Of a DNA stretch of 64,000 bases, positions 1 to 64,000 are shown piece after piece; position 1 is the first letter of the stretch; each line of letters opens with the position of its first letter. This DNA is from Arcobacter defluvii. Lineage in GTDB: Bacteria > Campylobacterota > Campylobacteria > Campylobacterales > Arcobacteraceae. The position numbers and the translations under genes are program-made. The notes beneath the pieces were generated by a model. That model had not been told where the DNA came from and did no database searches. It saw only the letters and a program-made list of their open reading frames with translations. Location of the stretch: contig NZ_CP053835.1 in NCBI RefSeq assembly GCF_013201725.1, positions 2,418,001 to 2,482,000 of the forward strand, given 5' to 3'.

Positions 1-73
1 TCATATCTGCTACTAAACCAAACCCACAATTATCTTTAAAAGAAGTTAGTAAGTCTAAATTACACCCCATCAT
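1..73 (-). CDS. gltB: Glutamate synthase (NADPH) large subunit, 5' end only
   Basis: Only the first 24 codons lie in the window, read leftwards from an ATG at 73 (or an in-frame ATG at 70, which has the better spacing from the AAGG at 77-80). The start reads MMGCNLDLLTSFKDNCGFGL. In the GltB family the motif DNCGFGL holds the N-terminal nucleophile cysteine, exposed by propeptide cleavage, that releases ammonia from glutamine. The enzyme makes glutamate from glutamine and 2-oxoglutarate in the cytoplasm. The call rests on this one motif, because the rest of the gene is outside the window. Confidence 0.8.
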   Translation of the reverse strand, partial: MMGCNLDLLTSFKDNCGFGLVADM

Positions 74-359
74 TTTCCTTTATATTAATCTTTCATATTC
101 CGTAGTAAAGTTGGATAATAATATACTATAAATTAGTTTAAATTGTAGTTAAACACTTGAAATATTGAATCTTTACAACCGCTAATTATACAACAATTAT
201 TTCATATAAAAAAGTATAAATTATATATTTTTTATACAACAGATATTTTTTATACAATTTGTATAAAGTATCAAAAAATAGACAATTGTTAATAATTACA
301 TAATAGTTACATAACTTTTAACTATAATTTTTTATATCAAAATTTAAGGAGAGTAAGAT
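74..359 (+). promoter_or_regulatory. Divergent gltB/dctP control region with TTATACAA sites
   Basis: This 286-base AT-rich spacer has no credible gene. The octamer TTATACAA occurs at 186-193, 232-239 and 250-257. The last copy forms a perfect inverted repeat with TTGTATAA (259-266, one-base centre). A likely -10 TATAAT for dctP is at 323-328, and the ribosome binding site AAGGAG at 346-351 lies 8 bases before the dctP ATG. The repeated octamers upstream of the -10 look like operator half-sites for a regulator such as the response regulator at 5579-6265. That assignment is inference. Confidence 0.55.
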
Positions 360-1352
360 ATGAGAAAATTAGTTTTAGGAACAATTGCAGCAGCAATGTT
401 AGCAACATCGGGATTAGCAGCAGATTATACAATGAAAGTAAGTCACGTTGTAAGTGCAAGTACACCAAAAGGTAAAGCAGCAGACTTTTTTGAAAAAAGA
501 GTTGAAGAATTAACAGGTGGAAAAATTGATGTTCAAGTATTCCCAAATTCTCAATTATACGGTGATGGTGAAGAAATCAAAGCACTTGTTATGAATAATG
601 TACAAGTAATTATGCCAAGTTTATCTAAATTTACAAGTGTTGCACCACAAATGCAATTATTTGATTTACCTTTCATTTTTAGAGATAAAGCACATCTTTA
701 TAATGTAATGGATGGAGAAGTTGGTAAAACTTTAAAATCATTTGTAGATGCAAAAAAACAAATGATTGCTATGGATTACTGGGATGCTGGATTTAAAGAT
801 TTTTCTAGTAGCAAAAAACCTTTAATTGTACCAGAAGATGCAAAAGGAATGAAATTTAGAATTCAAAGTTCAAAAGTTTTAGAAGCACAATTTAAAGCTG
901 TTGGTGGAAATCCACAAGTTTTACCATTTTCAGAAGTATATTCAGCATTACAACAAGGTGTTGTAGATGGAACTGAAAATCCATTATCTAACTTCTATAC
1001 AAAAAAATTCCATGAAGTTCAATCTAGTCTTACTTTAAGTAACCACGGATACTTAGGTTACCTTGTTGTTATGAATGAGCAATTTTGGAATAAATTACCA
1101 AAAGATTTACAAGAAAAAGTTTCTCAAGCTATGAAAGAAGCTACTGAACTTGAAAGAAAAGAATCAGCAGTTGAAGATGCAAAAATTATGGATGAATTAA
1201 GAAAATATTCAAAAGAAACAGGAAAACTTGAAATTATAGAATTAACACCTGAACAAAAACAAGAATGGAAAAAAGCTATGTCAGTTGTTTATCCTAAGTT
1301 TTATGATGTAATAGGTGAAGATTTAATTAAAAAAGCAATTGATACAAAGTAG
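360..1352 (+). CDS. dctP: TRAP transporter solute-binding protein, DctP family
   Basis: A periplasmic receptor of 330 residues that would capture C4-dicarboxylates (or another organic acid) and deliver them to the DctQM permease. The first 21 residues form a Sec signal peptide (basic MRKL, hydrophobic core, ALA-type cleavage after GLAA). The mature chain has the family layout, including the FPNSQLYGD segment, FDLPFIF and the region around residue 168 (KFRIQ) carrying the conserved carboxylate-binding arginine. Length is normal for DctP. It is the first gene of dctPQM, 13 bases before dctQ, with a strong AAGGAG. Family assignment is firm. Substrate is inferred from the family and could be another carboxylate. 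Confidence 0.9.
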   Translation: MRKLVLGTIAAAMLATSGLAADYTMKVSHVVSASTPKGKAADFFEKRVEELTGGKIDVQVFPNSQLYGDGEEIKALVMNNVQVIMPSLSKFTSVAPQMQLFDLPFIFRDKAHLYNVMDGEVGKTLKSFVDAKKQMIAMDYWDAGFKDFSSSKKPLIVPEDAKGMKFRIQSSKVLEAQFKAVGGNPQVLPFSEVYSALQQGVVDGTENPLSNFYTKKFHEVQSSLTLSNHGYLGYLVVMNEQFWNKLPKDLQEKVSQAMKEATELERKESAVEDAKIMDELRKYSKETGKLEIIELTPEQKQEWKKAMSVVYPKFYDVIGEDLIKKAIDTK

Positions 1353-1365
1353 TAAAGTTTAAAAT

Positions 1366-1920
1366 ATGAAAAATTTTTTTGAAATTATCGACTTAATTGT
1401 AGGTACAATCAATAAAACAATGGCAGTCTTAGGACTGTCAATTGGTGTTTTATTAGCATTTATCAATGTAATATTAAGATATGTTTTTGATATGAGTCTT
1501 ACTTGGGCTGCTGAACTTACAAACTATCTTTTTATTTGGTCTGCACTTTTTGGTGCTGCATATGGTTTTAAACAAGGAGCACATATCTCTGTAACTTTAC
1601 TTATTGAAAAGTTTCCTCCGTTTATTACCAAATGTCTTCTAATTTTTGCAAATTTTATTTCAATCGCATATCTTGCTACACTATCATATTTTGGATATGA
1701 ACTTATCCTTATGTTAGCAGATTTTGGAGAAATGAGTGTTGATTTAGAAATTCCTTTATGGATCCCACACCTTGTACTTCCTATTGCTTTTGCATTAGCC
1801 GCATATAGAGCTGCTGAAAAATTAGTTGAAATTTATAATACTGATGCAAAAGATATTGAATTATTTAATGAACATGAAAATGTAATACATGAAGTTACAT
1901 CAAATAAAGGAGAAAAATAA
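1366..1920 (+). CDS. dctQ: TRAP transporter small permease subunit, DctQ family
   Basis: A 184-residue inner-membrane protein with four hydrophobic helices at about residues 15-38, 50-70, 88-112 and 130-150, as usual for DctQ. The motif NVILRYVF near residue 35 and the following LTWAAELTNYLFIW are typical of the family. DctQ pairs with DctM to form the sodium-coupled permease fed by DctP. The C-terminal 35 residues are a charged cytoplasmic tail. It sits between dctP and dctM, and the ribosome binding site for dctM (AAAGGAG) lies inside its last codons, suggesting coupled translation. Confidence 0.9.
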   Translation: MKNFFEIIDLIVGTINKTMAVLGLSIGVLLAFINVILRYVFDMSLTWAAELTNYLFIWSALFGAAYGFKQGAHISVTLLIEKFPPFITKCLLIFANFISIAYLATLSYFGYELILMLADFGEMSVDLEIPLWIPHLVLPIAFALAAYRAAEKLVEIYNTDAKDIELFNEHENVIHEVTSNKGEK

Positions 1921-1921
1921 T

Positions 1922-3202
1922 ATGGTTATTGCAACTTTATTTATCTTATTATTTGCACTTATGCTTTTAGGAGTACCTGTTGCTGTCGCATTGGGAACAA
2001 CTACACTTATAACTTCATTCTTTTTTACAGATATGGATTTAATGGGAATTCCTTCTAAAGTTTTTGATGGATTAAATAAATATACACTTATGGCTATTCC
2101 TATGTTTATTTTAGCTGGTTCTTTATTATCAAGAGGCTCTTCAGCTACAAGAATAATCGAATTTGCAAAAAGTTTAGTTGGGCACCTTCCAGGAGGACTT
2201 CCAATTGCAGCAATTTTAGCTTCTGTTATATTTGCAGCAGTAAGTGGAAGTTCACCTGCAACTGTTGCGGCAATTGGTTCTGTTATGTATGGAGCAATTA
2301 AACAAGCTGGTTACAATGAACAATTCGCCATCGGAACAATTGCTACATCTGGAACATTAGGTATTCTTATTCCACCATCAATTGTTTTCATTGTTTTTGG
2401 GGTAACTGCTGATCAATCTATTGGAAAACTTTTTATGGCAGGAGTTATTCCTGGACTTATGATTGGTGCAATGATGATGATCGCAACATATTTTTTAGCT
2501 AAAAAAAGTGGTTTTAAAGCAACTCAAAAGGCAACTTTTAAAGAAAGATTTTTAGCATTTAAAAATGCATTTTGGGCATTATTAATTATTGTAATTGTAA
2601 TTGGTGGAATTTACGGAGGTATTTTTACTCCAACTGAAGCTGGTGCATTTAGTGTAATGTATGCTTTTTTTGTTTCATTCTTTATTTACAAAGATACAAA
2701 ATACAAAGATTTATATAAAATTATTCTAGACTCAGCACAAACAAGTTCAATGATTTTCTTTATCATTGCAAATGCTATGCTTTTTGCTCACTTCCTAACA
2801 GACGAGCAAATTCCTCAACATATTACAGAAATGATTATTGAGGCAAATATGGGACCTTTAATGTTCTTATTAATTGTAAATATTTTACTTTTATTAATGG
2901 GACAATTCATGGAACCAAGTTCAGTGGTTATGATTACAGTACCGTTATTACTTCCAATTGGAGTTGCTTTAGGAATTGATCCTATTCATCTTGGAGTTAT
3001 TATGGTTGTAAATATGGAAATTGGTATGATTACCCCACCGGTCGGACTCAATTTATTCGTTGCAAGTGGTATTACCGGACTTAGTTTAAAACAAGTAATT
3101 ATCGCTTCATTACCTATGACAACAATTTTGATTATAGGCTTATTATTAATTACTTATATACCTGCAATTTCATTGTGGTTACCAACTTTAATGTATGGAT
3201 AA
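1922..3202 (+). CDS. dctM: TRAP transporter large permease subunit, DctM family
   Basis: The 426-residue membrane subunit that carries out sodium-driven transport. It is almost entirely hydrophobic, with about 12 helices. Diagnostic stretches are GVPVAVALG, AAVSGSSPATVAAIGS, GTLGILIPPSIVFIVFG, GGIFTPTEAGAFSV and the late IGMITPPVGLNLFV. I chose ATG 1922 rather than an in-frame upstream ATG at 1889, because 1922 follows AAAGGAG at 1907-1912 and gives the usual start just before the first helix. It begins one base after the dctQ stop. A hairpin with a T tract follows directly, ending the operon. Confidence 0.92.
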   Translation: MVIATLFILLFALMLLGVPVAVALGTTTLITSFFFTDMDLMGIPSKVFDGLNKYTLMAIPMFILAGSLLSRGSSATRIIEFAKSLVGHLPGGLPIAAILASVIFAAVSGSSPATVAAIGSVMYGAIKQAGYNEQFAIGTIATSGTLGILIPPSIVFIVFGVTADQSIGKLFMAGVIPGLMIGAMMMIATYFLAKKSGFKATQKATFKERFLAFKNAFWALLIIVIVIGGIYGGIFTPTEAGAFSVMYAFFVSFFIYKDTKYKDLYKIILDSAQTSSMIFFIIANAMLFAHFLTDEQIPQHITEMIIEANMGPLMFLLIVNILLLLMGQFMEPSSVVMITVPLLLPIGVALGIDPIHLGVIMVVNMEIGMITPPVGLNLFVASGITGLSLKQVIIASLPMTTILIIGLLLITYIPAISLWLPTLMYG

Positions 3203-3203
3203 A

Positions 3204-3230
3204 AAGAAGAGAGACTTTCTCTTCTTTTTT
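3204..3230 (+). terminator. Rho-independent terminator of dctPQM
   Basis: The stem AAGAAGAGA (3204-3212) pairs with TCTCTTCTT (3218-3226) around a five-base loop, followed by a run of T to 3230. It starts within two bases of the dctM stop codon. The convergent gene from 3937 stops at 3230, so the T tract touches its stop codon. Confidence 0.85.
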
Positions 3231-3937
3231 CAAATTAAAAAATTCTCAAAAATTATCCCATCAACTTTTTTAGCTATTTCTTCATATCTATTTTTATTTT
3301 TTATAGTCCAAGTTATAATTTCTATACCTTTTTTTTTACAAAAAATATAAATTGAACTATCTAATAACTTTTCATCTAAAGAGACAAAATCAGGCTTTAC
3401 TTTGAAAAATCTATATAAAAAAAGAATTTTTTCATATTTCCTAAAATTATTAGGAAGACTTTCAAAAATTAATCCTATTTTATGATTTAATCTACTCGTT
3501 TTTAGATAAATTAATATATCTTTTTCAAAAGAACACAAAAAATATTCACCCTTATATTTTCCCAATAATTGAAATACAATCTCTTCTAATAAACCTATAT
3601 TTTTATGTTTTTTTATTTCGATAATCAATGTAATTTTTCCATTTACTAAAGACAAAACTTCTTCTAATAATGGTATTTTTTCATCTGTTTCATATAAATT
3701 TAAATCTTTTAAAAAAGAGTATTTTACTTCTTCAATATTCTCTTTTTTATTACACAAACGATATAAATTCTCATCATGAAAAACTACTATTTTGTTATCA
3801 TTTGTAATATTGATATCAAACTCAACTGAATAATTATTTTCAATAGCCTTTTTAAATGCTAATAAGGAATTTTCAGGAATTAATTTATTATGATGAAATC
3901 CCCTATGAGCAATATATTTATTTTTAAATAAACTCAT
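3230..3937 (-). CDS. Glycerophosphodiester phosphodiesterase
   Basis: A 235-residue GDPD-family enzyme that would hydrolyse glycerophosphodiesters to glycerol 3-phosphate and an alcohol. It shows the N-terminal AHRG with catalytic His11, the metal-binding pair in VEFDIN (about residues 39-44), FHDE (about 54-57), a central IIEIKK strand and a C-terminal TWTIKN region. There is no signal peptide, so it resembles cytoplasmic UgpQ-type enzymes. Its start overlaps the 3' end of the upstream histidine kinase gene by 14 bases, so the two are co-transcribed. A role in sensing is not implied by the family and the pairing may be only positional. Confidence 0.85.
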   Translation of the reverse strand: MSLFKNKYIAHRGFHHNKLIPENSLLAFKKAIENNYSVEFDINITNDNKIVVFHDENLYRLCNKKENIEEVKYSFLKDLNLYETDEKIPLLEEVLSLVNGKITLIIEIKKHKNIGLLEEIVFQLLGKYKGEYFLCSFEKDILIYLKTSRLNHKIGLIFESLPNNFRKYEKILFLYRFFKVKPDFVSLDEKLLDSSIYIFCKKKGIEIITWTIKNKNRYEEIAKKVDGIIFENFLI

Positions 3938-5513
3938 AATTTATGTCTTTAACTAAACTATCTTTTGGTACAAAAACACCAAACTTTGCACCTACTTTTG
4001 TATTTCTAACTCTTAGTTTTCCTTTCATATTTTTATCCACAATGATTTTCGACATATATAAACCTATTCCTGTACCTTTACTATCTTCTTTCGTAGTAAA
4101 ATATGGTTCAAAAATTTTTCCTTTAGGTTCGACTAAAACTCCTCCACCATTGTCTTCTACATATAAAACTACATAAGTATCTTCTTCATAAGCTGTTATT
4201 TTTATTGTTGGATTTTTTATATTTTTTTCTATTAAAACATCTTTTGCATTATTTAAAATATTTAATAAAACTTGTTCATATTCATTTAAATACGTCTTTA
4301 AAGTAATATTTTTATCTATATCTATTTGTAAATCTATATTATAGTTTTTTAATGTACTCGAAATTATATTTATAACCAAATCAACAACTTTATATAAATA
4401 AAACTCTTCTTTTTCTTTTTTAGGCATAAAAAAATTTCTAAAATCATCAATTGTTTGAGACATAAATTCCAAAACTTTATCTGCTTCTTGAGATTTTTGT
4501 TCCATAGTTTTTGAATCAAGTGCATCAATACTATATTTAAATCTTATATACATAAGAATTGAAGATAATTCACTTAATGGTTGCCTCCATTGATGAGCAA
4601 TATGAGAAATCATCTCACCCAATGCAATAAATTTGGATTTTTGTACTAATAATTGTTCTTTTTCTCTATTTTTTTCAATCTCTTTTCTTACTTTTTCTTC
4701 TAAGGATTGATTTAAAACTTCTAATTCTTTTGCATTAAAAAGAACTTTATTTTCATAATCCTTTAGAACTTTATCAATTTTTTGAGAGATTACAATTGAA
4801 ATTAAAATTGCAATAGACAAAAACATTATAAAAAGAACTACATTTTGTACTACTTGATTTTTAACTCTTTTTTTTAAATCTTTTGTTTTAAGAGCAATCT
4901 CATTTTCCATATCGTCAGTATAAACACCAACAGCTATAATCCAATTCCATTTTTCATAATATTTAAAATATGAAATTTTTTGTTTTATCTCTTTCGTATC
5001 AGGTTTTTTATAAGCATATTTAGTAAAAGATTCACCTTTATATCGAATATCTCTTAAAAAATCTTCTCTAAATTTTTTACCATCTTCATCTTTGTAATTT
5101 GTTGAGATATATTGTCCAACAATATCTAATCTATTTGGATTTACTATTAACTTTGCAAAATTATCTCCACCTTGCATATTTTCAACTTCATAAACAAAAA
5201 AATAGTTACTTGTATTCTCTTCAAAGGTAATATTATTTAATAATCTTACCGCATCCATTTTTTGTTCTTCATCATCTAAATTTGATTTAACAATATTGTA
5301 ATTTAAAATATCAATAATCGTATTTATCTCTTTTTTCAAAGTCATTTTTTTATCAGAATAATATTCATTTACAAATTTTTCCATTTCAATATCAAAATCA
5401 TTATATGTATTTTTTACATAAAAATATGACATTGCAAAAACCATTGATGACATTATGACAATAAAAGTAAAAATAATTATTTTTGATAAATTTTTTTCAG
5501 TAACCAATCCCAA
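3924..5513 (-). CDS. Sensor histidine kinase with periplasmic Cache domain
   Basis: A 529-residue membrane kinase. Helix 1 is at about residues 10-32 and helix 2 at about 220-243. Between them is a periplasmic domain of the single Cache type (features SNYFFVYE, NPNRLDIVGQ, WNWIIAVGVYTDD), a common sensor of small organic acids. A coiled coil follows. The HisKA segment has the phospho-acceptor His307 in HIAHQWRQP, and the HATPase domain has NILNNAKD, DNGGGV and KGTGIGLYMS. The start is TTG, 7 bases after AAGG. It is divergent from a response regulator gene 65 bases away, and its 3' end overlaps the GDPD gene. The dctPQM operon lies next door, so dicarboxylate sensing is a reasonable inference. 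Confidence 0.9.
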   Translation of the reverse strand: MGLVTEKNLSKIIIFTFIVIMSSMVFAMSYFYVKNTYNDFDIEMEKFVNEYYSDKKMTLKKEINTIIDILNYNIVKSNLDDEEQKMDAVRLLNNITFEENTSNYFFVYEVENMQGGDNFAKLIVNPNRLDIVGQYISTNYKDEDGKKFREDFLRDIRYKGESFTKYAYKKPDTKEIKQKISYFKYYEKWNWIIAVGVYTDDMENEIALKTKDLKKRVKNQVVQNVVLFIMFLSIAILISIVISQKIDKVLKDYENKVLFNAKELEVLNQSLEEKVRKEIEKNREKEQLLVQKSKFIALGEMISHIAHQWRQPLSELSSILMYIRFKYSIDALDSKTMEQKSQEADKVLEFMSQTIDDFRNFFMPKKEKEEFYLYKVVDLVINIISSTLKNYNIDLQIDIDKNITLKTYLNEYEQVLLNILNNAKDVLIEKNIKNPTIKITAYEEDTYVVLYVEDNGGGVLVEPKGKIFEPYFTTKEDSKGTGIGLYMSKIIVDKNMKGKLRVRNTKVGAKFGVFVPKDSLVKDINYEFI

Positions 5514-5578
5514 AATAAAACCTTCTTAACCTAATTTCGCTATGATAACATAATTTTTATAATAAGGATTCTTAGAAT

Positions 5579-6265
5579 ATGAAAAATGATTTTATAAATA
5601 AACTTAACGCTTATACCGTTTTATATGCAGAAGATGAAGATGGAATTAGAAATAATATTCAAGAGATTTTAACTCATCTGTTTAAAGAAGTTATTTGTGT
5701 AAAAAATGCAAGTGATGCATATATGAAATATCTTGAATATAATCCAGATTTAATTATAACTGACATAAAAATGGGAAATGAAACAGGAATAGATTTATTA
5801 AAAAAGATAAGAAAATCAGATTCAAAAACAAGAATTATTATAACTTCAGCATATACAGATTTAGAATATTTACTTCAAGCAACAGAGCTTCATTTGATTA
5901 AATATATTATAAAACCAATAACTCAAGATAAACTTATGGAAGCACTTGAAGCTTTTATAAATAGTTATGACACAACAAAAATTTATAATTTAATACCAAA
6001 TTGGATTTTTAATTTTAGTAAAGCAACTATATCAAATAGTAAAGAAGAATTTACTCTTACAAAAAAAGAAAATATTTTTTTAAAGCTTTTAATTAGTAAA
6101 AATAGAATTATTACATATGAAGAACTTGAAACAAATATTTGGGATGAAGATTCTATCATGACTGCAAATGCTATGAGACTTTTTATCAAAAACTTTAGAA
6201 AAAAACTTCCTAAAGATTTTTTGAAAAATATACAAGGTGTTGGATATAAACTAGTTAGAGATTAG
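5579..6265 (+). CDS. Response regulator, receiver plus OmpR-type winged helix
   Basis: A 228-residue transcription factor. The receiver (about 1-125) has the acidic pair in YAEDED, phospho-acceptor Asp62 in IITDIKM and Lys in YIIKP. The C-terminal winged helix (about 145-228) ends in the OmpR/PhoB signature IQGVGYKLVRD. AAGGA precedes the ATG by 10 bases, and a TATGAT -10 lies near 5541. It is divergent from the Cache-domain kinase and is most likely its partner. The neighbouring dctPQM promoter with repeated TTATACAA sites is a candidate target. The gene's last 15 bases overlap the convergent membrane-protein gene. Confidence 0.9.
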   Translation: MKNDFINKLNAYTVLYAEDEDGIRNNIQEILTHLFKEVICVKNASDAYMKYLEYNPDLIITDIKMGNETGIDLLKKIRKSDSKTRIIITSAYTDLEYLLQATELHLIKYIIKPITQDKLMEALEAFINSYDTTKIYNLIPNWIFNFSKATISNSKEEFTLTKKENIFLKLLISKNRIITYEELETNIWDEDSIMTANAMRLFIKNFRKKLPKDFLKNIQGVGYKLVRD

Positions 6266-7078
6266 TTTTATATCCTCTTTTTGTTCTTCCTTTTCTTCAT
6301 AAACAGAAGCTTTTTGTAATTTATCAAGTTGTATAAAATATGAATGTCCTAAATAAATAACATAATAAACTGCACTAAAAAGCGTTGCAAATGGGATCAT
6401 TGAAATAATATATAAAAACAATGTTCTAAGTCTAAAATTATTCCCTTGAGTTTTATAAATTGTTTTATACTCTTCTTTACTTAAAATTGTTGAGCTTACA
6501 TCAAAATTTAGAAGTTTATGAAAGAAATAATAAAGAGGTAAAGAAAAAGCTATTATATTTAAAACAGGAACAAAATAAACTGGAATTAACACTAAAAATA
6601 AAATTATCATCATTATTGCACTTTTAAATAATACCCATAAAGAAGAAAATAAGGTTCCATATCCATTTAAAACTAAATGAGAATAGTATCTTTTATGTAA
6701 TATTCCTAAAATCATTGGTGTTAAAAAACCAATAATAATTATTGATAAAATCACTGAAGCTTGTAAAACAATAACTGTTCCAATTGAATAAAGTAAAAAT
6801 CCTGCAATCCAAGAAGTAAAAGAATATTTAAACAAAAATACTATCAAATAAGTTGCCCAAATAAAATAAAAAGGAGCATTTTCATCAATAACAACTTCTT
6901 GTCCATTTTGAGAAGCTGCTGCTATTTCTTGTAAACTTGAAATTCCAAAATCTGCTGCCGCAAAAAATATTGCATATAAAATAATCATCGTTATAATCAA
7001 CGGAATTAATGCAATTCTTAACATTGAACTTGTAAAAAAATCTTTTATACTTTTAAATATAATTTCTATTTCATCCAT
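6251..7078 (-). CDS. EI24/CysZ-like integral membrane protein
   Basis: A 275-residue inner-membrane protein with about six hydrophobic segments (roughly residues 20-42, 72-92, 95-125, 145-175 and 222-245). Its beginning (DEIEIIFKSIKDFF) and the stretch ending in LNFDVSS with a following Arg/Leu-rich helix match the EI24 domain family that includes the sulfate permease CysZ. Similar proteins in this phylum are uncharacterised, and no sulfur-assimilation genes are nearby, so I would not name a substrate. It starts directly next to the stop of the radical SAM gene and is probably co-transcribed with it. Confidence 0.7.
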   Translation of the reverse strand: MDEIEIIFKSIKDFFTSSMLRIALIPLIITMIILYAIFFAAADFGISSLQEIAAASQNGQEVVIDENAPFYFIWATYLIVFLFKYSFTSWIAGFLLYSIGTVIVLQASVILSIIIIGFLTPMILGILHKRYYSHLVLNGYGTLFSSLWVLFKSAIMMIILFLVLIPVYFVPVLNIIAFSLPLYYFFHKLLNFDVSSTILSKEEYKTIYKTQGNNFRLRTLFLYIISMIPFATLFSAVYYVIYLGHSYFIQLDKLQKASVYEEKEEQKEDIKLISN

Positions 7079-7969
7079 TTAAATCCTTTTTTCATCAAAT
7101 CTTGTTCGATACTCACACTTTTGACAAAGTTCTTCAACTAAAATATTTTTTTTAAATCCCTTTTGAATATCTAAAACTTTTTTTGATTTTAATATATCTT
7201 CTATTTGTGTATTGTTTGTATTCCCTAAATTTACAACTGCATTTTGGTCTAAGCAACAAGGAATAACATCACCATTTGTTAAAATCCCAAAATGTGAATC
7301 TAAACCATAACAAAAACCTTTTGTAGAAACAATCTCATTATTTAAAGATGGCCAGTTAAAATATTCATCAAAATTAAAAAATATTTTTCTATCTATTCTT
7401 ATATTTTTAGGTCTTTGTTTATAAACTTCTTCTATATTTATTTCTGTATTAAATGCTTCATTTATTTTATCAAAAACTTTAGTATTAAACTCTTTTGCAC
7501 TTTTTTCTTCATCTAAATTCCAAATTCTAAAATTTATAAAATATTCATGTTTTCTACTTTGAGCAAATTTTACAAAATTTATAATTGGTTCTAAATATTC
7601 ATCTAAAGATTTCTTATGCGAATTTGCATTATATGAATTTATTGAAAAATTTATTTGCTTTATTGTTGAATTTAAAAGTGTTTCATAATGTTTTTCATTT
7701 ATATTATTTGCTGTTGTTGTAATATTTACTTTTAATCCATGCTTTAAACTAATATTTAGATATTCATTTAAATTTGTCAAAACAAGTGGATCGCCAACAA
7801 CATGATAAGCCAACTCTTTTGTATATGGCTTTAATTGAAAATTTAAACTATCAAATTGTTCTAAACTCATTATTCCATTTGGTAAAATTTTTGGAGGGCA
7901 AAATGTACATTTTAAATTACATATATTAGTTATTTCTATATGTACTTTTTTAAATTTTTTTATATTCAT
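7079..7969 (-). CDS. Radical SAM protein with C-terminal SPASM-like cysteines
   Basis: A 296-residue iron-sulfur enzyme. The radical SAM motif CNLKCTFC has cysteines at 17, 21 and 24 to bind the [4Fe-4S] cluster that cleaves S-adenosylmethionine. Further cysteines in GFCYGLD, PCCLDQ and LCQKCEYR resemble the auxiliary-cluster binding region of SPASM proteins. The fold and chemistry class are clear, but the substrate is not. No peptide precursor or partner maturase is visible beside it. The nearest downstream neighbour is the EI24-type membrane protein on the same strand. Confidence 0.85.
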   Translation of the reverse strand: MNIKKFKKVHIEITNICNLKCTFCPPKILPNGIMSLEQFDSLNFQLKPYTKELAYHVVGDPLVLTNLNEYLNISLKHGLKVNITTTANNINEKHYETLLNSTIKQINFSINSYNANSHKKSLDEYLEPIINFVKFAQSRKHEYFINFRIWNLDEEKSAKEFNTKVFDKINEAFNTEINIEEVYKQRPKNIRIDRKIFFNFDEYFNWPSLNNEIVSTKGFCYGLDSHFGILTNGDVIPCCLDQNAVVNLGNTNNTQIEDILKSKKVLDIQKGFKKNILVEELCQKCEYRTRFDEKRI

Positions 7970-8073
7970 TCCTTATTTTAATTTTTTAAATTGTATCTAA
8001 TAGTTATTAAAAAATAATCAATTACTAAAATGAGTTTGACTATAATATAGCTACTATTAAAAAAGGTAATAAT

Positions 8074-8397
8074 ATGGAAATGATTTTAAATGAAAATGAT
8101 TTAGTAGTTGGTGCAAGATTTGAAAATGGAACAATTCAAGATTATATAGATGATAAAAAAATTTATGGTCTTATTAGAATTGAAAATACAACTGCAAATT
8201 GGTTCTTGTTTAATAAAGACGAAAGCGAAGATGATCTTCAAAAACTTTATAAAAAAGTTTTAAATGAAGAACATTTTATACAAGATGATTTTGGTGAAGA
8301 AATAGTAATCTTTAATAAAAATGGTAATATTGCTTTTAATGAATTTGCAAACAAAATAGATGAATATTTAGGTGATGAAATAGGAAACTTTATCTAA
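8074..8397 (+). CDS. Small acidic protein of unknown function
   Basis: A 107-residue soluble protein rich in Asp and Glu, with no signal peptide, membrane helix or cysteine. I do not recognise the family. AAGG precedes the ATG at a good distance, and a TATAAT at 8041-8046 is a likely -10, so it appears to be a real single-gene unit. It is convergent with the next gene, whose stop lies only 10 bases away. Confidence 0.6.
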   Translation: MEMILNENDLVVGARFENGTIQDYIDDKKIYGLIRIENTTANWFLFNKDESEDDLQKLYKKVLNEEHFIQDDFGEEIVIFNKNGNIAFNEFANKIDEYLGDEIGNFI

Positions 8398-8406
8398 ATA
8401 AATCTA

Positions 8407-9141
8407 TTAGTCAATAAAAACTTTTTTATAAATAATATCAAAATTCTGAATTGGGTCAGGATTAAATTCATCCTCTTTTTCATGCGTCCAAAATAGATAT
8501 TTATTTCTAAATTTATTATAACTATTTACAAAGAAAATATTAAAAGCTGTAGCAAAAACAACATTTGTCTTTTTATCTATAAATTTATACTCATATTTTC
8601 CATAAATTTTAGGTAAAAAAGTATCTTGTATTTTTTTTAAAATTTCAAATCTTGGATTTATTTCTTCATTTTTAGTATTTTCATAAACATTTGAATTTAA
8701 ATAAACTCTTTGTGTATTATAAATATATCTATTGTATTTGTGGGCATAAGTTGATATATCAATAAATTTATCAATATAACTTTCATGTAATACTTTTATC
8801 TCTTCTCTTTCACTTTGTGTTAAATCTGTAGAATATTTCAAAGGATAAATATAAACACCAATCATAGATAAACTATCAATTTTTGACTCACTATTTTTTG
8901 TAGGTTGTAAATAAACTTTTGAATCCATTTGAGTTAAAGAATAATAATTTTTTATAGCATATTTTATAAAAATATCATAATAAACTAAACTCAACAAAGA
9001 TACTAATAAAACAAAAAACAAAATTACACTTTTAAAAATTTTTGATAATATAAAACTTATAAAAAAACAAAAAGATATAAAAGATAAATTTGCTGGAATA
9101 AATAAAAAGCTTTCAGGTACGACTAATTCAAAAGATGGCAT
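8407..9141 (-). CDS. Membrane-anchored protein of unknown function
   Basis: A 244-residue protein. The first 60 residues contain two closely spaced hydrophobic helices (about 10-32 and 37-60). A soluble, Tyr- and Asn-rich domain of about 180 residues follows, probably periplasmic. No family or catalytic motif is recognised. It follows the 178-residue gene on the same strand after only 8 bases, so the two form a unit. Confidence 0.6.
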   Translation of the reverse strand: MPSFELVVPESFLFIPANLSFISFCFFISFILSKIFKSVILFFVLLVSLLSLVYYDIFIKYAIKNYYSLTQMDSKVYLQPTKNSESKIDSLSMIGVYIYPLKYSTDLTQSEREEIKVLHESYIDKFIDISTYAHKYNRYIYNTQRVYLNSNVYENTKNEEINPRFEILKKIQDTFLPKIYGKYEYKFIDKKTNVVFATAFNIFFVNSYNKFRNKYLFWTHEKEDEFNPDPIQNFDIIYKKVFID

Positions 9142-9149
9142 TTAAACTT

Positions 9150-9686
9150 CTAATTTAACAAATAAGGTAAATCTCTTTTTAATGATTCCAATAAATCCTC
9201 ATTTAAAAAAAATTTTGAATATTTCTTTTCAGGATTTTTGTAGCAAAAAGCACAGACATACCTATTTTTTTTAATTAATTCGATACTTGGCATTAAAATT
9301 TCTTGTAAAGATGGATTGTTTTCATAAAAAAGATACATTTCTTCTAAATTTTTTTCAAGATCATTATCTTTTAAGAAAATCACATTTTCTTGCATAAACT
9401 CAATAACACTCTCTTCTTTTGATTTTATATTTAAAAATGCCTCTTTTACATCTTCAAATCTCATATCAAATTTAGCTCCAACTAACAAGGTTTCTTTTAG
9501 ATTTTCTAAATCATTTTTTTGGAAATAATATTGCAATAAAAGATTTAAATAATGTTCTTGAACATCTTTATCATAACTTTCTATAAATTCAAAAACTTCA
9601 TTTGCATTATTTATTTTCCCATTTTCAAGTAAAATATTATGAAGGACACCTATTTCTCCAATAATTTCATGTAGTCTATCACTCAT
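9150..9686 (-). CDS. Alpha-helical protein of unknown function
   Basis: A 178-residue soluble protein, apparently all helical and acidic. Two cysteines in the motif CAFCYKNPEKK (about 144-154) could bind a metal, but there is no second CxxC pair. The repeated helical pattern (NNANEVFEFIE, NLKETLLVGAKF) recalls helical repeat proteins, without a clear TPR consensus. It is the first gene of a two-gene unit with the membrane protein at 8407-9141. The function is unknown. Confidence 0.6.
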   Translation of the reverse strand: MSDRLHEIIGEIGVLHNILLENGKINNANEVFEFIESYDKDVQEHYLNLLLQYYFQKNDLENLKETLLVGAKFDMRFEDVKEAFLNIKSKEESVIEFMQENVIFLKDNDLEKNLEEMYLFYENNPSLQEILMPSIELIKKNRYVCAFCYKNPEKKYSKFFLNEDLLESLKRDLPYLLN

Positions 9687-9821
9687 TAATTTCCTTATAC
9701 AATTTTATATATTGTATCCAAAATAGATTTTAAAAATATTATAAAATATGCTATTATAAGCCCTATAATAATTAAATCACAAAATTAAAGATTTAAAATA
9801 TCATTTATCAAGAAGATTTCA

Positions 9822-12800
9822 ATGTCAAAAAGAATAAAAGAGATAATATTAATCATAATATTTCTAACAACGAGCCTATATGGGAATTTAGAAAAGGTCT
9901 CTTTACAACTAGAATGGAAACATCAATTTGAATTTGCAGGATTTTATACAGCTTTAGAAAAGGGTTATTATAAAGATGTTGGCTTAGATGTAGAAATAAA
10001 AGAGTTTGAAGATGGAATTAATATAAGCCAAGATGTTATTGATGGAAAATCAACTTTTGGGCTTAGTTCTTCGGCATTGATTTTAGAAAAACTAAAAAAT
10101 AGACCAGTTGTCTTAATTGCTTCTTATTTTAAACAAAATGCTTTAGCATTAGTTACAAAACCAAATATAAAAACTCCTGCTGATTTAAAAAACAAAAAAA
10201 TCATGGCTTTAGATTGGGAAATGGGTCATACAAGTTTAGGAGTTATGTTAAAAGATTTTGGAATAGAAAAAGATGATTATACTTTAATACCTCATGATTT
10301 TAAAATTGATAAATTTATAAATAATGAAATTGATGCAATGAGTATTTTTATAACTTCTCAACCTTTTGAATTAAATAAATTAGGAGTTGAATACAATATT
10401 TTAAATCCTGCAAATTTTGGAATTTATTCTTATGATGAAGAACTTTTTACAAGTGAAAATATTATTTATAAAAATCCAAAAATGGTTGAAAACTTTATTA
10501 ATGCTTCAAATAAGGGATGGGAATATGCTTTTAAAAACAAAAAAGAGATTGTTGATTTAATTTATAATAAATATACAAAAAGAAAAACTAAAGAATCTTT
10601 ACTATATGAAGCAAATAAAACAGAAGAAATATTTAAAACAAATATTTTTAAAATAGGTGCTGTCGCACCTGAACTTATAAAACTAAATGCTGATTTATAC
10701 TCAAATCTTGGATTAGTTGATAAAAACTTTGATATTACAGCTCTTTTAAATTCTTATTATATTTCTAATGAAAATAAAAATTTGATATCATTTACGGAAG
10801 AAGAAAAAGCTTATTTAGAAACTCATCCCATAATAAAAATTCACAATGAAATGAATTGGCCTCCTTTTAATTATAATGTAAATGGAATACCAACTGGATT
10901 TTCAATCGATTATATGAATCTTTTAGCATCTAAATTAAAAATGCATGTTGAATATATTTCTGGTTTTACATGGAATGAATATATTGAAAAATTAAAAAAA
11001 CAAGAAATTGATGTTATGTTAAATATGTCAAAAACAAAAGATAGAGAAAAAAATTTTATATTTACAACTAGCTATACAAAAGCAATTGATACAATATTTA
11101 CTAGAAAAAATAGTAATTTAAAAAATATTAAAGATTTTGAAGGAAAAACACTTGCAGTTATAAAAGGTTTTTATGAAGAAGAACTTTTAAAAAGATATTA
11201 CCCAAATATAAAACTATTATTAGTAAATGATTCAATTGAAGCATTAGAAAAAGTTGCTTTTGGAGATGCTGATGGTTCTATTGATAATTTTGCAGTTGGA
11301 AATTATCAAATTGAAAGTAACCATATTTCAAATTTAAAACCTGCTTTTTCTATAAATGATGAAAGATTTAATTTAGATATGTTTATTGCAACAAATAAAA
11401 ACAATGAAATATTAAGAAATATTTTACAAAAAGGTAAAGACAAAATAAACGAAGAAGATATTTTAGAATTAAAAAGAAAATGGATTAATCCAAAAGAAAA
11501 TGATAAAAATTCAAATATCTATTTAAGCCAAGAAGAAAAAGCTTACTTAAATAATAAAAAAGTAATTACAATGTGTGTTGACCCAGAATGGGAACCATTT
11601 GAAAAGATTAATGAAAAAGGGCAACATGAAGGAATTGCAGCTGATATTATAAAAATTATATCTTCATCTTTGAATATCAACATTGAACTTGTTCCAACAA
11701 AATCATGGGAAGAGAGTATAGAATTTTCACAAGAAAAGAAATGTGATATTTTAAGTTTTTTAAATGAAACACCAAAAAGAAAAGAGTGGTTAAATTTTAC
11801 TGAACCAATATTTGAAGATCCAAATGTAATAGTTGCTAGACTTGAAACCAAAGAGATCAAGGATTTATCTAAAATAAAAGCATCTATTGCTTTACCAAAA
11901 GGTACAGCAATGGCAGAATTATTTGCTAAAGATTTTCCAAATTTAATAATCATTCCTACAAATTCAGAAGATGAAGCTTTTAAATTAGTTGAAGATAAAA
12001 AAGCTGATTTAACTATACGTTCAATGATTATAGCAGCATACACAATAAAAAAAGATAATATATTTAATCTTAAAATTGTAAACCAACCAAAAGGTTATGA
12101 AAATTATTTAAGAATTGGAGTAGAGAAAAACAACATTACTCTTTTAAATATTTTAAATAAAGCTATTGAAAATATAGATAAAAAAGATATTGAAAATATA
12201 GTAACAAAATGGGTTGTAATAAAATATGAAAAAACAACAGATTATACATATTTTTGGATAGTATCTGCAATAATTATAATATTTATCATATTTATTTTAT
12301 ACAGACAATATCTGCTAAAACTTACAAATAAATATTTAAAAGATGAAGTTATAAAAAGAACTACTCAGCTAGAAAATTCAAACTTGATTTTGGAACAAAA
12401 AAAAGATGAACTCTCAACTTTAAATAAAACTCTTGAAGAAAAAATAAAAAAAGAAGTTGAAAAAAATAGACTTATACAAGAAAAGCTTTTTAAAGCAGAT
12501 AAATTAGCTTCTATGGGAGAAATGATTAGTAATATTGCCCATCAATGGAGACAGCCTTTATCTATAATTTCGACTATTGCAACAGGAACTAAACTTCAAA
12601 AAGAGATTAATACATTAAAAGAAGAAGAATTAATTGAAAATATGGACTTAATAAATAAAAATGCTCAATATTTATCAGAAACTATTGATGATTTCAAAAA
12701 TTTTATAAAAGGTGATAGAAAAATCCAAAATTACAATTTATATAATACTATACAACATTTTATACATATAGTTCATTCTTCAATAAAAAATTCTAATATT

Positions 12801-13199
12801 CAGTTAGTTCTAGATTTAGATAAAACAATTTATGTAGAGGGTTATCCAAATGAATTAATTCAATGTTTAATTAATATTTTTAATAATTCTAAAGATGCAT
12901 ATGAAGAGATAAAAGAAAAAGAACCACTATTCTTCATTCAAACAAAAAAGGAAGATAATCAAATTTATATAATAATAAAAGATAATGGTGGAGGGATTCC
13001 TGAAAATATTATTTCTAAAATATATGACCCATATTTTACAACAAAACATAAATCACAAGGAACAGGACTTGGTTTAAATATGACTTATAAACTTGTAACC
13101 GAAGGTGCACATGGTAAAATAGATGCTACGAATGTGAAATATATGTATAAAAATAAACTGTATAAAGGCGTAGAATTTAAAATAATAATTGAAATATAA
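9822..13199 (+). CDS. Hybrid sensor kinase with NMT1-like and two SBP3-like periplasmic domains
   Basis: A 1125-residue membrane histidine kinase. After a signal/anchor (1-22) comes a THI5/NMT1-like binding domain (about 25-310; [21 protein letters not shown] is typical). Two family-3 solute-binding domains follow (about 325-555 and 570-805; starts near [14 protein letters not shown] and [14 protein letters not shown]). Then come one membrane helix (about 812-832), a coiled coil, HisKA with His907 in NIAHQWRQP and an HATPase with DNGGGIP and GTGLGLNM. There is no receiver domain and no adjacent response regulator. It probably integrates several small-molecule ligands, which are not predictable here. 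A TATAAT at 9765-9770 may be its -10. The tRNA cluster converges on its 3' end. Confidence 0.88.
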
Positions 13200-13202
13200 G
13201 AG

Positions 13203-13277
13203 TGGATGGGGTAGAAGGATTCGAACCTTCGAGTGACGGTACCAAAAACCGTTGCCTTACCGCTTGGCGATACCCCA
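13203..13277 (-). tRNA. tRNA-Gln (TTG)
   Basis: Cloverleaf of 75 bases with acceptor TGGGGTA/TACCCCA, anticodon TTG and an encoded CCA. The discriminator base reads T, where E. coli tRNA-Gln has G. It is the last gene of the seven-tRNA cluster, and its end lies 3 bases beyond the convergent kinase stop. Confidence 0.95.
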
Positions 13278-13295
13278 AAATGAAGATTGAAAAAA

Positions 13296-13372
13296 TGGAG
13301 CTGGTGAAGGGAGTCGAACCCCCGACCTGCTGATTACAAATCAGCTGCTCTAGCCAACTGAGCTACACCAGC
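13296..13372 (-). tRNA. tRNA-Thr (TGT)
   Basis: A 77-base cloverleaf starting GCTGGTG, with anticodon TGT in the loop between CTGAT and ATCAG, and an encoded CCA after discriminator T. Confidence 0.95.
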
Positions 13373-13391
13373 GCCGTATTTCTTTTAGAAA

Positions 13392-13468
13392 TGGTGTCAA
13401 GAGAGGGACTCGAACCCTCGACCTCCGGCTTATGAGACCAGCGCTCTAACCAGCTGAGCTACCTTGAC
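13392..13468 (-). tRNA. tRNA-Met (CAT), elongator
   Basis: A 77-base cloverleaf with acceptor GTCAAGG/TCTTGAC, anticodon CAT, discriminator A and an encoded CCA. It lacks the initiator signature (C1-A72 mismatch and three G-C pairs in the anticodon stem), so it is elongator Met. The alternative is the lysidine-modified Ile acceptor, for which the CAT gene at 13669-13745 looks the better candidate. Confidence 0.8.
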
Positions 13469-13476
13469 ACAAAAAT

Positions 13477-13553
<77 letters not shown>

Positions 13554-13587
13554 ATAAATAAAAGAACCTATAACTTTAAAAGTTAAA

Positions 13588-13664
13588 TGGAGCGGGAGAC
13601 GAGACTCGAACTCGCGACAGTCTGCTTGGAAGGCAGAAGCTCTAGCCAACTGAGCTACTCCCGC
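13588..13664 (-). tRNA. tRNA-Gly (TCC)
   Basis: A 77-base cloverleaf with acceptor GCGGGAG/CTCCCGC, anticodon TCC between TCTGC and GCAGA, and an encoded CCA. Confidence 0.95.
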
Positions 13665-13668
13665 AAAA

Positions 13669-13745
13669 TGGTGGGTCATGAAGGACTCGAACCTTCGACC
13701 ACTCGGTTATGAGCCGAGTGCTCTAACCAGCTGAGCTAATGACCC
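13669..13745 (-). tRNA. tRNA with CAT anticodon, probably Ile2 (lysidine)
   Basis: A 77-base cloverleaf with acceptor GGGTCAT/ATGACCC and anticodon CAT. The arm CTCGGCTCATAACCGAG and the T arm resemble the Bacillus minor isoleucine tRNA more than elongator Met. An AUA-reading tRNA-Ile modified by TilS is expected in such an AT-rich genome. Elongator Met is the alternative. The CAT anticodon itself is certain. Confidence 0.7.
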
Positions 13746-13749
13746 ACAA

Positions 13750-13840
13750 TGGCGGACAGTGAGGGATTTGAACCCTCGGTACCGTTACCAGTACGTCTCC
13801 TTAGCAGGGAGGTGGTTTCAGCCAACTCACCCAACTGTCC
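13750..13840 (-). tRNA. tRNA-Ser (GCT)
   Basis: A 91-base class II tRNA with a long variable arm, anticodon GCT, acceptor GGACAGT/ACTGTCC, discriminator G and encoded CCA. It is the first gene of the cluster in transcription order. Confidence 0.95.
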
Positions 13841-13871
13841 TTTTTGCGCTAATTTTACTATCATAAAATCA

Positions 13872-13885
13872 GGACGGAAATTATA
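13872..13885 (-). promoter_or_regulatory. Promoter -10 and discriminator of the tRNA cluster
   Basis: On the minus strand TATAAT (13885-13880) is followed by TTCCGTCC. Seventeen of 18 bases from CTATTATAAT through CCGTCC match the rRNA operon promoter at 63784. The -35 hexamer is weak. It lies between pyrF and the first tRNA, so the tRNAs need not depend on read-through from pyrF. GC-rich discriminators are typical of stringently controlled promoters. Confidence 0.7.
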
Positions 13886-13926
13886 ATAGTATATCACTTA
13901 AAGCATACTTAAAATTTGAAGGGATA

Positions 13927-14625
13927 TTAAATATTTTTCAATATCTCTTCAACAACCTCTTTTGGATTTTCAGATTTGTATATTGGTCTACCAACAACAA
14001 TAAAATCTACTAAATTTTCTTTTGAAAAAGGAAGATCTGCCACTCTTTTTTGGTCACCACTATCCTCACCAAAAGGTCTAATTCCAGGACATAAAGTTAT
14101 AAAATCTTTCGAAGTATTATTTTTAATATCTAAGCTTTCAAATGCAGAACAAACAACTCCATCTATTCCTGATTCAAATGTATCAATTGCAAATTGTGTT
14201 GCTTTTGTACTTATATCTTCATTGTAAATAGCTTTAAAACTATCATTATCAAAAGAAGTAAGAGCAGTTACAGCTAAAACTAAAGGTTTATTAGGAATAT
14301 CTTTTATCCTATTCATAACTGTTTTCATAGCTTCTACACCTGAACTTGCATGAACATTAAACATATCCACTAATCCAAAATTTGCTATTTCTTCAGCAGC
14401 ATCTGCCATTGTATTTGGAATATCATAAAGTTTTAAATCTAAAAATATTTTAAAATTTGGATTTATTACTTTTAAATCTTCTAAAAACTTTTTACCATCT
14501 CTAATATAACTTCTAAATCCAACTTTTAACCAAACATCAAAATCTTTTATTTGTTTTACTAACCTAAGATTTTCTTCAGCAGTTGGCAAATCTAAAGAGA
14601 CACATAATTTCATAGCTCTACTCAC
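13927..14625 (-). CDS. pyrF: Orotidine 5'-phosphate decarboxylase
   Basis: A 232-residue cytoplasmic enzyme converting OMP to UMP, the last step of pyrimidine synthesis. The catalytic D-x-K-x-x-D array is at Asp63, Lys65 and Asp68 in [12 protein letters not shown]. The phosphate-binding end PGIRPFG...VVGRPIY is present. I keep the GTG start at 14625, two bases after the nusB stop and 8 bases after AAAGG. An internal ATG at 14613 (giving MKLCVSLD) is the alternative start. It is the third gene of ribH-nusB-pyrF. Confidence 0.95.
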
Positions 14626-14627
14626 AA

Positions 14628-15023
14628 TTATGCCTTTACAACTTTATCTAGTAAACCATTTACAAATTTTGGTGCCCCATCACTTGCTAATTTTTTAGAT
14701 AATTCTATAGCTTCATTTATTACTACTGCTTTTGGTAAATCTTCAAATAATATTTCATAAATAGCTAATCTTAAAATTGATTTTTCAACAGAACCAATAT
14801 CTTCTAAAGTTCCTTGATTCAAATGAGATATTATTTCAGTATCAATTTTTTCCAAATTTTCAATTGATCCATTAAATAATTTTAGTGCAAAATCTTTTTG
14901 TTTATTTCTAATTTTTTTTTCTTCTAAAATTTCATCAACAAATTTTGCTATACCTTCATTTCCTAAATCATAAGCATATAATAAACCAATTACAGACTCT
15001 CTTGCTTGTGTTCTAGTTGCCAA
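14628..15023 (-). CDS. nusB: Transcription antitermination factor NusB
   Basis: A 131-residue all-helical RNA-binding protein. It begins [19 protein letters not shown] and ends with the typical [29 protein letters not shown]. It binds boxA RNA with NusE (S10) to keep RNA polymerase processive in rRNA operons, so a boxA-like site in the leader of the rRNA operon here (63703-63715) is a relevant target. Length is normal for the family. It lies two bases from both ribH and pyrF, so the three are one operon. Confidence 0.95.
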
Positions 15024-15025
15024 AA

Positions 15026-15496
15026 CTATTTCCCCATTTCAGTATATAAATCTAGCATTTCAATGATTGTAACCATTGCTTCAGCACCTTTGTTACCAAC
15101 TTTTGAACCTGCTCTTTCAATTGCTTGCTCTATCGTATCAGTTGTTAAAACACCATTTGATACAGGTTTTCCATATTTTAAACCAACAGTAGCAATTCCT
15201 TTAGTAGCTTCAGCAGAAATATAATCAAAATGAGGAGTAGCGCCTCTTATAACAGCTCCTACACAACATACTGCATCATATTTACCACTTGATAATGCTT
15301 TTTCTAAAGCAAAAGGAATTTCAAAAGCACCTGGTACTAAAATTAAATCTAAGTTTTCTTCATTTCCACCATGTCTTTTAAATGCATCTTTGGCACCTTC
15401 AACTAATCTATCAGTTATAATATGATTAAATCTACCATTTATAATTGCAACTTTTTCCGTACCTTTTAGTCTTAAAACACCTTCAATTATTTTCAT
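15026..15496 (-). CDS. ribH: 6,7-dimethyl-8-ribityllumazine synthase
   Basis: A 156-residue enzyme of riboflavin synthesis that condenses 5-amino-6-ribitylaminouracil with dihydroxybutanone phosphate. Family motifs are [37 protein letters not shown] and [12 protein letters not shown]. It is the first gene of ribH-nusB-pyrF and is preceded by a consensus promoter at 15548-15576 and the ribosome binding site GGAG. In related genomes kdsA usually lies directly upstream. Here a diguanylate cyclase gene lies between them. Confidence 0.95.
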
Positions 15497-15547
15497 TTAT
15501 TTTCTCCAAAGATTATGTGTTAAGTTTTTATTATATAAAAAAGCCTC

Positions 15548-15576
15548 TTTATATCTGTTGAACAATCAAGTGTCAA
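15548..15576 (-). promoter_or_regulatory. Sigma-70 promoter of ribH-nusB-pyrF
   Basis: On the minus strand TTGACA (15576-15571) and TATAAA (15553-15548) are separated by exactly 17 bases. The promoter lies in the gap between the diguanylate cyclase stop and the ribH start, so ribH need not rely on transcription from kdsA. Confidence 0.75.
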
Positions 15577-15588
15577 AAATATAATTTT

Positions 15589-17436
15589 TTATCTATAAAT
15601 AATTGATTTATTTCTTCCAGATTTTTTTGCTCCGTATAAGGCTTCATCTGCTTTTTTAAACAATAATTCAATATTATCATCTTTCTTTAAACTTGATATA
15701 CCTAAAGATATTGTTTTATAGCCTACTTTTTCAAATCTAAAATTCTCAATTTCTTTTCTTAATTTTTCTGCAAGTATAAAAGCACTATCTTCAGATGTTT
15801 TTGTACAAATAATTAGAAACTCTTCACCACCATATCTTCCAAAAATATCTGAAATTCTTATGTTTTCTGAAATTATTTTTGACAACTGTTTTAAAACATT
15901 ATCACCAACTAGATGACCATAAGTGTCATTTACTAACTTAAAAAAATCAATATCAATTATAATTAGAGAGAGATTATCTTTATGCCTTTTTGCAACTTCT
16001 ATCTCTTTTTGTAAAAAAGTATCTAACATTCTTCTATTATAGATTCCTGTTAATTTATCTATTGATGCAAATTTTTCCAACTCTTTTTTTGCAGTAATAT
16101 CAACTCCTACTGAAATAAATTGTTCAATAGAGTCATTTTTAGCATTTTTTTTGGGAATAATATATTGATTTAACCAATAATCTTTTCCATCTTTACTTTT
16201 ATTTTGTATTTCACCTTCCCAAATTTTCTTATCTAAAATAGTTTTCCATAACTCTTTTATAATCATTTTATCTTGTTTTGGATTTGATATAATAGAAATT
16301 TTTTTCCCAATTAATTCCTCTTTTGAGTAACCACTTATTTGTTCAAAAGCTTTGCTTGCTTCTACTATTGTACTATCAATTTTAGTCGTTACAGTAATTA
16401 CATATTTATCAATAATTAATGTAAATTCATTTAATTTTTTATTAGCTTTCAAAAGTTTTTCTTGCAATATTCTAGGAGTTTTTGAAACAAAAATCGCCAT
16501 TATAAAACTTAACGCAACTGTCAATAAAAAAACTATTACTGCAACATTTGTTCGTTCTTTTAATAATTCTTTTTTATAATCTTTCTTCGTTTTTAAAATT
16601 AATATGGCATTATCTTCATTTTTCAAGGAATCTTTTAAAGAAAAAGTAAAAATTCCATTATTTAAACCATCTGGAAAATCTATAGATATATCTCTTGCTA
16701 TATTTTTATATTTATTAAAAGCAAATTCTTGATTTGGATGTAATATATAATTCTTATTTTCATCAATAATATAACAATCAAATATAGAAGAAGAAGCTAA
16801 AGATTTAAATAAATTATTAGTTAATAAATTTATTACAACCATTGCACTAAATTGATTATTTTCAAATAAAGCTATTCCAACTCTAATTGTCGGTCTATAT
16901 GGAATTTCAATTTTTCCATGTTCAATATTTAAATCTAATTTTGAATGCCAAATCTCTTTTTCATTCAGTTTAGATATACTTTGGAAATAATCTCTATGAT
17001 ATTTATTTTGAAGATCTTTTTCTCCAACAATAAAGGCTTGTTGGTTTTCTTTATTTCTATCAACTCTTACCAATTCTTGCCCAGATTTATCAATAAGTCT
17101 TGCTTGCATAATGATACTATTGCTATTTGCCACAGCTAAAAAAATATTATTTAGATTTTCTTTATTTAAAGAATTTCTTTCAATCAAAAATTTCTTTGTT
17201 AAATTATCATAAGCTAAAGATTTAGCGATATTATCAATATTTTCAAAAGTTGGTTTTAAAATAGTTTCATTTTTAATTTGAAATATTTCTTTTGCTTTTC
17301 TATTTAAATCTATTTCAATATCTTTAATTTCAAAAGTATAAGCTACTATTACACTAAAACAAGAAATGATAATGCCAAAAACAATAAAATATAAAGTGAA
17401 AAATTTATGAAAGTTTTGTTGATTCAATACAAACAC
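15589..17436 (-). CDS. Membrane diguanylate cyclase: periplasmic sensor, PAS, GGDEF
   Basis: A 615-residue protein. Membrane helices lie at about 13-35 and 295-315. Between them is a periplasmic Cache-like sensor (MQARLIDKSGQELVRVDRNK is typical of the dCache group). A PAS domain follows (about 335-460; SGYSKEELIGKKISI), then a GGDEF domain (about 460-615) with an intact GGEEF at 536-540 and an inhibitory RxxD (RISD) five residues before it. It should make cyclic di-GMP in response to an external cue. The start is GTG at 17436. A TTG three codons on (17427) has better spacing from AGG. It separates kdsA from ribH and is flanked by a terminator and a promoter. Confidence 0.9.
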   Translation of the reverse strand: MFVLNQQNFHKFFTLYFIVFGIIISCFSVIVAYTFEIKDIEIDLNRKAKEIFQIKNETILKPTFENIDNIAKSLAYDNLTKKFLIERNSLNKENLNNIFLAVANSNSIIMQARLIDKSGQELVRVDRNKENQQAFIVGEKDLQNKYHRDYFQSISKLNEKEIWHSKLDLNIEHGKIEIPYRPTIRVGIALFENNQFSAMVVINLLTNNLFKSLASSSIFDCYIIDENKNYILHPNQEFAFNKYKNIARDISIDFPDGLNNGIFTFSLKDSLKNEDNAILILKTKKDYKKELLKERTNVAVIVFLLTVALSFIMAIFVSKTPRILQEKLLKANKKLNEFTLIIDKYVITVTTKIDSTIVEASKAFEQISGYSKEELIGKKISIISNPKQDKMIIKELWKTILDKKIWEGEIQNKSKDGKDYWLNQYIIPKKNAKNDSIEQFISVGVDITAKKELEKFASIDKLTGIYNRRMLDTFLQKEIEVAKRHKDNLSLIIIDIDFFKLVNDTYGHLVGDNVLKQLSKIISENIRISDIFGRYGGEEFLIICTKTSEDSAFILAEKLRKEIENFRFEKVGYKTISLGISSLKKDDNIELLFKKADEALYGAKKSGRNKSIIYR

Positions 17437-17489
17437 CTACCTTAAAAGCGGGAATTGTATCAAAACAGAACTTTAAATTGACTATACCA

Positions 17490-17536
17490 ATATAAGAATA
17501 AAAGATGAATGATATAATTTTTATATCATTCATCTT
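17490..17536 (-). terminator. Rho-independent terminator after kdsA
   Basis: A perfect 15-base-pair stem (17502-17516 with 17522-17536) has a five-base loop. It is followed on the minus strand by TTTTATTCTT. It lies just after the kdsA stop and before the diguanylate cyclase promoter region. Confidence 0.85.
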
Positions 17537-17545
17537 ACTAAGTTT

Positions 17546-18349
17546 TTAGAAGTTTTGCCCTAGAGCATCTTTGATTGCAAAAATATCATTTATAGTTTTA
17601 TATAAATCTTCAACTTTTAGCATATTTGGACCATCACTTTTTGCAACACTTGGATCAATATGTGTTTCAAAGAAAAATCCATCAACACCAACAGAAGCAG
17701 CAGCTCTTGCCATATAAGGAACAAAAGCAGAATTTCCACCAGTTGTTCCTCCTGTACTTGGAATTTGTACACTATGAGTTGCATCAAAAATTACAGGAGC
17801 ATATTGTCTAAGCAATAATAAATTTCTCATATCCACAACCAAAGCACCATATCCAAAAGTATTTCCTCTTTCACAAAGCCAAACTCCAGCTTTTTGAGAA
17901 TTTTCATAATTTACTTCAAAAACACCTCTTGTATTTAGTATCTTTTCAACTGGATGTTTCATAGCATCAGCTGCTAAAAATTGTCCTTTTTTGATATTTA
18001 TTTTTGCAGGAGTTTTTGCAGCTGCTACAAGTAAATCAGTCTGTCTACATAAAAATGCAGGAATTTGTAATATATCCAGAACTTCACCAGCAGGTGCAGC
18101 TTGATATGATTCATGAATATCTGTAACAACTTTATATCCAAACTGCTCTTTTATCTCTTGAAATATTTTTAATCCCTCATCAAGTCCTGGTCCTCGAAAA
18201 GAGCTTAAACTTGTTCTATTTGCTTTATCAAAACTTGCTTTAAAATAAAATTCTACTCTTTTATCTTCACTTAATGGCTTTAGTTTTTCTGCTATTTTAA
18301 ATACTGTATCTCTATCTTCAAGTACACAAGGTCCAGTTATTACTTTCAT
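17546..18349 (-). CDS. kdsA: 3-deoxy-8-phosphooctulonate synthase (KDO-8-P synthase)
   Basis: A 267-residue enzyme that condenses phosphoenolpyruvate with arabinose 5-phosphate, making the KDO precursor for lipopolysaccharide. Motifs include ITGPCVLE, FKASFDKANRTS, GVFEVNYENSQKAG, LLLRQYAPVIFDATHSVQIP and the late FFETHIDPSVAKSDGPN. The cysteine in GPCVLE suggests a metal-dependent type. The ATG overlaps the stop of the upstream potassium channel gene in an ATGA junction, so they are translationally coupled. A strong terminator follows. Confidence 0.95.
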   Translation of the reverse strand: MKVITGPCVLEDRDTVFKIAEKLKPLSEDKRVEFYFKASFDKANRTSLSSFRGPGLDEGLKIFQEIKEQFGYKVVTDIHESYQAAPAGEVLDILQIPAFLCRQTDLLVAAAKTPAKINIKKGQFLAADAMKHPVEKILNTRGVFEVNYENSQKAGVWLCERGNTFGYGALVVDMRNLLLLRQYAPVIFDATHSVQIPSTGGTTGGNSAFVPYMARAAASVGVDGFFFETHIDPSVAKSDGPNMLKVEDLYKTINDIFAIKDALGQNF

Positions 18350-20034
18350 TTATTCCCTTTAAAAATTATTTGTTTTTCTTTGCCAGTTATTGCATAATAA
18401 AATTCATAAACATTCTGGCAGATGTATTCTATATCATTTTTTGCATGTTCATCACATGCTAATAAAATTTTATCACCAATTTTTATCTCTTCTTTCCATT
18501 CAGGAAGTAGTATTATATCATCTTCTCGTTGAAGGAGTAAAGGAACAACATTATTTTTTAATTCTTTATTATATAAAGATATTGAAAATAAACTAAAAAA
18601 AAGAGTTTCATTAGCTAATAAATGTTTATAAATTTGAGGAGTCAAAGCTTCGTTGATTTCAAATTCCATAAGTAAAGGTTTTTCATTTATATCTTTAACC
18701 AATCTACTCACTAATTTTGAAGCCCATTCATTGTCTTTTTTAATTATCTGTTTAATAAATTTATCACTTAAAGGCATAACTAAAGCATTTGTAACTTTGT
18801 TAACTAATATTTTTGATGGAGTAAAAATATGATTTATTTTTGCATTTTTAAATAAAAAATCATCTACCATATCATTTTCTCTAACAATTGTTATAATCTT
18901 TGGATTTAATTTTTTCGCGGTTGCTAAAATAGATAAATTTGTTGTATCATCATCTGTAACAGCAGCAATTGCTACTGCATCTTTAATACCAATATCTAAT
19001 AATAACTCTTTATCATCTGCATTACCAAAAACTATATTAGAAATTTCATCTTTTGTAAGTTCATGATTTTTATTTTTATCAATTTCAACTAATTTCATTC
19101 CAATATCATTTTCATTTAATTTCTCAAAAATTTTTCTTCCCATTCTTCCATATCCACAAACAATATATAAACCTTTTGGAAAAATTGGTGAAGTTATATT
19201 TAAACTATCTAAACCATATATCCATTTTTCAAGTTTAAATAAATTTGGTGAACAAAGAGCTAAATTTATCTCAGAAGATATTATAGAAAAAGGATTAACA
19301 ACAACTTCAGCATCTAAATCTTTTAAATTTTCTGTATGATTTGTTGTTGTTGATTTAACAGCAATTTTTATATTTTTATTTAAAGCTTTTGCCATAAGAG
19401 TTATCTTTAAATTTAGAGCATCATCTTCAAACAAAGAAACAATAGCTTTACAATTTCTTTTTTTTAATCCTGCTGTTTCTAAAACTCTTATAGAATAATT
19501 TTCACTATATAAAACAGGAACAGTTGGTGTAAAATTTTCTAATATAAGATTATGAATTTTCATCTTATCTCGTTCTATTACAACAGTTCTAAATCCTTGT
19601 TCCATAGCTTTTATTATAATTTTTCTAGTAATTTGGTTATATCCTAAAATTACTATAAATTTTTCATTTAAATTTTTTATTTGTCTTAAAAATTTTGCTT
19701 TTTCTATCTCTTGTAAAAAAAGTTTATCTTGAAATAAAGAAATTAAAGAACCTATACTATAAAACCATCCAAGAACTGTTAAATAAATTGAAAAAGTCAC
19801 CCACATTCTTTGAGGATATGAAAAAGTAAATGGTGTTTCTCCAAATCCAATAGTTGTTGCAGTATATGAAATAAAATAAAAAGCATCAAAAATAGACATT
19901 TTATAAGGATTCCCATTTGCATCAATCTCATCAATTAGTATTAATCCTAATATTGCAATTGTATATGTTATTAATATTACTAAAAAAGGTCTCCTCATTT
20001 TTTGCAAAATAATAAATAATGAATTATTTCTCAA
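18346..20034 (-). CDS. Potassium channel with two RCK (TrkA) domains
   Basis: A 562-residue inner-membrane channel. Two membrane helices (about 15-36 and 73-98) flank a pore loop with the selectivity filter TIGFG at 61-65. Cytoplasmic RCK domains follow. The first TrkA-N (about 105-230) has a degenerate nucleotide loop (GYNQITRK). The second (about 285-400) has the canonical GYGRMGRK. A TrkA-C-like domain is at about 470-550. Such proteins gate potassium flow in response to nucleotides or ions. It overlaps kdsA by four bases and starts 12 bases after the small membrane-protein gene upstream. No transporter partner is needed for this type. Confidence 0.88.
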   Translation of the reverse strand: MRNNSLFIILQKMRRPFLVILITYTIAILGLILIDEIDANGNPYKMSIFDAFYFISYTATTIGFGETPFTFSYPQRMWVTFSIYLTVLGWFYSIGSLISLFQDKLFLQEIEKAKFLRQIKNLNEKFIVILGYNQITRKIIIKAMEQGFRTVVIERDKMKIHNLILENFTPTVPVLYSENYSIRVLETAGLKKRNCKAIVSLFEDDALNLKITLMAKALNKNIKIAVKSTTTNHTENLKDLDAEVVVNPFSIISSEINLALCSPNLFKLEKWIYGLDSLNITSPIFPKGLYIVCGYGRMGRKIFEKLNENDIGMKLVEIDKNKNHELTKDEISNIVFGNADDKELLLDIGIKDAVAIAAVTDDDTTNLSILATAKKLNPKIITIVRENDMVDDFLFKNAKINHIFTPSKILVNKVTNALVMPLSDKFIKQIIKKDNEWASKLVSRLVKDINEKPLLMEFEINEALTPQIYKHLLANETLFFSLFSISLYNKELKNNVVPLLLQREDDIILLPEWKEEIKIGDKILLACDEHAKNDIEYICQNVYEFYYAITGKEKQIIFKGNK

Positions 20035-20046
20035 AGTTTCTTCTTT

Positions 20047-20424
20047 TTATCTTTTTGATTTTAAAGTATCACCTACATAAAGGGCAACAGAAGTGATATT
20101 TGCGAGTAAAGCACCTCCTGATAAAGAGACAATTCCAGCCATAACCTCAGGATTTACACCACCTGAATAAGCAGCTATCGTCCAAACAATAGCAGCAGCA
20201 ATAAGTTGAATATCTGCAACAAGTGAAGTTGCAAGTAAAACTGAACCTAACTGTGTTTTATCCCCAAGTTTCAAAATAGTTGCTATTAAATTTATTACTA
20301 TTGCAGCAAAAAGTTCATATTTACTATGACTCTCTATTGCATGAATATCTCCATAAAAAAATCCAAAGTTTAGTGTCATTGCTAAAATTATAAAAAATCC
20401 AGATATTACCTTATCTAAATTCAT
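20047..20424 (-). CDS. Small membrane protein, probably DUF6394 family
   Basis: A 125-residue hydrophobic protein with four predicted helices (about 8-25, 38-55, 62-85 and 95-115). It resembles a conserved family of unknown function that I recall as DUF6394 in this phylum. Its start overlaps the 3' end of the FMN glutamate-synthase-like gene by 14 bases, so it belongs to that transcription unit. No catalytic residue is evident. Confidence 0.7.
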   Translation of the reverse strand: MNLDKVISGFFIILAMTLNFGFFYGDIHAIESHSKYELFAAIVINLIATILKLGDKTQLGSVLLATSLVADIQLIAAAIVWTIAAYSGGVNPEVMAGIVSLSGGALLANITSVALYVGDTLKSKR

Positions 20425-22159
20425 GATAGTGATCCTCCAAATCTTTTCCTATTTTTAGTTTTCTTTTAAATACCTCATCAATATTATCATAAACTCGTGA
20501 ATCTTTATCAATAAAAAGAAGTCTATGTCTATTTAATTGACTTATGTTTTTTAATCCCATAATTGCTAATAAACCTTTTACATTTTTTAGTAAATTTTTA
20601 TGATAATTTGCAACATAATTTGCATGTTTAAATACGAAATATTTTCTTCTTTTACTTTTATCTTGAGTTGCTAATCCAACAGGGCACTCTCTTCCTGTTG
20701 TACCAGAACAATATCTTGCTCTAATACAACCTGCACTCATCATAAAACCACGTGCAATTTGAACAAAATCAGCACCTAAACTCATAACTATAATAATATC
20801 ATCAGGAGTTAAAATCTTACCACTTGCAATAATTTTGATTTTATCTCTTATTGCATATTTATTTAAAACTTTATCAACTAAATAAACCGCATCTCTAATT
20901 TCAAGACCAACTCTTTCCATCATTTCAAGTGGTGCAGTCGCACTTCCTCCACTTCCACCATCAATAGTTATAAAATCAGGATAAGCGTCATTTTTTTCTT
21001 CTATTCTTCTTTTTATCTCTTTTGCATAAGGTTCAATATTTTCTAAATCTGAAATTACTATTTTCATACCAACTGGTTTATCTGAAAGTTTTTGTAATTT
21101 TCCAATAAAATCAAATAACTCTTCAATACTATTACCATAAGGAAATCTATTAGGAGAGAATACATCTTTATATGCTTCAACATTTCTATAATATGCAACA
21201 GCTGGAGTTACTTTGTGACCTGCAAGTTTTCCACCTGTTTGTTTTGCACCTTGAGCTATCTTTATCTCTGTCATTTTACAGAACGTCATAACTTTTTGGT
21301 ATCTATCCGCATCAAAGTTACCTTGTTTATCCCTAGCTCCATATAATCCTGAACTTATTTGGAAAACAATATCAGGCATATCTGAGGGTACTTCTTTTGG
21401 AAAATTTTCTAAAGGTGCATCCCAATTTGGTCTATAAAACTGTTTTTTTTGTACATCTAACATATAAGTTTCAGCTTCTAAATCACCTTTAAAAACAAGT
21501 TTTCTATAAACATCAGCTGCTAATGCCCCGTTGAAGAAAAATTTTGCCAAAGATTTAACAACTTTATTTAAAGATGAGCTATCTACTATTTTCATATATG
21601 AAGAATCATAATTTAAATGTGTAGTAAAAAAATTTGATGTAACTCCACCCTCACCTGAATTTATTGGAAATTTTCCTAAATATGCTCCTTGAACAAAAGC
21701 TCTTGTTCCCTCAGGAGAAATTGAACCATCACTCATTGCAGATCTTGCAATAATACTTTTTACATAAAATGGTTTTTTTCTATTTTCACCAAAAACAACC
21801 TCAAACTTCTCTTCTATTTCATTGTCATTTAAAACAATATTAGAGTGTCTAATCATAAATTTAGGTTTTGGTAATGGTTGAGAGGGAGAAAAAGAAGCAT
21901 AATTTGGTAAATCACGCGCAGCTTTATAAACCCAATCCAATTTATCTTTTGATTCATAAAATTTTTCATCACCAAAATATTGTCTAAATGGTTCACGCAC
22001 CTCTTCAAACAAATATCTTAATCTTCCAATAATTGGATAATTTACTAAAAGTTGATGTTTTCTTTGAACATATTTATCATGAATAAACCAAGCAATTATA
22101 ATTACAACAAAAATTGCCCAAAACTCTTCCCAAAATGAAAAGCTATTTAAAAATTCCAT
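20411..22159 (-). CDS. FMN-binding glutamate synthase-like protein
   Basis: A 582-residue protein with one N-terminal membrane helix (about 10-28) and a glutamate synthase FMN/Fe-S barrel. Motifs are SPEGTRAFVQGAYLGKFPIN, NSGEGGV, ITIDGGSGGSATAPLEMMERVG and a cysteine cluster in GCIRARYCSGTTGRECPVG. It lacks the glutamine amidotransferase domain of GltB, so it resembles stand-alone FMN-dependent archaeal-type GltS domains whose physiological reaction is uncertain. The membrane anchor hints at coupling to the respiratory chain. It is 1 base from the EamA transporter gene upstream. Confidence 0.85.
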   Translation of the reverse strand: MEFLNSFSFWEEFWAIFVVIIIAWFIHDKYVQRKHQLLVNYPIIGRLRYLFEEVREPFRQYFGDEKFYESKDKLDWVYKAARDLPNYASFSPSQPLPKPKFMIRHSNIVLNDNEIEEKFEVVFGENRKKPFYVKSIIARSAMSDGSISPEGTRAFVQGAYLGKFPINSGEGGVTSNFFTTHLNYDSSYMKIVDSSSLNKVVKSLAKFFFNGALAADVYRKLVFKGDLEAETYMLDVQKKQFYRPNWDAPLENFPKEVPSDMPDIVFQISSGLYGARDKQGNFDADRYQKVMTFCKMTEIKIAQGAKQTGGKLAGHKVTPAVAYYRNVEAYKDVFSPNRFPYGNSIEELFDFIGKLQKLSDKPVGMKIVISDLENIEPYAKEIKRRIEEKNDAYPDFITIDGGSGGSATAPLEMMERVGLEIRDAVYLVDKVLNKYAIRDKIKIIASGKILTPDDIIIVMSLGADFVQIARGFMMSAGCIRARYCSGTTGRECPVGLATQDKSKRRKYFVFKHANYVANYHKNLLKNVKGLLAIMGLKNISQLNRHRLLFIDKDSRVYDNIDEVFKRKLKIGKDLEDHYHEFR

Positions 22160-22160
22160 A

Positions 22161-23045
22161 TTATTCCTTTTTACTTGAAACTAAAAATCCACTCAAAACT
22201 ATTAATAGTATACCTAAAACAATTAAAAATGATGGAAATGCATCACCTAAAATCAACCCTAAAATTATTGAAAAAACAATATTACTATATGAAATTGTCC
22301 CAATTATTCCAGCTTTTGCACAAGAATAAGCTTTTGTCATATAAATTTGAGCATATGTTGAAAAAATACCCAATAAAATTATATAAAGCCAATCATCAAT
22401 TTTTGGCATAACAAAAGTTCCAAGCATAAAATCTAAATTTGGATTTGTATAAAAACTACCAATAATCAGTAAAATCAATGGTCCAATAGTTCCGATTGTC
22501 ATAAAAGATAATACAATCGCTCTTGAATCATAAAATTGTCTTAATTCTCTAACTGACGTGTATGCTAAAGCAGCTCCAACTCCTGATAAAATTCCTAAAT
22601 AATCACTTTTTTCTAAATTACTTCCATCAAACTCTGTAATAAAAACTATTCCTATAAAACCTATAAAAACACCCAACCAACCTTTTATTCCTATTTTTTC
22701 TTTTAAAAATATATAAGCTAAAATTGCTGTAAAAATTGTTGATGTTTTAGAAAAGGTCATAGCTTCAGCCAAAGAAATTTGAGCAATATTATAAAAAAAG
22801 AATAAAAGAGCAACAAAACCAATAACTCCTCTAAAAACAAGTAACCAAAACTTTCCACCTATTTGTTTTAAAGGTGAGTTATAAATAGATATTAAAATAA
22901 AAATTACCCCAAATACATTTCTAAAAAATACAACTTCTACTGAACTCATATTATCGCTTAAGCTTTTTGCAACTGCTCCCATAAATGCAAACATTAGTGA
23001 AGCAAAAAGCATATATTTTATACCTTTATTTACATTTTCTTCCAT
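22161..23045 (-). CDS. DMT-superfamily (EamA) transporter
   Basis: A 294-residue inner-membrane protein with ten predicted helices and two EamA repeats (about 10-140 and 150-290). The typical [10 protein letters not shown] and [10 protein letters not shown] segments are present. Members export or import amino acids, nucleotides or other metabolites, and the substrate cannot be read from the sequence. It is the first gene of the unit that runs through the glutamate-synthase-like gene to kdsA, and it is divergent from murA. Confidence 0.88.
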
Positions 23046-23169
23046 AAAATCCCTTATATTAAAGTTTGATTGTATTTATTATCCAATTAAAAAAAGATTA
23101 TTACATCAAAACATAAAGCTAATTTTAGATAATATAATTCCCTTATATTATAAATTTTGTAGGGGAATT

Positions 23170-24435
23170 ATGGAATATTTAAAAATTATTGGAGGTAAAG
23201 ATATTTCAGGTAGTGTAGAAATATCTGGAGCTAAAAATGCTGCTTTACCTTTGATTGCTTGTACAATTTTGGGAAAAAACGAAATAACAATTGGAAATCT
23301 ACCAAATGTAGTAGATATTAACACTTTTTTAAAACTTATAAAAAATCTTGGTGGAGATTTTGTAAAAGATAAAAATTCAGTAAAAATAAATACATCAACT
23401 ATAAATAATACAAAAGCAACTTATGATATTGTAAAAACAATGAGAGCATCAATTTTAGTCTTAGGACCAATTCTTGCAAGATTCGGTCAATGTGAAGTTT
23501 CACTTCCAGGAGGTTGTGCAATAGGACAAAGACCTGTTGATTTACATCTTAAAGCTTTAGAGCAAATGGGTGCAAATATAGAGATTTTACATGGTTATAT
23601 AAGAGCAACTGCACCAAATGGGTTAAAAGGTGCAAAAATAGTTTTTGATAAAGTTACAGTTGGTGGAACTGAAAATACTGTTATGGCAGCTTCATTAGCT
23701 CATGGAACTACGACTATTATAAATGCTGCAAAAGAACCTGAAATCGTACAACTTTGTGAAGTTTTAGCAAATAGCGGTGTTAAAATTGAAGGAATAGGAA
23801 CTTCAAAACTTGTAATTGAAGGAACTAATCAAAAATTACTTGATATTAAACCATTTGATGTAATTCCTGATAGAATTGAAGCAGGAACTTATATGTGTGT
23901 AGCAGCTATTACAAATCAAAAATTAAAAATTGAAAAAGTAATTCCTTTACATTTAGAAGCAATTATTTCTAAACTTGAAGAGATGAATTTTGAAATAATT
24001 CAAGATGAAAATAGCGTAACAATTATGCCAACAGATGAGATAAAACCTGTAAATATTATTACAACAGAATATCCAGGTTTCCCAACTGATATGCAAGCTC
24101 AATTTATGGCACTTGCAACTCAAGCAAACGGGACAAGTACAATTGATGAAAGATTATTTGAAAATAGATTTATGCATGTTAGTGAACTTCTAAGACTTGG
24201 AGCAGATATTCACCTAAATGGAAATATCGCAACAATCAATGGAAAAACTGGAACACTTCATGGAACTGATGTTATGGCAACAGATTTAAGAGCATCATCA
24301 GCTTTAGTTTTAGCAGCACTTGTTGCCCAAGGAGAAACAGATATTCATAGAATTTATCATCTTGATAGAGGTTATGAAAATCTTGAGGGGAAACTATCAA
24401 AAATCGGTGCAGATGTAAAAAGATATAACGAATAG
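23170..24435 (+). CDS. murA: UDP-N-acetylglucosamine 1-carboxyvinyltransferase
   Basis: A 421-residue cytoplasmic enzyme that adds enolpyruvate to UDP-GlcNAc, the first committed step of peptidoglycan synthesis. The catalytic loop [14 protein letters not shown] carries Cys116, the residue alkylated by fosfomycin. Other family stretches are [38 protein letters not shown] and [25 protein letters not shown] precedes the ATG, and a -10 like TATAAT lies near 23133-23138. It is followed by two same-strand genes of less certain function. Confidence 0.97.
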
Positions 24436-24487
24436 CACACTTTCTAGTAGAACTTTACTAGATAAAACAAGGAAAAAGGTATTATAA

Positions 24488-25582
24488 ATGAAACTAGAAA
24501 TTTCTTTATTTAGGTTTGATAAAGATTCGGATTATCTGCCATATTACACAAAACATTTTTTAAAAATTGAAAATGAAACTTCTTTATTAGATATTTTAAA
24601 AACTTTACATAAAGTTGAAGAGTTTGGTTTTGTAGATTCAATAGATTTTGATTTAGTATTAAATGGAACATATGTAAAAACATCTTTAAATTTAGAAGAA
24701 ATTGTTGGAAATTTTGGGAAAGAATTGACAATTGAACCTATTTCACAAAGAAGAGTTTTTAAAGATTTATTGATTGATGAAACAGATTTTCACCAAAAAA
24801 TTGAGATTTTTAAAGATTTTATTGATGATGAAGATGTTATGAATTATTCAAATTTAAAACAATATTTTTATGCATCAAATACTTTAAATTATAAAAGCGA
24901 TTATATTGGTGATTCAACTTTAATCTTAGCTTATAATTTAATTCAAAAAAATCCTAAAGCAAAAAATTATATTTTACAAATTCTATCTGAAATTGAGTGT
25001 GGAGGAGAATATCATACTTGTTTAAGAGATAGAATTTTTAATTTTAATCCACTTATTGAAGAAAAAATCCATACAGTTTTAAGTGAATTAGGTCTATTTG
25101 AAGATTTGAATAAACAAAATTTTAAGGGAAATAAAACACTTATTTTAGATTTTGGAAACTTTGCAAATCATTTTGAAATAGTGCATGATTTCAAAGATTT
25201 TAATATTGCATATTATCCATCAAAAAATCCAAATCAAACATTAGAGATGTTTGATAGATTGAAAGCAAATATTTTAAAACTTGATAGTATGAAGCTTGAT
25301 TTAGCAAAAAATACTTTCAATAAAAATCCACAAATTACATACTTTGTTGCATCTACCATCTTACTTGATGCATTTGATAATAATGCTGATTTTTTAGTTG
25401 TTGATAATGAAGAAGATTTTTATATTTTTGATTATAATAGAAAAGAGATTGAAAAACTTTGTGGAAGAGAGATATTAATACCAATAATTCATAAAAATGA
25501 ATTACAAAAATTAATAAGTGGTGATTTTAAAGAGGCTAAAAAAACTTTAGATAAACATCAAATAAATCCTGAAATTATATAG
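24488..25582 (+). CDS. Conserved protein of unknown function (possibly DUF5644)
   Basis: A 364-residue soluble protein rich in Asp, Phe and Lys. The N-terminal 90 residues have a ferredoxin-like beta-grasp pattern similar to the start of succinate dehydrogenase iron-sulfur subunits, but without cluster cysteines. I recall related genes downstream of murA in this phylum, annotated as DUF5644, but cannot confirm this. Three cysteines (two in IECGGEYHTC, one in LCGRE) do not form an obvious metal site. AAGG precedes the ATG. It lies 52 bases after murA. Confidence 0.65.
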   Translation: MKLEISLFRFDKDSDYLPYYTKHFLKIENETSLLDILKTLHKVEEFGFVDSIDFDLVLNGTYVKTSLNLEEIVGNFGKELTIEPISQRRVFKDLLIDETDFHQKIEIFKDFIDDEDVMNYSNLKQYFYASNTLNYKSDYIGDSTLILAYNLIQKNPKAKNYILQILSEIECGGEYHTCLRDRIFNFNPLIEEKIHTVLSELGLFEDLNKQNFKGNKTLILDFGNFANHFEIVHDFKDFNIAYYPSKNPNQTLEMFDRLKANILKLDSMKLDLAKNTFNKNPQITYFVASTILLDAFDNNADFLVVDNEEDFYIFDYNRKEIEKLCGREILIPIIHKNELQKLISGDFKEAKKTLDKHQINPEII

Positions 25583-25590
25583 AGAATAAA

Positions 25591-26214
25591 TTGAATTTAG
25601 GTATAGAATTTGTTCTTTATGGTATCTTAATAATAGTGGCATTATTGCCACTTTATATCTATAGAGAAAAACTTTTTTTCTCAAAAAAAACTTTTAATGG
25701 AGATTTTGATACATTTGTAAAAGATTTGAAAATTCATATGCAAAAGTATCATCCTAATATAAATATTGATTACTCTATTATTCAAAAAACAAAAGATGAA
25801 AAAAATTTGGAATTTAGAGAAGCATTTATTGTTGAAAATGTATTAGAACAATTTTTTAATTTTCCTTATAAAAAAACTACTCAAAAATCTGTTTCAAGAG
25901 ATAAACTTTGGGCAAATTATGATGAAAAATCTCTTTCTAGTTCAAAACTTCCTAGTGATTGGTCTCAAAGAAAAGAACTTGCTTGGAGAAGAGATAATCG
26001 ATGTTGTAATAGATGTGGCAAAGAATTATCAAACATAAATGAAAGTTATATAAATTTTGTAAAAGATATTAAAGATAAAGGAAGTTATAGTTTAGAAAAT
26101 ATTATTATCTTATGTATTGACTGTAACAAAGTATTAAACTCAACAAATCCTAAAAATAGTATTGATTCATTGGTTCTAAAAGATAAATTACTAGACTTAA
26201 TAAAAACAAAATAA
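25591..26214 (+). CDS. Membrane-anchored HNH-like protein
   Basis: A 207-residue protein starting at TTG. One membrane helix (about 5-24) is followed by a charged linker. A C-terminal zinc-binding module has CNRCGKE (about 137-143) and CIDCNKV (about 178-184). The pattern WRRDNRCCNRCG ... LENIIILCIDCN resembles HNH nucleases, but the usual histidines are poorly represented: LENIIILC takes the place of the expected His-Asn stretch. It may therefore be a non-catalytic zinc finger. It starts 8 bases after the preceding gene, so it is the third member of a murA unit. Confidence 0.65.
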   Translation: MNLGIEFVLYGILIIVALLPLYIYREKLFFSKKTFNGDFDTFVKDLKIHMQKYHPNINIDYSIIQKTKDEKNLEFREAFIVENVLEQFFNFPYKKTTQKSVSRDKLWANYDEKSLSSSKLPSDWSQRKELAWRRDNRCCNRCGKELSNINESYINFVKDIKDKGSYSLENIIILCIDCNKVLNSTNPKNSIDSLVLKDKLLDLIKTK

Positions 26215-26309
26215 TAAAAATCTTTAAATAATTAATTTATTTATTATAAATATAATATATAATGCCTTTTATTACTACTTATCATGTAAATATATAAAAG
26301 GTTAAACTT

Positions 26310-27293
26310 ATGGAAATAAATAATTCTTATTCACAAAATTTATATCAAAAATCTTCATCAACTAAAAAAGTTGATGAAGATTCAAATAGTGATATTTTAA
26401 GTATATTTGAAAAGCTAATAGATAAATCAAAAGCTACTGATATAAAAAATTCAGCATACTTTGAAACTTCAAATATCCCTTCAACTTCAAGTGTAACCTA
26501 TGAAAAGCCAACACCAATAAAATGGGAAGATCAATTACTTTATCCTAATATGAAGTATGAATTTGATCCAGATGCATATGAATCATACGAAAATGCAAAG
26601 GAATATGATCCTATTGCATATGAATGGATAACTCAATTAAGAATAGCAACAAATGGAAATAAATATGAAGATGCTCCTGAGTTTGAAGCTTTTATAAAAA
26701 AATGGATGGATAAAGGGGAAAGTGAAGAACATGCTTTAGTAAGAGCTACTACTTATGCACTAGCAGGATTACTTGATTATGGTAAACAAAAAGTTTGGCA
26801 AATAGGTAACGATTTACCTTATGGAGATATTAAACAACATGGCTTTCATCTAATCAATAATGAACCATTAAAAAATGCTGTAATAAAAACTCTTGATAAT
26901 TTAAGTGTGGGAGATGCTACTGATTTAGTACGTTCAATTTTTGATGGTTATCCTGAAAATAAAGGAGCGCCTTCAAGTTTCCAAAAACTACTTGATGATT
27001 TTGGAGTTAAACTTGAAGAGTTAAAAAAACTAAATCCTGAAGAACATAAAGATGATAAATTTACTTTTACAGGTGATGTAAATTTAAAAGATGGAACTGA
27101 TTCTAAAGAATACAACAACTTTATCTTTGATACTTTAATCAAATTCTTTGAAGATAGAATTGAAAAATTAGATTACTATGTTGCAAATAAACCTCCTGAA
27201 GATACTCCTGATTATCATGAAGTAAGAGATGGTTTAAATTCTTTGATAGATAACTTTAAAAAAGAAGTTGATATTTATAATAATTCAAAATAG
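26310..27293 (+). CDS. Unrecognised 327-residue protein, no Sec signal
   Basis: A soluble, acidic protein. The first 70 residues are Ser/Thr/Asn/Lys-rich and probably disordered. The rest is mostly helical, with PTPIKWEDQLLYPNMKYEFD and a run of Glu/Asp/Tyr around 75-95. No family is recognised. A 13-base-pair hairpin lies inside codons 14-25 (26350-26382). It is convergent with the next gene, and both have polar N-termini without a signal peptide, which would fit export by a flagellar-type apparatus. That is only a suggestion. AAAGG precedes the ATG. Confidence 0.6.
   Translation: MEINNSYSQNLYQKSSSTKKVDEDSNSDILSIFEKLIDKSKATDIKNSAYFETSNIPSTSSVTYEKPTPIKWEDQLLYPNMKYEFDPDAYESYENAKEYDPIAYEWITQLRIATNGNKYEDAPEFEAFIKKWMDKGESEEHALVRATTYALAGLLDYGKQKVWQIGNDLPYGDIKQHGFHLINNEPLKNAVIKTLDNLSVGDATDLVRSIFDGYPENKGAPSSFQKLLDDFGVKLEELKKLNPEEHKDDKFTFTGDVNLKDGTDSKEYNNFIFDTLIKFFEDRIEKLDYYVANKPPEDTPDYHEVRDGLNSLIDNFKKEVDIYNNSK
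26350..26382. other. Perfect 13-bp hairpin inside a coding region
   Basis: The sequence AATCTTCATCAAC (26350-26362) is followed by seven bases and then GTTGATGAAGATT (26370-26382). It lies about 40 bases after the start codon of the 327-residue gene. Read on the minus strand it is followed by TTTGATAT, so a weak minus-strand terminator or an mRNA structure are both possible. Confidence 0.6.
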
Positions 27294-27299
27294 TAGAAT

Positions 27300-27328
27300 A
27301 TTTTTTTAAATTATCATTATAAAAAAAT
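27300..27328. terminator. Possible weak bidirectional terminator
   Basis: Nine A/T base pairs (27300-27308 with 27320-27328) form a stem between two convergent genes, with T runs on either strand. There are no G-C pairs, so support is weak. Confidence 0.3.
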
Positions 27329-27335
27329 TAGACTT

Positions 27336-28691
27336 TTAAGATATGTTATTGTCAATTTTCACTTCATCAACTTTCTTTTTTAATTTTTCAATAAAAGAGT
27401 ATAAATCTTCATTTTTTATCTCTTCTTCATATCCAAGTAGATATTTTAACATCAACTCTTCTTTACTTAAAATATGTCTATCTTTATCTAATAATTTTAT
27501 ATTTTTATTCTCATCAGATATTATTTCAAAAGCTTCTTTTAAAATTTCTGTTTTACTAGAACTCTCTTCTTCTATTTTTAAATTTGTTAAATTTTTTGGT
27601 TTTGAAGCTTTTAGTTCATCTATCCATTGTCTTTTCCCTGTTCCAAAGTTTTCACTCTGTTTTACATCATAAAATGAACCATTTTCATAATCTATTGATA
27701 AAACTAAATCTGGTACTGAATCAAATCCATTTTTGGCAAGTTTTGTTAAACCTGCTACGTTAGAGGCAATTGACATCTGTTTTACAAAATCTGACATATT
27801 TGGATTCTCATTAATCTTTTTTATATAAATCTCAGCAACATTTGTCCCATCTTCTGTTACAAATTTTCCATCTTTTATCTCTAAATCTTTTAAGTTATAT
27901 CCTGTTACATTTTTTATATTTTGTGTAAGATTATATTTTGAAGCTGAAGTTCCATTATATTGGGTTGAATCATCTGAACGACTTGAAATAATATGTCTAA
28001 ATAACTCTTTTGCATTATTTGCTGTATTCATCACATCTTCAACTGCTTTAGCAAGAGTTTCATCATCTGTTCCACTAACAGTTGCTTTTAGAGTATTTGG
28101 GTCAATAGTAAAAGTAAGTTTTGTATCTTGTGGAATTGTTACATTATATTTATTTAGAAGTGTTTGAAACTGCTCATTTACTTTCTCTCTATCATATGCT
28201 TTTCTTTGGGCTACATCTACATCACCATAAATTAGTGGCATATCTCGTAAGACAGGATCATTAGATCTATAAGTAATTAAATGACCATTATTTAAGTAAT
28301 TTATTTCTTGTGAATATGCAGTTTTTCTTTCTTCTTTTGTTAATCCTTCTACATAGTAAGGAGAAGCTATATCAAAATATTTTTCAGAAATATGGGCACT
28401 TGGATAGGCAAAATTTTTATTTTCTTCATTCATTTTTGCATAATGCTCATCTATCATCTGTTTTTGTTTTTTTTCTTCTTCATTAACATAACCATTTCTA
28501 GCTTGGATAACTGTCTCTTCTTCTAGTGAATTTAATAAACTTGTAGTATTTAAACCATCAGAGTCTATATTTACACTTACTGCATCTGCTAATGTATCAC
28601 TAGATTCTTTACTTGAATTATTATCTATATTTGTTACTTTTATAGCTCCTTTTAGTGAGCTAAATGATTGGGTTGTATTTGTTATTGTCAT
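27336..28691 (-). CDS. Unrecognised protein, possibly DUF4885 family
   Basis: About 451 residues from the ATG at 28691, which follows GGAAT at a suitable distance. An in-frame start 17 codons upstream (28742) lacks such a site. The N-terminus is Ser/Thr/Asn-rich and lacks a signal peptide. The middle (about 185-270) contains TIDPNTLKATVSGTDDETLAKAVEDV and SSRSDDSTQYNG, which remind me of the DUF4885 family seen in Bacillus and Campylobacterota, but I cannot verify this. The C-terminal 70 residues are charged and helical. It faces the unrecognised gene at 26310-27293. Confidence 0.6.
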   Translation of the reverse strand: MTITNTTQSFSSLKGAIKVTNIDNNSSKESSDTLADAVSVNIDSDGLNTTSLLNSLEEETVIQARNGYVNEEEKKQKQMIDEHYAKMNEENKNFAYPSAHISEKYFDIASPYYVEGLTKEERKTAYSQEINYLNNGHLITYRSNDPVLRDMPLIYGDVDVAQRKAYDREKVNEQFQTLLNKYNVTIPQDTKLTFTIDPNTLKATVSGTDDETLAKAVEDVMNTANNAKELFRHIISSRSDDSTQYNGTSASKYNLTQNIKNVTGYNLKDLEIKDGKFVTEDGTNVAEIYIKKINENPNMSDFVKQMSIASNVAGLTKLAKNGFDSVPDLVLSIDYENGSFYDVKQSENFGTGKRQWIDELKASKPKNLTNLKIEEESSSKTEILKEAFEIISDENKNIKLLDKDRHILSKEELMLKYLLGYEEEIKNEDLYSFIEKLKKKVDEVKIDNNIS

Positions 28692-28808
28692 AATAATTCC
28701 ATATTTGTACAATTTTATATATTCATTTAATAATATTATCATTTATCTTTATTATTTCTTAATATATTTATCTATAAAATATCTTATTTTATTATTAAAG
28801 GAAAAATT

Positions 28809-29690
28809 ATGTTAAAAAATTGTTTTAGATTGGTACTAAAATTTATTTTGGTAATGTTTTTTGGTTTTTTATTTGCAACTAGTGCATCAGCTACAATAAA
28901 TGAAAATGGTGCAATCATTGAAAATAACAGTTTTGCTACTGCATATCCAATAGGTTATTGGCAATATCATGCTTCAACAGTTTGTATGTTGGAAGCAGGT
29001 GAAACTGAAGCTTACTTTAGTTTTACGGCAAATAGTGGAGATAGAGTATATGCAAGCGCTATTCTTAGTCAAGATTATGTAAATTCGGGTATGACTATTC
29101 AAACATTCAATAATAATCAAGTCAGTTTAGCACCAGCTAGTGATGATGTAATTACTTCTGCTTCTGTACTTCCTTTTATTTTTGCAAATGCAAGTGCAAC
29201 TTCAAACTCTCAAACATTTTTTATAAGGGTAACTAGAGGAAGTTATGTAGGAGATATGTTTTTCCCTATTTCTATCAACAATAGAATAAGTTCAGGAATG
29301 GGTACATTTAATTTTACGGGAACTGCTTCTAATACTGGTAATCCAAATATTTTAACTAATCCAAATGGTGTTGATTCTTCTGTTATTTACATGGATTTAA
29401 CAAACAATACAACAATTCCAAATGGTGCTATTGTTAAATCTTTTGCTACAACAGGAACTCTTAATCCTAGTAATTTAGGTGGTATTACACATAAAATCTT
29501 ATCAGCTGAAAATAATGTTTGGTACACAGCTATAGTATCTGGAACTTTTGGATTAACTACATCTAATAATTTAAAAGTTGCTAAAAAATGGAGTTTTAAA
29601 TACAATTTTAAAGGTACTTCTTCATCAAAAATGTCAAATGTAAAAGCTAAAATTAGTTACGAATATGATTTAACTAATCAATTTCAATAG
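28809..29690 (+). CDS. Secreted beta-rich protein, PPC-like
   Basis: A 293-residue protein with a clear Sec signal peptide (about 1-31, hydrophobic core then SASA). The mature chain is rich in Ser, Thr, Asn, Ala and Gly. ENNSFATAYPIG followed by GETEAYFSFTANSGDRVYAS resembles the start of PPC (bacterial pre-peptidase C-terminal) domains found in exported proteins. No catalytic site is seen. It has its own ribosome binding site AAAGGAAAA and is followed by a strong terminator. It lies about 0.9 kb downstream of the type II secretion operon's end, so it is a candidate client, by position only. Confidence 0.65.
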   Translation: MLKNCFRLVLKFILVMFFGFLFATSASATINENGAIIENNSFATAYPIGYWQYHASTVCMLEAGETEAYFSFTANSGDRVYASAILSQDYVNSGMTIQTFNNNQVSLAPASDDVITSASVLPFIFANASATSNSQTFFIRVTRGSYVGDMFFPISINNRISSGMGTFNFTGTASNTGNPNILTNPNGVDSSVIYMDLTNNTTIPNGAIVKSFATTGTLNPSNLGGITHKILSAENNVWYTAIVSGTFGLTTSNNLKVAKKWSFKYNFKGTSSSKMSNVKAKISYEYDLTNQFQ

Positions 29691-29695
29691 TAAAT

Positions 29696-29731
29696 AAAAA
29701 AAAGGAGACTCAAAATAGAGGTTCCTTTTTT
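29696..29731. terminator. Bidirectional terminator between convergent genes
   Basis: A run of A then GGAGACTC pairs with GAGGTTCC then a run of T, with one unpaired base and the loop AAAATA. It lies between the stop of the secreted protein gene and the stop of the convergent gene at 29746, with T runs available to both strands. Confidence 0.8.
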
Positions 29732-29745
29732 GATTATTTTTTCTA

Positions 29746-30378
29746 TTAGTATTTATTATTTTCTATTCCTTCTATAATAGAAGTGGGTAGTTTTTCTGAA
29801 GACTTTATCTCTCCATCAAGTGTATCACCTGATATATTTAATCTGATATTATAAGAACTATTTTTATCTAAAGCACCTAAAAAATAACTGGCTGTTTCTA
29901 AAACTCTATTTTCATTTGAGTTATCTATAATTTTTATCTTTAAATCACTTAAGTAATTTAAATAATCCTCATTAATAGATATTGAGAAATTTGTTTTTAT
30001 TGAGTTATCATTGATTTCACCAAAAATAGTAATATTTCTATCATTATCTTTGTCTTTTAAGTTTATATCTATACTATTTAACAATTGGATAATATATTTA
30101 CCTGAAGAATCTACTTCAGTAAATAAAATATTTCCTCTTTCTACAATTTGTTTCTCTTTTTCAACTTTTTTCTCTTCAACTTCCACTTCTTTTATTACTT
30201 CTATTTTTTCTTGTTTTGGTAACTCTTTTATCTCTTCTACTTTTTGTATTGGTGGTCTTGTAGGTTTTACCATCTCCATAACATATTCATCTTTTGGATA
30301 AAAATAATAACTTGCAAACCCAACTATAGTAACTAATGTAACTACTATTTTAATTCTTTTATCTTCAAAATCAACCAT
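29746..30378 (-). CDS. Membrane-anchored protein with charged stalk, unknown function
   Basis: A 210-residue protein with one membrane helix (about 9-26) and an outside C-terminus. A Pro/Glu/Lys/Val-rich stalk (about 36-80, many VE and KE repeats) leads to a beta-rich domain of about 125 residues with Asn/Asp-rich loops (SGKYIIQLLNSIDINLKD). The layout recalls TonB- or GspC-like bitopic proteins, but no motif supports a name. It ends next to the bidirectional terminator and starts about 200 bases after the type II secretion operon in the same direction, so it could be its distal gene. Confidence 0.6.
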   Translation of the reverse strand: MVDFEDKRIKIVVTLVTIVGFASYYFYPKDEYVMEMVKPTRPPIQKVEEIKELPKQEKIEVIKEVEVEEKKVEKEKQIVERGNILFTEVDSSGKYIIQLLNSIDINLKDKDNDRNITIFGEINDNSIKTNFSISINEDYLNYLSDLKIKIIDNSNENRVLETASYFLGALDKNSSYNIRLNISGDTLDGEIKSSEKLPTSIIEGIENNKY

Positions 30379-30448
30379 AATGTTTTAACTTTCTTATTAT
30401 TAATTTAATTATTTTTATAAAACTAGCATATTTTAGATTTTAATTTGT

Positions 30449-30580
30449 TTATTTCTCAATTATTCTTTTAGCATAGTCTCTGAATTCACCAGTTAGTGAA
30501 ATATATTTGGATAAAGTTACTTTTATCTTACCACTCCAATTACTATGAGATGATATTTTTACAAGACAATAACTAAAAAG
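30449..30580 (-). pseudogene. In-frame protein-like remnant after gspJ stop
   Basis: Directly after the gspJ-like TAA (30581-30583) the same frame stays open for 43 codons to a TAA at 30449. It encodes a protein-like tail ending SLTGEFRDYAKRIIEK. There is no ATG or ribosome binding site of its own. It could be the tail of a lost gene, an ancestral longer minor pseudopilin truncated by the TAA, or chance. I do not recognise the sequence. Confidence 0.35.
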
Positions 30581-31087
30581 TTATTCTACTATCCTATACA
30601 TATTAAAAAAAACTCTCTCTTTATCTTTTTGTTTTATAAAAAAGTGATAATTTACTCCACTACTTTTAGCTTCAAAATACTCTATATTTTCTTCTAATTC
30701 ATCAATATATGAATTATCAAAAAATGTTGCATTTAATGGATCTTGCTCATTAAAAACTTGTAAACTCTCAATTCTAATAAATTTATTTGTTGAATTTATT
30801 AGATAGGTAATATTGTTAAAAATTGAGTTATGATAGGTGTTATTTGTAACTATTTTTACTATTGAATTTTTGTTTTTATCAGTTGTGATAGTTATACTTG
30901 AAGCCTCTGCAATATCTTCTAAAAAAATATTATGAAGATGATTAATATGTTTTAAACTATCCTCTTTTTTTGTAAAAATATTATTTGAGTATTTTGTTTG
31001 ATCTAAAGTTTTATATAAAAAAACTATTATTATCAAAAATAGTGTTATGGAGATAAGAAGTTCTAAAAGAGTAAATGATTTTTTCAT
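30581..31087 (-). CDS. gspJ: Type II secretion minor pseudopilin, GspJ-like
   Basis: A 168-residue protein with the type IV prepilin start MKKSFTLLELLISITLF: a short basic leader, Phe at +1 and Glu at +5 after cleavage. The remaining 140 residues form an Asn/Ser-rich globular domain ending in FFNMYRIVE. Position (last pilin, after GspI) and size fit GspJ, part of the I-J-K pseudopilus tip. It overlaps gspI by four bases. An in-frame open stretch continues after its stop. Confidence 0.7.
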   Translation of the reverse strand: MKKSFTLLELLISITLFLIIIVFLYKTLDQTKYSNNIFTKKEDSLKHINHLHNIFLEDIAEASSITITTDKNKNSIVKIVTNNTYHNSIFNNITYLINSTNKFIRIESLQVFNEQDPLNATFFDNSYIDELEENIEYFEAKSSGVNYHFFIKQKDKERVFFNMYRIVE

Positions 31088-31491
31088 AATTCAAATTTAA
31101 AAGTATAAATTTTCTTTTTTATATCGCTATTTTCCATAAAAAAGCTTCTATAATATGTTGTAAAATTCAAACTATTATGATTTGATTCTAAAGTTAGAGA
31201 ATCTAAATTTTCATCTTTTATAGATACTTTTATATCTTTTAATTCAGCTCTTAATTTTTCATTTTCAAACTTATATTTGTTTTCTATATTTATATTTTCA
31301 TTCTTATCAAAAATCGTATCATTAAAATCTATTGCCATAAGAATATAGTCATTTATCTTTGCTCTTTCATCACTTTTTGAAACCATAAAAATATTTTCAC
31401 TTTTAATTTGAAGTAAAGTAATCATTACAACACTAAGTAATACAACAGAGATAATAACCTCCATCAAAGTAAAAGCTTTTTTATTTTGCAT
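31084..31491 (-). CDS. gspI: Type II secretion minor pseudopilin, GspI-like
   Basis: A 135-residue prepilin. The leader MQNKKA precedes FTLMEVIISVVLLSVVMITLL, with Phe at +1 and Glu at +5. The rest is short and charged. Length and the placement beside gspJ fit GspI, which starts assembly of the pseudopilus tip. It starts 2 bases after the gspE stop and overlaps gspJ, so translation is coupled. The GspI/GspJ distinction rests on size and order, not sequence identity. Confidence 0.7.
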   Translation of the reverse strand: MQNKKAFTLMEVIISVVLLSVVMITLLQIKSENIFMVSKSDERAKINDYILMAIDFNDTIFDKNENINIENKYKFENEKLRAELKDIKVSIKDENLDSLTLESNHNSLNFTTYYRSFFMENSDIKKKIYTFKFEL

Positions 31492-31493
31492 AA

Positions 31494-32999
31494 TTATTTT
31501 ATACCTATTCTTATTACTTCATCAACAGATGTTTCACCGTTTTCAAGCATTGATTTAAGTTGCTTATCTAAACTTATCATTCCATTTTTATTTGCAAGTT
31601 TCATCAAAGTATTATCATCAACTTCACCTTTTAGATACTCTTTTATCTCATCATCTATTATAAAAAGTTCTCCAATAGCAACTCTTCCACTATAACCTGT
31701 GAAATTACAAGCTTTACAACCATTTGCTTTATAGATTGTTTTTGTTGTATCAAAGCCAAAAAATTTGTGTGATGCCATTGATTCATCTTCACATTTACAA
31801 ACTGGACAAAGTTTTCGCACTAATCTTTGAGCTAAAACTGCAAGTAAAGATGAAGAGATTAAAAACTTTTCAACTCCCATATCTATAAGTCTTGTTATTG
31901 CTGCTGGCGCTCTATTTGTATGAAGTGTTGAAAATAATAAGTGTCCTGTTAAAGCTGATTGAACTGCAATTGAAGCTGTTTCACTATCTCTTATCTCTCC
32001 AACCATTATAATATCTGGATCTTGTCTTAAAATCGACCTCAAACCACTTGCAAAAGTAAGCCCTACTTTTGTATTTACTTGTATTTGAGAAAAGGCATTT
32101 GATTTATACTCAACTGGGTCTTCAACAGTTATGATATTTTTTTCAACACTTACAACTTGATGTAAAAGCGAGTGCAAAGTTGTTGATTTTCCACTACCTG
32201 TTGGACCAGTAACTAAAACCATACCATAAGAGTTTTGTAAAGTTTTTTCTAGCTCATCAGTTATATAAGTAGGAAATCCAAGCTCTTTTACACTTTTTAT
32301 ATCTTCACTTTGCATCAAGATTCTCATAACAACTCTTTCACCATAAAAAGTTGGTAATATTGAAACCCTTATATCCAAACTCTTTCCAGCTATTTTGATT
32401 TGAGTTCTTCCATCTTGTGGAACTCTTTTTTCACTAATATCCAAATTTGAAATAACTTTTATTCTTGAAATTACCAAAGACATAATATTTTTATCAAGCT
32501 CTATATGTTTTACTAAAACTCCATCAACTCTATATTTTACCTCTGCTTTAAATTCATGCATCTCTATATGAATATCTGAAGATTTTTTCTTTATTGCTTG
32601 ATAAAAAAGTGAATTTACAAATTTGATAATTGGAGCTGATTCTTCAGAAGTTAAAATATCACTTCCAACTTTTAAAAACTCACTTACAGAAAAATCATCA
32701 TCACTTAATGTTGCATCTTCTTGTTCTTGTTGAATCGCACTCATCTCTTTATCAGTTTTTATCTCTAAAAATCTATTATAAAGTTTTTCAAAAGAGATTT
32801 CATCTAAGAAAATTATCTCTTCATCTGTTTTTATTTTTGATAAATAATCAAATGAAACACTCATATACTCTTTTGATAAAGCAATTACAACTTTTTCATC
32901 AATTTTTGTATATAAAACATAGTTTTTTAAAGCTGTTATATAATTCTCAACCTCATCAAAAGCTGTTAAATTTAGATTATGAACTTCATTTATATTCAT
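31494..32999 (-). CDS. gspE: Type II secretion ATPase GspE
   Basis: A 501-residue cytoplasmic ATPase that powers pseudopilus growth. An N-terminal GspL-binding region (about 1-120) is followed by the conserved core: DIHIEMHEFKAEVKYRVDG, RVPQDGRTQIKIAG, Walker A GPTGSGKST (about 263-271), the Asp box with ITVEDPVEY, Walker B PDIIMVGEIRD and the His box TGHLLFSTLHTNRA. A four-cysteine zinc element appears as CPVCKCED and CKACNFTGY. The family spans T2SS GspE and PilB, and the surrounding GspC-D-L-M set identifies T2SS. It begins one base after gspD. Confidence 0.93.
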   Translation of the reverse strand: MNINEVHNLNLTAFDEVENYITALKNYVLYTKIDEKVVIALSKEYMSVSFDYLSKIKTDEEIIFLDEISFEKLYNRFLEIKTDKEMSAIQQEQEDATLSDDDFSVSEFLKVGSDILTSEESAPIIKFVNSLFYQAIKKKSSDIHIEMHEFKAEVKYRVDGVLVKHIELDKNIMSLVISRIKVISNLDISEKRVPQDGRTQIKIAGKSLDIRVSILPTFYGERVVMRILMQSEDIKSVKELGFPTYITDELEKTLQNSYGMVLVTGPTGSGKSTTLHSLLHQVVSVEKNIITVEDPVEYKSNAFSQIQVNTKVGLTFASGLRSILRQDPDIIMVGEIRDSETASIAVQSALTGHLLFSTLHTNRAPAAITRLIDMGVEKFLISSSLLAVLAQRLVRKLCPVCKCEDESMASHKFFGFDTTKTIYKANGCKACNFTGYSGRVAIGELFIIDDEIKEYLKGEVDDNTLMKLANKNGMISLDKQLKSMLENGETSVDEVIRIGIK

Positions 33000-33000
33000 A

Positions 33001-34947
33001 TTATTGTCCTAAAAGTTCTTTCACTCTTTTGTCATGTTCAGCTTGTGAATCTTTATTTATCGAAGTTTCACTATTTAAATCTTTTAATTGTTCATTTAAA
33101 TTTTTAATTTTTTCTTCTCTTTTTTGAGCTTCCAATTTTTTCTTAATAGCATCCTCTTTTAATCTTATTAAAGAATCAGCTAAATATCTATCTTCCATTC
33201 CTTTAAGTTCTGCTAACTGATTTCTTACATAAGTAATATCTTTTGCTTTTGGTATCATATATGGAGTTACAATAACAACTAAATTATTCTTTTTATTTGT
33301 TGTAGAATCATTTGTAAATAGACTTCCAACTAAAGGGATATCTCCTAAAACTGGAACTTTTTGAACTGTTGATTCACTTCTATTTTCTATTAATCCACCA
33401 ATTATTACACTTTCACCATTATTTAAAATAGCTGTAGTTTTTATCTCTTTTTTAAGTGTATCAGGATTTTGACCTGCTGATACTTTTGTAGATTTAATTC
33501 CCTCTAATAAAGCATTTATTTCCAATGTCACTTTTGATTCACTTGAAATTCTAGGTTTTACTTTAAGTGTAAGTCCTACATCTTCTCTTTGATAATTTGT
33601 TCTTTCAGTTCCACCATCAGTTACACTACTTGAAGTTTCAACAGAAATTTTTTCACCAACATAAATTGAACTCTCTTTATTATTTACAGCTAAAATAGAT
33701 GGTTCAGAAACCACATCTAAAGCTCCATTTTGTTTAAGTAGATTTAAAGAAGCACCAAGAGCAAGACCTGATTTTATATCAGGAATATCTAATCCAATAG
33801 CATCTTTTACTAAAGAGATTGAATTTGAACCACCATTTAAATTTGATGAGAAAGTTGCAAGTCCATTACTTCCAGCTGTTCCTCCAAAAATTCCATATTG
33901 AACTCCAATATTATTTACTAATTCATCATTAACTTCAATAATTCTAGCTTGCACATAAACTTGAGCTTTCTCTTTATCTAATTCATCCATTAATGTTTGA
34001 ATATATTCAAGCTCATCAGCTGGTCCCATAACAATTATTGTATTTGTTTCTTCATCAGCTGAAATCAATGGCTTTCTATTTGGATCACTATATGTTTTTT
34101 TACCAACAACAGAATCAAGTATTTTTATAACGTTTATAGCTTCTACATTTTTTAAAGAAAAAACTTTTACTTCTCTTTTTATTAGAGAACTTCCTTCATC
34201 GACATTTTTAATATATCGTGCAAGATAGTTAATATTTCCTGCTTCTCCAATAATTACAACAGAATTATTATCTTTATTCTCAACAACTGAAACTTTTTGA
34301 GTTTCTACTTTTTCATTAAATTTTGATTTTGCAATTGCATCTAGATTTTTTTTAGCTTCACTTGCATCTATATTTTTAAGTTCAACTATAACACTATTTT
34401 TATTTGCACCACTTGTCATGATTTTAACTACTTCTTTTACTGTATCAATATTGTCTTTGAAATCAGTTATTACTAAAGCATTTGAATCTTTATTTGTAAC
34501 CATTTTCGCATCTTTTGAAATAAGATGTCTTATTTTTGAAGCAACATAATCAACATCAGCATCTTTTACAGTAAAAACTTCTGTTACCATCCAATATAAA
34601 TCATTTGATGAATTATTATTTGCGATTGGGACATTGCTATTTGCACTTTCATTTAGTTTTACAATTCTTAAAATTTCATCGGTTTGAACCAAAGAATAAC
34701 CTTTGTCTTCAAGAACATATCCTAAGATTTTGATTAATTCATCTTTATTTACTGGTTTATTAGAAACAAAATCAACATTACCTTTTATATCTTCTGTTAT
34801 TAAAATATTTTTATCTATGATTTTTGAAGTTATTTTTATCAAATCCATAACTTTTAAATCTTTGAAATTTATATTTACTTTATCATCAGCACCATTTAAT
34901 TGTAAAACTATCAAACTTACAACTAAAATTTTATTAATCAATCTCAT
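33001..34947 (-). CDS. gspD: Type II secretion outer-membrane secretin GspD
   Basis: A 648-residue secretin with a signal peptide (about 1-20), an N0 domain (about 23-95), N1-N3 modules (about 110-330) and the secretin barrel (about 385-570). Typical motifs are NTIIVMGPADELEYIQTLMDELD, VYVQARIIEVND, LDVVSEPSILAVNNKES and the late GLIENRSESTVQKVPVLGDIPLVGSLF. A charged coiled-coil tail follows (about 590-648), where pilotin-binding S domains lie in other secretins, but no lipoprotein pilotin gene is next door. It overlaps gspC by 14 bases. Confidence 0.93.
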   Translation of the reverse strand: MRLINKILVVSLIVLQLNGADDKVNINFKDLKVMDLIKITSKIIDKNILITEDIKGNVDFVSNKPVNKDELIKILGYVLEDKGYSLVQTDEILRIVKLNESANSNVPIANNNSSNDLYWMVTEVFTVKDADVDYVASKIRHLISKDAKMVTNKDSNALVITDFKDNIDTVKEVVKIMTSGANKNSVIVELKNIDASEAKKNLDAIAKSKFNEKVETQKVSVVENKDNNSVVIIGEAGNINYLARYIKNVDEGSSLIKREVKVFSLKNVEAINVIKILDSVVGKKTYSDPNRKPLISADEETNTIIVMGPADELEYIQTLMDELDKEKAQVYVQARIIEVNDELVNNIGVQYGIFGGTAGSNGLATFSSNLNGGSNSISLVKDAIGLDIPDIKSGLALGASLNLLKQNGALDVVSEPSILAVNNKESSIYVGEKISVETSSSVTDGGTERTNYQREDVGLTLKVKPRISSESKVTLEINALLEGIKSTKVSAGQNPDTLKKEIKTTAILNNGESVIIGGLIENRSESTVQKVPVLGDIPLVGSLFTNDSTTNKKNNLVVIVTPYMIPKAKDITYVRNQLAELKGMEDRYLADSLIRLKEDAIKKKLEAQKREEKIKNLNEQLKDLNSETSINKDSQAEHDKRVKELLGQ

Positions 34948-35737
34948 AATTTAACTCCACTACTTCATTATTTCTTAGAATCTCTATATTTAAATATTTT
35001 GTATTTTCAATATTGTTATAAACTTTAAATGCTTCAGCATAAGAACTTAAAACATTGTTATTAACTGATTTTATAACATCTCCTTTTTTTAAACCAAGTT
35101 TCTCAAAAACAGAATCTTTATTTATATTTTCAATCTTAAAACCTTCAATTTTATCTCCATTTTTTAACTCTTGTATAGAAATATTACTCCATATTTTTTC
35201 CACATTTGAAATATAAGAATTTAAATATTCTCTCTTTACAACAGCTCCATTTTCTTTTTCTTCTATTTGTTGATTACTTTGGTTCATATCAAAATTTGAA
35301 ATCTCTTTCTCTTTTATTTCCAATTTATATTCTTTATTATTTTTTTTGAAAAGTACATAGTTTTTAAAAAGTTTAAAAAGTACATAACCATCTATTTCTT
35401 CACCATAAGCTAATATATAACTTTGTGTTCTAGATTTTTCTTCTATTGTTATCCAGCCTTTATCAAAAGCTGTGTAATAGATTGCTTTTAAATCATACTT
35501 TTCTAAAGTTTGAAGAGGTTTATCTTTTATTTGCTCAAAACTTCTATCTTCAATTTTTTTAATATTAGAATAAAAATCATATTTTTTATAATCTAAAGTT
35601 GAAGAAGAATCTTTTATATATGAAACTCCATTTTTAGGAAGAAAGAAAAATAAAATTGAGTTCAATATATATGCTATTAATATGATATAAATAAAAGGTA
35701 TCAATTTTTGAAATAATTTACTAAAATTTATATTCAT
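34934..35737 (-). CDS. gspC: Type II secretion inner-membrane protein GspC
   Basis: About 267 residues from the ATG at 35737, placed 7 bases after AAAGG. Two further in-frame ATGs upstream (35743 and 35758) have poor spacing. One membrane helix (about 10-30) is followed by a homology region (about 60-140, LKAIYYTAFDKGWITIEE) and a C-terminal PDZ domain (about 175-260, GFKIENINKDSVFEKLGLKKGDVIKSVNN). GspC links the inner platform to the GspD secretin and recruits substrates. It lies next to gspD as in canonical systems and overlaps the GspN-like gene. Confidence 0.85.
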   Translation of the reverse strand: MNINFSKLFQKLIPFIYIILIAYILNSILFFFLPKNGVSYIKDSSSTLDYKKYDFYSNIKKIEDRSFEQIKDKPLQTLEKYDLKAIYYTAFDKGWITIEEKSRTQSYILAYGEEIDGYVLFKLFKNYVLFKKNNKEYKLEIKEKEISNFDMNQSNQQIEEKENGAVVKREYLNSYISNVEKIWSNISIQELKNGDKIEGFKIENINKDSVFEKLGLKKGDVIKSVNNNVLSSYAEAFKVYNNIENTKYLNIEILRNNEVVELNYEID

Positions 35738-36251
35738 ATACATACCTTTCATTTTCATATTTAAAATATTTTAAGAGTTTAGAATATGAGTTTTTCATCT
35801 GTTTTGAAGCATTTAATTCAACTTTTAATACTCTATTTAAGATATTTATTTCTGCTTTCATTTCACCAAAAAGTCCAAAAGCTTCCATATAAATTTTATT
35901 TGGATTTAAAATAGAGTGTCTTATATCTATTTTATCTATTGGACTTGGAGCAAAAGAGGTAAAACTATCTATTAAACTTATATTTGTTAACTCAATTTTT
36001 GTATATAAAAATAGACTCATAAAATTAAAACTATCAACTTTTGCTATATTTATACCTTCAAAAAATATATTTGCATTTGATACGTTTAAACTCAATAATT
36101 TCTCATCTCTTATTTCATCAGAGATTATTATTTGTTTTTGTTCTAACTCTTTTTCCAATAAATTATAAAGGGATTCTTTAGGTAAAAAAATCATAAAAAA
36201 TAGGATAAAGGCAAATAAATACATAAAAAATTTCAAAATCTTTTTCATCAT
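35721..36251 (-). CDS. gspN: GspN-like type II secretion protein
   Basis: A 176-residue bitopic protein with one N-terminal helix (about 6-24) and a periplasmic beta-rich domain (LNVSNANIFFEGINIAKVDSF, FSLFLYTKIELTNIS-type strands). The pattern of strand repeats and its place after GspM resemble GspN, an accessory inner-membrane component present in some T2SS. The name rests mainly on context. It overlaps gspM by 4 bases and gspC by 17. Confidence 0.6.
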   Translation of the reverse strand: MMKKILKFFMYLFAFILFFMIFLPKESLYNLLEKELEQKQIIISDEIRDEKLLSLNVSNANIFFEGINIAKVDSFNFMSLFLYTKIELTNISLIDSFTSFAPSPIDKIDIRHSILNPNKIYMEAFGLFGEMKAEINILNRVLKVELNASKQMKNSYSKLLKYFKYENERYVYEYKF

Positions 36252-36643
36252 TTAGTTCCTACTTCAAGAATTATAAAATTTTTATCTAGCTCTAACTTTT
36301 TTATGATTAGTTGTTTATTTAAAACTCTATTTAAAAAATTATCTAAAACATGAGAATCTGTCGTTTCAATTTTTATTTTGATACTCTCTTTTGTTGCTGT
36401 TTTTACAATTTTTTCATTTTTAAATATTGAATTTTTTAAAATCTCATCTAAAGTTTTATTTATATACTTTTCGTTTTTCCAAGAATTTGATAAATCTTTA
36501 TACTCTTTTGCTTTTGTTTCTAATTGAATTGTTTCCAAACTTTTTTCCAAATAAAGTTTTTTTTGATTTGAGACTAAATAAAAAGATATAAAAAAAAGTG
36601 TCAAAAAAAGTAAAATTATATATAAAGGGTTTATTCTAGTCAT
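36248..36643 (-). CDS. gspM: GspM-like type II secretion protein
   Basis: A 131-residue bitopic protein with one helix at about 9-26. A coiled coil follows (about 28-70), then a small ferredoxin-like periplasmic domain (about 75-131, ESIKIKIETTDSHVLDNFLNRV). This is the layout of GspM, the partner of GspL in the assembly platform. Similarity to PilO is expected for the fold. It overlaps gspL and gspN by four bases each, so the three are tightly coupled. Confidence 0.65.
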   Translation of the reverse strand: MTRINPLYIILLFLTLFFISFYLVSNQKKLYLEKSLETIQLETKAKEYKDLSNSWKNEKYINKTLDEILKNSIFKNEKIVKTATKESIKIKIETTDSHVLDNFLNRVLNKQLIIKKLELDKNFIILEVGTK

Positions 36644-37554
36644 AATTGAACCTTTATATTTGAAATAAGATTTGAAGAATTTGTTGAAATGATTTTATAT
36701 TTTTTTGATATGTATTCTTCTAGTTTTTTTCCATTTACATTTAAAAAATCTATATTTAAAATATCATTTTGCAACTCTATATTTTTTATTTCAAAATCAT
36801 TATTTGATAAAATATAATAAATCGCTTCACGTTTATTTATCTCTTTTTGAGCAATCTTTTTATTTGATGAAATTATTGAATCAATTTGTATCATACTATT
36901 TGGAAGATTATTTGATATTTTTATATCTTGCATTTTTTTATCTAAATTTGATATTTCATTTGAATAAATAAAATATTTTGAAAAATTTATAACTATAAAA
37001 ATTAAACAAAAAGCCAAAATCATATTGATTTGTTTTGAAGTCAAGAAATTACTATAAAGTTTAATATCAACTCTATTTGCAGATAAATTTATATTCTCAA
37101 TATAATTTTTCAAATCTACTTTTTCACTCAAAAGTTCTTTTGGTATTTTTACTAAAATCTCATCTTGCGTATATAAAAAACTTTTATCATCAACATAAAA
37201 CTGCTTGAAGTTTTTACATTCATTTTGAGCAAAATATATAGAATTTACTAAAGATAGATTTATTCCACTTTGTTTAATTGCTTCATAAATTTTTTGATTT
37301 ATATATGCAAAACATAAATATTTATTTGTTTCAAGTTTTATTACTTGATAAGATAAATCAGTTACATCTTGAAGTAAATCTTCAAATAAAGTAGGAACAA
37401 CAGCCCTTGCTTGTGAAATGTTTTTTACTGGAATATCAAATATTCTAACCCAATAAAATTCAGGAGATAAAATAATATCAACCTTTGAAGTCTCATTTAT
37501 CTTTGTATCTGAACATAAAAATATTTTTTTACTTTTACTTGAAACTAAATTCAA
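36640..37554 (-). CDS. gspL: GspL-like type II secretion protein
   Basis: A 304-residue protein with a cytoplasmic actin-like region (about 1-170; FDIPVKNISQARAVVPTLFEDLL is the typical GspL/PilM-like segment). A single helix (about 175-195) and a periplasmic part of about 105 residues follow. GspL recruits the ATPase GspE to the membrane. It overlaps the upstream GspK-like gene by 20 bases and gspM by 4. The sequence is divergent, so assignment depends on domain layout and gene order. Confidence 0.7.
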   Translation of the reverse strand: MNLVSSKSKKIFLCSDTKINETSKVDIILSPEFYWVRIFDIPVKNISQARAVVPTLFEDLLQDVTDLSYQVIKLETNKYLCFAYINQKIYEAIKQSGINLSLVNSIYFAQNECKNFKQFYVDDKSFLYTQDEILVKIPKELLSEKVDLKNYIENINLSANRVDIKLYSNFLTSKQINMILAFCLIFIVINFSKYFIYSNEISNLDKKMQDIKISNNLPNSMIQIDSIISSNKKIAQKEINKREAIYYILSNNDFEIKNIELQNDILNIDFLNVNGKKLEEYISKKYKIISTNSSNLISNIKVQL

Positions 37555-38197
37555 AATACTCTACTCCTCCATTTTTATTTAAAATATAATAAGCTTTTGC
37601 AAATTGCTTTAAATAATCAACATCTACAAATAATTCATAAAATAAAATCTCTTTTTCTTTTTCATTTTGAGTTATCTCTTTTTTATCATAATCCATAAAT
37701 CCAATATAATCTTTCACTTTTGAAATATCTATGTTGTAACTCTCTTTTTCGAATTTTTCAAATAAATTATCTAATTGTTTATTATTTTTGATGTTGTCAT
37801 TTTCTTTTAATATAGCTTGCAAAGTATAAATATCATAAATCTCATTTCTTTGTAAAAAGTCTTTTAAATATTCATATTTTTTGTCATCTTTTTCATTCAA
37901 TAAATTTATATTGTATTTATCATACTCTTCTAGTTTTATACTGATTTTTGCATCTTGAACTAAAATAGGATATTCAACTCCTATATACTCTTTTAATATA
38001 TCTTCATCCAATTTTTTTGAAAGAACATTTGATATTTCATCTTTTGCATTATTTATATAAAACATAATTTGTGTTTTACTAAATTTTGCATTTTGTTCAG
38101 CAAGATAAGAATCTGTATCTTGTAAATTTTTTAATATCAAAAGAGAAATAACAGCTATAAAAAGAAGAGAAATTAGTAAAACGATAGATTTTTTCAC
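37535..38197 (-). CDS. GspK-like minor pseudopilin or T2SS accessory protein
   Basis: A 220-residue protein with an N-terminal helix (MKKSIVLLISLLFIAVISLLILKNL) and a charged, helical remainder. Canonical GspK has a prepilin leader, lacks Glu at +5 and is the large tip pseudopilin. This protein also lacks Glu+5 and stands between GspF and GspL, a normal site for K in a T2SS set. However, it is smaller than typical GspK (about 300 residues). The assignment is tentative. It lies 3 bases downstream of gspF. Confidence 0.5.
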   Translation of the reverse strand: MKKSIVLLISLLFIAVISLLILKNLQDTDSYLAEQNAKFSKTQIMFYINNAKDEISNVLSKKLDEDILKEYIGVEYPILVQDAKISIKLEEYDKYNINLLNEKDDKKYEYLKDFLQRNEIYDIYTLQAILKENDNIKNNKQLDNLFEKFEKESYNIDISKVKDYIGFMDYDKKEITQNEKEKEILFYELFVDVDYLKQFAKAYYILNKNGGVEYFEFSFK

Positions 38198-38200
38198 AGA

Positions 38201-39415
38201 TTAACCTAAATTCATAGAAAAAATTGGTAAAAGCATAGAAATAACAATAAAACCTATGATACTTCCAACAAATAACATAAAAATAGGTTCTAATAAAGAT
38301 AAAAAAATATCTGTTTTATCCTTATTTGCTTCATTATAAAGTGATGCCAAATTATTCAAAATTTGTGATAATCTACTTGTATCTTCCCCAATTGCAATAG
38401 AATGAATAAAAGCTTCATCAATTTTATATATCTTATTATTTGCCAATAAAACTGAGAGTTTTTTCCCTTCAACTACACTCTTTGAAGCATCAATAAATAC
38501 TCTTTTTATTACAGAATTTTTTAAAATATTTGCACTTAAGTTTATAGCTTGAACTATTGGAATACCTGATTTTATAAGGATTGAGTTCATATATGAAAAA
38601 CGAGATAATTCACCTTGTTCTATCATCTTTGAAAAAAATGGAACTCTTAAACAAAATTTGTCAAAAGCATATTTAAATGGTTTTGATTTTTTTAATAAAA
38701 AAATAAATCCACCAATTAAAACAACAAAAAATAAAATTATATAACCATAATTATTTGAAAAGAAGTCCCCTAAAGTTATAACTATTTTTGTACTTGTTGG
38801 TAATTCTTGATTTATTTGAGTAAAAATTCCAGTAATTTTTGGAACTATAAAACTAAGCATAAAACCAACCATAAAAAAAGAAATAAATAGGATAAAAAGT
38901 GGGTAAGCCATAGCACTTCCAACTTGTTTTTTGATTCTATCTTGCTCTTTTAAAAAAACAGATAATTCTAATAAAACAGATTCTAATAATCCACCATTTT
39001 CACTGATTTTAATAGATTGTTTATAAAATTCTGGAAGTTTTAAAACATTTTGAGAATCAAGAGCTTGATAAAAGGTTTTTCCTTCATCTAAATATGTAGA
39101 AATTGACTCAAAAAAAGAACCTAAAACTCTATCATTTTTATATCGTTGTTTTAATAAATCAATTGCCTGAATAAGTGAAATTCCTGAGTTTAAATATATA
39201 CTTAAATCTCTACTAAGATAAGACAAATCAGCAAGAGTTATATTTCTTTTTCTCTTAAAAGAGATTTTTGAAATAGAAAAATTTTCTTCTTGTAAAAAAG
39301 TATATAAAATTCCCTTTGCTTTTAGTTTTACTTTTGCTTCTTCAAGTGTTGATGCTTCTAGTTTTGATTTTACTTTTAAACCATTTGAATCAAAACCACT
39401 ATATCTAAAAAGCAT
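38201..39415 (-). CDS. gspF: Type II secretion inner-membrane platform protein GspF
   Basis: A 404-residue protein with two T2SSF domains (about 65-190 and 270-395) and three membrane helices (about 168-192, 218-240 and 372-398). Recognisable stretches include SRDLSIYLNSGISLIQAID, FYKQSIKISENGGLLESVLLEL, GSAMAYPLFILF and LLEPIFMLFVGSIIGFIVISMLLPIFSM. It forms the polytopic core of the pump. It overlaps the GspH-like gene by 11 bases. Orientation and neighbours fit T2SS rather than type IV pili. Confidence 0.92.
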   Translation of the reverse strand: MLFRYSGFDSNGLKVKSKLEASTLEEAKVKLKAKGILYTFLQEENFSISKISFKRKRNITLADLSYLSRDLSIYLNSGISLIQAIDLLKQRYKNDRVLGSFFESISTYLDEGKTFYQALDSQNVLKLPEFYKQSIKISENGGLLESVLLELSVFLKEQDRIKKQVGSAMAYPLFILFISFFMVGFMLSFIVPKITGIFTQINQELPTSTKIVITLGDFFSNNYGYIILFFVVLIGGFIFLLKKSKPFKYAFDKFCLRVPFFSKMIEQGELSRFSYMNSILIKSGIPIVQAINLSANILKNSVIKRVFIDASKSVVEGKKLSVLLANNKIYKIDEAFIHSIAIGEDTSRLSQILNNLASLYNEANKDKTDIFLSLLEPIFMLFVGSIIGFIVISMLLPIFSMNLG

Positions 39416-39947
39416 CTTTTACCTCAATTTCTTGAATATTAAAAGTTTCAAAACTTTCATTTAAAAAGTTGTATATTTTTGGTTTTGTAAAAATTGAATT
39501 AAAAACATAAACTTTATTTTCAAAAGTATCTACAATAAACTCATTTGTTTTAAAATCACTATTTATTTTCAATTCAAAAATTACATCATAATTAAAATTA
39601 TCAACTCTTAACTCTTTAAATTCCATTTTTCTTTCATTTTTATCATATTCATAAACTTCAGGTTTAATTTTAAAAAACTTTTCTATCTTAAAATCTTTAT
39701 CTAACTTACCATCAACTTTTACATAACAACTGAAATTTTCATCTATACATAAAAAAGATAGCTCTTTTTTAAAAGAAAATTTTTTTAGTAAAAAATCTTT
39801 AAGATTATCTAACTCTAACTTTTGATTTTGTTCTTTTATATTAAAGCTATTTGTTGAAAAAACTAAAAGATATGTTGCAGACATTATCAAAATAACAATT
39901 ATTAATTCAATTAGAGTAAAACTCTTTTTTACTCTAATTAATTTCAT
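39405..39947 (-). CDS. gspH: Minor pseudopilin, GspH-like
   Basis: A 180-residue prepilin-like protein. The leader MKLIRVKKS is followed by FTLIELIIVILIMSATYLLVF with Glu at +5. The mature part has two cysteines close together (LCIDENFSCYV) that could form a disulfide. It lies 2 bases after the major pseudopilin gene, where gspH sits in many T2SS. The identity as H, rather than another minor pilin, rests on position. Confidence 0.65.
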   Translation of the reverse strand: MKLIRVKKSFTLIELIIVILIMSATYLLVFSTNSFNIKEQNQKLELDNLKDFLLKKFSFKKELSFLCIDENFSCYVKVDGKLDKDFKIEKFFKIKPEVYEYDKNERKMEFKELRVDNFNYDVIFELKINSDFKTNEFIVDTFENKVYVFNSIFTKPKIYNFLNESFETFNIQEIEVKDAF

Positions 39948-39949
39948 TT

Positions 39950-40324
39950 TTATTTGCTACATTTTGATAAATAAATATCATCTTCACTATTTTCTTTTTT
40001 ATCTGCACCAAATGATACTAAATCAAAACCATCATCAGTTGCTATATAAACAAACTCATTTCCCCAAGCATCTTTTGGAGACTTTCCATCTTCAAAATAT
40101 TTCTTTTCAACTAAGATTTTTAAACCCTCTTCTGTTGTTGGATATGCAGAAGTATCCAATTTAAACATTTTTAGAGTTTGAGCTATACTTTTCATTTGAA
40201 TACATACAAGTTTGTCTTTAGCCTCATCACTTTTACCTGTTAAATTTGGTAAAACAAATGCAGCTAAAAGTCCTAAAATGATAATCACTACCATTAATTC
40301 CATTAAAGAGAATGCCTTTTTCAA
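39950..40324 (-). CDS. gspG: Type II secretion major pseudopilin GspG
   Basis: A 124-residue major pseudopilin, starting at TTG about 9 bases after AAAGG. Leader MKKA, then FSLMELMVVIIILGLLAAFVLP. The family signature follows: MKSIAQTLKMFKLDTSAYPTTEEGLKIL, then SPKDAWGNEFVYI and a C-terminal acidic calcium loop (GADKKENSEDDIYLS). It is the first gene of the operon, with about 360 bases of upstream control region. No prepilin peptidase gene (gspO) is in the window, so cleavage must use one encoded elsewhere. Confidence 0.95.
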   Translation of the reverse strand: MKKAFSLMELMVVIIILGLLAAFVLPNLTGKSDEAKDKLVCIQMKSIAQTLKMFKLDTSAYPTTEEGLKILVEKKYFEDGKSPKDAWGNEFVYIATDDGFDLVSFGADKKENSEDDIYLSKCSK

Positions 40325-40686
40325 TACTTATACCTTTTTAAATTTTGGACTATTATACATAAAAAATTTTAAATTATGTCTAATTATTACTAATTGGTTA
40401 CATTTTATTTCTTTCACTTTATTATTGTAATTTCTAAATCATTTTTCAATACTAATAATCTTATAAATTATATCTAAAAGTTTCTTTTATATTACAAAAT
40501 CCATAATTATGGGATTTATCATATCTTAACACAGAAGTTATGTGCATCTTTAATTAAATCGATATTTTACAATTTTAAATCAAATTTTTTAATATTTTTT
40601 TAATATTATACAATATCGATAATTGTTATTAATATTATATTAATTATACTTATTCTAAAATTTCAAAAAAAAATCAAGGAAAAAAT
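40325..40686. promoter_or_regulatory. Divergent T2SS / lipoprotein control region
   Basis: A 362-base AT-rich spacer with no credible gene. It holds a CCATAATTATGG palindrome (40501-40512) and nine-base inverted repeats ATCGATATT (40558-40566) and AATATCGAT (40612-40620), 45 bases apart. The ribosome binding site AAGGA at 40676-40680 serves the RCC1 lipoprotein gene. I see no convincing -35/-10 pair for either direction. The palindromes are candidate operators. Confidence 0.5.
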
Positions 40687-42939
40687 ATGCATAAAAAAAT
40701 GACAAAATATACGATACTCTTATCCGCATTATTATTCACAGGATGTGGAGGAGGGAGTTCATCATCTTCAGATACTTCTGCACCAACTTTTACATCTTCA
40801 AATAGTGTTAGTGTAAATGAAAATCAAACATCTGCTATTACTTTAGTTGCAACTGATTCTTCTTCTATTACTTACTCTTTAAGTGGTACTGACAGCTCTT
40901 TTTTTGATATTGATAGTTCATCTGGTGTTATTACTTTCAAAGTAGCTCCTGATTTTGAAGCTAAAAACAGTTATTCATTTACTGCTATTGCTTCTGATTC
41001 TTCTAACAATAGTTCTAGCCAAGAAGTTACTATTAACATTTTAGACGTTGATGAAAATGGTACTTTTATTGACGACATTGTTTCTGGTATTAAATACATA
41101 AATGGTTCTATTACTGCTTTCACTGACATCAATGGTAATTTTCAATACATTGCGGGAAGTCCTATTTCATTTTATATTGGAAATATTAAAATTGGTGAAA
41201 TTGAACAACTCCCTTCTGACAATAAAGTATTTATTCAAGATTTAGTTGGTGTTGACAGAAACAATACTTCTGATGAAAAAGTAATAAAAATTGCTAAACT
41301 ATTACAATCTATTGATTCTGATGAAACTGACAAAATCCTCATTACTGAAGAAACCTTTAAAAAATTTGAGTCTATTTCTGATAACATTGAAAATATTGAT
41401 ATTGACACTATTCTTATCAACAATGCTTTCTCTCCTAAATCTGAAAATAGTGTTATGGAACATTTGGAAAATACAAATATTAAATATGATACAGTAAATC
41501 CAACATTAACTTATGATAAGTCTGAAGAAGAAGTTGTATCTCACTCTAGTTTATATAAAATAAAAGGAACTGCAAGTGATAATGTTGCATTAGAAAATGT
41601 TAATTTAGAAATAAATGGAACTATTACACCTATAGAAGTTACAAATGGAGAGTATACTGCTTCTTTAAGTCTAAAAGCAGGAGAAAATATCTATAAAATT
41701 ATTGCAACAGATAAAAATGGGAATAAAGCTGAAGTTAGAGGAAGTGTTTATTTAGGACATACAACAGCTGGTGCAAATGCTCATTCAGGAGCAATAAAAG
41801 GAGGAAAACTTTATACTTGGGGAAGAAATAATTATGCTCAAACAGGTATAGGTTATACTTCAACTTTATCAACATCAACTACAGAATATCCACATCCAAT
41901 TAGTCCAAAATATATAGCAGTAAATGATGTAAAATTTGTATCACTTTCATTTAACCAAAACTTTTCAACAGCAATTGATGAAAATGCTAATTTATGGACT
42001 TGGGGAGAAGATAAATCAGGTCAATTAGGAAGAGGTAATTTAGAAAAAGATAGTTGTAGCGGAACTGAAGATTGCAGAAAAACTATTGAAAAAGTTGATA
42101 ATTTAACAAATATCATATCTGTTGCAACAGGATATAATCATACTATTGCTCTAAAAAATGATGGAACGGTTTGGACTTTTGGTAAAAATGATAAAGGACA
42201 ATTAGGAGATGGAACTACAACTAATCAGTCAACTCCTGTAAAAGTTTTATTTAATGAAAGTGATAATGTAAAAGTAGTACAAGTTGCTGGTTCTTCAAAT
42301 TCTTCTTATGCTATTGATAATTTAGGAAGAGTATGGGCTTGGGGAAGTAATTCTTATTCAAATTTAGGACAGGGAAGCGCTAGTTCAACTGCACAAACTA
42401 CACCTATTTTAGTTCCATTTTCTCAAGAAGTTGAAATTGTATCTATAGATGCAGGAAGAGATCACGTTGTAGCTTTAGATAAGTCAGGAGTAGTTTATGC
42501 TTGGGGATTAAATGCAAGTAGTCAAGTTGGATTTAATGGAATTAATTATAAAGGAAATGCAAATGCTTGGGCAAGTCCAGTAACATCTCCTACAATTATC
42601 CCATCAACTCAAACAAACCCTGCAACAGAAGTTTTTGCAAATGGTAATATTAGTTATATTTTAAGAAGTGATAATAAAGTATATCCATGGGGAATGTTTG
42701 GGACAACTGACTCTTCAGGAAAAACAACTTATGCAAATTTAGATGAACCAGAAGATAAACTTCCTCTTTTAACTTCTGTGAGAGATATTGCTGTTGGTAT
42801 TTTACATCAAGTTGCTATTCAAAAAGATGGAACTATATTTACTTGGGGATGGAGTTTTGAAGGATCTTTAGGAGGAGGAGAAACTACTGCTGATACATGG
42901 ATGTATAACAATCCAATAATCCCAGTATTTCCAGAGTGA
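40687..42939 (+). CDS. Lipoprotein: cadherin-like module plus RCC1-type propeller
   Basis: A 750-residue predicted lipoprotein with a lipobox LFTGC and lipidated Cys20, then a Gly/Ser linker. A cadherin-like domain (about 30-120) is followed by a second module (about 125-262, VSGIKYINGS...FYIGNIKIG) of a type common in marine bacterial lipoproteins. A bacterial Ig-like stretch follows (about 270-355). The C-terminal 390 residues hold at least seven RCC1-type repeats (LYTWGRNN, LWTWGEDKSGQLG, VWTFGKNDKGQLG and so on), predicting a beta-propeller. Residues 19-263 are identical, save one, to the next gene's product. It lies divergent from the T2SS operon and is a candidate surface protein. Confidence 0.8.
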   Translation: MHKKMTKYTILLSALLFTGCGGGSSSSSDTSAPTFTSSNSVSVNENQTSAITLVATDSSSITYSLSGTDSSFFDIDSSSGVITFKVAPDFEAKNSYSFTAIASDSSNNSSSQEVTINILDVDENGTFIDDIVSGIKYINGSITAFTDINGNFQYIAGSPISFYIGNIKIGEIEQLPSDNKVFIQDLVGVDRNNTSDEKVIKIAKLLQSIDSDETDKILITEETFKKFESISDNIENIDIDTILINNAFSPKSENSVMEHLENTNIKYDTVNPTLTYDKSEEEVVSHSSLYKIKGTASDNVALENVNLEINGTITPIEVTNGEYTASLSLKAGENIYKIIATDKNGNKAEVRGSVYLGHTTAGANAHSGAIKGGKLYTWGRNNYAQTGIGYTSTLSTSTTEYPHPISPKYIAVNDVKFVSLSFNQNFSTAIDENANLWTWGEDKSGQLGRGNLEKDSCSGTEDCRKTIEKVDNLTNIISVATGYNHTIALKNDGTVWTFGKNDKGQLGDGTTTNQSTPVKVLFNESDNVKVVQVAGSSNSSYAIDNLGRVWAWGSNSYSNLGQGSASSTAQTTPILVPFSQEVEIVSIDAGRDHVVALDKSGVVYAWGLNASSQVGFNGINYKGNANAWASPVTSPTIIPSTQTNPATEVFANGNISYILRSDNKVYPWGMFGTTDSSGKTTYANLDEPEDKLPLLTSVRDIAVGILHQVAIQKDGTIFTWGWSFEGSLGGGETTADTWMYNNPIIPVFPE
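40741..41473 (+). repeat. 733-bp direct repeat, copy 1
   Basis: This copy runs from the Gly-Cys of the lipobox to about codon 263 of the RCC1 lipoprotein. It matches 42999-43731 with a single mismatch (T at 41440 against C at 43698, changing Ser to Pro). The two copies are 2258 bases apart in direct orientation. Confidence 0.98.
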
Positions 42940-42944
42940 TTAAT

Positions 42945-44981
42945 ATGAAAAAAAATATTCGTTTAATGGGCTTAAGTCTTTGCACTTTTGCCCTAGTTGG
43001 ATGTGGAGGAGGGAGTTCATCATCTTCAGATACTTCTGCACCAACTTTTACATCTTCAAATAGTGTTAGTGTAAATGAAAATCAAACATCTGCTATTACT
43101 TTAGTTGCAACTGATTCTTCTTCTATTACTTACTCTTTAAGTGGTACTGACAGCTCTTTTTTTGATATTGATAGTTCATCTGGTGTTATTACTTTCAAAG
43201 TAGCTCCTGATTTTGAAGCTAAAAACAGTTATTCATTTACTGCTATTGCTTCTGATTCTTCTAACAATAGTTCTAGCCAAGAAGTTACTATTAACATTTT
43301 AGACGTTGATGAAAATGGTACTTTTATTGACGACATTGTTTCTGGTATTAAATACATAAATGGTTCTATTACTGCTTTCACTGACATCAATGGTAATTTT
43401 CAATACATTGCGGGAAGTCCTATTTCATTTTATATTGGAAATATTAAAATTGGTGAAATTGAACAACTCCCTTCTGACAATAAAGTATTTATTCAAGATT
43501 TAGTTGGTGTTGACAGAAACAATACTTCTGATGAAAAAGTAATAAAAATTGCTAAACTATTACAATCTATTGATTCTGATGAAACTGACAAAATCCTCAT
43601 TACTGAAGAAACCTTTAAAAAATTTGAGTCTATTTCTGATAACATTGAAAATATTGATATTGACACTATTCTTATCAACAATGCTTTCTCTCCTAAACCT
43701 GAAAATAGTGTTATGGAACATTTGGAAAATAGCCTAGTAAATTATGGTATTTGGAGTACTCCTGCTGGAAGTGCTACTGTAGATTATGATAAATTAGAAC
43801 CTTTTATGAAAACTATTATAAATATTGAAGCTAATGAAATTGGTTCTGTTTCTCAAGGAAGAGAACTATTTATAGCTCAATGGCAAGCAGCGCCAGGGAC
43901 GAGAAGTACATTAGATGGACTAGGACCAATGTTTAATGCTGATGCATGTACAGCTTGTCATGTATCTGATGGCAGAGTAGCTCCTTTTAATACTAATGGG
44001 GGATTAGATGATTCATTCTTATTTAGAGTTGGAGATAAAAATGGGAATACTCATCCTATTTATGGAGGACAATTCCAAACTCATTCAACTGTAGGAGAAG
44101 CAGAAGCAAGTATTAGTTTAACAAAAAATGAAACAACAGGAAAAATTGAATTTTCTTCAATTCCAAATGTAAAAACTGATGGATTTAATCTTGGACCTAG
44201 AATAGCTCCACATTTATTAGGAATGGGGCTTTTAGATTTAGTTCCTCAAGAAACAATTTTAGAGTATGAAGATGAAAATGATGAAAATAATGATGGAATT
44301 TCAGGTAGAGCTCATTGGGTTTTTGAAGAAAATGAGACAAGATTAGGAAGATTTGGATGGAAAGCAATAAATTCTACTTTAAGAACTCAAAATGCTGGTG
44401 CTTTTCACCAAGATATGGGATTAACTTCTTCAGTTAATAGTGAAGAAAATTGTACTTCAAATCAAGAAATATGTTCTTCTGAGCCAAATGGAGGATACCC
44501 TGAAGTTAGTGAAGATTCTTTACAAGCTATTGTAAATTTTATGACAACAGTAGGAGTGCCACAAAGAAGAATTGAAAATCAAGAAAATTTTGATAAAGGT
44601 GCAATACTATTCAATTCAATTGGTTGTGCTTCTTGTCATAGACCAACAATGATTACAGGAGAAAGTACAAAATTCAAAAGTTTAAGTAATCAAAAAATTT
44701 ATCCTTATACTGATTTACTACTTCATGATATGGGTGAAAATTTAAGTGATGGGGTAAAAGAAAAAGATGCAAATGCAAGTGAATGGAGAACACCACCTTT
44801 GTGGGGGATAGGAATTGTTGAACAAAAAGAAGGTGCAAGATTTTTACATGATGGAAGAGCTTCAACTATTCAAGAAGCTATTTTAGAACATAGTGGAGAA
44901 GCACAAAAAATTAAAGAAAAATTTGTTGATTTAGATTCAACAGATAAAGAAAATCTATTAACATTTTTAAGAGGAATATGA
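42945..44981 (+). CDS. Lipoprotein: same N-terminal module plus di-heme oxidoreductase (DHOR)
   Basis: A predicted lipoprotein of 678 residues. I chose ATG 42945 rather than a GTG at 42936 that overlaps the previous stop, because it gives the signal MKKNIRLM with lipobox LVGC and Cys20. Residues 19-263 are the cadherin-like module shared with the previous gene. The remainder is a DHOR-type (DUF1111) di-heme domain with heme motifs CTACH and CASCH and the late WRTPPLWGIGI and FLHDGRASTIQEAILEHSGEA. Such proteins are related to cytochrome c peroxidases and thiol oxidoreductases; the reaction here is unknown. It starts 5 bases after the RCC1 gene, so the two form an operon. Confidence 0.85.
   Translation: MKKNIRLMGLSLCTFALVGCGGGSSSSSDTSAPTFTSSNSVSVNENQTSAITLVATDSSSITYSLSGTDSSFFDIDSSSGVITFKVAPDFEAKNSYSFTAIASDSSNNSSSQEVTINILDVDENGTFIDDIVSGIKYINGSITAFTDINGNFQYIAGSPISFYIGNIKIGEIEQLPSDNKVFIQDLVGVDRNNTSDEKVIKIAKLLQSIDSDETDKILITEETFKKFESISDNIENIDIDTILINNAFSPKPENSVMEHLENSLVNYGIWSTPAGSATVDYDKLEPFMKTIINIEANEIGSVSQGRELFIAQWQAAPGTRSTLDGLGPMFNADACTACHVSDGRVAPFNTNGGLDDSFLFRVGDKNGNTHPIYGGQFQTHSTVGEAEASISLTKNETTGKIEFSSIPNVKTDGFNLGPRIAPHLLGMGLLDLVPQETILEYEDENDENNDGISGRAHWVFEENETRLGRFGWKAINSTLRTQNAGAFHQDMGLTSSVNSEENCTSNQEICSSEPNGGYPEVSEDSLQAIVNFMTTVGVPQRRIENQENFDKGAILFNSIGCASCHRPTMITGESTKFKSLSNQKIYPYTDLLLHDMGENLSDGVKEKDANASEWRTPPLWGIGIVEQKEGARFLHDGRASTIQEAILEHSGEAQKIKEKFVDLDSTDKENLLTFLRGI
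42999..43731 (+). repeat. 733-bp direct repeat, copy 2
   Basis: Near-identical copy of 40741-41473, beginning at the lipobox GGATGTGGAG and ending within the codons for the di-heme lipoprotein's residue 263. Outside this span the two proteins share only general signal-peptide character. Identity at synonymous sites implies recent duplication or ongoing gene conversion. Confidence 0.98.
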
Positions 44982-44989
44982 TTTTCTTG

Positions 44990-45018
44990 ATTTCTAGAGT
45001 TAAAAAAACTCTAGAAAT
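44990..45018. terminator. Bidirectional terminator between the DHOR gene and yigZ
   Basis: A perfect 12-base-pair stem, ATTTCTAGAGTT (44990-45001) with AACTCTAGAAAT (45007-45018), has a loop of five A. It lies between convergent genes. The T tract on either side is weak, so efficiency is uncertain. Confidence 0.6.
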
Positions 45019-45590
45019 TAAAATATTTTAATATTTCTAGAAAGTAAAGGTAAAAGCTGTTCAAATTGTTCATTTGTAAGTTCAATTTGTAAACTTACAT
45101 TTGTTGAGAAATCTTTTGATTTTATATTTATATCTTCTTGATTTAAAAGATATTCAAGTTGTGAGAGTTCACTATATTCACACTCTAAAGTTTTAAAGAT
45201 TAATTTTTTATACTCTTTAAAAGTCGCTATTTTTATAGCCTCATTTACACTATCACCATAAGCTCGTACTAATCCACCAGTTCCAAGTTTTACACCACCA
45301 AAATATCGCACAATTATCACTGCACTATTTATGATTTCAGCTCCACTTAAAACAGCAAGTGATGGTTTTCCACTTGTTCCTTTTGGTTCTCCATCATCAC
45401 TACTATTTTCTACTATTTGTTCAAACTCATTTAAATATCTATAAGCATAAACAAAATGTACCGCTTTTGAATGTTCTTTTCTTAATCTTATCATCACCTC
45501 ATCAAATATTTCATAAGGCATTAAAAAAGCCATAAATTTCGATTTTTTTTCTTCGATTGAACAACTAAACTCTTTTTGAACAAACTTCAA
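45018..45590 (-). CDS. yigZ: YigZ/IMPACT family protein
   Basis: A 190-residue cytoplasmic protein of the YigZ (UPF0029, IMPACT) family. Motifs are KKSKFMAFLMP, AVHFVYAYR, NSSDDGEPKGTSGKPSLAVL and VIIVRYFGGVKLGTGGLVRAYGDSV. Family members are linked to translation regulation and nucleic acid binding, without a defined reaction. The start is TTG at 45590 behind GGGAG. Its ribosome binding site overlaps the -10 and ATG of the divergent tlyA gene. A terminator overlaps its stop. Confidence 0.9.
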   Translation of the reverse strand: MKFVQKEFSCSIEEKKSKFMAFLMPYEIFDEVMIRLRKEHSKAVHFVYAYRYLNEFEQIVENSSDDGEPKGTSGKPSLAVLSGAEIINSAVIIVRYFGGVKLGTGGLVRAYGDSVNEAIKIATFKEYKKLIFKTLECEYSELSQLEYLLNQEDINIKSKDFSTNVSLQIELTNEQFEQLLPLLSRNIKIF

Positions 45591-45591
45591 C

Positions 45592-45597
45592 TATAAT
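45592..45597 (+). promoter_or_regulatory. -10 of tlyA suggesting a leaderless transcript
   Basis: TATAAT at 45592-45597 is 7 bases before the tlyA ATG at 45605, the normal distance from -10 to the first transcribed base. No ribosome binding site for tlyA is visible. The -35 is weak. Confidence 0.5.
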
Positions 45598-45604
45598 TTC
45601 TCCC

Positions 45605-46315
45605 ATGAGATTAGATTTATACTTAACTACAAATTTCAATATACAAAGCCGAAACAAAGCAAGTGAATTAATAAAATCAAACAAAGTTAAATGTGATGGG
45701 CAAATTATAACAAAACCATCTTTTAATGTTGAAGAATTTCACAAAATAGAACTTTTAGAAGAAGATTTTTATGTTTCAAGAGCTGCTTATAAACTAAAAT
45801 ATTTTTTAGAAGAATTAAAAAAATTTCATTTAAAAGATAAAAATTGTTTAGATATAGGAAGTAGCACAGGTGGTTTTACACAAATTTTACTTGAAAATGA
45901 AGTGAAAAAAGTAACTTGTGTTGATGTTGGAAGTAATCAACTTCATGAAAGAATAAAACATAATCCAAAAATATCTTTTTTTGAAAACACAGATATAAGA
46001 GATTTTACAAGTTCTGATTTATTTGAAGTTGTAACTTGCGATGTTTCATTTATCTCTATTTTAAATATTATTGAAGATATAAATAGACTCGCTTTTAAAG
46101 ATATTATCATACTTTTTAAACCCCAATTTGAAGTCGGAACAAATGTAAAAAGAGATAAAAAAGGTGTAGTAAAAGACCTTAATGCAATAAATATTGCAAG
46201 AGAAAATTTTTTAGCAAAAACTATACAATTAAATTGGAAATTAATCTATTCAAATTATAGTAAATTACAAGGGAAAGATGGAAATGCAGAAGAACTCTTC
46301 TACTTTAGTAAATAA
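45605..46315 (+). CDS. tlyA: TlyA family rRNA (cytidine-2'-O)-methyltransferase
   Basis: A 236-residue protein with an N-terminal S4 RNA-binding domain (about 1-60, MRLDLYLTTNF...KASELIKSNKVKCDG) and a Rossmann FtsJ-type methyltransferase. The SAM motif is CLDIGSSTGGFTQILLE, followed by VTCVDVGSNQLH and VTCDVSFISI. Family members 2'-O-methylate cytidines in 16S and sometimes 23S rRNA, and loss confers capreomycin resistance in some species. The start lies at the family's usual N-terminus, so the absent ribosome binding site and near -10 suggest leaderless translation. Its end overlaps ribF by 38 bases. Confidence 0.92.
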   Translation: MRLDLYLTTNFNIQSRNKASELIKSNKVKCDGQIITKPSFNVEEFHKIELLEEDFYVSRAAYKLKYFLEELKKFHLKDKNCLDIGSSTGGFTQILLENEVKKVTCVDVGSNQLHERIKHNPKISFFENTDIRDFTSSDLFEVVTCDVSFISILNIIEDINRLAFKDIIILFKPQFEVGTNVKRDKKGVVKDLNAINIARENFLAKTIQLNWKLIYSNYSKLQGKDGNAEELFYFSK

Positions 46316-47129
46316 AAAAACAATTACTTCAATAGCTATTGGTGGATTTGATGGTATGCATATTGCCCATCAAGAACTTTTCAAAAATCTTGATGAAAAT
46401 GGTGCTATTGTATCTATAGAATCAGGTTTTGCAAATCTAACTCCCAAAAGATATAGACAAGAATATAGTAATTATCCTATTTATTATTATGTACTTGATA
46501 ATATAAAACATCTTGAAGGTGATCAATTTATAAAGTTATTAAATGAAGAATTTCCAAATTTGAAAAAAATAGTTGTAGGTTATGATTTTTGTTTTGGTAA
46601 AAATAGAAAATATTGTACTAAAGATTTAAAAGAACTTTTTCACGGTGATGTAAAAATTATAGATGAAATAAAACTAGATGATATTGCTGTGCATTCAAGA
46701 GTTATTAGAGAGTATCTAAAAGATGGTGAAATCGAAGTTGCAAATAAACTTTTAGGCAAAGAATACAAAATTTATGGACACCAGATAAAAGGGCAAGGTT
46801 TAGGCTCAAAAAGTTTTGTTCCAACAATAAATCTAAAAGTGAATGAATTTTTACTTCCAAAAGAAGGAGTTTATATCACAAAAACTATTTTAGAAGAAAA
46901 AGAGTACAACTCGATTACTTTTTTGGGGCATAGAGTTAGTACAGATGGAAGTTTTGCAGTTGAAACACATATTCTAAATGAAGATATAAAAAATAATAAC
47001 TATACAACTCAAATAAAATTTATCAAAAAATTAAGAGAAAACTTAAAATTCGATAGTTTTGAAAAGTTAAAAAATCAGATATTAGAAGATATAGAAACTA
47101 CTAAAAAATATTTTATCAATATTTATTAA
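46278..47129 (+). CDS. ribF: Bifunctional riboflavin kinase / FAD synthetase
   Basis: A 283-residue enzyme converting riboflavin to FMN and FAD. The adenylyltransferase domain (about 15-155) has IAIGGFDGMHIAHQ and VVGYDFCFGKN. The kinase domain (about 160-280) has YKIYGHQIKGQGLGSKSFVPTINL, where PTINL is the usual PTANL motif. The first ATG (46278) follows GGGAAAG by 4 bases, and a second ATG two codons later (46284) is also possible. It overlaps tlyA and is translationally coupled. In this window ribH supplies the same pathway. Confidence 0.9.
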   Translation: MEMQKNSSTLVNKKTITSIAIGGFDGMHIAHQELFKNLDENGAIVSIESGFANLTPKRYRQEYSNYPIYYYVLDNIKHLEGDQFIKLLNEEFPNLKKIVVGYDFCFGKNRKYCTKDLKELFHGDVKIIDEIKLDDIAVHSRVIREYLKDGEIEVANKLLGKEYKIYGHQIKGQGLGSKSFVPTINLKVNEFLLPKEGVYITKTILEEKEYNSITFLGHRVSTDGSFAVETHILNEDIKNNNYTTQIKFIKKLRENLKFDSFEKLKNQILEDIETTKKYFINIY

Positions 47130-47153
47130 TATGCATTTAGATAAAATATTAAG

Positions 47154-47864
47154 ATGATAGATAAAGTATTTAATAAATCAATTACAAAACAGTTCGAATT
47201 TGATGAAGAAGTAGCATCAGTTTTTGACGATATGTTAAACAGATCAGTTCCTTTTTATAAAGAAATGCAAAGATTATCTATTAACTTTGCTTGTAATTTT
47301 TTAAATGAAAATGATAAAGTTTATGATTTAGGATGTTCAACTGCCTCAACTTTAATTGAGTTAAGTAAACACTGTAAACATGAACTAAAACTTATTGGAA
47401 TTGATAACTCTAGTGCGATGTTAAATAGAGCAGCAAAAAAAGCAAAAGCTTTTGGTGTTGAAATAGAACTTATAAATGCTGATTTACATGATGTAAATTA
47501 TGAAAATGCAAAACTTATTCTTTCAAACTACACTTTACAATTCATAAGACCTCTACAAAGAGAAAAATTAGTAAAAAAAATATATGATTCATTAGAAGAA
47601 AAAGGTATTTTTATCTTTAGTGAAAAAGTTATCTCTTCAAATTCAACTTTAAATAAACAATCTATTGATGAATATTATGAGTTTAAAAAAACTCAAGGAT
47701 ATAGTGAATTTGAAATATCTCAAAAAAGAGAAGCTTTAGAAAATGTATTGATTCCATATACAGAAGAAGAAAATAAAAAGATGATTTTAGATGCTGGATT
47801 TAGCCATTGTGAAACTATTTTCAAATGGGTAAATTTTGCAACATTTATAGCAATAAAAAATTAA
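47154..47864 (+). CDS. cmoA: Carboxy-S-adenosyl-L-methionine synthase
   Basis: A 236-residue enzyme that converts SAM and prephenate to carboxy-SAM, the donor for 5-oxyacetyl uridine at tRNA wobble positions. The start has [26 protein letters not shown], a family signature. The SAM region is [16 protein letters not shown], and [15 protein letters not shown] follows. CmoB is not in the window. It lies 24 bases after ribF and 9 bases before the peroxiredoxin gene. Confidence 0.92.
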
Positions 47865-47873
47865 AGGATTAAG

Positions 47874-48380
47874 ATGTTAAAAGTTGGAGATATAGCACCT
47901 AGTTTTTGTGCACCAAATCAAGACGATGTAGAAATCTGCTCAAGAGATTTAGCAGGAAAATGGATAGTTTTATACTTTTATCCAAAAGATTTAACTCCAG
48001 GTTGTACAACTGAAGCTTGTGATTTTACTGATAAACACTCATTTTTCGATGATTTAGATGCAGTAATTTTAGGTGTTAGTGCCGATGATACGCAAAAACA
48101 TAGAAAATTTATTGATAAATATGATTTAACTATTACTCTTTTATCTGATACAAATAAAAAAATGTGTGAAGATTATGGAGTTTGGCAATTAAAACAATTT
48201 ATGGGTAAAGAGTTTATGGGTGTAGTAAGAAGTACATTTATTATTAATCCTGAAGGAAAAATTGCTGCAATTTGGGATAAAGTAAGTGTTAGAAAGAAAA
48301 AGAGTGTAAAAGGTGAAAAAATAGAGATTTTACATGTAGATGAAGTAAAAGAAAAACTTCAAGAATTACAATCAAATTAA
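47874..48380 (+). CDS. bcp: Thioredoxin-dependent peroxiredoxin, BCP/PrxQ type
   Basis: A 168-residue cytoplasmic peroxiredoxin. The peroxidatic Cys44 and resolving Cys49 lie in DLTPGCTTEACDF, the five-residue spacing typical of BCP. The family end has GVVRSTFIINPEGKI. It removes hydrogen peroxide and organic peroxides with electrons from thioredoxin. An AAAGGATT site precedes the ATG. It follows cmoA on the same strand and precedes the PgbA-like gene by 11 bases. Confidence 0.92.
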   Translation: MLKVGDIAPSFCAPNQDDVEICSRDLAGKWIVLYFYPKDLTPGCTTEACDFTDKHSFFDDLDAVILGVSADDTQKHRKFIDKYDLTITLLSDTNKKMCEDYGVWQLKQFMGKEFMGVVRSTFIINPEGKIAAIWDKVSVRKKKSVKGEKIEILHVDEVKEKLQELQSN

Positions 48381-48391
48381 TAGGAATAAAA

Positions 48392-49390
48392 ATGGGAAAG
48401 ATATTTAATAAAGTTTTATTATTAGGTGCAGTTTCTTTAATATCTTGCAATCTAATGGCAGAAGAGACAATTTGTTTTAAAAATGGTGTAGATAAGCCTT
48501 CAACAATTGAAGATACTGCTTTAGAAGGTGATATTTGTAAAGGAAAGCTAACAGTAAATGATATGAAAAGCAATGGGTGGGATGTTTTAGATATAAAAAT
48601 AACATCTTCTCAAAATAAATTTAATTATTCATACTATTTTTATAAAGAAAATCACTCTAGTGCAAAACCTGTAAGCACAACTTCTAATGCAACTTTACAA
48701 ACAAATGTTACAGCTGATTTTTCTATTAAACCAATTGGTTCGAAAATAACAAATTTACAAGATAATAAAAGTACCATTAATATAGGAAATTTGATAGTTG
48801 GGCAAACAGGAATTGTTGTTCATATTTATGATAATGACAAAAGACAAATTATTTCAAATGCTAAAGTAATAAGCTCAAATGCAAACTCTTCAGTAGTTGA
48901 ATTTTTCCCATTTGATGACTTACTTCAAGAAGCTCTTCCTACTTCAAATAGACAAGTTTCTATAAATGATGTTTTAGTTTTAAATTATATGTATAACTCT
49001 TCACTTTTAATTGCGCCATCACTTGACTCTTTTCAAGCAGTAAGAAGTAATTTTAAGTCAAATAACTTCATACATTCAGATATTTTTGCAGCAAAATTAA
49101 AAGTTGAAAACAAACCTTTCCCAACAAAAGAAGATATTCAAAATTTTGCAATATCTCAAAATTTAGGAACAATTTTCTTTGTTTTAGATAATAAAGTATT
49201 TATAGTAGATACAAAAACATTTACAATTTTAGCAACGTATGCATTTGCTTATGAAAATGGTGAAAAACAAATGCCATTTTATACAAGAGTTGAAGAGATT
49301 GAAGGTTCAATTTTTGATTTCTCATTCTTTTCAAGTAATGAAAGTTTAACTTATGATGAATATTATGAAAAAGTTTTAGGATTAAAATAA
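48392..49390 (+). CDS. Exported protein with PgbA-like domain
   Basis: A 332-residue protein with a signal peptide (about 1-23, LMAEE). It carries a short N-terminal region with two cysteines (ICFKNG, DICKG) and a low-complexity stretch. A domain of about 210 residues follows, matching what I recognise as the plasminogen-binding PgbA N-terminal domain of Helicobacter and Campylobacter (VGQTGIVVHIYDNDKRQII, VEFFPFDDLLQEALPTSN, VLNYMYNSSLLIAPS, FPTKEDIQNFA). In Helicobacter the family binds plasminogen through C-terminal lysines. This one ends GLK. The biological ligand here is unknown. Its stop and the glcD start share one base. Confidence 0.75.
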   Translation: MGKIFNKVLLLGAVSLISCNLMAEETICFKNGVDKPSTIEDTALEGDICKGKLTVNDMKSNGWDVLDIKITSSQNKFNYSYYFYKENHSSAKPVSTTSNATLQTNVTADFSIKPIGSKITNLQDNKSTINIGNLIVGQTGIVVHIYDNDKRQIISNAKVISSNANSSVVEFFPFDDLLQEALPTSNRQVSINDVLVLNYMYNSSLLIAPSLDSFQAVRSNFKSNNFIHSDIFAAKLKVENKPFPTKEDIQNFAISQNLGTIFFVLDNKVFIVDTKTFTILATYAFAYENGEKQMPFYTRVEEIEGSIFDFSFFSSNESLTYDEYYEKVLGLK

Positions 49391-50778
49391 TGATTGATAA
49401 AAAACATTTAGATTACTTAACTTCTATTGTAGGTGAAGAAAACATAAAAAGTGATAAAGCTCATTTAATCGCTTTTTGTTATGATGCAACAAGAACAAGA
49501 TTTGAACCAGATGCTGTAGTTTTTCCAAGACATGAGCAAGATGTAAGTGATATTTTAAAATATTGTAATGAACACAAAATTATCATCGTTCCAAGAGGTG
49601 CAGGTTCTGGATTTACTGGTGGGGCACTTCCTGCAAATGGTGGAATTATTCTAAGTCTTGAGCGACACATGAATAAACTTCTTGAAATTGATATGGAAAA
49701 TATGGTTGGAGTTGTTCAACCAGGACTTATAAATATGCAATTTCAAAAAGCTGTGGAAGAAGTAGGATTATTTTATCCACCAGATCCAGCAAGTGAAGAG
49801 TATTCAACACTTGGTGGAAATGTAAGTGAAAACGCAGGTGGAATGAGAGCTGCAAAATATGGAATTACAAAAGATTATGTAATGGCATTAAGAGCAGTTC
49901 TTCCAAATGGAGATATTATAGTTGCTGGTAAAAAAACTATTAAAGATGTTGCAGGATATAACACAGCTGGAATTTTAATAGCAAGCGAAGGAACATTAGC
50001 GGTTATTACTGAAATTACTTTAAAACTAATTCCAAAACCAAAATACAAAAAAACATATATGGGAGTTTTTCCTAGCGTTGATAGTGCTATGACAGCAGTA
50101 TTTAAATCACTTGCTGCTGGTGCAAATCCAGTTGCTATGGAATTTTTAGATGCACTTGTAATTAAAGCTTTAAGACAAAAATTCCCACAAATTTCACTTC
50201 CTGAACATGCAGGTGGAATTTTAGTTGGTGATGTTGATGCAAGTAGTGAAGCTGAAATTGAATCACAACTTCAAACTTTAAAAGAATCATTTGCAGCAAA
50301 TGGTTCTATTGATTTTATCATAGCACGTGATGAAGAAGAAGGTAAAAAACTTTGGTTTGCTAGACGTAATGCAAGTCCAGCAACTATGATTTATGGAACT
50401 AAAAAATTAAATGAAGATATTTCTGTTCCTAGAAGTAAATTACCTGTAGCACTTGAAGGAATCTATAAAATTGGTGAAAAATATGGATTTAATGTTCCTT
50501 GTTTTGGTCATGCAGGTGATGGAAATATTCACGTAAATGTTATGGTTAAAGATAAAACAAATGAAAAAGAGATGGAAGATGGACACAAAGCAATTGAAGA
50601 GATTTTCCAATACGTTGTTGATTTAGGTGGAACTTTAAGTGGTGAACATGGAATTGGAACTTCAAAAGCTCCATTTATGCATATAGCTTTTACAGAAGCT
50701 GAAATGAATCTATTTAGAAGCATCAAAAATGCATTTGACCCAAATAACATTTTAAATCCATTCAAAATGGGACTTTAA
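49390..50778 (+). CDS. glcD: FAD-binding D-lactate/glycolate dehydrogenase (GlcD family)
   Basis: A 462-residue flavoprotein of the FAD-linked oxidase family. The FAD site is VPRGAGSGFTGGALP with GNVSENAGGMRAAKYG and KDVAGYNTAG. The C-terminal cap has CFGHAGDGNIHVN, GGTLSGEHGIG and NAFDPNNILNPFKMG. It would oxidise D-lactate, glycolate or another 2-hydroxy acid and pass electrons to quinone. No GlcE or GlcF partner lies next door. It is preceded by the PgbA-like gene (TAATG junction) and followed by yihY six bases later. Confidence 0.88.
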   Translation: MIDKKHLDYLTSIVGEENIKSDKAHLIAFCYDATRTRFEPDAVVFPRHEQDVSDILKYCNEHKIIIVPRGAGSGFTGGALPANGGIILSLERHMNKLLEIDMENMVGVVQPGLINMQFQKAVEEVGLFYPPDPASEEYSTLGGNVSENAGGMRAAKYGITKDYVMALRAVLPNGDIIVAGKKTIKDVAGYNTAGILIASEGTLAVITEITLKLIPKPKYKKTYMGVFPSVDSAMTAVFKSLAAGANPVAMEFLDALVIKALRQKFPQISLPEHAGGILVGDVDASSEAEIESQLQTLKESFAANGSIDFIIARDEEEGKKLWFARRNASPATMIYGTKKLNEDISVPRSKLPVALEGIYKIGEKYGFNVPCFGHAGDGNIHVNVMVKDKTNEKEMEDGHKAIEEIFQYVVDLGGTLSGEHGIGTSKAPFMHIAFTEAEMNLFRSIKNAFDPNNILNPFKMGL

Positions 50779-50784
50779 TGATAA

Positions 50785-51582
50785 ATGAATAATATAGAAG
50801 AAAAAAAAAGCTTTTTAAAAAGATTCATAGAAAGTTTAGATTCATTTTTTAATGATGATACAACTTACTATGCTGCATCTTTAAGCTTTTTTACAATCTT
50901 CTCTATTTTACCTATAATTGCACTTATTATTGCAATTATCTCAAATTTTTCTGAATTTGATAATTATATAGACATATTTACAAATTATATATTTAATCTT
51001 ATTAATCCAACTCATTCAAGTGAAATAGTAGAAACTTTAAAAAGATACATTTCAAATTCAAATCAATTAGGATTATTGGGGCTTGTTTACATGACTTTTG
51101 TATTTGTTATGTTTTTTAAAGATTATGAATATATAGTTAATAAAATTCATAGAGCTAAAAGAAAATCTATACAATTTTCTTTTATTTTTTACACTTTATA
51201 TCTTATAGTTTTAGCTCTGTTTTTTACAGCTACAAATATTTTGATGTCTTTATCTGATAATACAATTTTAGAAGAATTATTATCATATATTTTTACTTGG
51301 CTAATATTTTTTAGCTTATTTAAACTAAGTGTTAATCGTAAAATTCACAATAAAGCAGCACTTATCTCTTCATTCGTAACATTCGTAATATTATCTATTA
51401 CAAAAAACTTATTTATTTACTATGTAATTTATAACAAAACATATACAACTATTTATGGTTCATTAGCAACATTATTATTTACATTTTTTTGGATTTATAT
51501 CTCTTGGATAATTTATTTATATGGAATAAAAATGTGTCATAGATTAAATATTCAAGAATATGCTAAAGAATTAGCTGAATAA
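50785..51582 (+). CDS. YihY/BrkB family inner-membrane protein
   Basis: A 265-residue membrane protein with about six helices and the family marker DDTTYYAASLSFFTIFSILPIIALI. Other marks are LGLLGLVYMTFVFVMFFKDYE and the late YGSLATLLFTFFWIYISWIIYLYG. Members were once called ribonuclease BN, which is considered wrong, and the function is unknown. It is slightly shorter than E. coli YihY. It follows glcD and is the last gene of this unit. Confidence 0.85.
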   Translation: MNNIEEKKSFLKRFIESLDSFFNDDTTYYAASLSFFTIFSILPIIALIIAIISNFSEFDNYIDIFTNYIFNLINPTHSSEIVETLKRYISNSNQLGLLGLVYMTFVFVMFFKDYEYIVNKIHRAKRKSIQFSFIFYTLYLIVLALFFTATNILMSLSDNTILEELLSYIFTWLIFFSLFKLSVNRKIHNKAALISSFVTFVILSITKNLFIYYVIYNKTYTTIYGSLATLLFTFFWIYISWIIYLYGIKMCHRLNIQEYAKELAE

Positions 51583-51661
51583 TTTATTTTTTATACTTAA
51601 ACTTTATAAAGGATAAAAAAAATTATTATATAATCAAAATTATTCTAAATAAGGTAAATTA

Positions 51662-54600
51662 TTGATAATTGAAAACTATAAACTTTTAAGAAAAATAGAT
51701 ATAGATTACTCTTTTGAATTGTTTTTTGCACAAGAACTTAAAACTGAGCAAAATATCATTATAAAAACTTCAAAAGAATTTTATACAAATGAAGAAATTT
51801 TAAAAAAATTACAAAATGAATTGAAAAAATTATCTCTATGTGATTATGAAAGAATATTAAAAGCAAAAAAACTTGAACGATTCAATAATAAATATTTTTT
51901 AATATTTGAATATTTTGAAGGAGAAACTCTCAAAAAAATTATCGAAGATAAAAAATTTAAATTAAACTCTTTTATTGATTTAGCTATAAAAATTTCTGAG
52001 ACAATTTTATATTTACATAAACAAAATATTATTCACACAAATCTTTCATCGCACTCTTTTTTAATAAATAAAAAAAATGAAATAAAACTTTTAAATCTTT
52101 GTTATTCAAAATTTAAAAATGAAATTGATTTAAATACATTTCAGTTTGATTTTACAGATGTTTATAAAGCACCTGAACAAACAAATAGAATTAATGCAAA
52201 GATTTCAGAAGCAACAGATATTTATTCTTTAGGAATTATTTTTTATGAAATGCTTTCGGGTTCAATTCCATATGATTTAGAAGATTTAACTTCTTTATCT
52301 CATAGTATTGTTACAAAAGATTTTCTTTCTCTTTATGAAATTGATTCTTCTATTCCAAAAATTCTTTCAAATATTATAGATAAAATGATAGTTAAAAATC
52401 CTTTGGAAAGATATAGTAGTATTTTATCACTATTGATTGATTTAAAGAACATTCAAAATTTACTTAAAGAAAATCAAAATATTGAATTATTTGAAATAGA
52501 CCAATTTAAAAAGGATTTTTTATTACACAAAAATAAAACTCTATTTGGAAGAGAAAAAGACTTAAATTATTTTACAAATTTATTTAATTCACAAGATGAA
52601 AATACACTTTTTATAATAGCAGGGCATTCAGGAGTTGGGAAAACAACTTTTGTAAAAAAAATCTTAGAACTTTCAAATAAAAGTCAAATTTTAGAAGTAA
52701 AACTTGATAATTATAAACAAAATACACCTTATAAAATTTTATATTATAAGTTGAGAGAATTAACAAAACAACTTCTAACAAAAGATGAAGAAAAACTCAA
52801 AATTTGGAAAGAGAAAATTGATTCAGTTTTAGGAGATGAAGCAAAAGTTCTTTATGAAATGATCCCTGAATTAGAGATAATTTTAGGTAAAAAATTTGAT
52901 TTAGAAGAATTAAGCCCAAATGATGCAAAAATAAGATTTGATAACTATTTATTTAAATATTTACAACTTTTTGCAACAAAAGAAGAACCTTTAATAATAT
53001 TTTTAGATGATATGCAATGGAGCGATAATGTAACTATCAATTGGCTAGATGATGCATTATATAAACTCAATAATATTACTATACTACTAACTTATAGAAA
53101 TAATGAGGTAGATGAAGATTCCAATTTATCAAAATTACTCGAAAAATTCAGAAATAGTGATATAAAAAACTATTTCATAAGTTTGGAACCATTAAAAGTA
53201 ATAGATATTCAAAATCTAATTAACAGTAATATAAAGATCGAAAACAATAAAGAAATTGCAGAAATTATTTTCAATAAAACATCTGGAAATTCGTTTTTTG
53301 TTGTTCAATTTATAAAACAACTACTAAATGAAAATATTTTATATTTTGATTATGAAACTTTTAGGTGGATATGTGATTTTGAGAAGTTATCAAATATTTC
53401 TGCAACACAAAATATTCTTGAACTTTTAGAAAATAGAGTAAATCAACTATCTGTTGATGAAAACCAACTTTTAAAAATTGCATCTTGTATTGGTAATAAA
53501 TTTGAAGAAAATCTATTAAGAGATGTTTTAAATAATCCAAAAAATTTTAAAAATTTATTAAAAAATATTATTACTGAAGAATGGATTGTAAAAGATAATA
53601 TAAAAAGTGCAAATCAAATATATCATTTTTCTCACGATAGAATACAACAAGTTATTTATTCTTCTATTAAAGAAGAAGAACTAGAAAAATATCATAAAAA
53701 TATTGCTGAATCTATTTTAAAATTAAATTTACATATAGAAAATAAAGATTCTCTAACTTATGTAAATCATTATAATAAAGCAAAAAATCTTTTTAGAAGT
53801 AAAGAAGAAAAAGAGTTTTTAGCAAATTTAAACTATGAAGCTTCATTACTTGCTAGAAAAAATGGCGATTTTTCTATGTCTTTTCATTATATGAAAAATG
53901 CTTTTTCTTTATTTCAAAATCTCGAGAATAAAGAAAACTATGTTGAGATATTAAAGAATTATGCAATTTGCGAACATCTAATTTTAAATAAAGAAAATGC
54001 TTTAATATATTATAAAAAGGCTATAGAAAATAGTAATTTAAATTTAGAAAAAGCATATATTCATGAATTGATTATAAAATTATATGCTGATTTCTCAGAT
54101 TTCAATGAAGCTTATAACATAGGAGTAAAAGCATTAGAATTGTTTAATGTAAAAATTCCTAAAAAATTCAATAATTTTATTTTTGCAAAAAATTTATTAT
54201 ATTTAAAATATAAATTAAGAAATAAAAACCCTGAAGAATTACTAAATCTACCAACAGCAAAAAATGAGCAAATAATTATATCAATAAAACTTCTATCAGC
54301 AGTTTTAAAAAATGCCTACCAAATTGACCCGAAACTTTGCGTTTTAACATCAATGGAGTTAGTAAAATTATGTTTAGAGCATGGTGATACAAAAGATGCA
54401 GTAATTGGTTTTATGGTATTTGGAGTTATTTTCCAAGGTGCAATTTTAAATAATCATAAATTGGGATATAAATACGCATTACTTTCAATGAAAATGATAG
54501 AAAAATATAACAATAAAATTTTATTTCCAGAAGTAAATTTTGTTTGTGGATATTTTGGTTTATCGTGGATATTACCAACAGAAGTAACTGAACAAAAATG

Positions 54601-56653
54601 GTTTGAATCATACAATAATGGATTAATGATTGGAGATTTATTTCATAGTGGTTGTGCAGCAGCTGGAATAATTGAAAGTATGTTTTTAAGAGGAGTAAAC
54701 TTTCAAACTATTCTTTCTCAAATAGATATATTTGAGAAAAACTTAGAAAGAATTAATGCAAAAGAACAAATAGGTGCAATACTTAGTGTAAAACAAGCAA
54801 TAAAAAATCTTCAAGGTAAAACAACGACAGAAAAAAGTTTTAATGATAATAATTTTAAAGAGAACCTTTTTGTAAAAAGTTTAGAAAAATATAATTCTTT
54901 ACATTTTGCCCATTATTACTATATAAATAAGATGATAGTTCTATATTTTCATGAAGATTATAAAGAAGCTTATTCTATATATTTACAAAGTAAAAACTTT
55001 TTAAATGATTCAAAAGGTACAATTCATGGAAGTGAGCACTATTTTTATGAATCACTTATTTTAGCCCAACTATATAAAAGTGCAAATAGTTTAAATAAAA
55101 AAAGATATTTAAAAATTTTACATAAAAATATTACTCTTTTTGAAAATTATAGTGTAGATTGTCCTGAAAATTTTATTGTTAGAAAAAATATTTTAAAAGC
55201 AGAGTTATATAAACTCAAAAATAAATTCACTGAAGCGTCTGAATATTTAGGAAAAGCAATTGAATCAGCTGAAATTTATTCTCAAATACATTTAAAAGCT
55301 ATAGCAAATAAAATTCTAATAGAGATTTATAAAAGTTCAAATCAATTAAAAATATCAGAACTTTTAAAAAAAGAGATGTATGAATCATTAATAAATTGGG
55401 GAATGGATATAAACAAACATTCTAAAGAAGAAAATAAGCATATTTTTGAAAATTCATTTGATTTAAATACACTCATAAATTCATCAGAAGCTATAATAAA
55501 AGAACAAAAATTACCTAATCTTTTAAACACTTTATTAAATATTATTTTAGAAAATGCAGGAGCTCAATACGTAATTGTTCTATTAAAAGATGAAAATAAA
55601 TATTTTGTAGAAGCAACAGCTTCTTATAAATCAAATAGAGTTGAAGTTATGCAAAATATTGAACTTGCAAATTATAAAAATATTGCTAAAAATGTTGTTA
55701 ATTACGTGATAAGAACTAAAAAACCTTTGATTATAGATGACATAAAAAATGATGCAAATTTTTTACAAGAAGAAGAAACAATAAATAGAGGTGTAAAATC
55801 TATTTTATGTTTACCTTTAATTCTTCATAATTCAATTAAAGGAATTATATATTTAGAAAATAACTCTATTTCAGGAATATTTTCCAAAAATAAAATAAAT
55901 TTATTAAAACATTTAAGTGGACAAATTGCAATTTCAATTGAAAATGCAATTATTTATAATAATTTAGAAAAAAAAGTACAAAAACGTACAAAAGATTTAG
56001 ATAAAAAAAATGAAGAGTTAGAAAAACAAAATATCCAACTTCAAGAACAAAATAATAAAATTATTGAACTTAATACAAGTATTATAAAAGAGAATGAAAA
56101 AAGAAAAAAAGCAGAGAAAAAACTTCAAGAAGTTGTTGAACAACTTGATTTATTAGCTACAACAGATTCATTAACTAATATAAAAAATAGAAGAGTATTT
56201 GATATTATTTTAGAACAAGAGTGTGCAAAAATAAATAGATCAAAAGAGTGTTTATCTCTTATCATATGTGATATTGATTATTTTAAACTTTACAATGATT
56301 ATTATGGACATCTTCAAGGTGATGAATGTTTAAAAGAAGTTGCACAGTGTATTCAATCAAATTTAAAAAGATCAACTGATATTGTTGCAAGATATGGAGG
56401 AGAAGAGTTTGGAATAATTATGCCAAATACAAAAAGAGAAGCTGCCTTAAAAATTGCAAATAATATACATGAAGCTATTTATAAACTAAATATTATTCAT
56501 GAAAAATCACAAATTGATAGTAAAAAAATAACTATTAGTATGGGATTAGCAACAACTAATGATATAGAAGAAATAACACCTAAAAATTTAATAAGATATG
56601 CAGATAATAACCTTTATAAAGCAAAAGAAAATGGGAGAAATCAAATTTTATAA
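51662..56653 (+). CDS. Multidomain Ser/Thr pseudokinase-STAND ATPase-GAF-diguanylate cyclase
   Basis: A 1663-residue protein starting at TTG, 7 bases after AAGG. The kinase-like domain (about 5-265) keeps the beta-3 Lys (NIIIKTSKE), KAPEQT and TDIYSLGIIFYEMLSG, but the catalytic loop is HTNLSSHSF instead of HRDxKxxN and the DFG motif is absent. It is probably a pseudokinase. The ATPase domain has Walker A GHSGVGKT (321-328) and LIIFLDDMQWSD, of the AAA_16/STAND type. A helical repeat region follows (about 680-1250), then GAF (about 1280-1430), a coiled coil (about 1435-1500) and GGDEF with RSTD and GGEEF (1579-1583). It likely couples a scaffolded signal to cyclic di-GMP synthesis. Confidence 0.88.
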   Translation: MIIENYKLLRKIDIDYSFELFFAQELKTEQNIIIKTSKEFYTNEEILKKLQNELKKLSLCDYERILKAKKLERFNNKYFLIFEYFEGETLKKIIEDKKFKLNSFIDLAIKISETILYLHKQNIIHTNLSSHSFLINKKNEIKLLNLCYSKFKNEIDLNTFQFDFTDVYKAPEQTNRINAKISEATDIYSLGIIFYEMLSGSIPYDLEDLTSLSHSIVTKDFLSLYEIDSSIPKILSNIIDKMIVKNPLERYSSILSLLIDLKNIQNLLKENQNIELFEIDQFKKDFLLHKNKTLFGREKDLNYFTNLFNSQDENTLFIIAGHSGVGKTTFVKKILELSNKSQILEVKLDNYKQNTPYKILYYKLRELTKQLLTKDEEKLKIWKEKIDSVLGDEAKVLYEMIPELEIILGKKFDLEELSPNDAKIRFDNYLFKYLQLFATKEEPLIIFLDDMQWSDNVTINWLDDALYKLNNITILLTYRNNEVDEDSNLSKLLEKFRNSDIKNYFISLEPLKVIDIQNLINSNIKIENNKEIAEIIFNKTSGNSFFVVQFIKQLLNENILYFDYETFRWICDFEKLSNISATQNILELLENRVNQLSVDENQLLKIASCIGNKFEENLLRDVLNNPKNFKNLLKNIITEEWIVKDNIKSANQIYHFSHDRIQQVIYSSIKEEELEKYHKNIAESILKLNLHIENKDSLTYVNHYNKAKNLFRSKEEKEFLANLNYEASLLARKNGDFSMSFHYMKNAFSLFQNLENKENYVEILKNYAICEHLILNKENALIYYKKAIENSNLNLEKAYIHELIIKLYADFSDFNEAYNIGVKALELFNVKIPKKFNNFIFAKNLLYLKYKLRNKNPEELLNLPTAKNEQIIISIKLLSAVLKNAYQIDPKLCVLTSMELVKLCLEHGDTKDAVIGFMVFGVIFQGAILNNHKLGYKYALLSMKMIEKYNNKILFPEVNFVCGYFGLSWILPTEVTEQKWFESYNNGLMIGDLFHSGCAAAGIIESMFLRGVNFQTILSQIDIFEKNLERINAKEQIGAILSVKQAIKNLQGKTTTEKSFNDNNFKENLFVKSLEKYNSLHFAHYYYINKMIVLYFHEDYKEAYSIYLQSKNFLNDSKGTIHGSEHYFYESLILAQLYKSANSLNKKRYLKILHKNITLFENYSVDCPENFIVRKNILKAELYKLKNKFTEASEYLGKAIESAEIYSQIHLKAIANKILIEIYKSSNQLKISELLKKEMYESLINWGMDINKHSKEENKHIFENSFDLNTLINSSEAIIKEQKLPNLLNTLLNIILENAGAQYVIVLLKDENKYFVEATASYKSNRVEVMQNIELANYKNIAKNVVNYVIRTKKPLIIDDIKNDANFLQEEETINRGVKSILCLPLILHNSIKGIIYLENNSISGIFSKNKINLLKHLSGQIAISIENAIIYNNLEKKVQKRTKDLDKKNEELEKQNIQLQEQNNKIIELNTSIIKENEKRKKAEKKLQEVVEQLDLLATTDSLTNIKNRRVFDIILEQECAKINRSKECLSLIICDIDYFKLYNDYYGHLQGDECLKEVAQCIQSNLKRSTDIVARYGGEEFGIIMPNTKREAALKIANNIHEAIYKLNIIHEKSQIDSKKITISMGLATTNDIEEITPKNLIRYADNNLYKAKENGRNQIL

Positions 56654-56664
56654 GGAGAGAAAAT

Positions 56665-58059
56665 ATGATTAAGAATTATTTAGCAGTAGTTGTTTTAAGT
56701 TCATCAGTTGCGCTTTTTGCACAAAATCAAGATATAGATCCATTTGCGATAAATAATGGAGAAATTCCAACAAAAAGTGAATATTCAGGAAGTTTGTTTA
56801 AATTTAATTACAATTATCCAAAAGAGTATAAAAAACCTGAAAATACTCCATGGAGTAAAGTTTTAAATAACAAACCACTTACTAAAGAAAATGCTTATGA
56901 TTATATAATGGCTTTAAAAAAATATGTTGAACCATCAATGAAAACATTTATACTTGATCAAAATACATGGAATAACAGTTCTCAAGAAGGTTGGTATAGT
57001 ATGCTTTGGGCAGGAGAAGATGTATCTTTAACTGGATGGGAAGGGAGAGAATCAATTTATGGAACTTATACAGGACAAATTCAACCAGCATCTGTTTATA
57101 AAGATTATGGATTAACTGTTCCAGTAAGAAATTATGCAGCAATTTATTATGATGAAACTGCAGCTTATACTCTTTATAAAGTATTCAAAAATTGTAATAA
57201 AAGTAAAAATGAGTGTATTCCCCTAATACAAAATAATGAAGCACAATTTGAAGAAGGTGCAATTATAATAAAAGCTGCTTCTGCTTCTGCAACTCCAGAA
57301 GAATGGCCATTACTAGAAGGTGCTGCAAAATGGCAAGTATATAGAAAACCTTTTGATTTAAATGGAACAATAAATGATAAACCAACAGTTGTTACAGATA
57401 CAAGAGTGACAATTTTTGATATTATTGTTAAAGATTCTATCGCTTCTCCACAAACAGGATGGGTATTTGCTACTTTTGTATATGATAAAAATGCAAAAGG
57501 TGAAAATGCTTGGGAAAAAATGGTTCCACTTGGTGCAATGTGGGGAAATGACCCAAAAGTTAATTCAGCAAAAAATCCAAAAGAAGAACTTAAAGAGACT
57601 TATATTAATCCAAATGCACCCGAATATGCAAAAGTTACACTAGGTTATGGATTAAGATTATCAGGACCTTTTGATATTGCAGTAAAATATAATGTAAAAG
57701 TTGATGATACAACTGTAGAATCGCTAAGAAGTTCATCTTGTCTAAGTTGTCATGGAACTTCAAGTTTTAAATTAAATGATTATAATATGATTACATTTTT
57801 TTATCCTGTTAAATCTATTCATAATAATATATGGGATATGTATACTCCAGGAAATATTCAATGGAACGAATGGTTTCAAAATAGATGGGGAAATATACCT
57901 CAAAGTCAAAAAAAAGGTGTAATTGCGCTTGATTATAGTACTTTTTTAGAACAAGTATTAATGAATTATGCAGCTAAATATAGTCAAGATAATAAACTAA
58001 ATAATGCAAAATTCTTTGAAGAATGGAAAAGATATAAAAAAGAATCTAGGAAGCATTAA
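56665..58059 (+). CDS. Periplasmic monoheme cytochrome-like protein
   Basis: A 464-residue exported protein with a signal peptide (MIKNYLAVVVLSSSVALFAQ). The long aromatic-rich body contains WYSMLWAGEDVSLTGWEG and APEYAKVTLGYG. One CxxCH heme motif, SCLSCHG, is near residue 360. No second heme motif is present. I recognise related proteins only as cytochrome c family hypotheticals. A strong AAGGAGAG lies before the ATG, 11 bases after the diguanylate cyclase stop, so it is in the same unit and could be the periplasmic partner. It is convergent with the rRNA operon. Confidence 0.65.
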   Translation: MIKNYLAVVVLSSSVALFAQNQDIDPFAINNGEIPTKSEYSGSLFKFNYNYPKEYKKPENTPWSKVLNNKPLTKENAYDYIMALKKYVEPSMKTFILDQNTWNNSSQEGWYSMLWAGEDVSLTGWEGRESIYGTYTGQIQPASVYKDYGLTVPVRNYAAIYYDETAAYTLYKVFKNCNKSKNECIPLIQNNEAQFEEGAIIIKAASASATPEEWPLLEGAAKWQVYRKPFDLNGTINDKPTVVTDTRVTIFDIIVKDSIASPQTGWVFATFVYDKNAKGENAWEKMVPLGAMWGNDPKVNSAKNPKEELKETYINPNAPEYAKVTLGYGLRLSGPFDIAVKYNVKVDDTTVESLRSSSCLSCHGTSSFKLNDYNMITFFYPVKSIHNNIWDMYTPGNIQWNEWFQNRWGNIPQSQKKGVIALDYSTFLEQVLMNYAAKYSQDNKLNNAKFFEEWKRYKKESRKH

Positions 58060-58111
58060 GAAACCAAATAAAAGGATAAAAACCAACAAAGGATGAGAGG
58101 GATAGAGGGAT

Positions 58112-58168
58112 AAAAAAAAAAGCTTTTGCTAAGAGGAACTGTAAAGAAGTTCAAATTAGTAAAAGCTT
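58112..58168 (-). terminator. Rho-independent terminator of the rRNA operon
   Basis: On the minus strand AAGCTTTTACTAA (from 58168) pairs with TTAGCAAAAGCTT with one mismatch, around an inner GAAC/GTTC stem. It is followed by a run of ten T down to 58112. It lies 20 bases after the 5S gene. Confidence 0.85.
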
Positions 58169-58188
58169 GGTAAATAAAAAACTCAAGA

Positions 58189-58303
58189 GCTGGCAGCGGC
58201 CTACGTTTCCACCAGGGGACCCGGCAGTATTATCGGCGATGAAGTGCTTGACTTCCAGGTTCGGAATGGGACTGGGTATTTCCACTTCTCTATAGCCACC
58301 AGC
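58189..58303 (-). rRNA. rrf: 5S ribosomal RNA
   Basis: About 115 bases. The 5' GCTGGTGGC end pairs with the 3' CCGCTGCCAGC end, and the internal CCATTCCGAACC and GTCAAGCAC are the conserved 5S loop sequences. It is the last gene of the operon. Ends are accurate to a few bases. Confidence 0.93.
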
Positions 58304-58473
58304 AAAGTTGAGTGAAAAAAGTAAGAAGAAACATAAAGAAAGATTCAATATGTAAATACTCTTTACACTCAACTCATAAAGGAGTTAAGAAAAAATAATG
58401 TTAAAGTCTTTTCACAATATATATTAAATATAAGAAATATATTTAATAAGATAGTAAACCAAAGAATTGTTTA
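58304..58473 (-). other. 23S-5S spacer with 23S processing-stem strands
   Basis: This 170-base AT-rich spacer carries two segments complementary to the upstream 16S-23S spacer. Positions 58436-58467 match 61420-61450 with few mismatches, and 58396-58410 match 61566-61580 perfectly. They would bring the two ends of pre-23S together, as RNase III processing stems do. Confidence 0.7.
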
Positions 58474-61388
<2,915 letters not shown>

Positions 61389-61696
61389 ATAGAGTTAAAC
61401 TCTATCGCTTTTTGATAATATTCTTTGGCTACTATCTTATTAAACATATTATTTAAAATATATCCAATAAAATAATGTTGTGTTCTATCTAATTTCTTAG
61501 ATATGAAATTTTTTTTGTTTTAAATTATTTAACATTTCTGTTATCTAATTCTTACGAAAAAATTAAAGACTTTAACATTATATTTTTAAATATCATTTTG
61601 ATTCGAAAATCAAATATAAATTCAATATCCTTTGAACTTATATTTAACTTCTTTATCACTCTATAAATTAATTATTACGCATTTACTCTTAATAGG
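61389..61696 (-). other. tRNA-Ala to 23S spacer
   Basis: About 308 bases of AT-rich spacer without a gene. It contains the upstream strands of the 23S processing stems (61420-61450 and 61566-61580) and a short AGAGTTAAACTCT palindrome near 61391-61403. Confidence 0.75.
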
Positions 61697-61772
61697 TGGT
61701 GGAGAATAGCGGGATCGAACCGCTGACCTCCTGCGTGCAAAGCAGGCGCTCTCCCAGCTGAGCTAATTCCCC
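61697..61772 (-). tRNA. tRNA-Ala (TGC)
   Basis: A 76-base cloverleaf in the 16S-23S spacer, with acceptor GGGGAAT/ATTCTCC, anticodon TGC between CCTGC and GCAGG, and encoded ACCA. Confidence 0.96.
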
Positions 61773-61802
61773 AACCTAAATTAATCTTTCTAGATTATTT
61801 AA

Positions 61803-61879
61803 TGGTGGGCCTATCAGGACTTGAACCTGAGACCTCACGATTATCAGTCGAGCGCTCTAGCCAGCTGAGCTATAGGCCC
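61803..61879 (-). tRNA. tRNA-Ile (GAT)
   Basis: A 77-base cloverleaf in the 16S-23S spacer, with acceptor GGGCCTA/TAGGCCC, anticodon GAT and encoded ACCA. Ile then Ala is the usual spacer pair. Confidence 0.96.
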
Positions 61880-61898
61880 CTTTTACTACCTATTTAAA

Positions 61899-61919
61899 TA
61901 ATCTTTATAAACCGAATAT
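61899..61919 (-). repeat. 16S processing stem, downstream strand
   Basis: This 21-base segment is the perfect reverse complement of 63661-63681, upstream of 16S. Together they form the base-paired stem that brackets pre-16S for RNase III cleavage. Confidence 0.85.
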
Positions 61920-61940
61920 AAAAACTCTTTCTTTTTAGTT

Positions 61941-61968
61941 TTAAGTTAAGAATCGAATCTTAACTTAA
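61941..61968 (-). other. Hairpin just after the 16S 3' end
   Basis: TTAAGTTAAGA (61941-61951) and TCTTAACTTAA (61958-61968) form an 11-base-pair stem with a six-base loop in the spacer next to the mature 16S 3' end. It is likely a processing structure. Confidence 0.65.
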
Positions 61969-61975
61969 TTCTCTG

Positions 61976-63493
<1,518 letters not shown>

Positions 63494-63660
63494 TTATAGA
63501 GCTTTTGAAACTGACAAATTTTATAACTCTTCAATTACAAAATTATCACTCAAATTTTATAGACAAGCATTTGTTTTACCAAATTTCTTGTTTTTATATT
63601 TTTATTTAACATTTATTCTTATTTTTAATCTAAATAAACATAGATTTTTATAAGAGTCTC

Positions 63661-63681
63661 ATATTCGGTTTATAAAGATTA
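63661..63681 (-). repeat. 16S processing stem, upstream strand
   Basis: Perfect 21-base partner of 61899-61919, on the other side of 16S. Confidence 0.85.
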
Positions 63682-63702
63682 CTTTACAAACGTTTATAAT
63701 TA

Positions 63703-63715
63703 TTTTTAAAGATCA
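63703..63715 (-). promoter_or_regulatory. boxA-like antitermination site in the rRNA leader
   Basis: On the minus strand the leader reads TGATCTTTAAAAA, close to the rRNA boxA consensus TGCTCTTTAACA that binds NusB-NusE. nusB is also in this window. Confidence 0.5.
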
Positions 63716-63783
63716 TTCCCTCTCGATTGAAGCGTATCTCTTCTCACTTTTCGTTTGAAGCGTTCCAGTCAAATTGGACGGGA

Positions 63784-63812
63784 ATTATAATAGATTTTTA
63801 TTAGCTTGTCAA
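63784..63812 (-). promoter_or_regulatory. rRNA operon promoter
   Basis: TTGACA (63812-63807) and TATAAT (63789-63784) on the minus strand are both perfect consensus, with a 17-base spacer. They are followed by a GC-rich discriminator TCCCGTCC. The -10 and discriminator nearly equal those of the tRNA cluster promoter. Confidence 0.92.
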
Positions 63813-63947
63813 TACCTTAACGCTGAAATGTAGCTTAAATTTTTAAATTTATCCTCTTTTTATCACTTTTACTTCTTTTTACTATCTTTTTATCGCTTTT
63901 TCTTGGGTTTTTGTAAATTTATTGATGAAAAGTGATTTGGAAGTATT

Positions 63948-63974
63948 ATATAAAAGGTAAAAAACCTTTTATAT
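63948..63974. other. 11-bp hairpin near the right edge
   Basis: ATATAAAAGGT (63948-63958) pairs with ACCTTTTATAT (63964-63974) around five A. It lacks a strong T tract on either side. It could end a gene outside the window or be an operator. Confidence 0.45.
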
Positions 63975-64000
63975 TTACGTTTATTTTAATTTGTAGATTA

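Follow-up and report, generated by a model that had tools for sequence, protein, structure and literature searches.

Lipoproteins that reach the cell surface with the help of a T2SS have been described in Acinetobacter. InvL and FilF carry the motifs CGGGGDGY and CGGGSSTI, respectively; the surface location of InvL requires this C+GGG motif together with GspN, and the release of FilF requires both gspD and gspN (PMC12802150). Surface lipoproteins require the GGG/ND motif, but it does not suffice on its own, and a second signal is needed (PMC12802150). In S. oneidensis, c-type cytochrome lipoproteins are reported to depend on GspD, in work cited by PMC12802150. The second case is SslE/AcfD (YghJ), a lipoprotein metalloprotease found in E. 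coli and in Vibrionaceae. It is a T2SS-beta substrate whose gene is located immediately upstream of the T2SS genes and whose secretion is blocked by C-terminal fusions (PMC3707838). The N-terminal region of SslE, which includes NT2 (230-425 in mature numbering), has been regarded as unique to SslE and its homologues (PMC8881592).

The window analyzed in this study, a stretch of 64,000 nt from Arcobacter defluvii, encodes two lipoproteins (LP1 and LP2) that are located beside a T2SS cluster, as is the case for SslE (PMC3707838). As in InvL and FilF, both have a lipobox with a C+GGG(S) motif and are accompanied by a genomic T2SS, here with a putative gspN, and they have a domain in common with FilF (MODb, see below). 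They differ from the Acinetobacter proteins (PMC12802150) in the cadherin that precedes MODb, in their RCC1 and DHOR cargoes, in a positional gspN of only 176 aa and in the location of the lipoprotein genes next to the T2SS cluster.

Organization of LP1, LP2 and the T2SS cluster

LP1 (40687..42939, + strand) is a lipoprotein of 750 aa with a signal peptide, the motif CGGGSSSSSD, a cadherin, MODb, a Glucodextran_B-like Ig domain (41500..41748, +; Pfam) and an RCC1 propeller. LP2 (42945..44981, +; 678 aa) has a signal peptide, the same module as LP1 and a DHOR di-haem domain. The two genes are co-directional with a gap of 5 bp if LP2 starts at the ATG at 42945; an alternative GTG at 42936 would make it overlap the LP1 stop. 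A terminator-like 15-bp hairpin (44987..45021, +) lies between LP2 and the convergent yigZ. The T2SS cluster, with the gene order G-H-F-K-L-M-N-C-D-E-I-J, is located at 30581..40324 on the - strand and is divergent from LP1. Genes E, D, F and G were identified by Pfam and C by an NCBIfam match below the cut-off; H, I and J have weak matches, and K, L and M were called from position and conservation. The putative gspN gene (35721..36251, -; 176 aa) was likewise assigned by its position in the gspM-gspC interval and has no significant profile match: Pfam found nothing, TIGR04411 matched three of 19 members at an E-value of 0.03 or weaker, a PDB profile search found nothing, and the single-sequence fold (pLDDT 47) was uninformative. 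This gene is conserved in 39 of 104 family genomes.

The initial annotation had described a near-identical pair of 733 bp starting at the lipobox Gly-Cys, preceded by different signal peptides and followed by unrelated domains, and direct comparison bears this out. The copies, at 40741..41473 and 42999..43731 (both +), run from the lipobox Gly-Cys to the end of the module and contain a single mismatch at offset 699 (T at 41440, C at 43698), which results in Ser or Pro at residue 252 of both proteins. To the left of the copy starts there is not a single common base, and to the right the sequences diverge abruptly from offset 733. The lipoboxes (LLFTG/C and FALVG/C, by inspection) place the Cys at residue 20 in both LP1 and LP2, and the signal peptides outside the repeat are different. 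Both copies are in frame. Recombination between them would, as had been predicted, remove 2258 bp and leave an in-frame fusion of the first signal peptide, the module and DHOR, since both copies keep the reading frame of the ORF to which they belong. The full module is present only twice in the genome (3.02 Mb, single contig), in which no silent third copy was found. A chance origin of the repeat is excluded. Since 733 bp exceeds the length of short reads and polishing could homogenise two diverged copies, the near-identity might in principle stem from assembly or polishing, a reading that we consider very improbable: the mismatch was retained within one contig, and the edges are sharp. Because each copy lies between distinct unique flanks on that contig and both ORFs are intact, an assembly artefact is an unlikely source of the repeat.

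Each module has the acylated Cys followed by a GGGSSSSSD motif of the sorting type (40744..40773 in LP1 and, identical to it, 43002-43031 in LP2, both +); CGGGSSSSSD in both proteins corresponds to the Gly/Ser-rich motifs in Table 1 of PMC12802150. The initial annotation had regarded the module as an anchor plus a cadherin. A cadherin (PF00028) is indeed present (40804..41040 and 43062-43298, both +; E-values 1e-9 in LP1 and 2e-9 in LP2), but it covers residues 40-118 only, and residues 124-259 form a second domain. The single PF00028 per module also differs from the arrays of bacterial cadherin-like proteins, and among Arcobacteraceae relatives the cadherin is shuffled independently of MODb.

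The cargoes were identified with Pfam. LP1 carries RCC1 repeats (41989..42891, +; 1e-47) in five stretches with a PF00415 score of 160.9 bits, above the cut-off, and the propeller is putatively for binding. LP2 matches DHOR (PF06537; 6e-73, 246 bits, above the Pfam cut-off) and has two CxxCH haem motifs, CTACH (43947..43961, +) and CASCH (44625..44639, +). Because of this family assignment and both haem motifs, LP2 probably acts outside the cell, either as a di-haem peroxidase or in electron transfer. It resembles the Shewanella surface cytochromes MtrC and OmcA, reportedly GspD-dependent, but has a di-haem DHOR fold and is not decahaem.

Elsewhere in the genome, a 46-bp match to the module is located in a lipoprotein gene (C1:527223-529574; L112:1724-4075) encoding a protein of 783 aa with the motif CGGGSSSNSSD, two CxxCH motifs like LP2 and no Pfam match. 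Its orthologues in the T2SS-carrying sister species G029 and G020 are about 86% identical. The product is a second candidate surface cytochrome.

MODb and its kinship with SslE/AcfD and FilF

No Pfam model matches residues 124-259 of LP1 and LP2. Iterated searching of the family loci yielded a domain of about 137 residues, MODb (41056..41463 and 43314..43721, both +; the second located by repeat comparison and profile match). The profile, of which the window sequence is itself a member, matches the LP copies with E-values of 3.5e-47 and 5e-47. The direct matches of relatives (6.7e-43 at 55% identity) therefore carry more weight.

MODb is related to parts of known T2SS substrates. Fifteen of 28 MODb members match NCBIfam NF037974 (best 2.6e-9) and 12 of 28 match NF037973 (best 1.4e-7), at positions of about 180-260 and 286-364 on the SslE/AcfD and SslE models. 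The MODb of the window itself matches SslE weakly (0.003), the homology running through the family. The profile also matches 23px, a solved chain of SslE, with an E-value of 9e-7; the matched residues, 278-340, lie within NT2 according to the limits given in PMC8881592. For this part of the SslE N-terminal region, the MODb matches therefore contradict the supposed uniqueness. A Photobacterium SslE/AcfD has two MODb, one right behind the lipobox (3.6e-19) and a second at 575-663 (3.8e-9). We rejected the possibility that MODb is DUF4092 of AcfD, since this Pfam domain lies elsewhere in the Photobacterium protein. A MODb member adjoining the T2SS of genome G041 matches FilF over residues 52-209 (1.9e-5). 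LP1 and LP2 have a domain in common with SslE/AcfD and are not members of that metalloprotease family: they reach 15 bits in one domain of NF037974, against a cut-off of 800 bits over the whole length with M60, and they contain no M60 peptidase and no DUF4092 but quite different outer domains. A single-sequence structure prediction of MODb (pLDDT 44) was too poor for searching.

MODb occurs in two contexts. In most relatives it begins 8-35 residues after the lipobox. Among 62 such lipobox-MODb proteins, collated by hand, C-GGG is present in 28, a Gly follows the Cys in 47, and the seven residues after the Cys are rich in G, S, D, N or T in 54. The domains behind MODb include S8 subtilase, S41 peptidase, Big_5 arrays, PKD, DUF285 and cadherin, and in Proteobacteria lipobox-MODb precedes pectinesterases, carboxylesterases and SslE/AcfD. 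In the second context MODb stands in tandem within very large proteins, far from a lipobox. Examples are the Arcobacteraceae proteins of 1.4-3 kaa at loci L017, L018, L019, L028 and L030, which mostly have two MODb in tandem and no nearby lipobox.

These findings support the initial description of a lipid-anchored N-terminal module with differing outer domains next to a T2SS. The proposed reuse of the module for displaying different outer domains holds for its MODb half, which in many species stands in front of proteases, esterases or Ig arrays. When named genomes were scanned with the whole module, the matches were confined to generic cadherin domains from unrelated phyla and were not used. 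The initial annotation knew of no described system of this kind, which has to be qualified, as T2SS surface lipoproteins with C+GGG are described (PMC12802150) and MODb lies within the known SslE and FilF.

Association with T2SS and the export model

We compared the occurrence of MODb (E-value of at most 1e-8) and GspG in 397 Campylobacteria genomes that were at least 90% complete, with hit lists transcribed by hand. MODb was found in 48 genomes, GspG in 95 and both in 45. GspG was thus present in 45 of 48 genomes with MODb versus 50 of 349 without (OR 90, p 6e-29; phylogeny uncorrected beyond genus level). At the genus level, GspG occurs in 38 of 68 genera, and these include every one of the 24 genera with MODb (p 6e-9). 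Of the three MODb genomes lacking GspG, G330 and G452 have a T2SS-like GspD (1e-134 and 2e-82), which leaves G440 as the only one of the 48 MODb genomes without T2SS evidence. RTX repeats are typical of type I-secreted proteins and served as control; they showed no link with GspG (30/116 versus 65/281, OR 1.16, p 0.6). Physical proximity is modestly enriched: five of 83 MODb genes are located within 20 kb of gspG (p 0.02), and most do not neighbour T2SS genes. In G041, a MODb subtilase gene adjoins gspG in divergent orientation, and in G160 and G291 MODb lipoprotein genes are found near T2SS genes. The GGG-codon pattern across the family was dropped as a test because it is too unspecific for lipoproteins.

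We compared two locations for LP1 and LP2. They are probably taken to the outer cell surface by the adjoining T2SS, a location we infer from sequence and homology. The GGG motif would keep them off the Lol pathway and pass them to GspN; by analogy with PMC12802150, retention at the inner membrane would be followed by hand-over to GspN and passage through the secretin. The RCC1 propeller and the peroxidase-like di-haem cytochrome would be displayed outside, with the cadherin as a spacer. Alternatively, both proteins would stay in the periplasm or the inner leaflet, the proximity of the T2SS would be incidental and the repeat would be the remnant of an ordinary duplication. This would agree with the role of GGG in Pseudomonas as a signal for Lol avoidance and inner-membrane retention, as far as the discussion in PMC12802150 presents it. 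It is nevertheless unlikely in view of the association of MODb with T2SS, the homology to SslE and FilF, the MODb lipoproteins adjoining T2SS genes in several genera and the CGGGSSS lipoproteins that T2SS-bearing sister species also have.

With surface export as the preferred reading, MODb would be an N-terminal structure that T2SS lipoproteins have in common, and it would either be recognised by the machine or form a stalk outside. We know of no general T2SS recognition element. Positioned behind the GGG motif and tracking T2SS almost perfectly in Campylobacteria, MODb is a specific candidate for the element that is missing: tentatively, it may be the second export signal of T2SS lipoproteins or part of it, portable and recognised by the machine. 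Such a signal, equally tentative in its reach, would be common to SslE, FilF and dozens of surface enzymes and cytochromes that are otherwise unrelated, and in this genome it would recently have been copied onto a second cargo. An even chance is given to MODb as a passive stalk or assembly domain, with recognition residing in the GGG motif and the cargo fold; MODb would then be linked to T2SS for no other reason than that the proteins carrying it are T2SS cargo, and the export of LP1 and LP2 would not be in dispute. A stalk fits the internal position of MODb in proteins of 2.5-3 kaa, its presence twice in some SslE-type proteins and other T2SS substrates not being known to have it. It also fits the block of SslE secretion by C-terminal fusions, which warns that an N-terminus might not suffice for export. 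It fits less well with MODb being almost always the first domain after the lipobox and conserved over unrelated cargoes, and with the need for an added signal beside the GGG motif, for which MODb is the common element. The very large proteins (L017-L019, L028, L030) count against the export model itself, since there MODb is no N-terminal signal. At a minimum, MODb is a marker by which T2SS surface lipoproteins can be predicted from their sequences.

History of the repeat and the insertion site

The module differs from its host in codon usage (GAC 0.41 versus 0.05, TAC 0.60 versus 0.10, ATA 0.06 versus 0.38), and its codon score is about 3 SD under that of host windows, mostly from residue 60 on. 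Because the C-terminal parts of LP1 and LP2 have host-like codon usage, all or most of the module may differ from the cargoes in its recent origin. A search for a donor of the module found nothing closer than about 56% identity in MODb.

The initial annotation had offered recent duplication or active gene conversion. Paralogous MODb from ten genomes or records with several copies are only 60-78% identical at the DNA level, and the 99.9% identity of the copies in the window thus suggests that a single, recent event of copying took place. On the same grounds we rejected active gene conversion as a general mode. Continuing conversion in this genome, by which the copies would be kept alike in a cassette system swapping outer domains, would explain why the repeat starts at the lipobox and stops where MODb ends, and why the module appears to have a history of its own, yet the divergence of paralogues elsewhere and the lack of a silent third copy make it quite improbable. 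With a single copying event, one N-terminal module would recently have been copied onto the neighboring gene, so that two cargoes now have one front end in common. The single difference does not tell which copy was the source.

In six relatives (G020, G091, G092, G099, G035 and G083), yigZ-tlyA-ribF directly follows gspG. In the window LP1-LP2 lies between gspG and yigZ, and it is absent from sister species. The block is best read as an insertion, as relatives have yigZ directly after gspG, and LP1-LP2 would have entered the gspG-yigZ gap. In G029 this gap (L093:11215-12577) is occupied not by LP1-LP2 but by two other small genes, which are related, and genes may thus have been gained repeatedly at this site.

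Further genes of the window have counterparts near T2SS clusters. The gene at 28809-29690 encodes a protein of 293 aa with a signal peptide, a possible soluble T2SS substrate, whose homologues (52-55%) adjoin the T2SS of G007 and G032. Homologues of the products of 27336-28742 and 29746-30378 also adjoin T2SS clusters (G032, G007).
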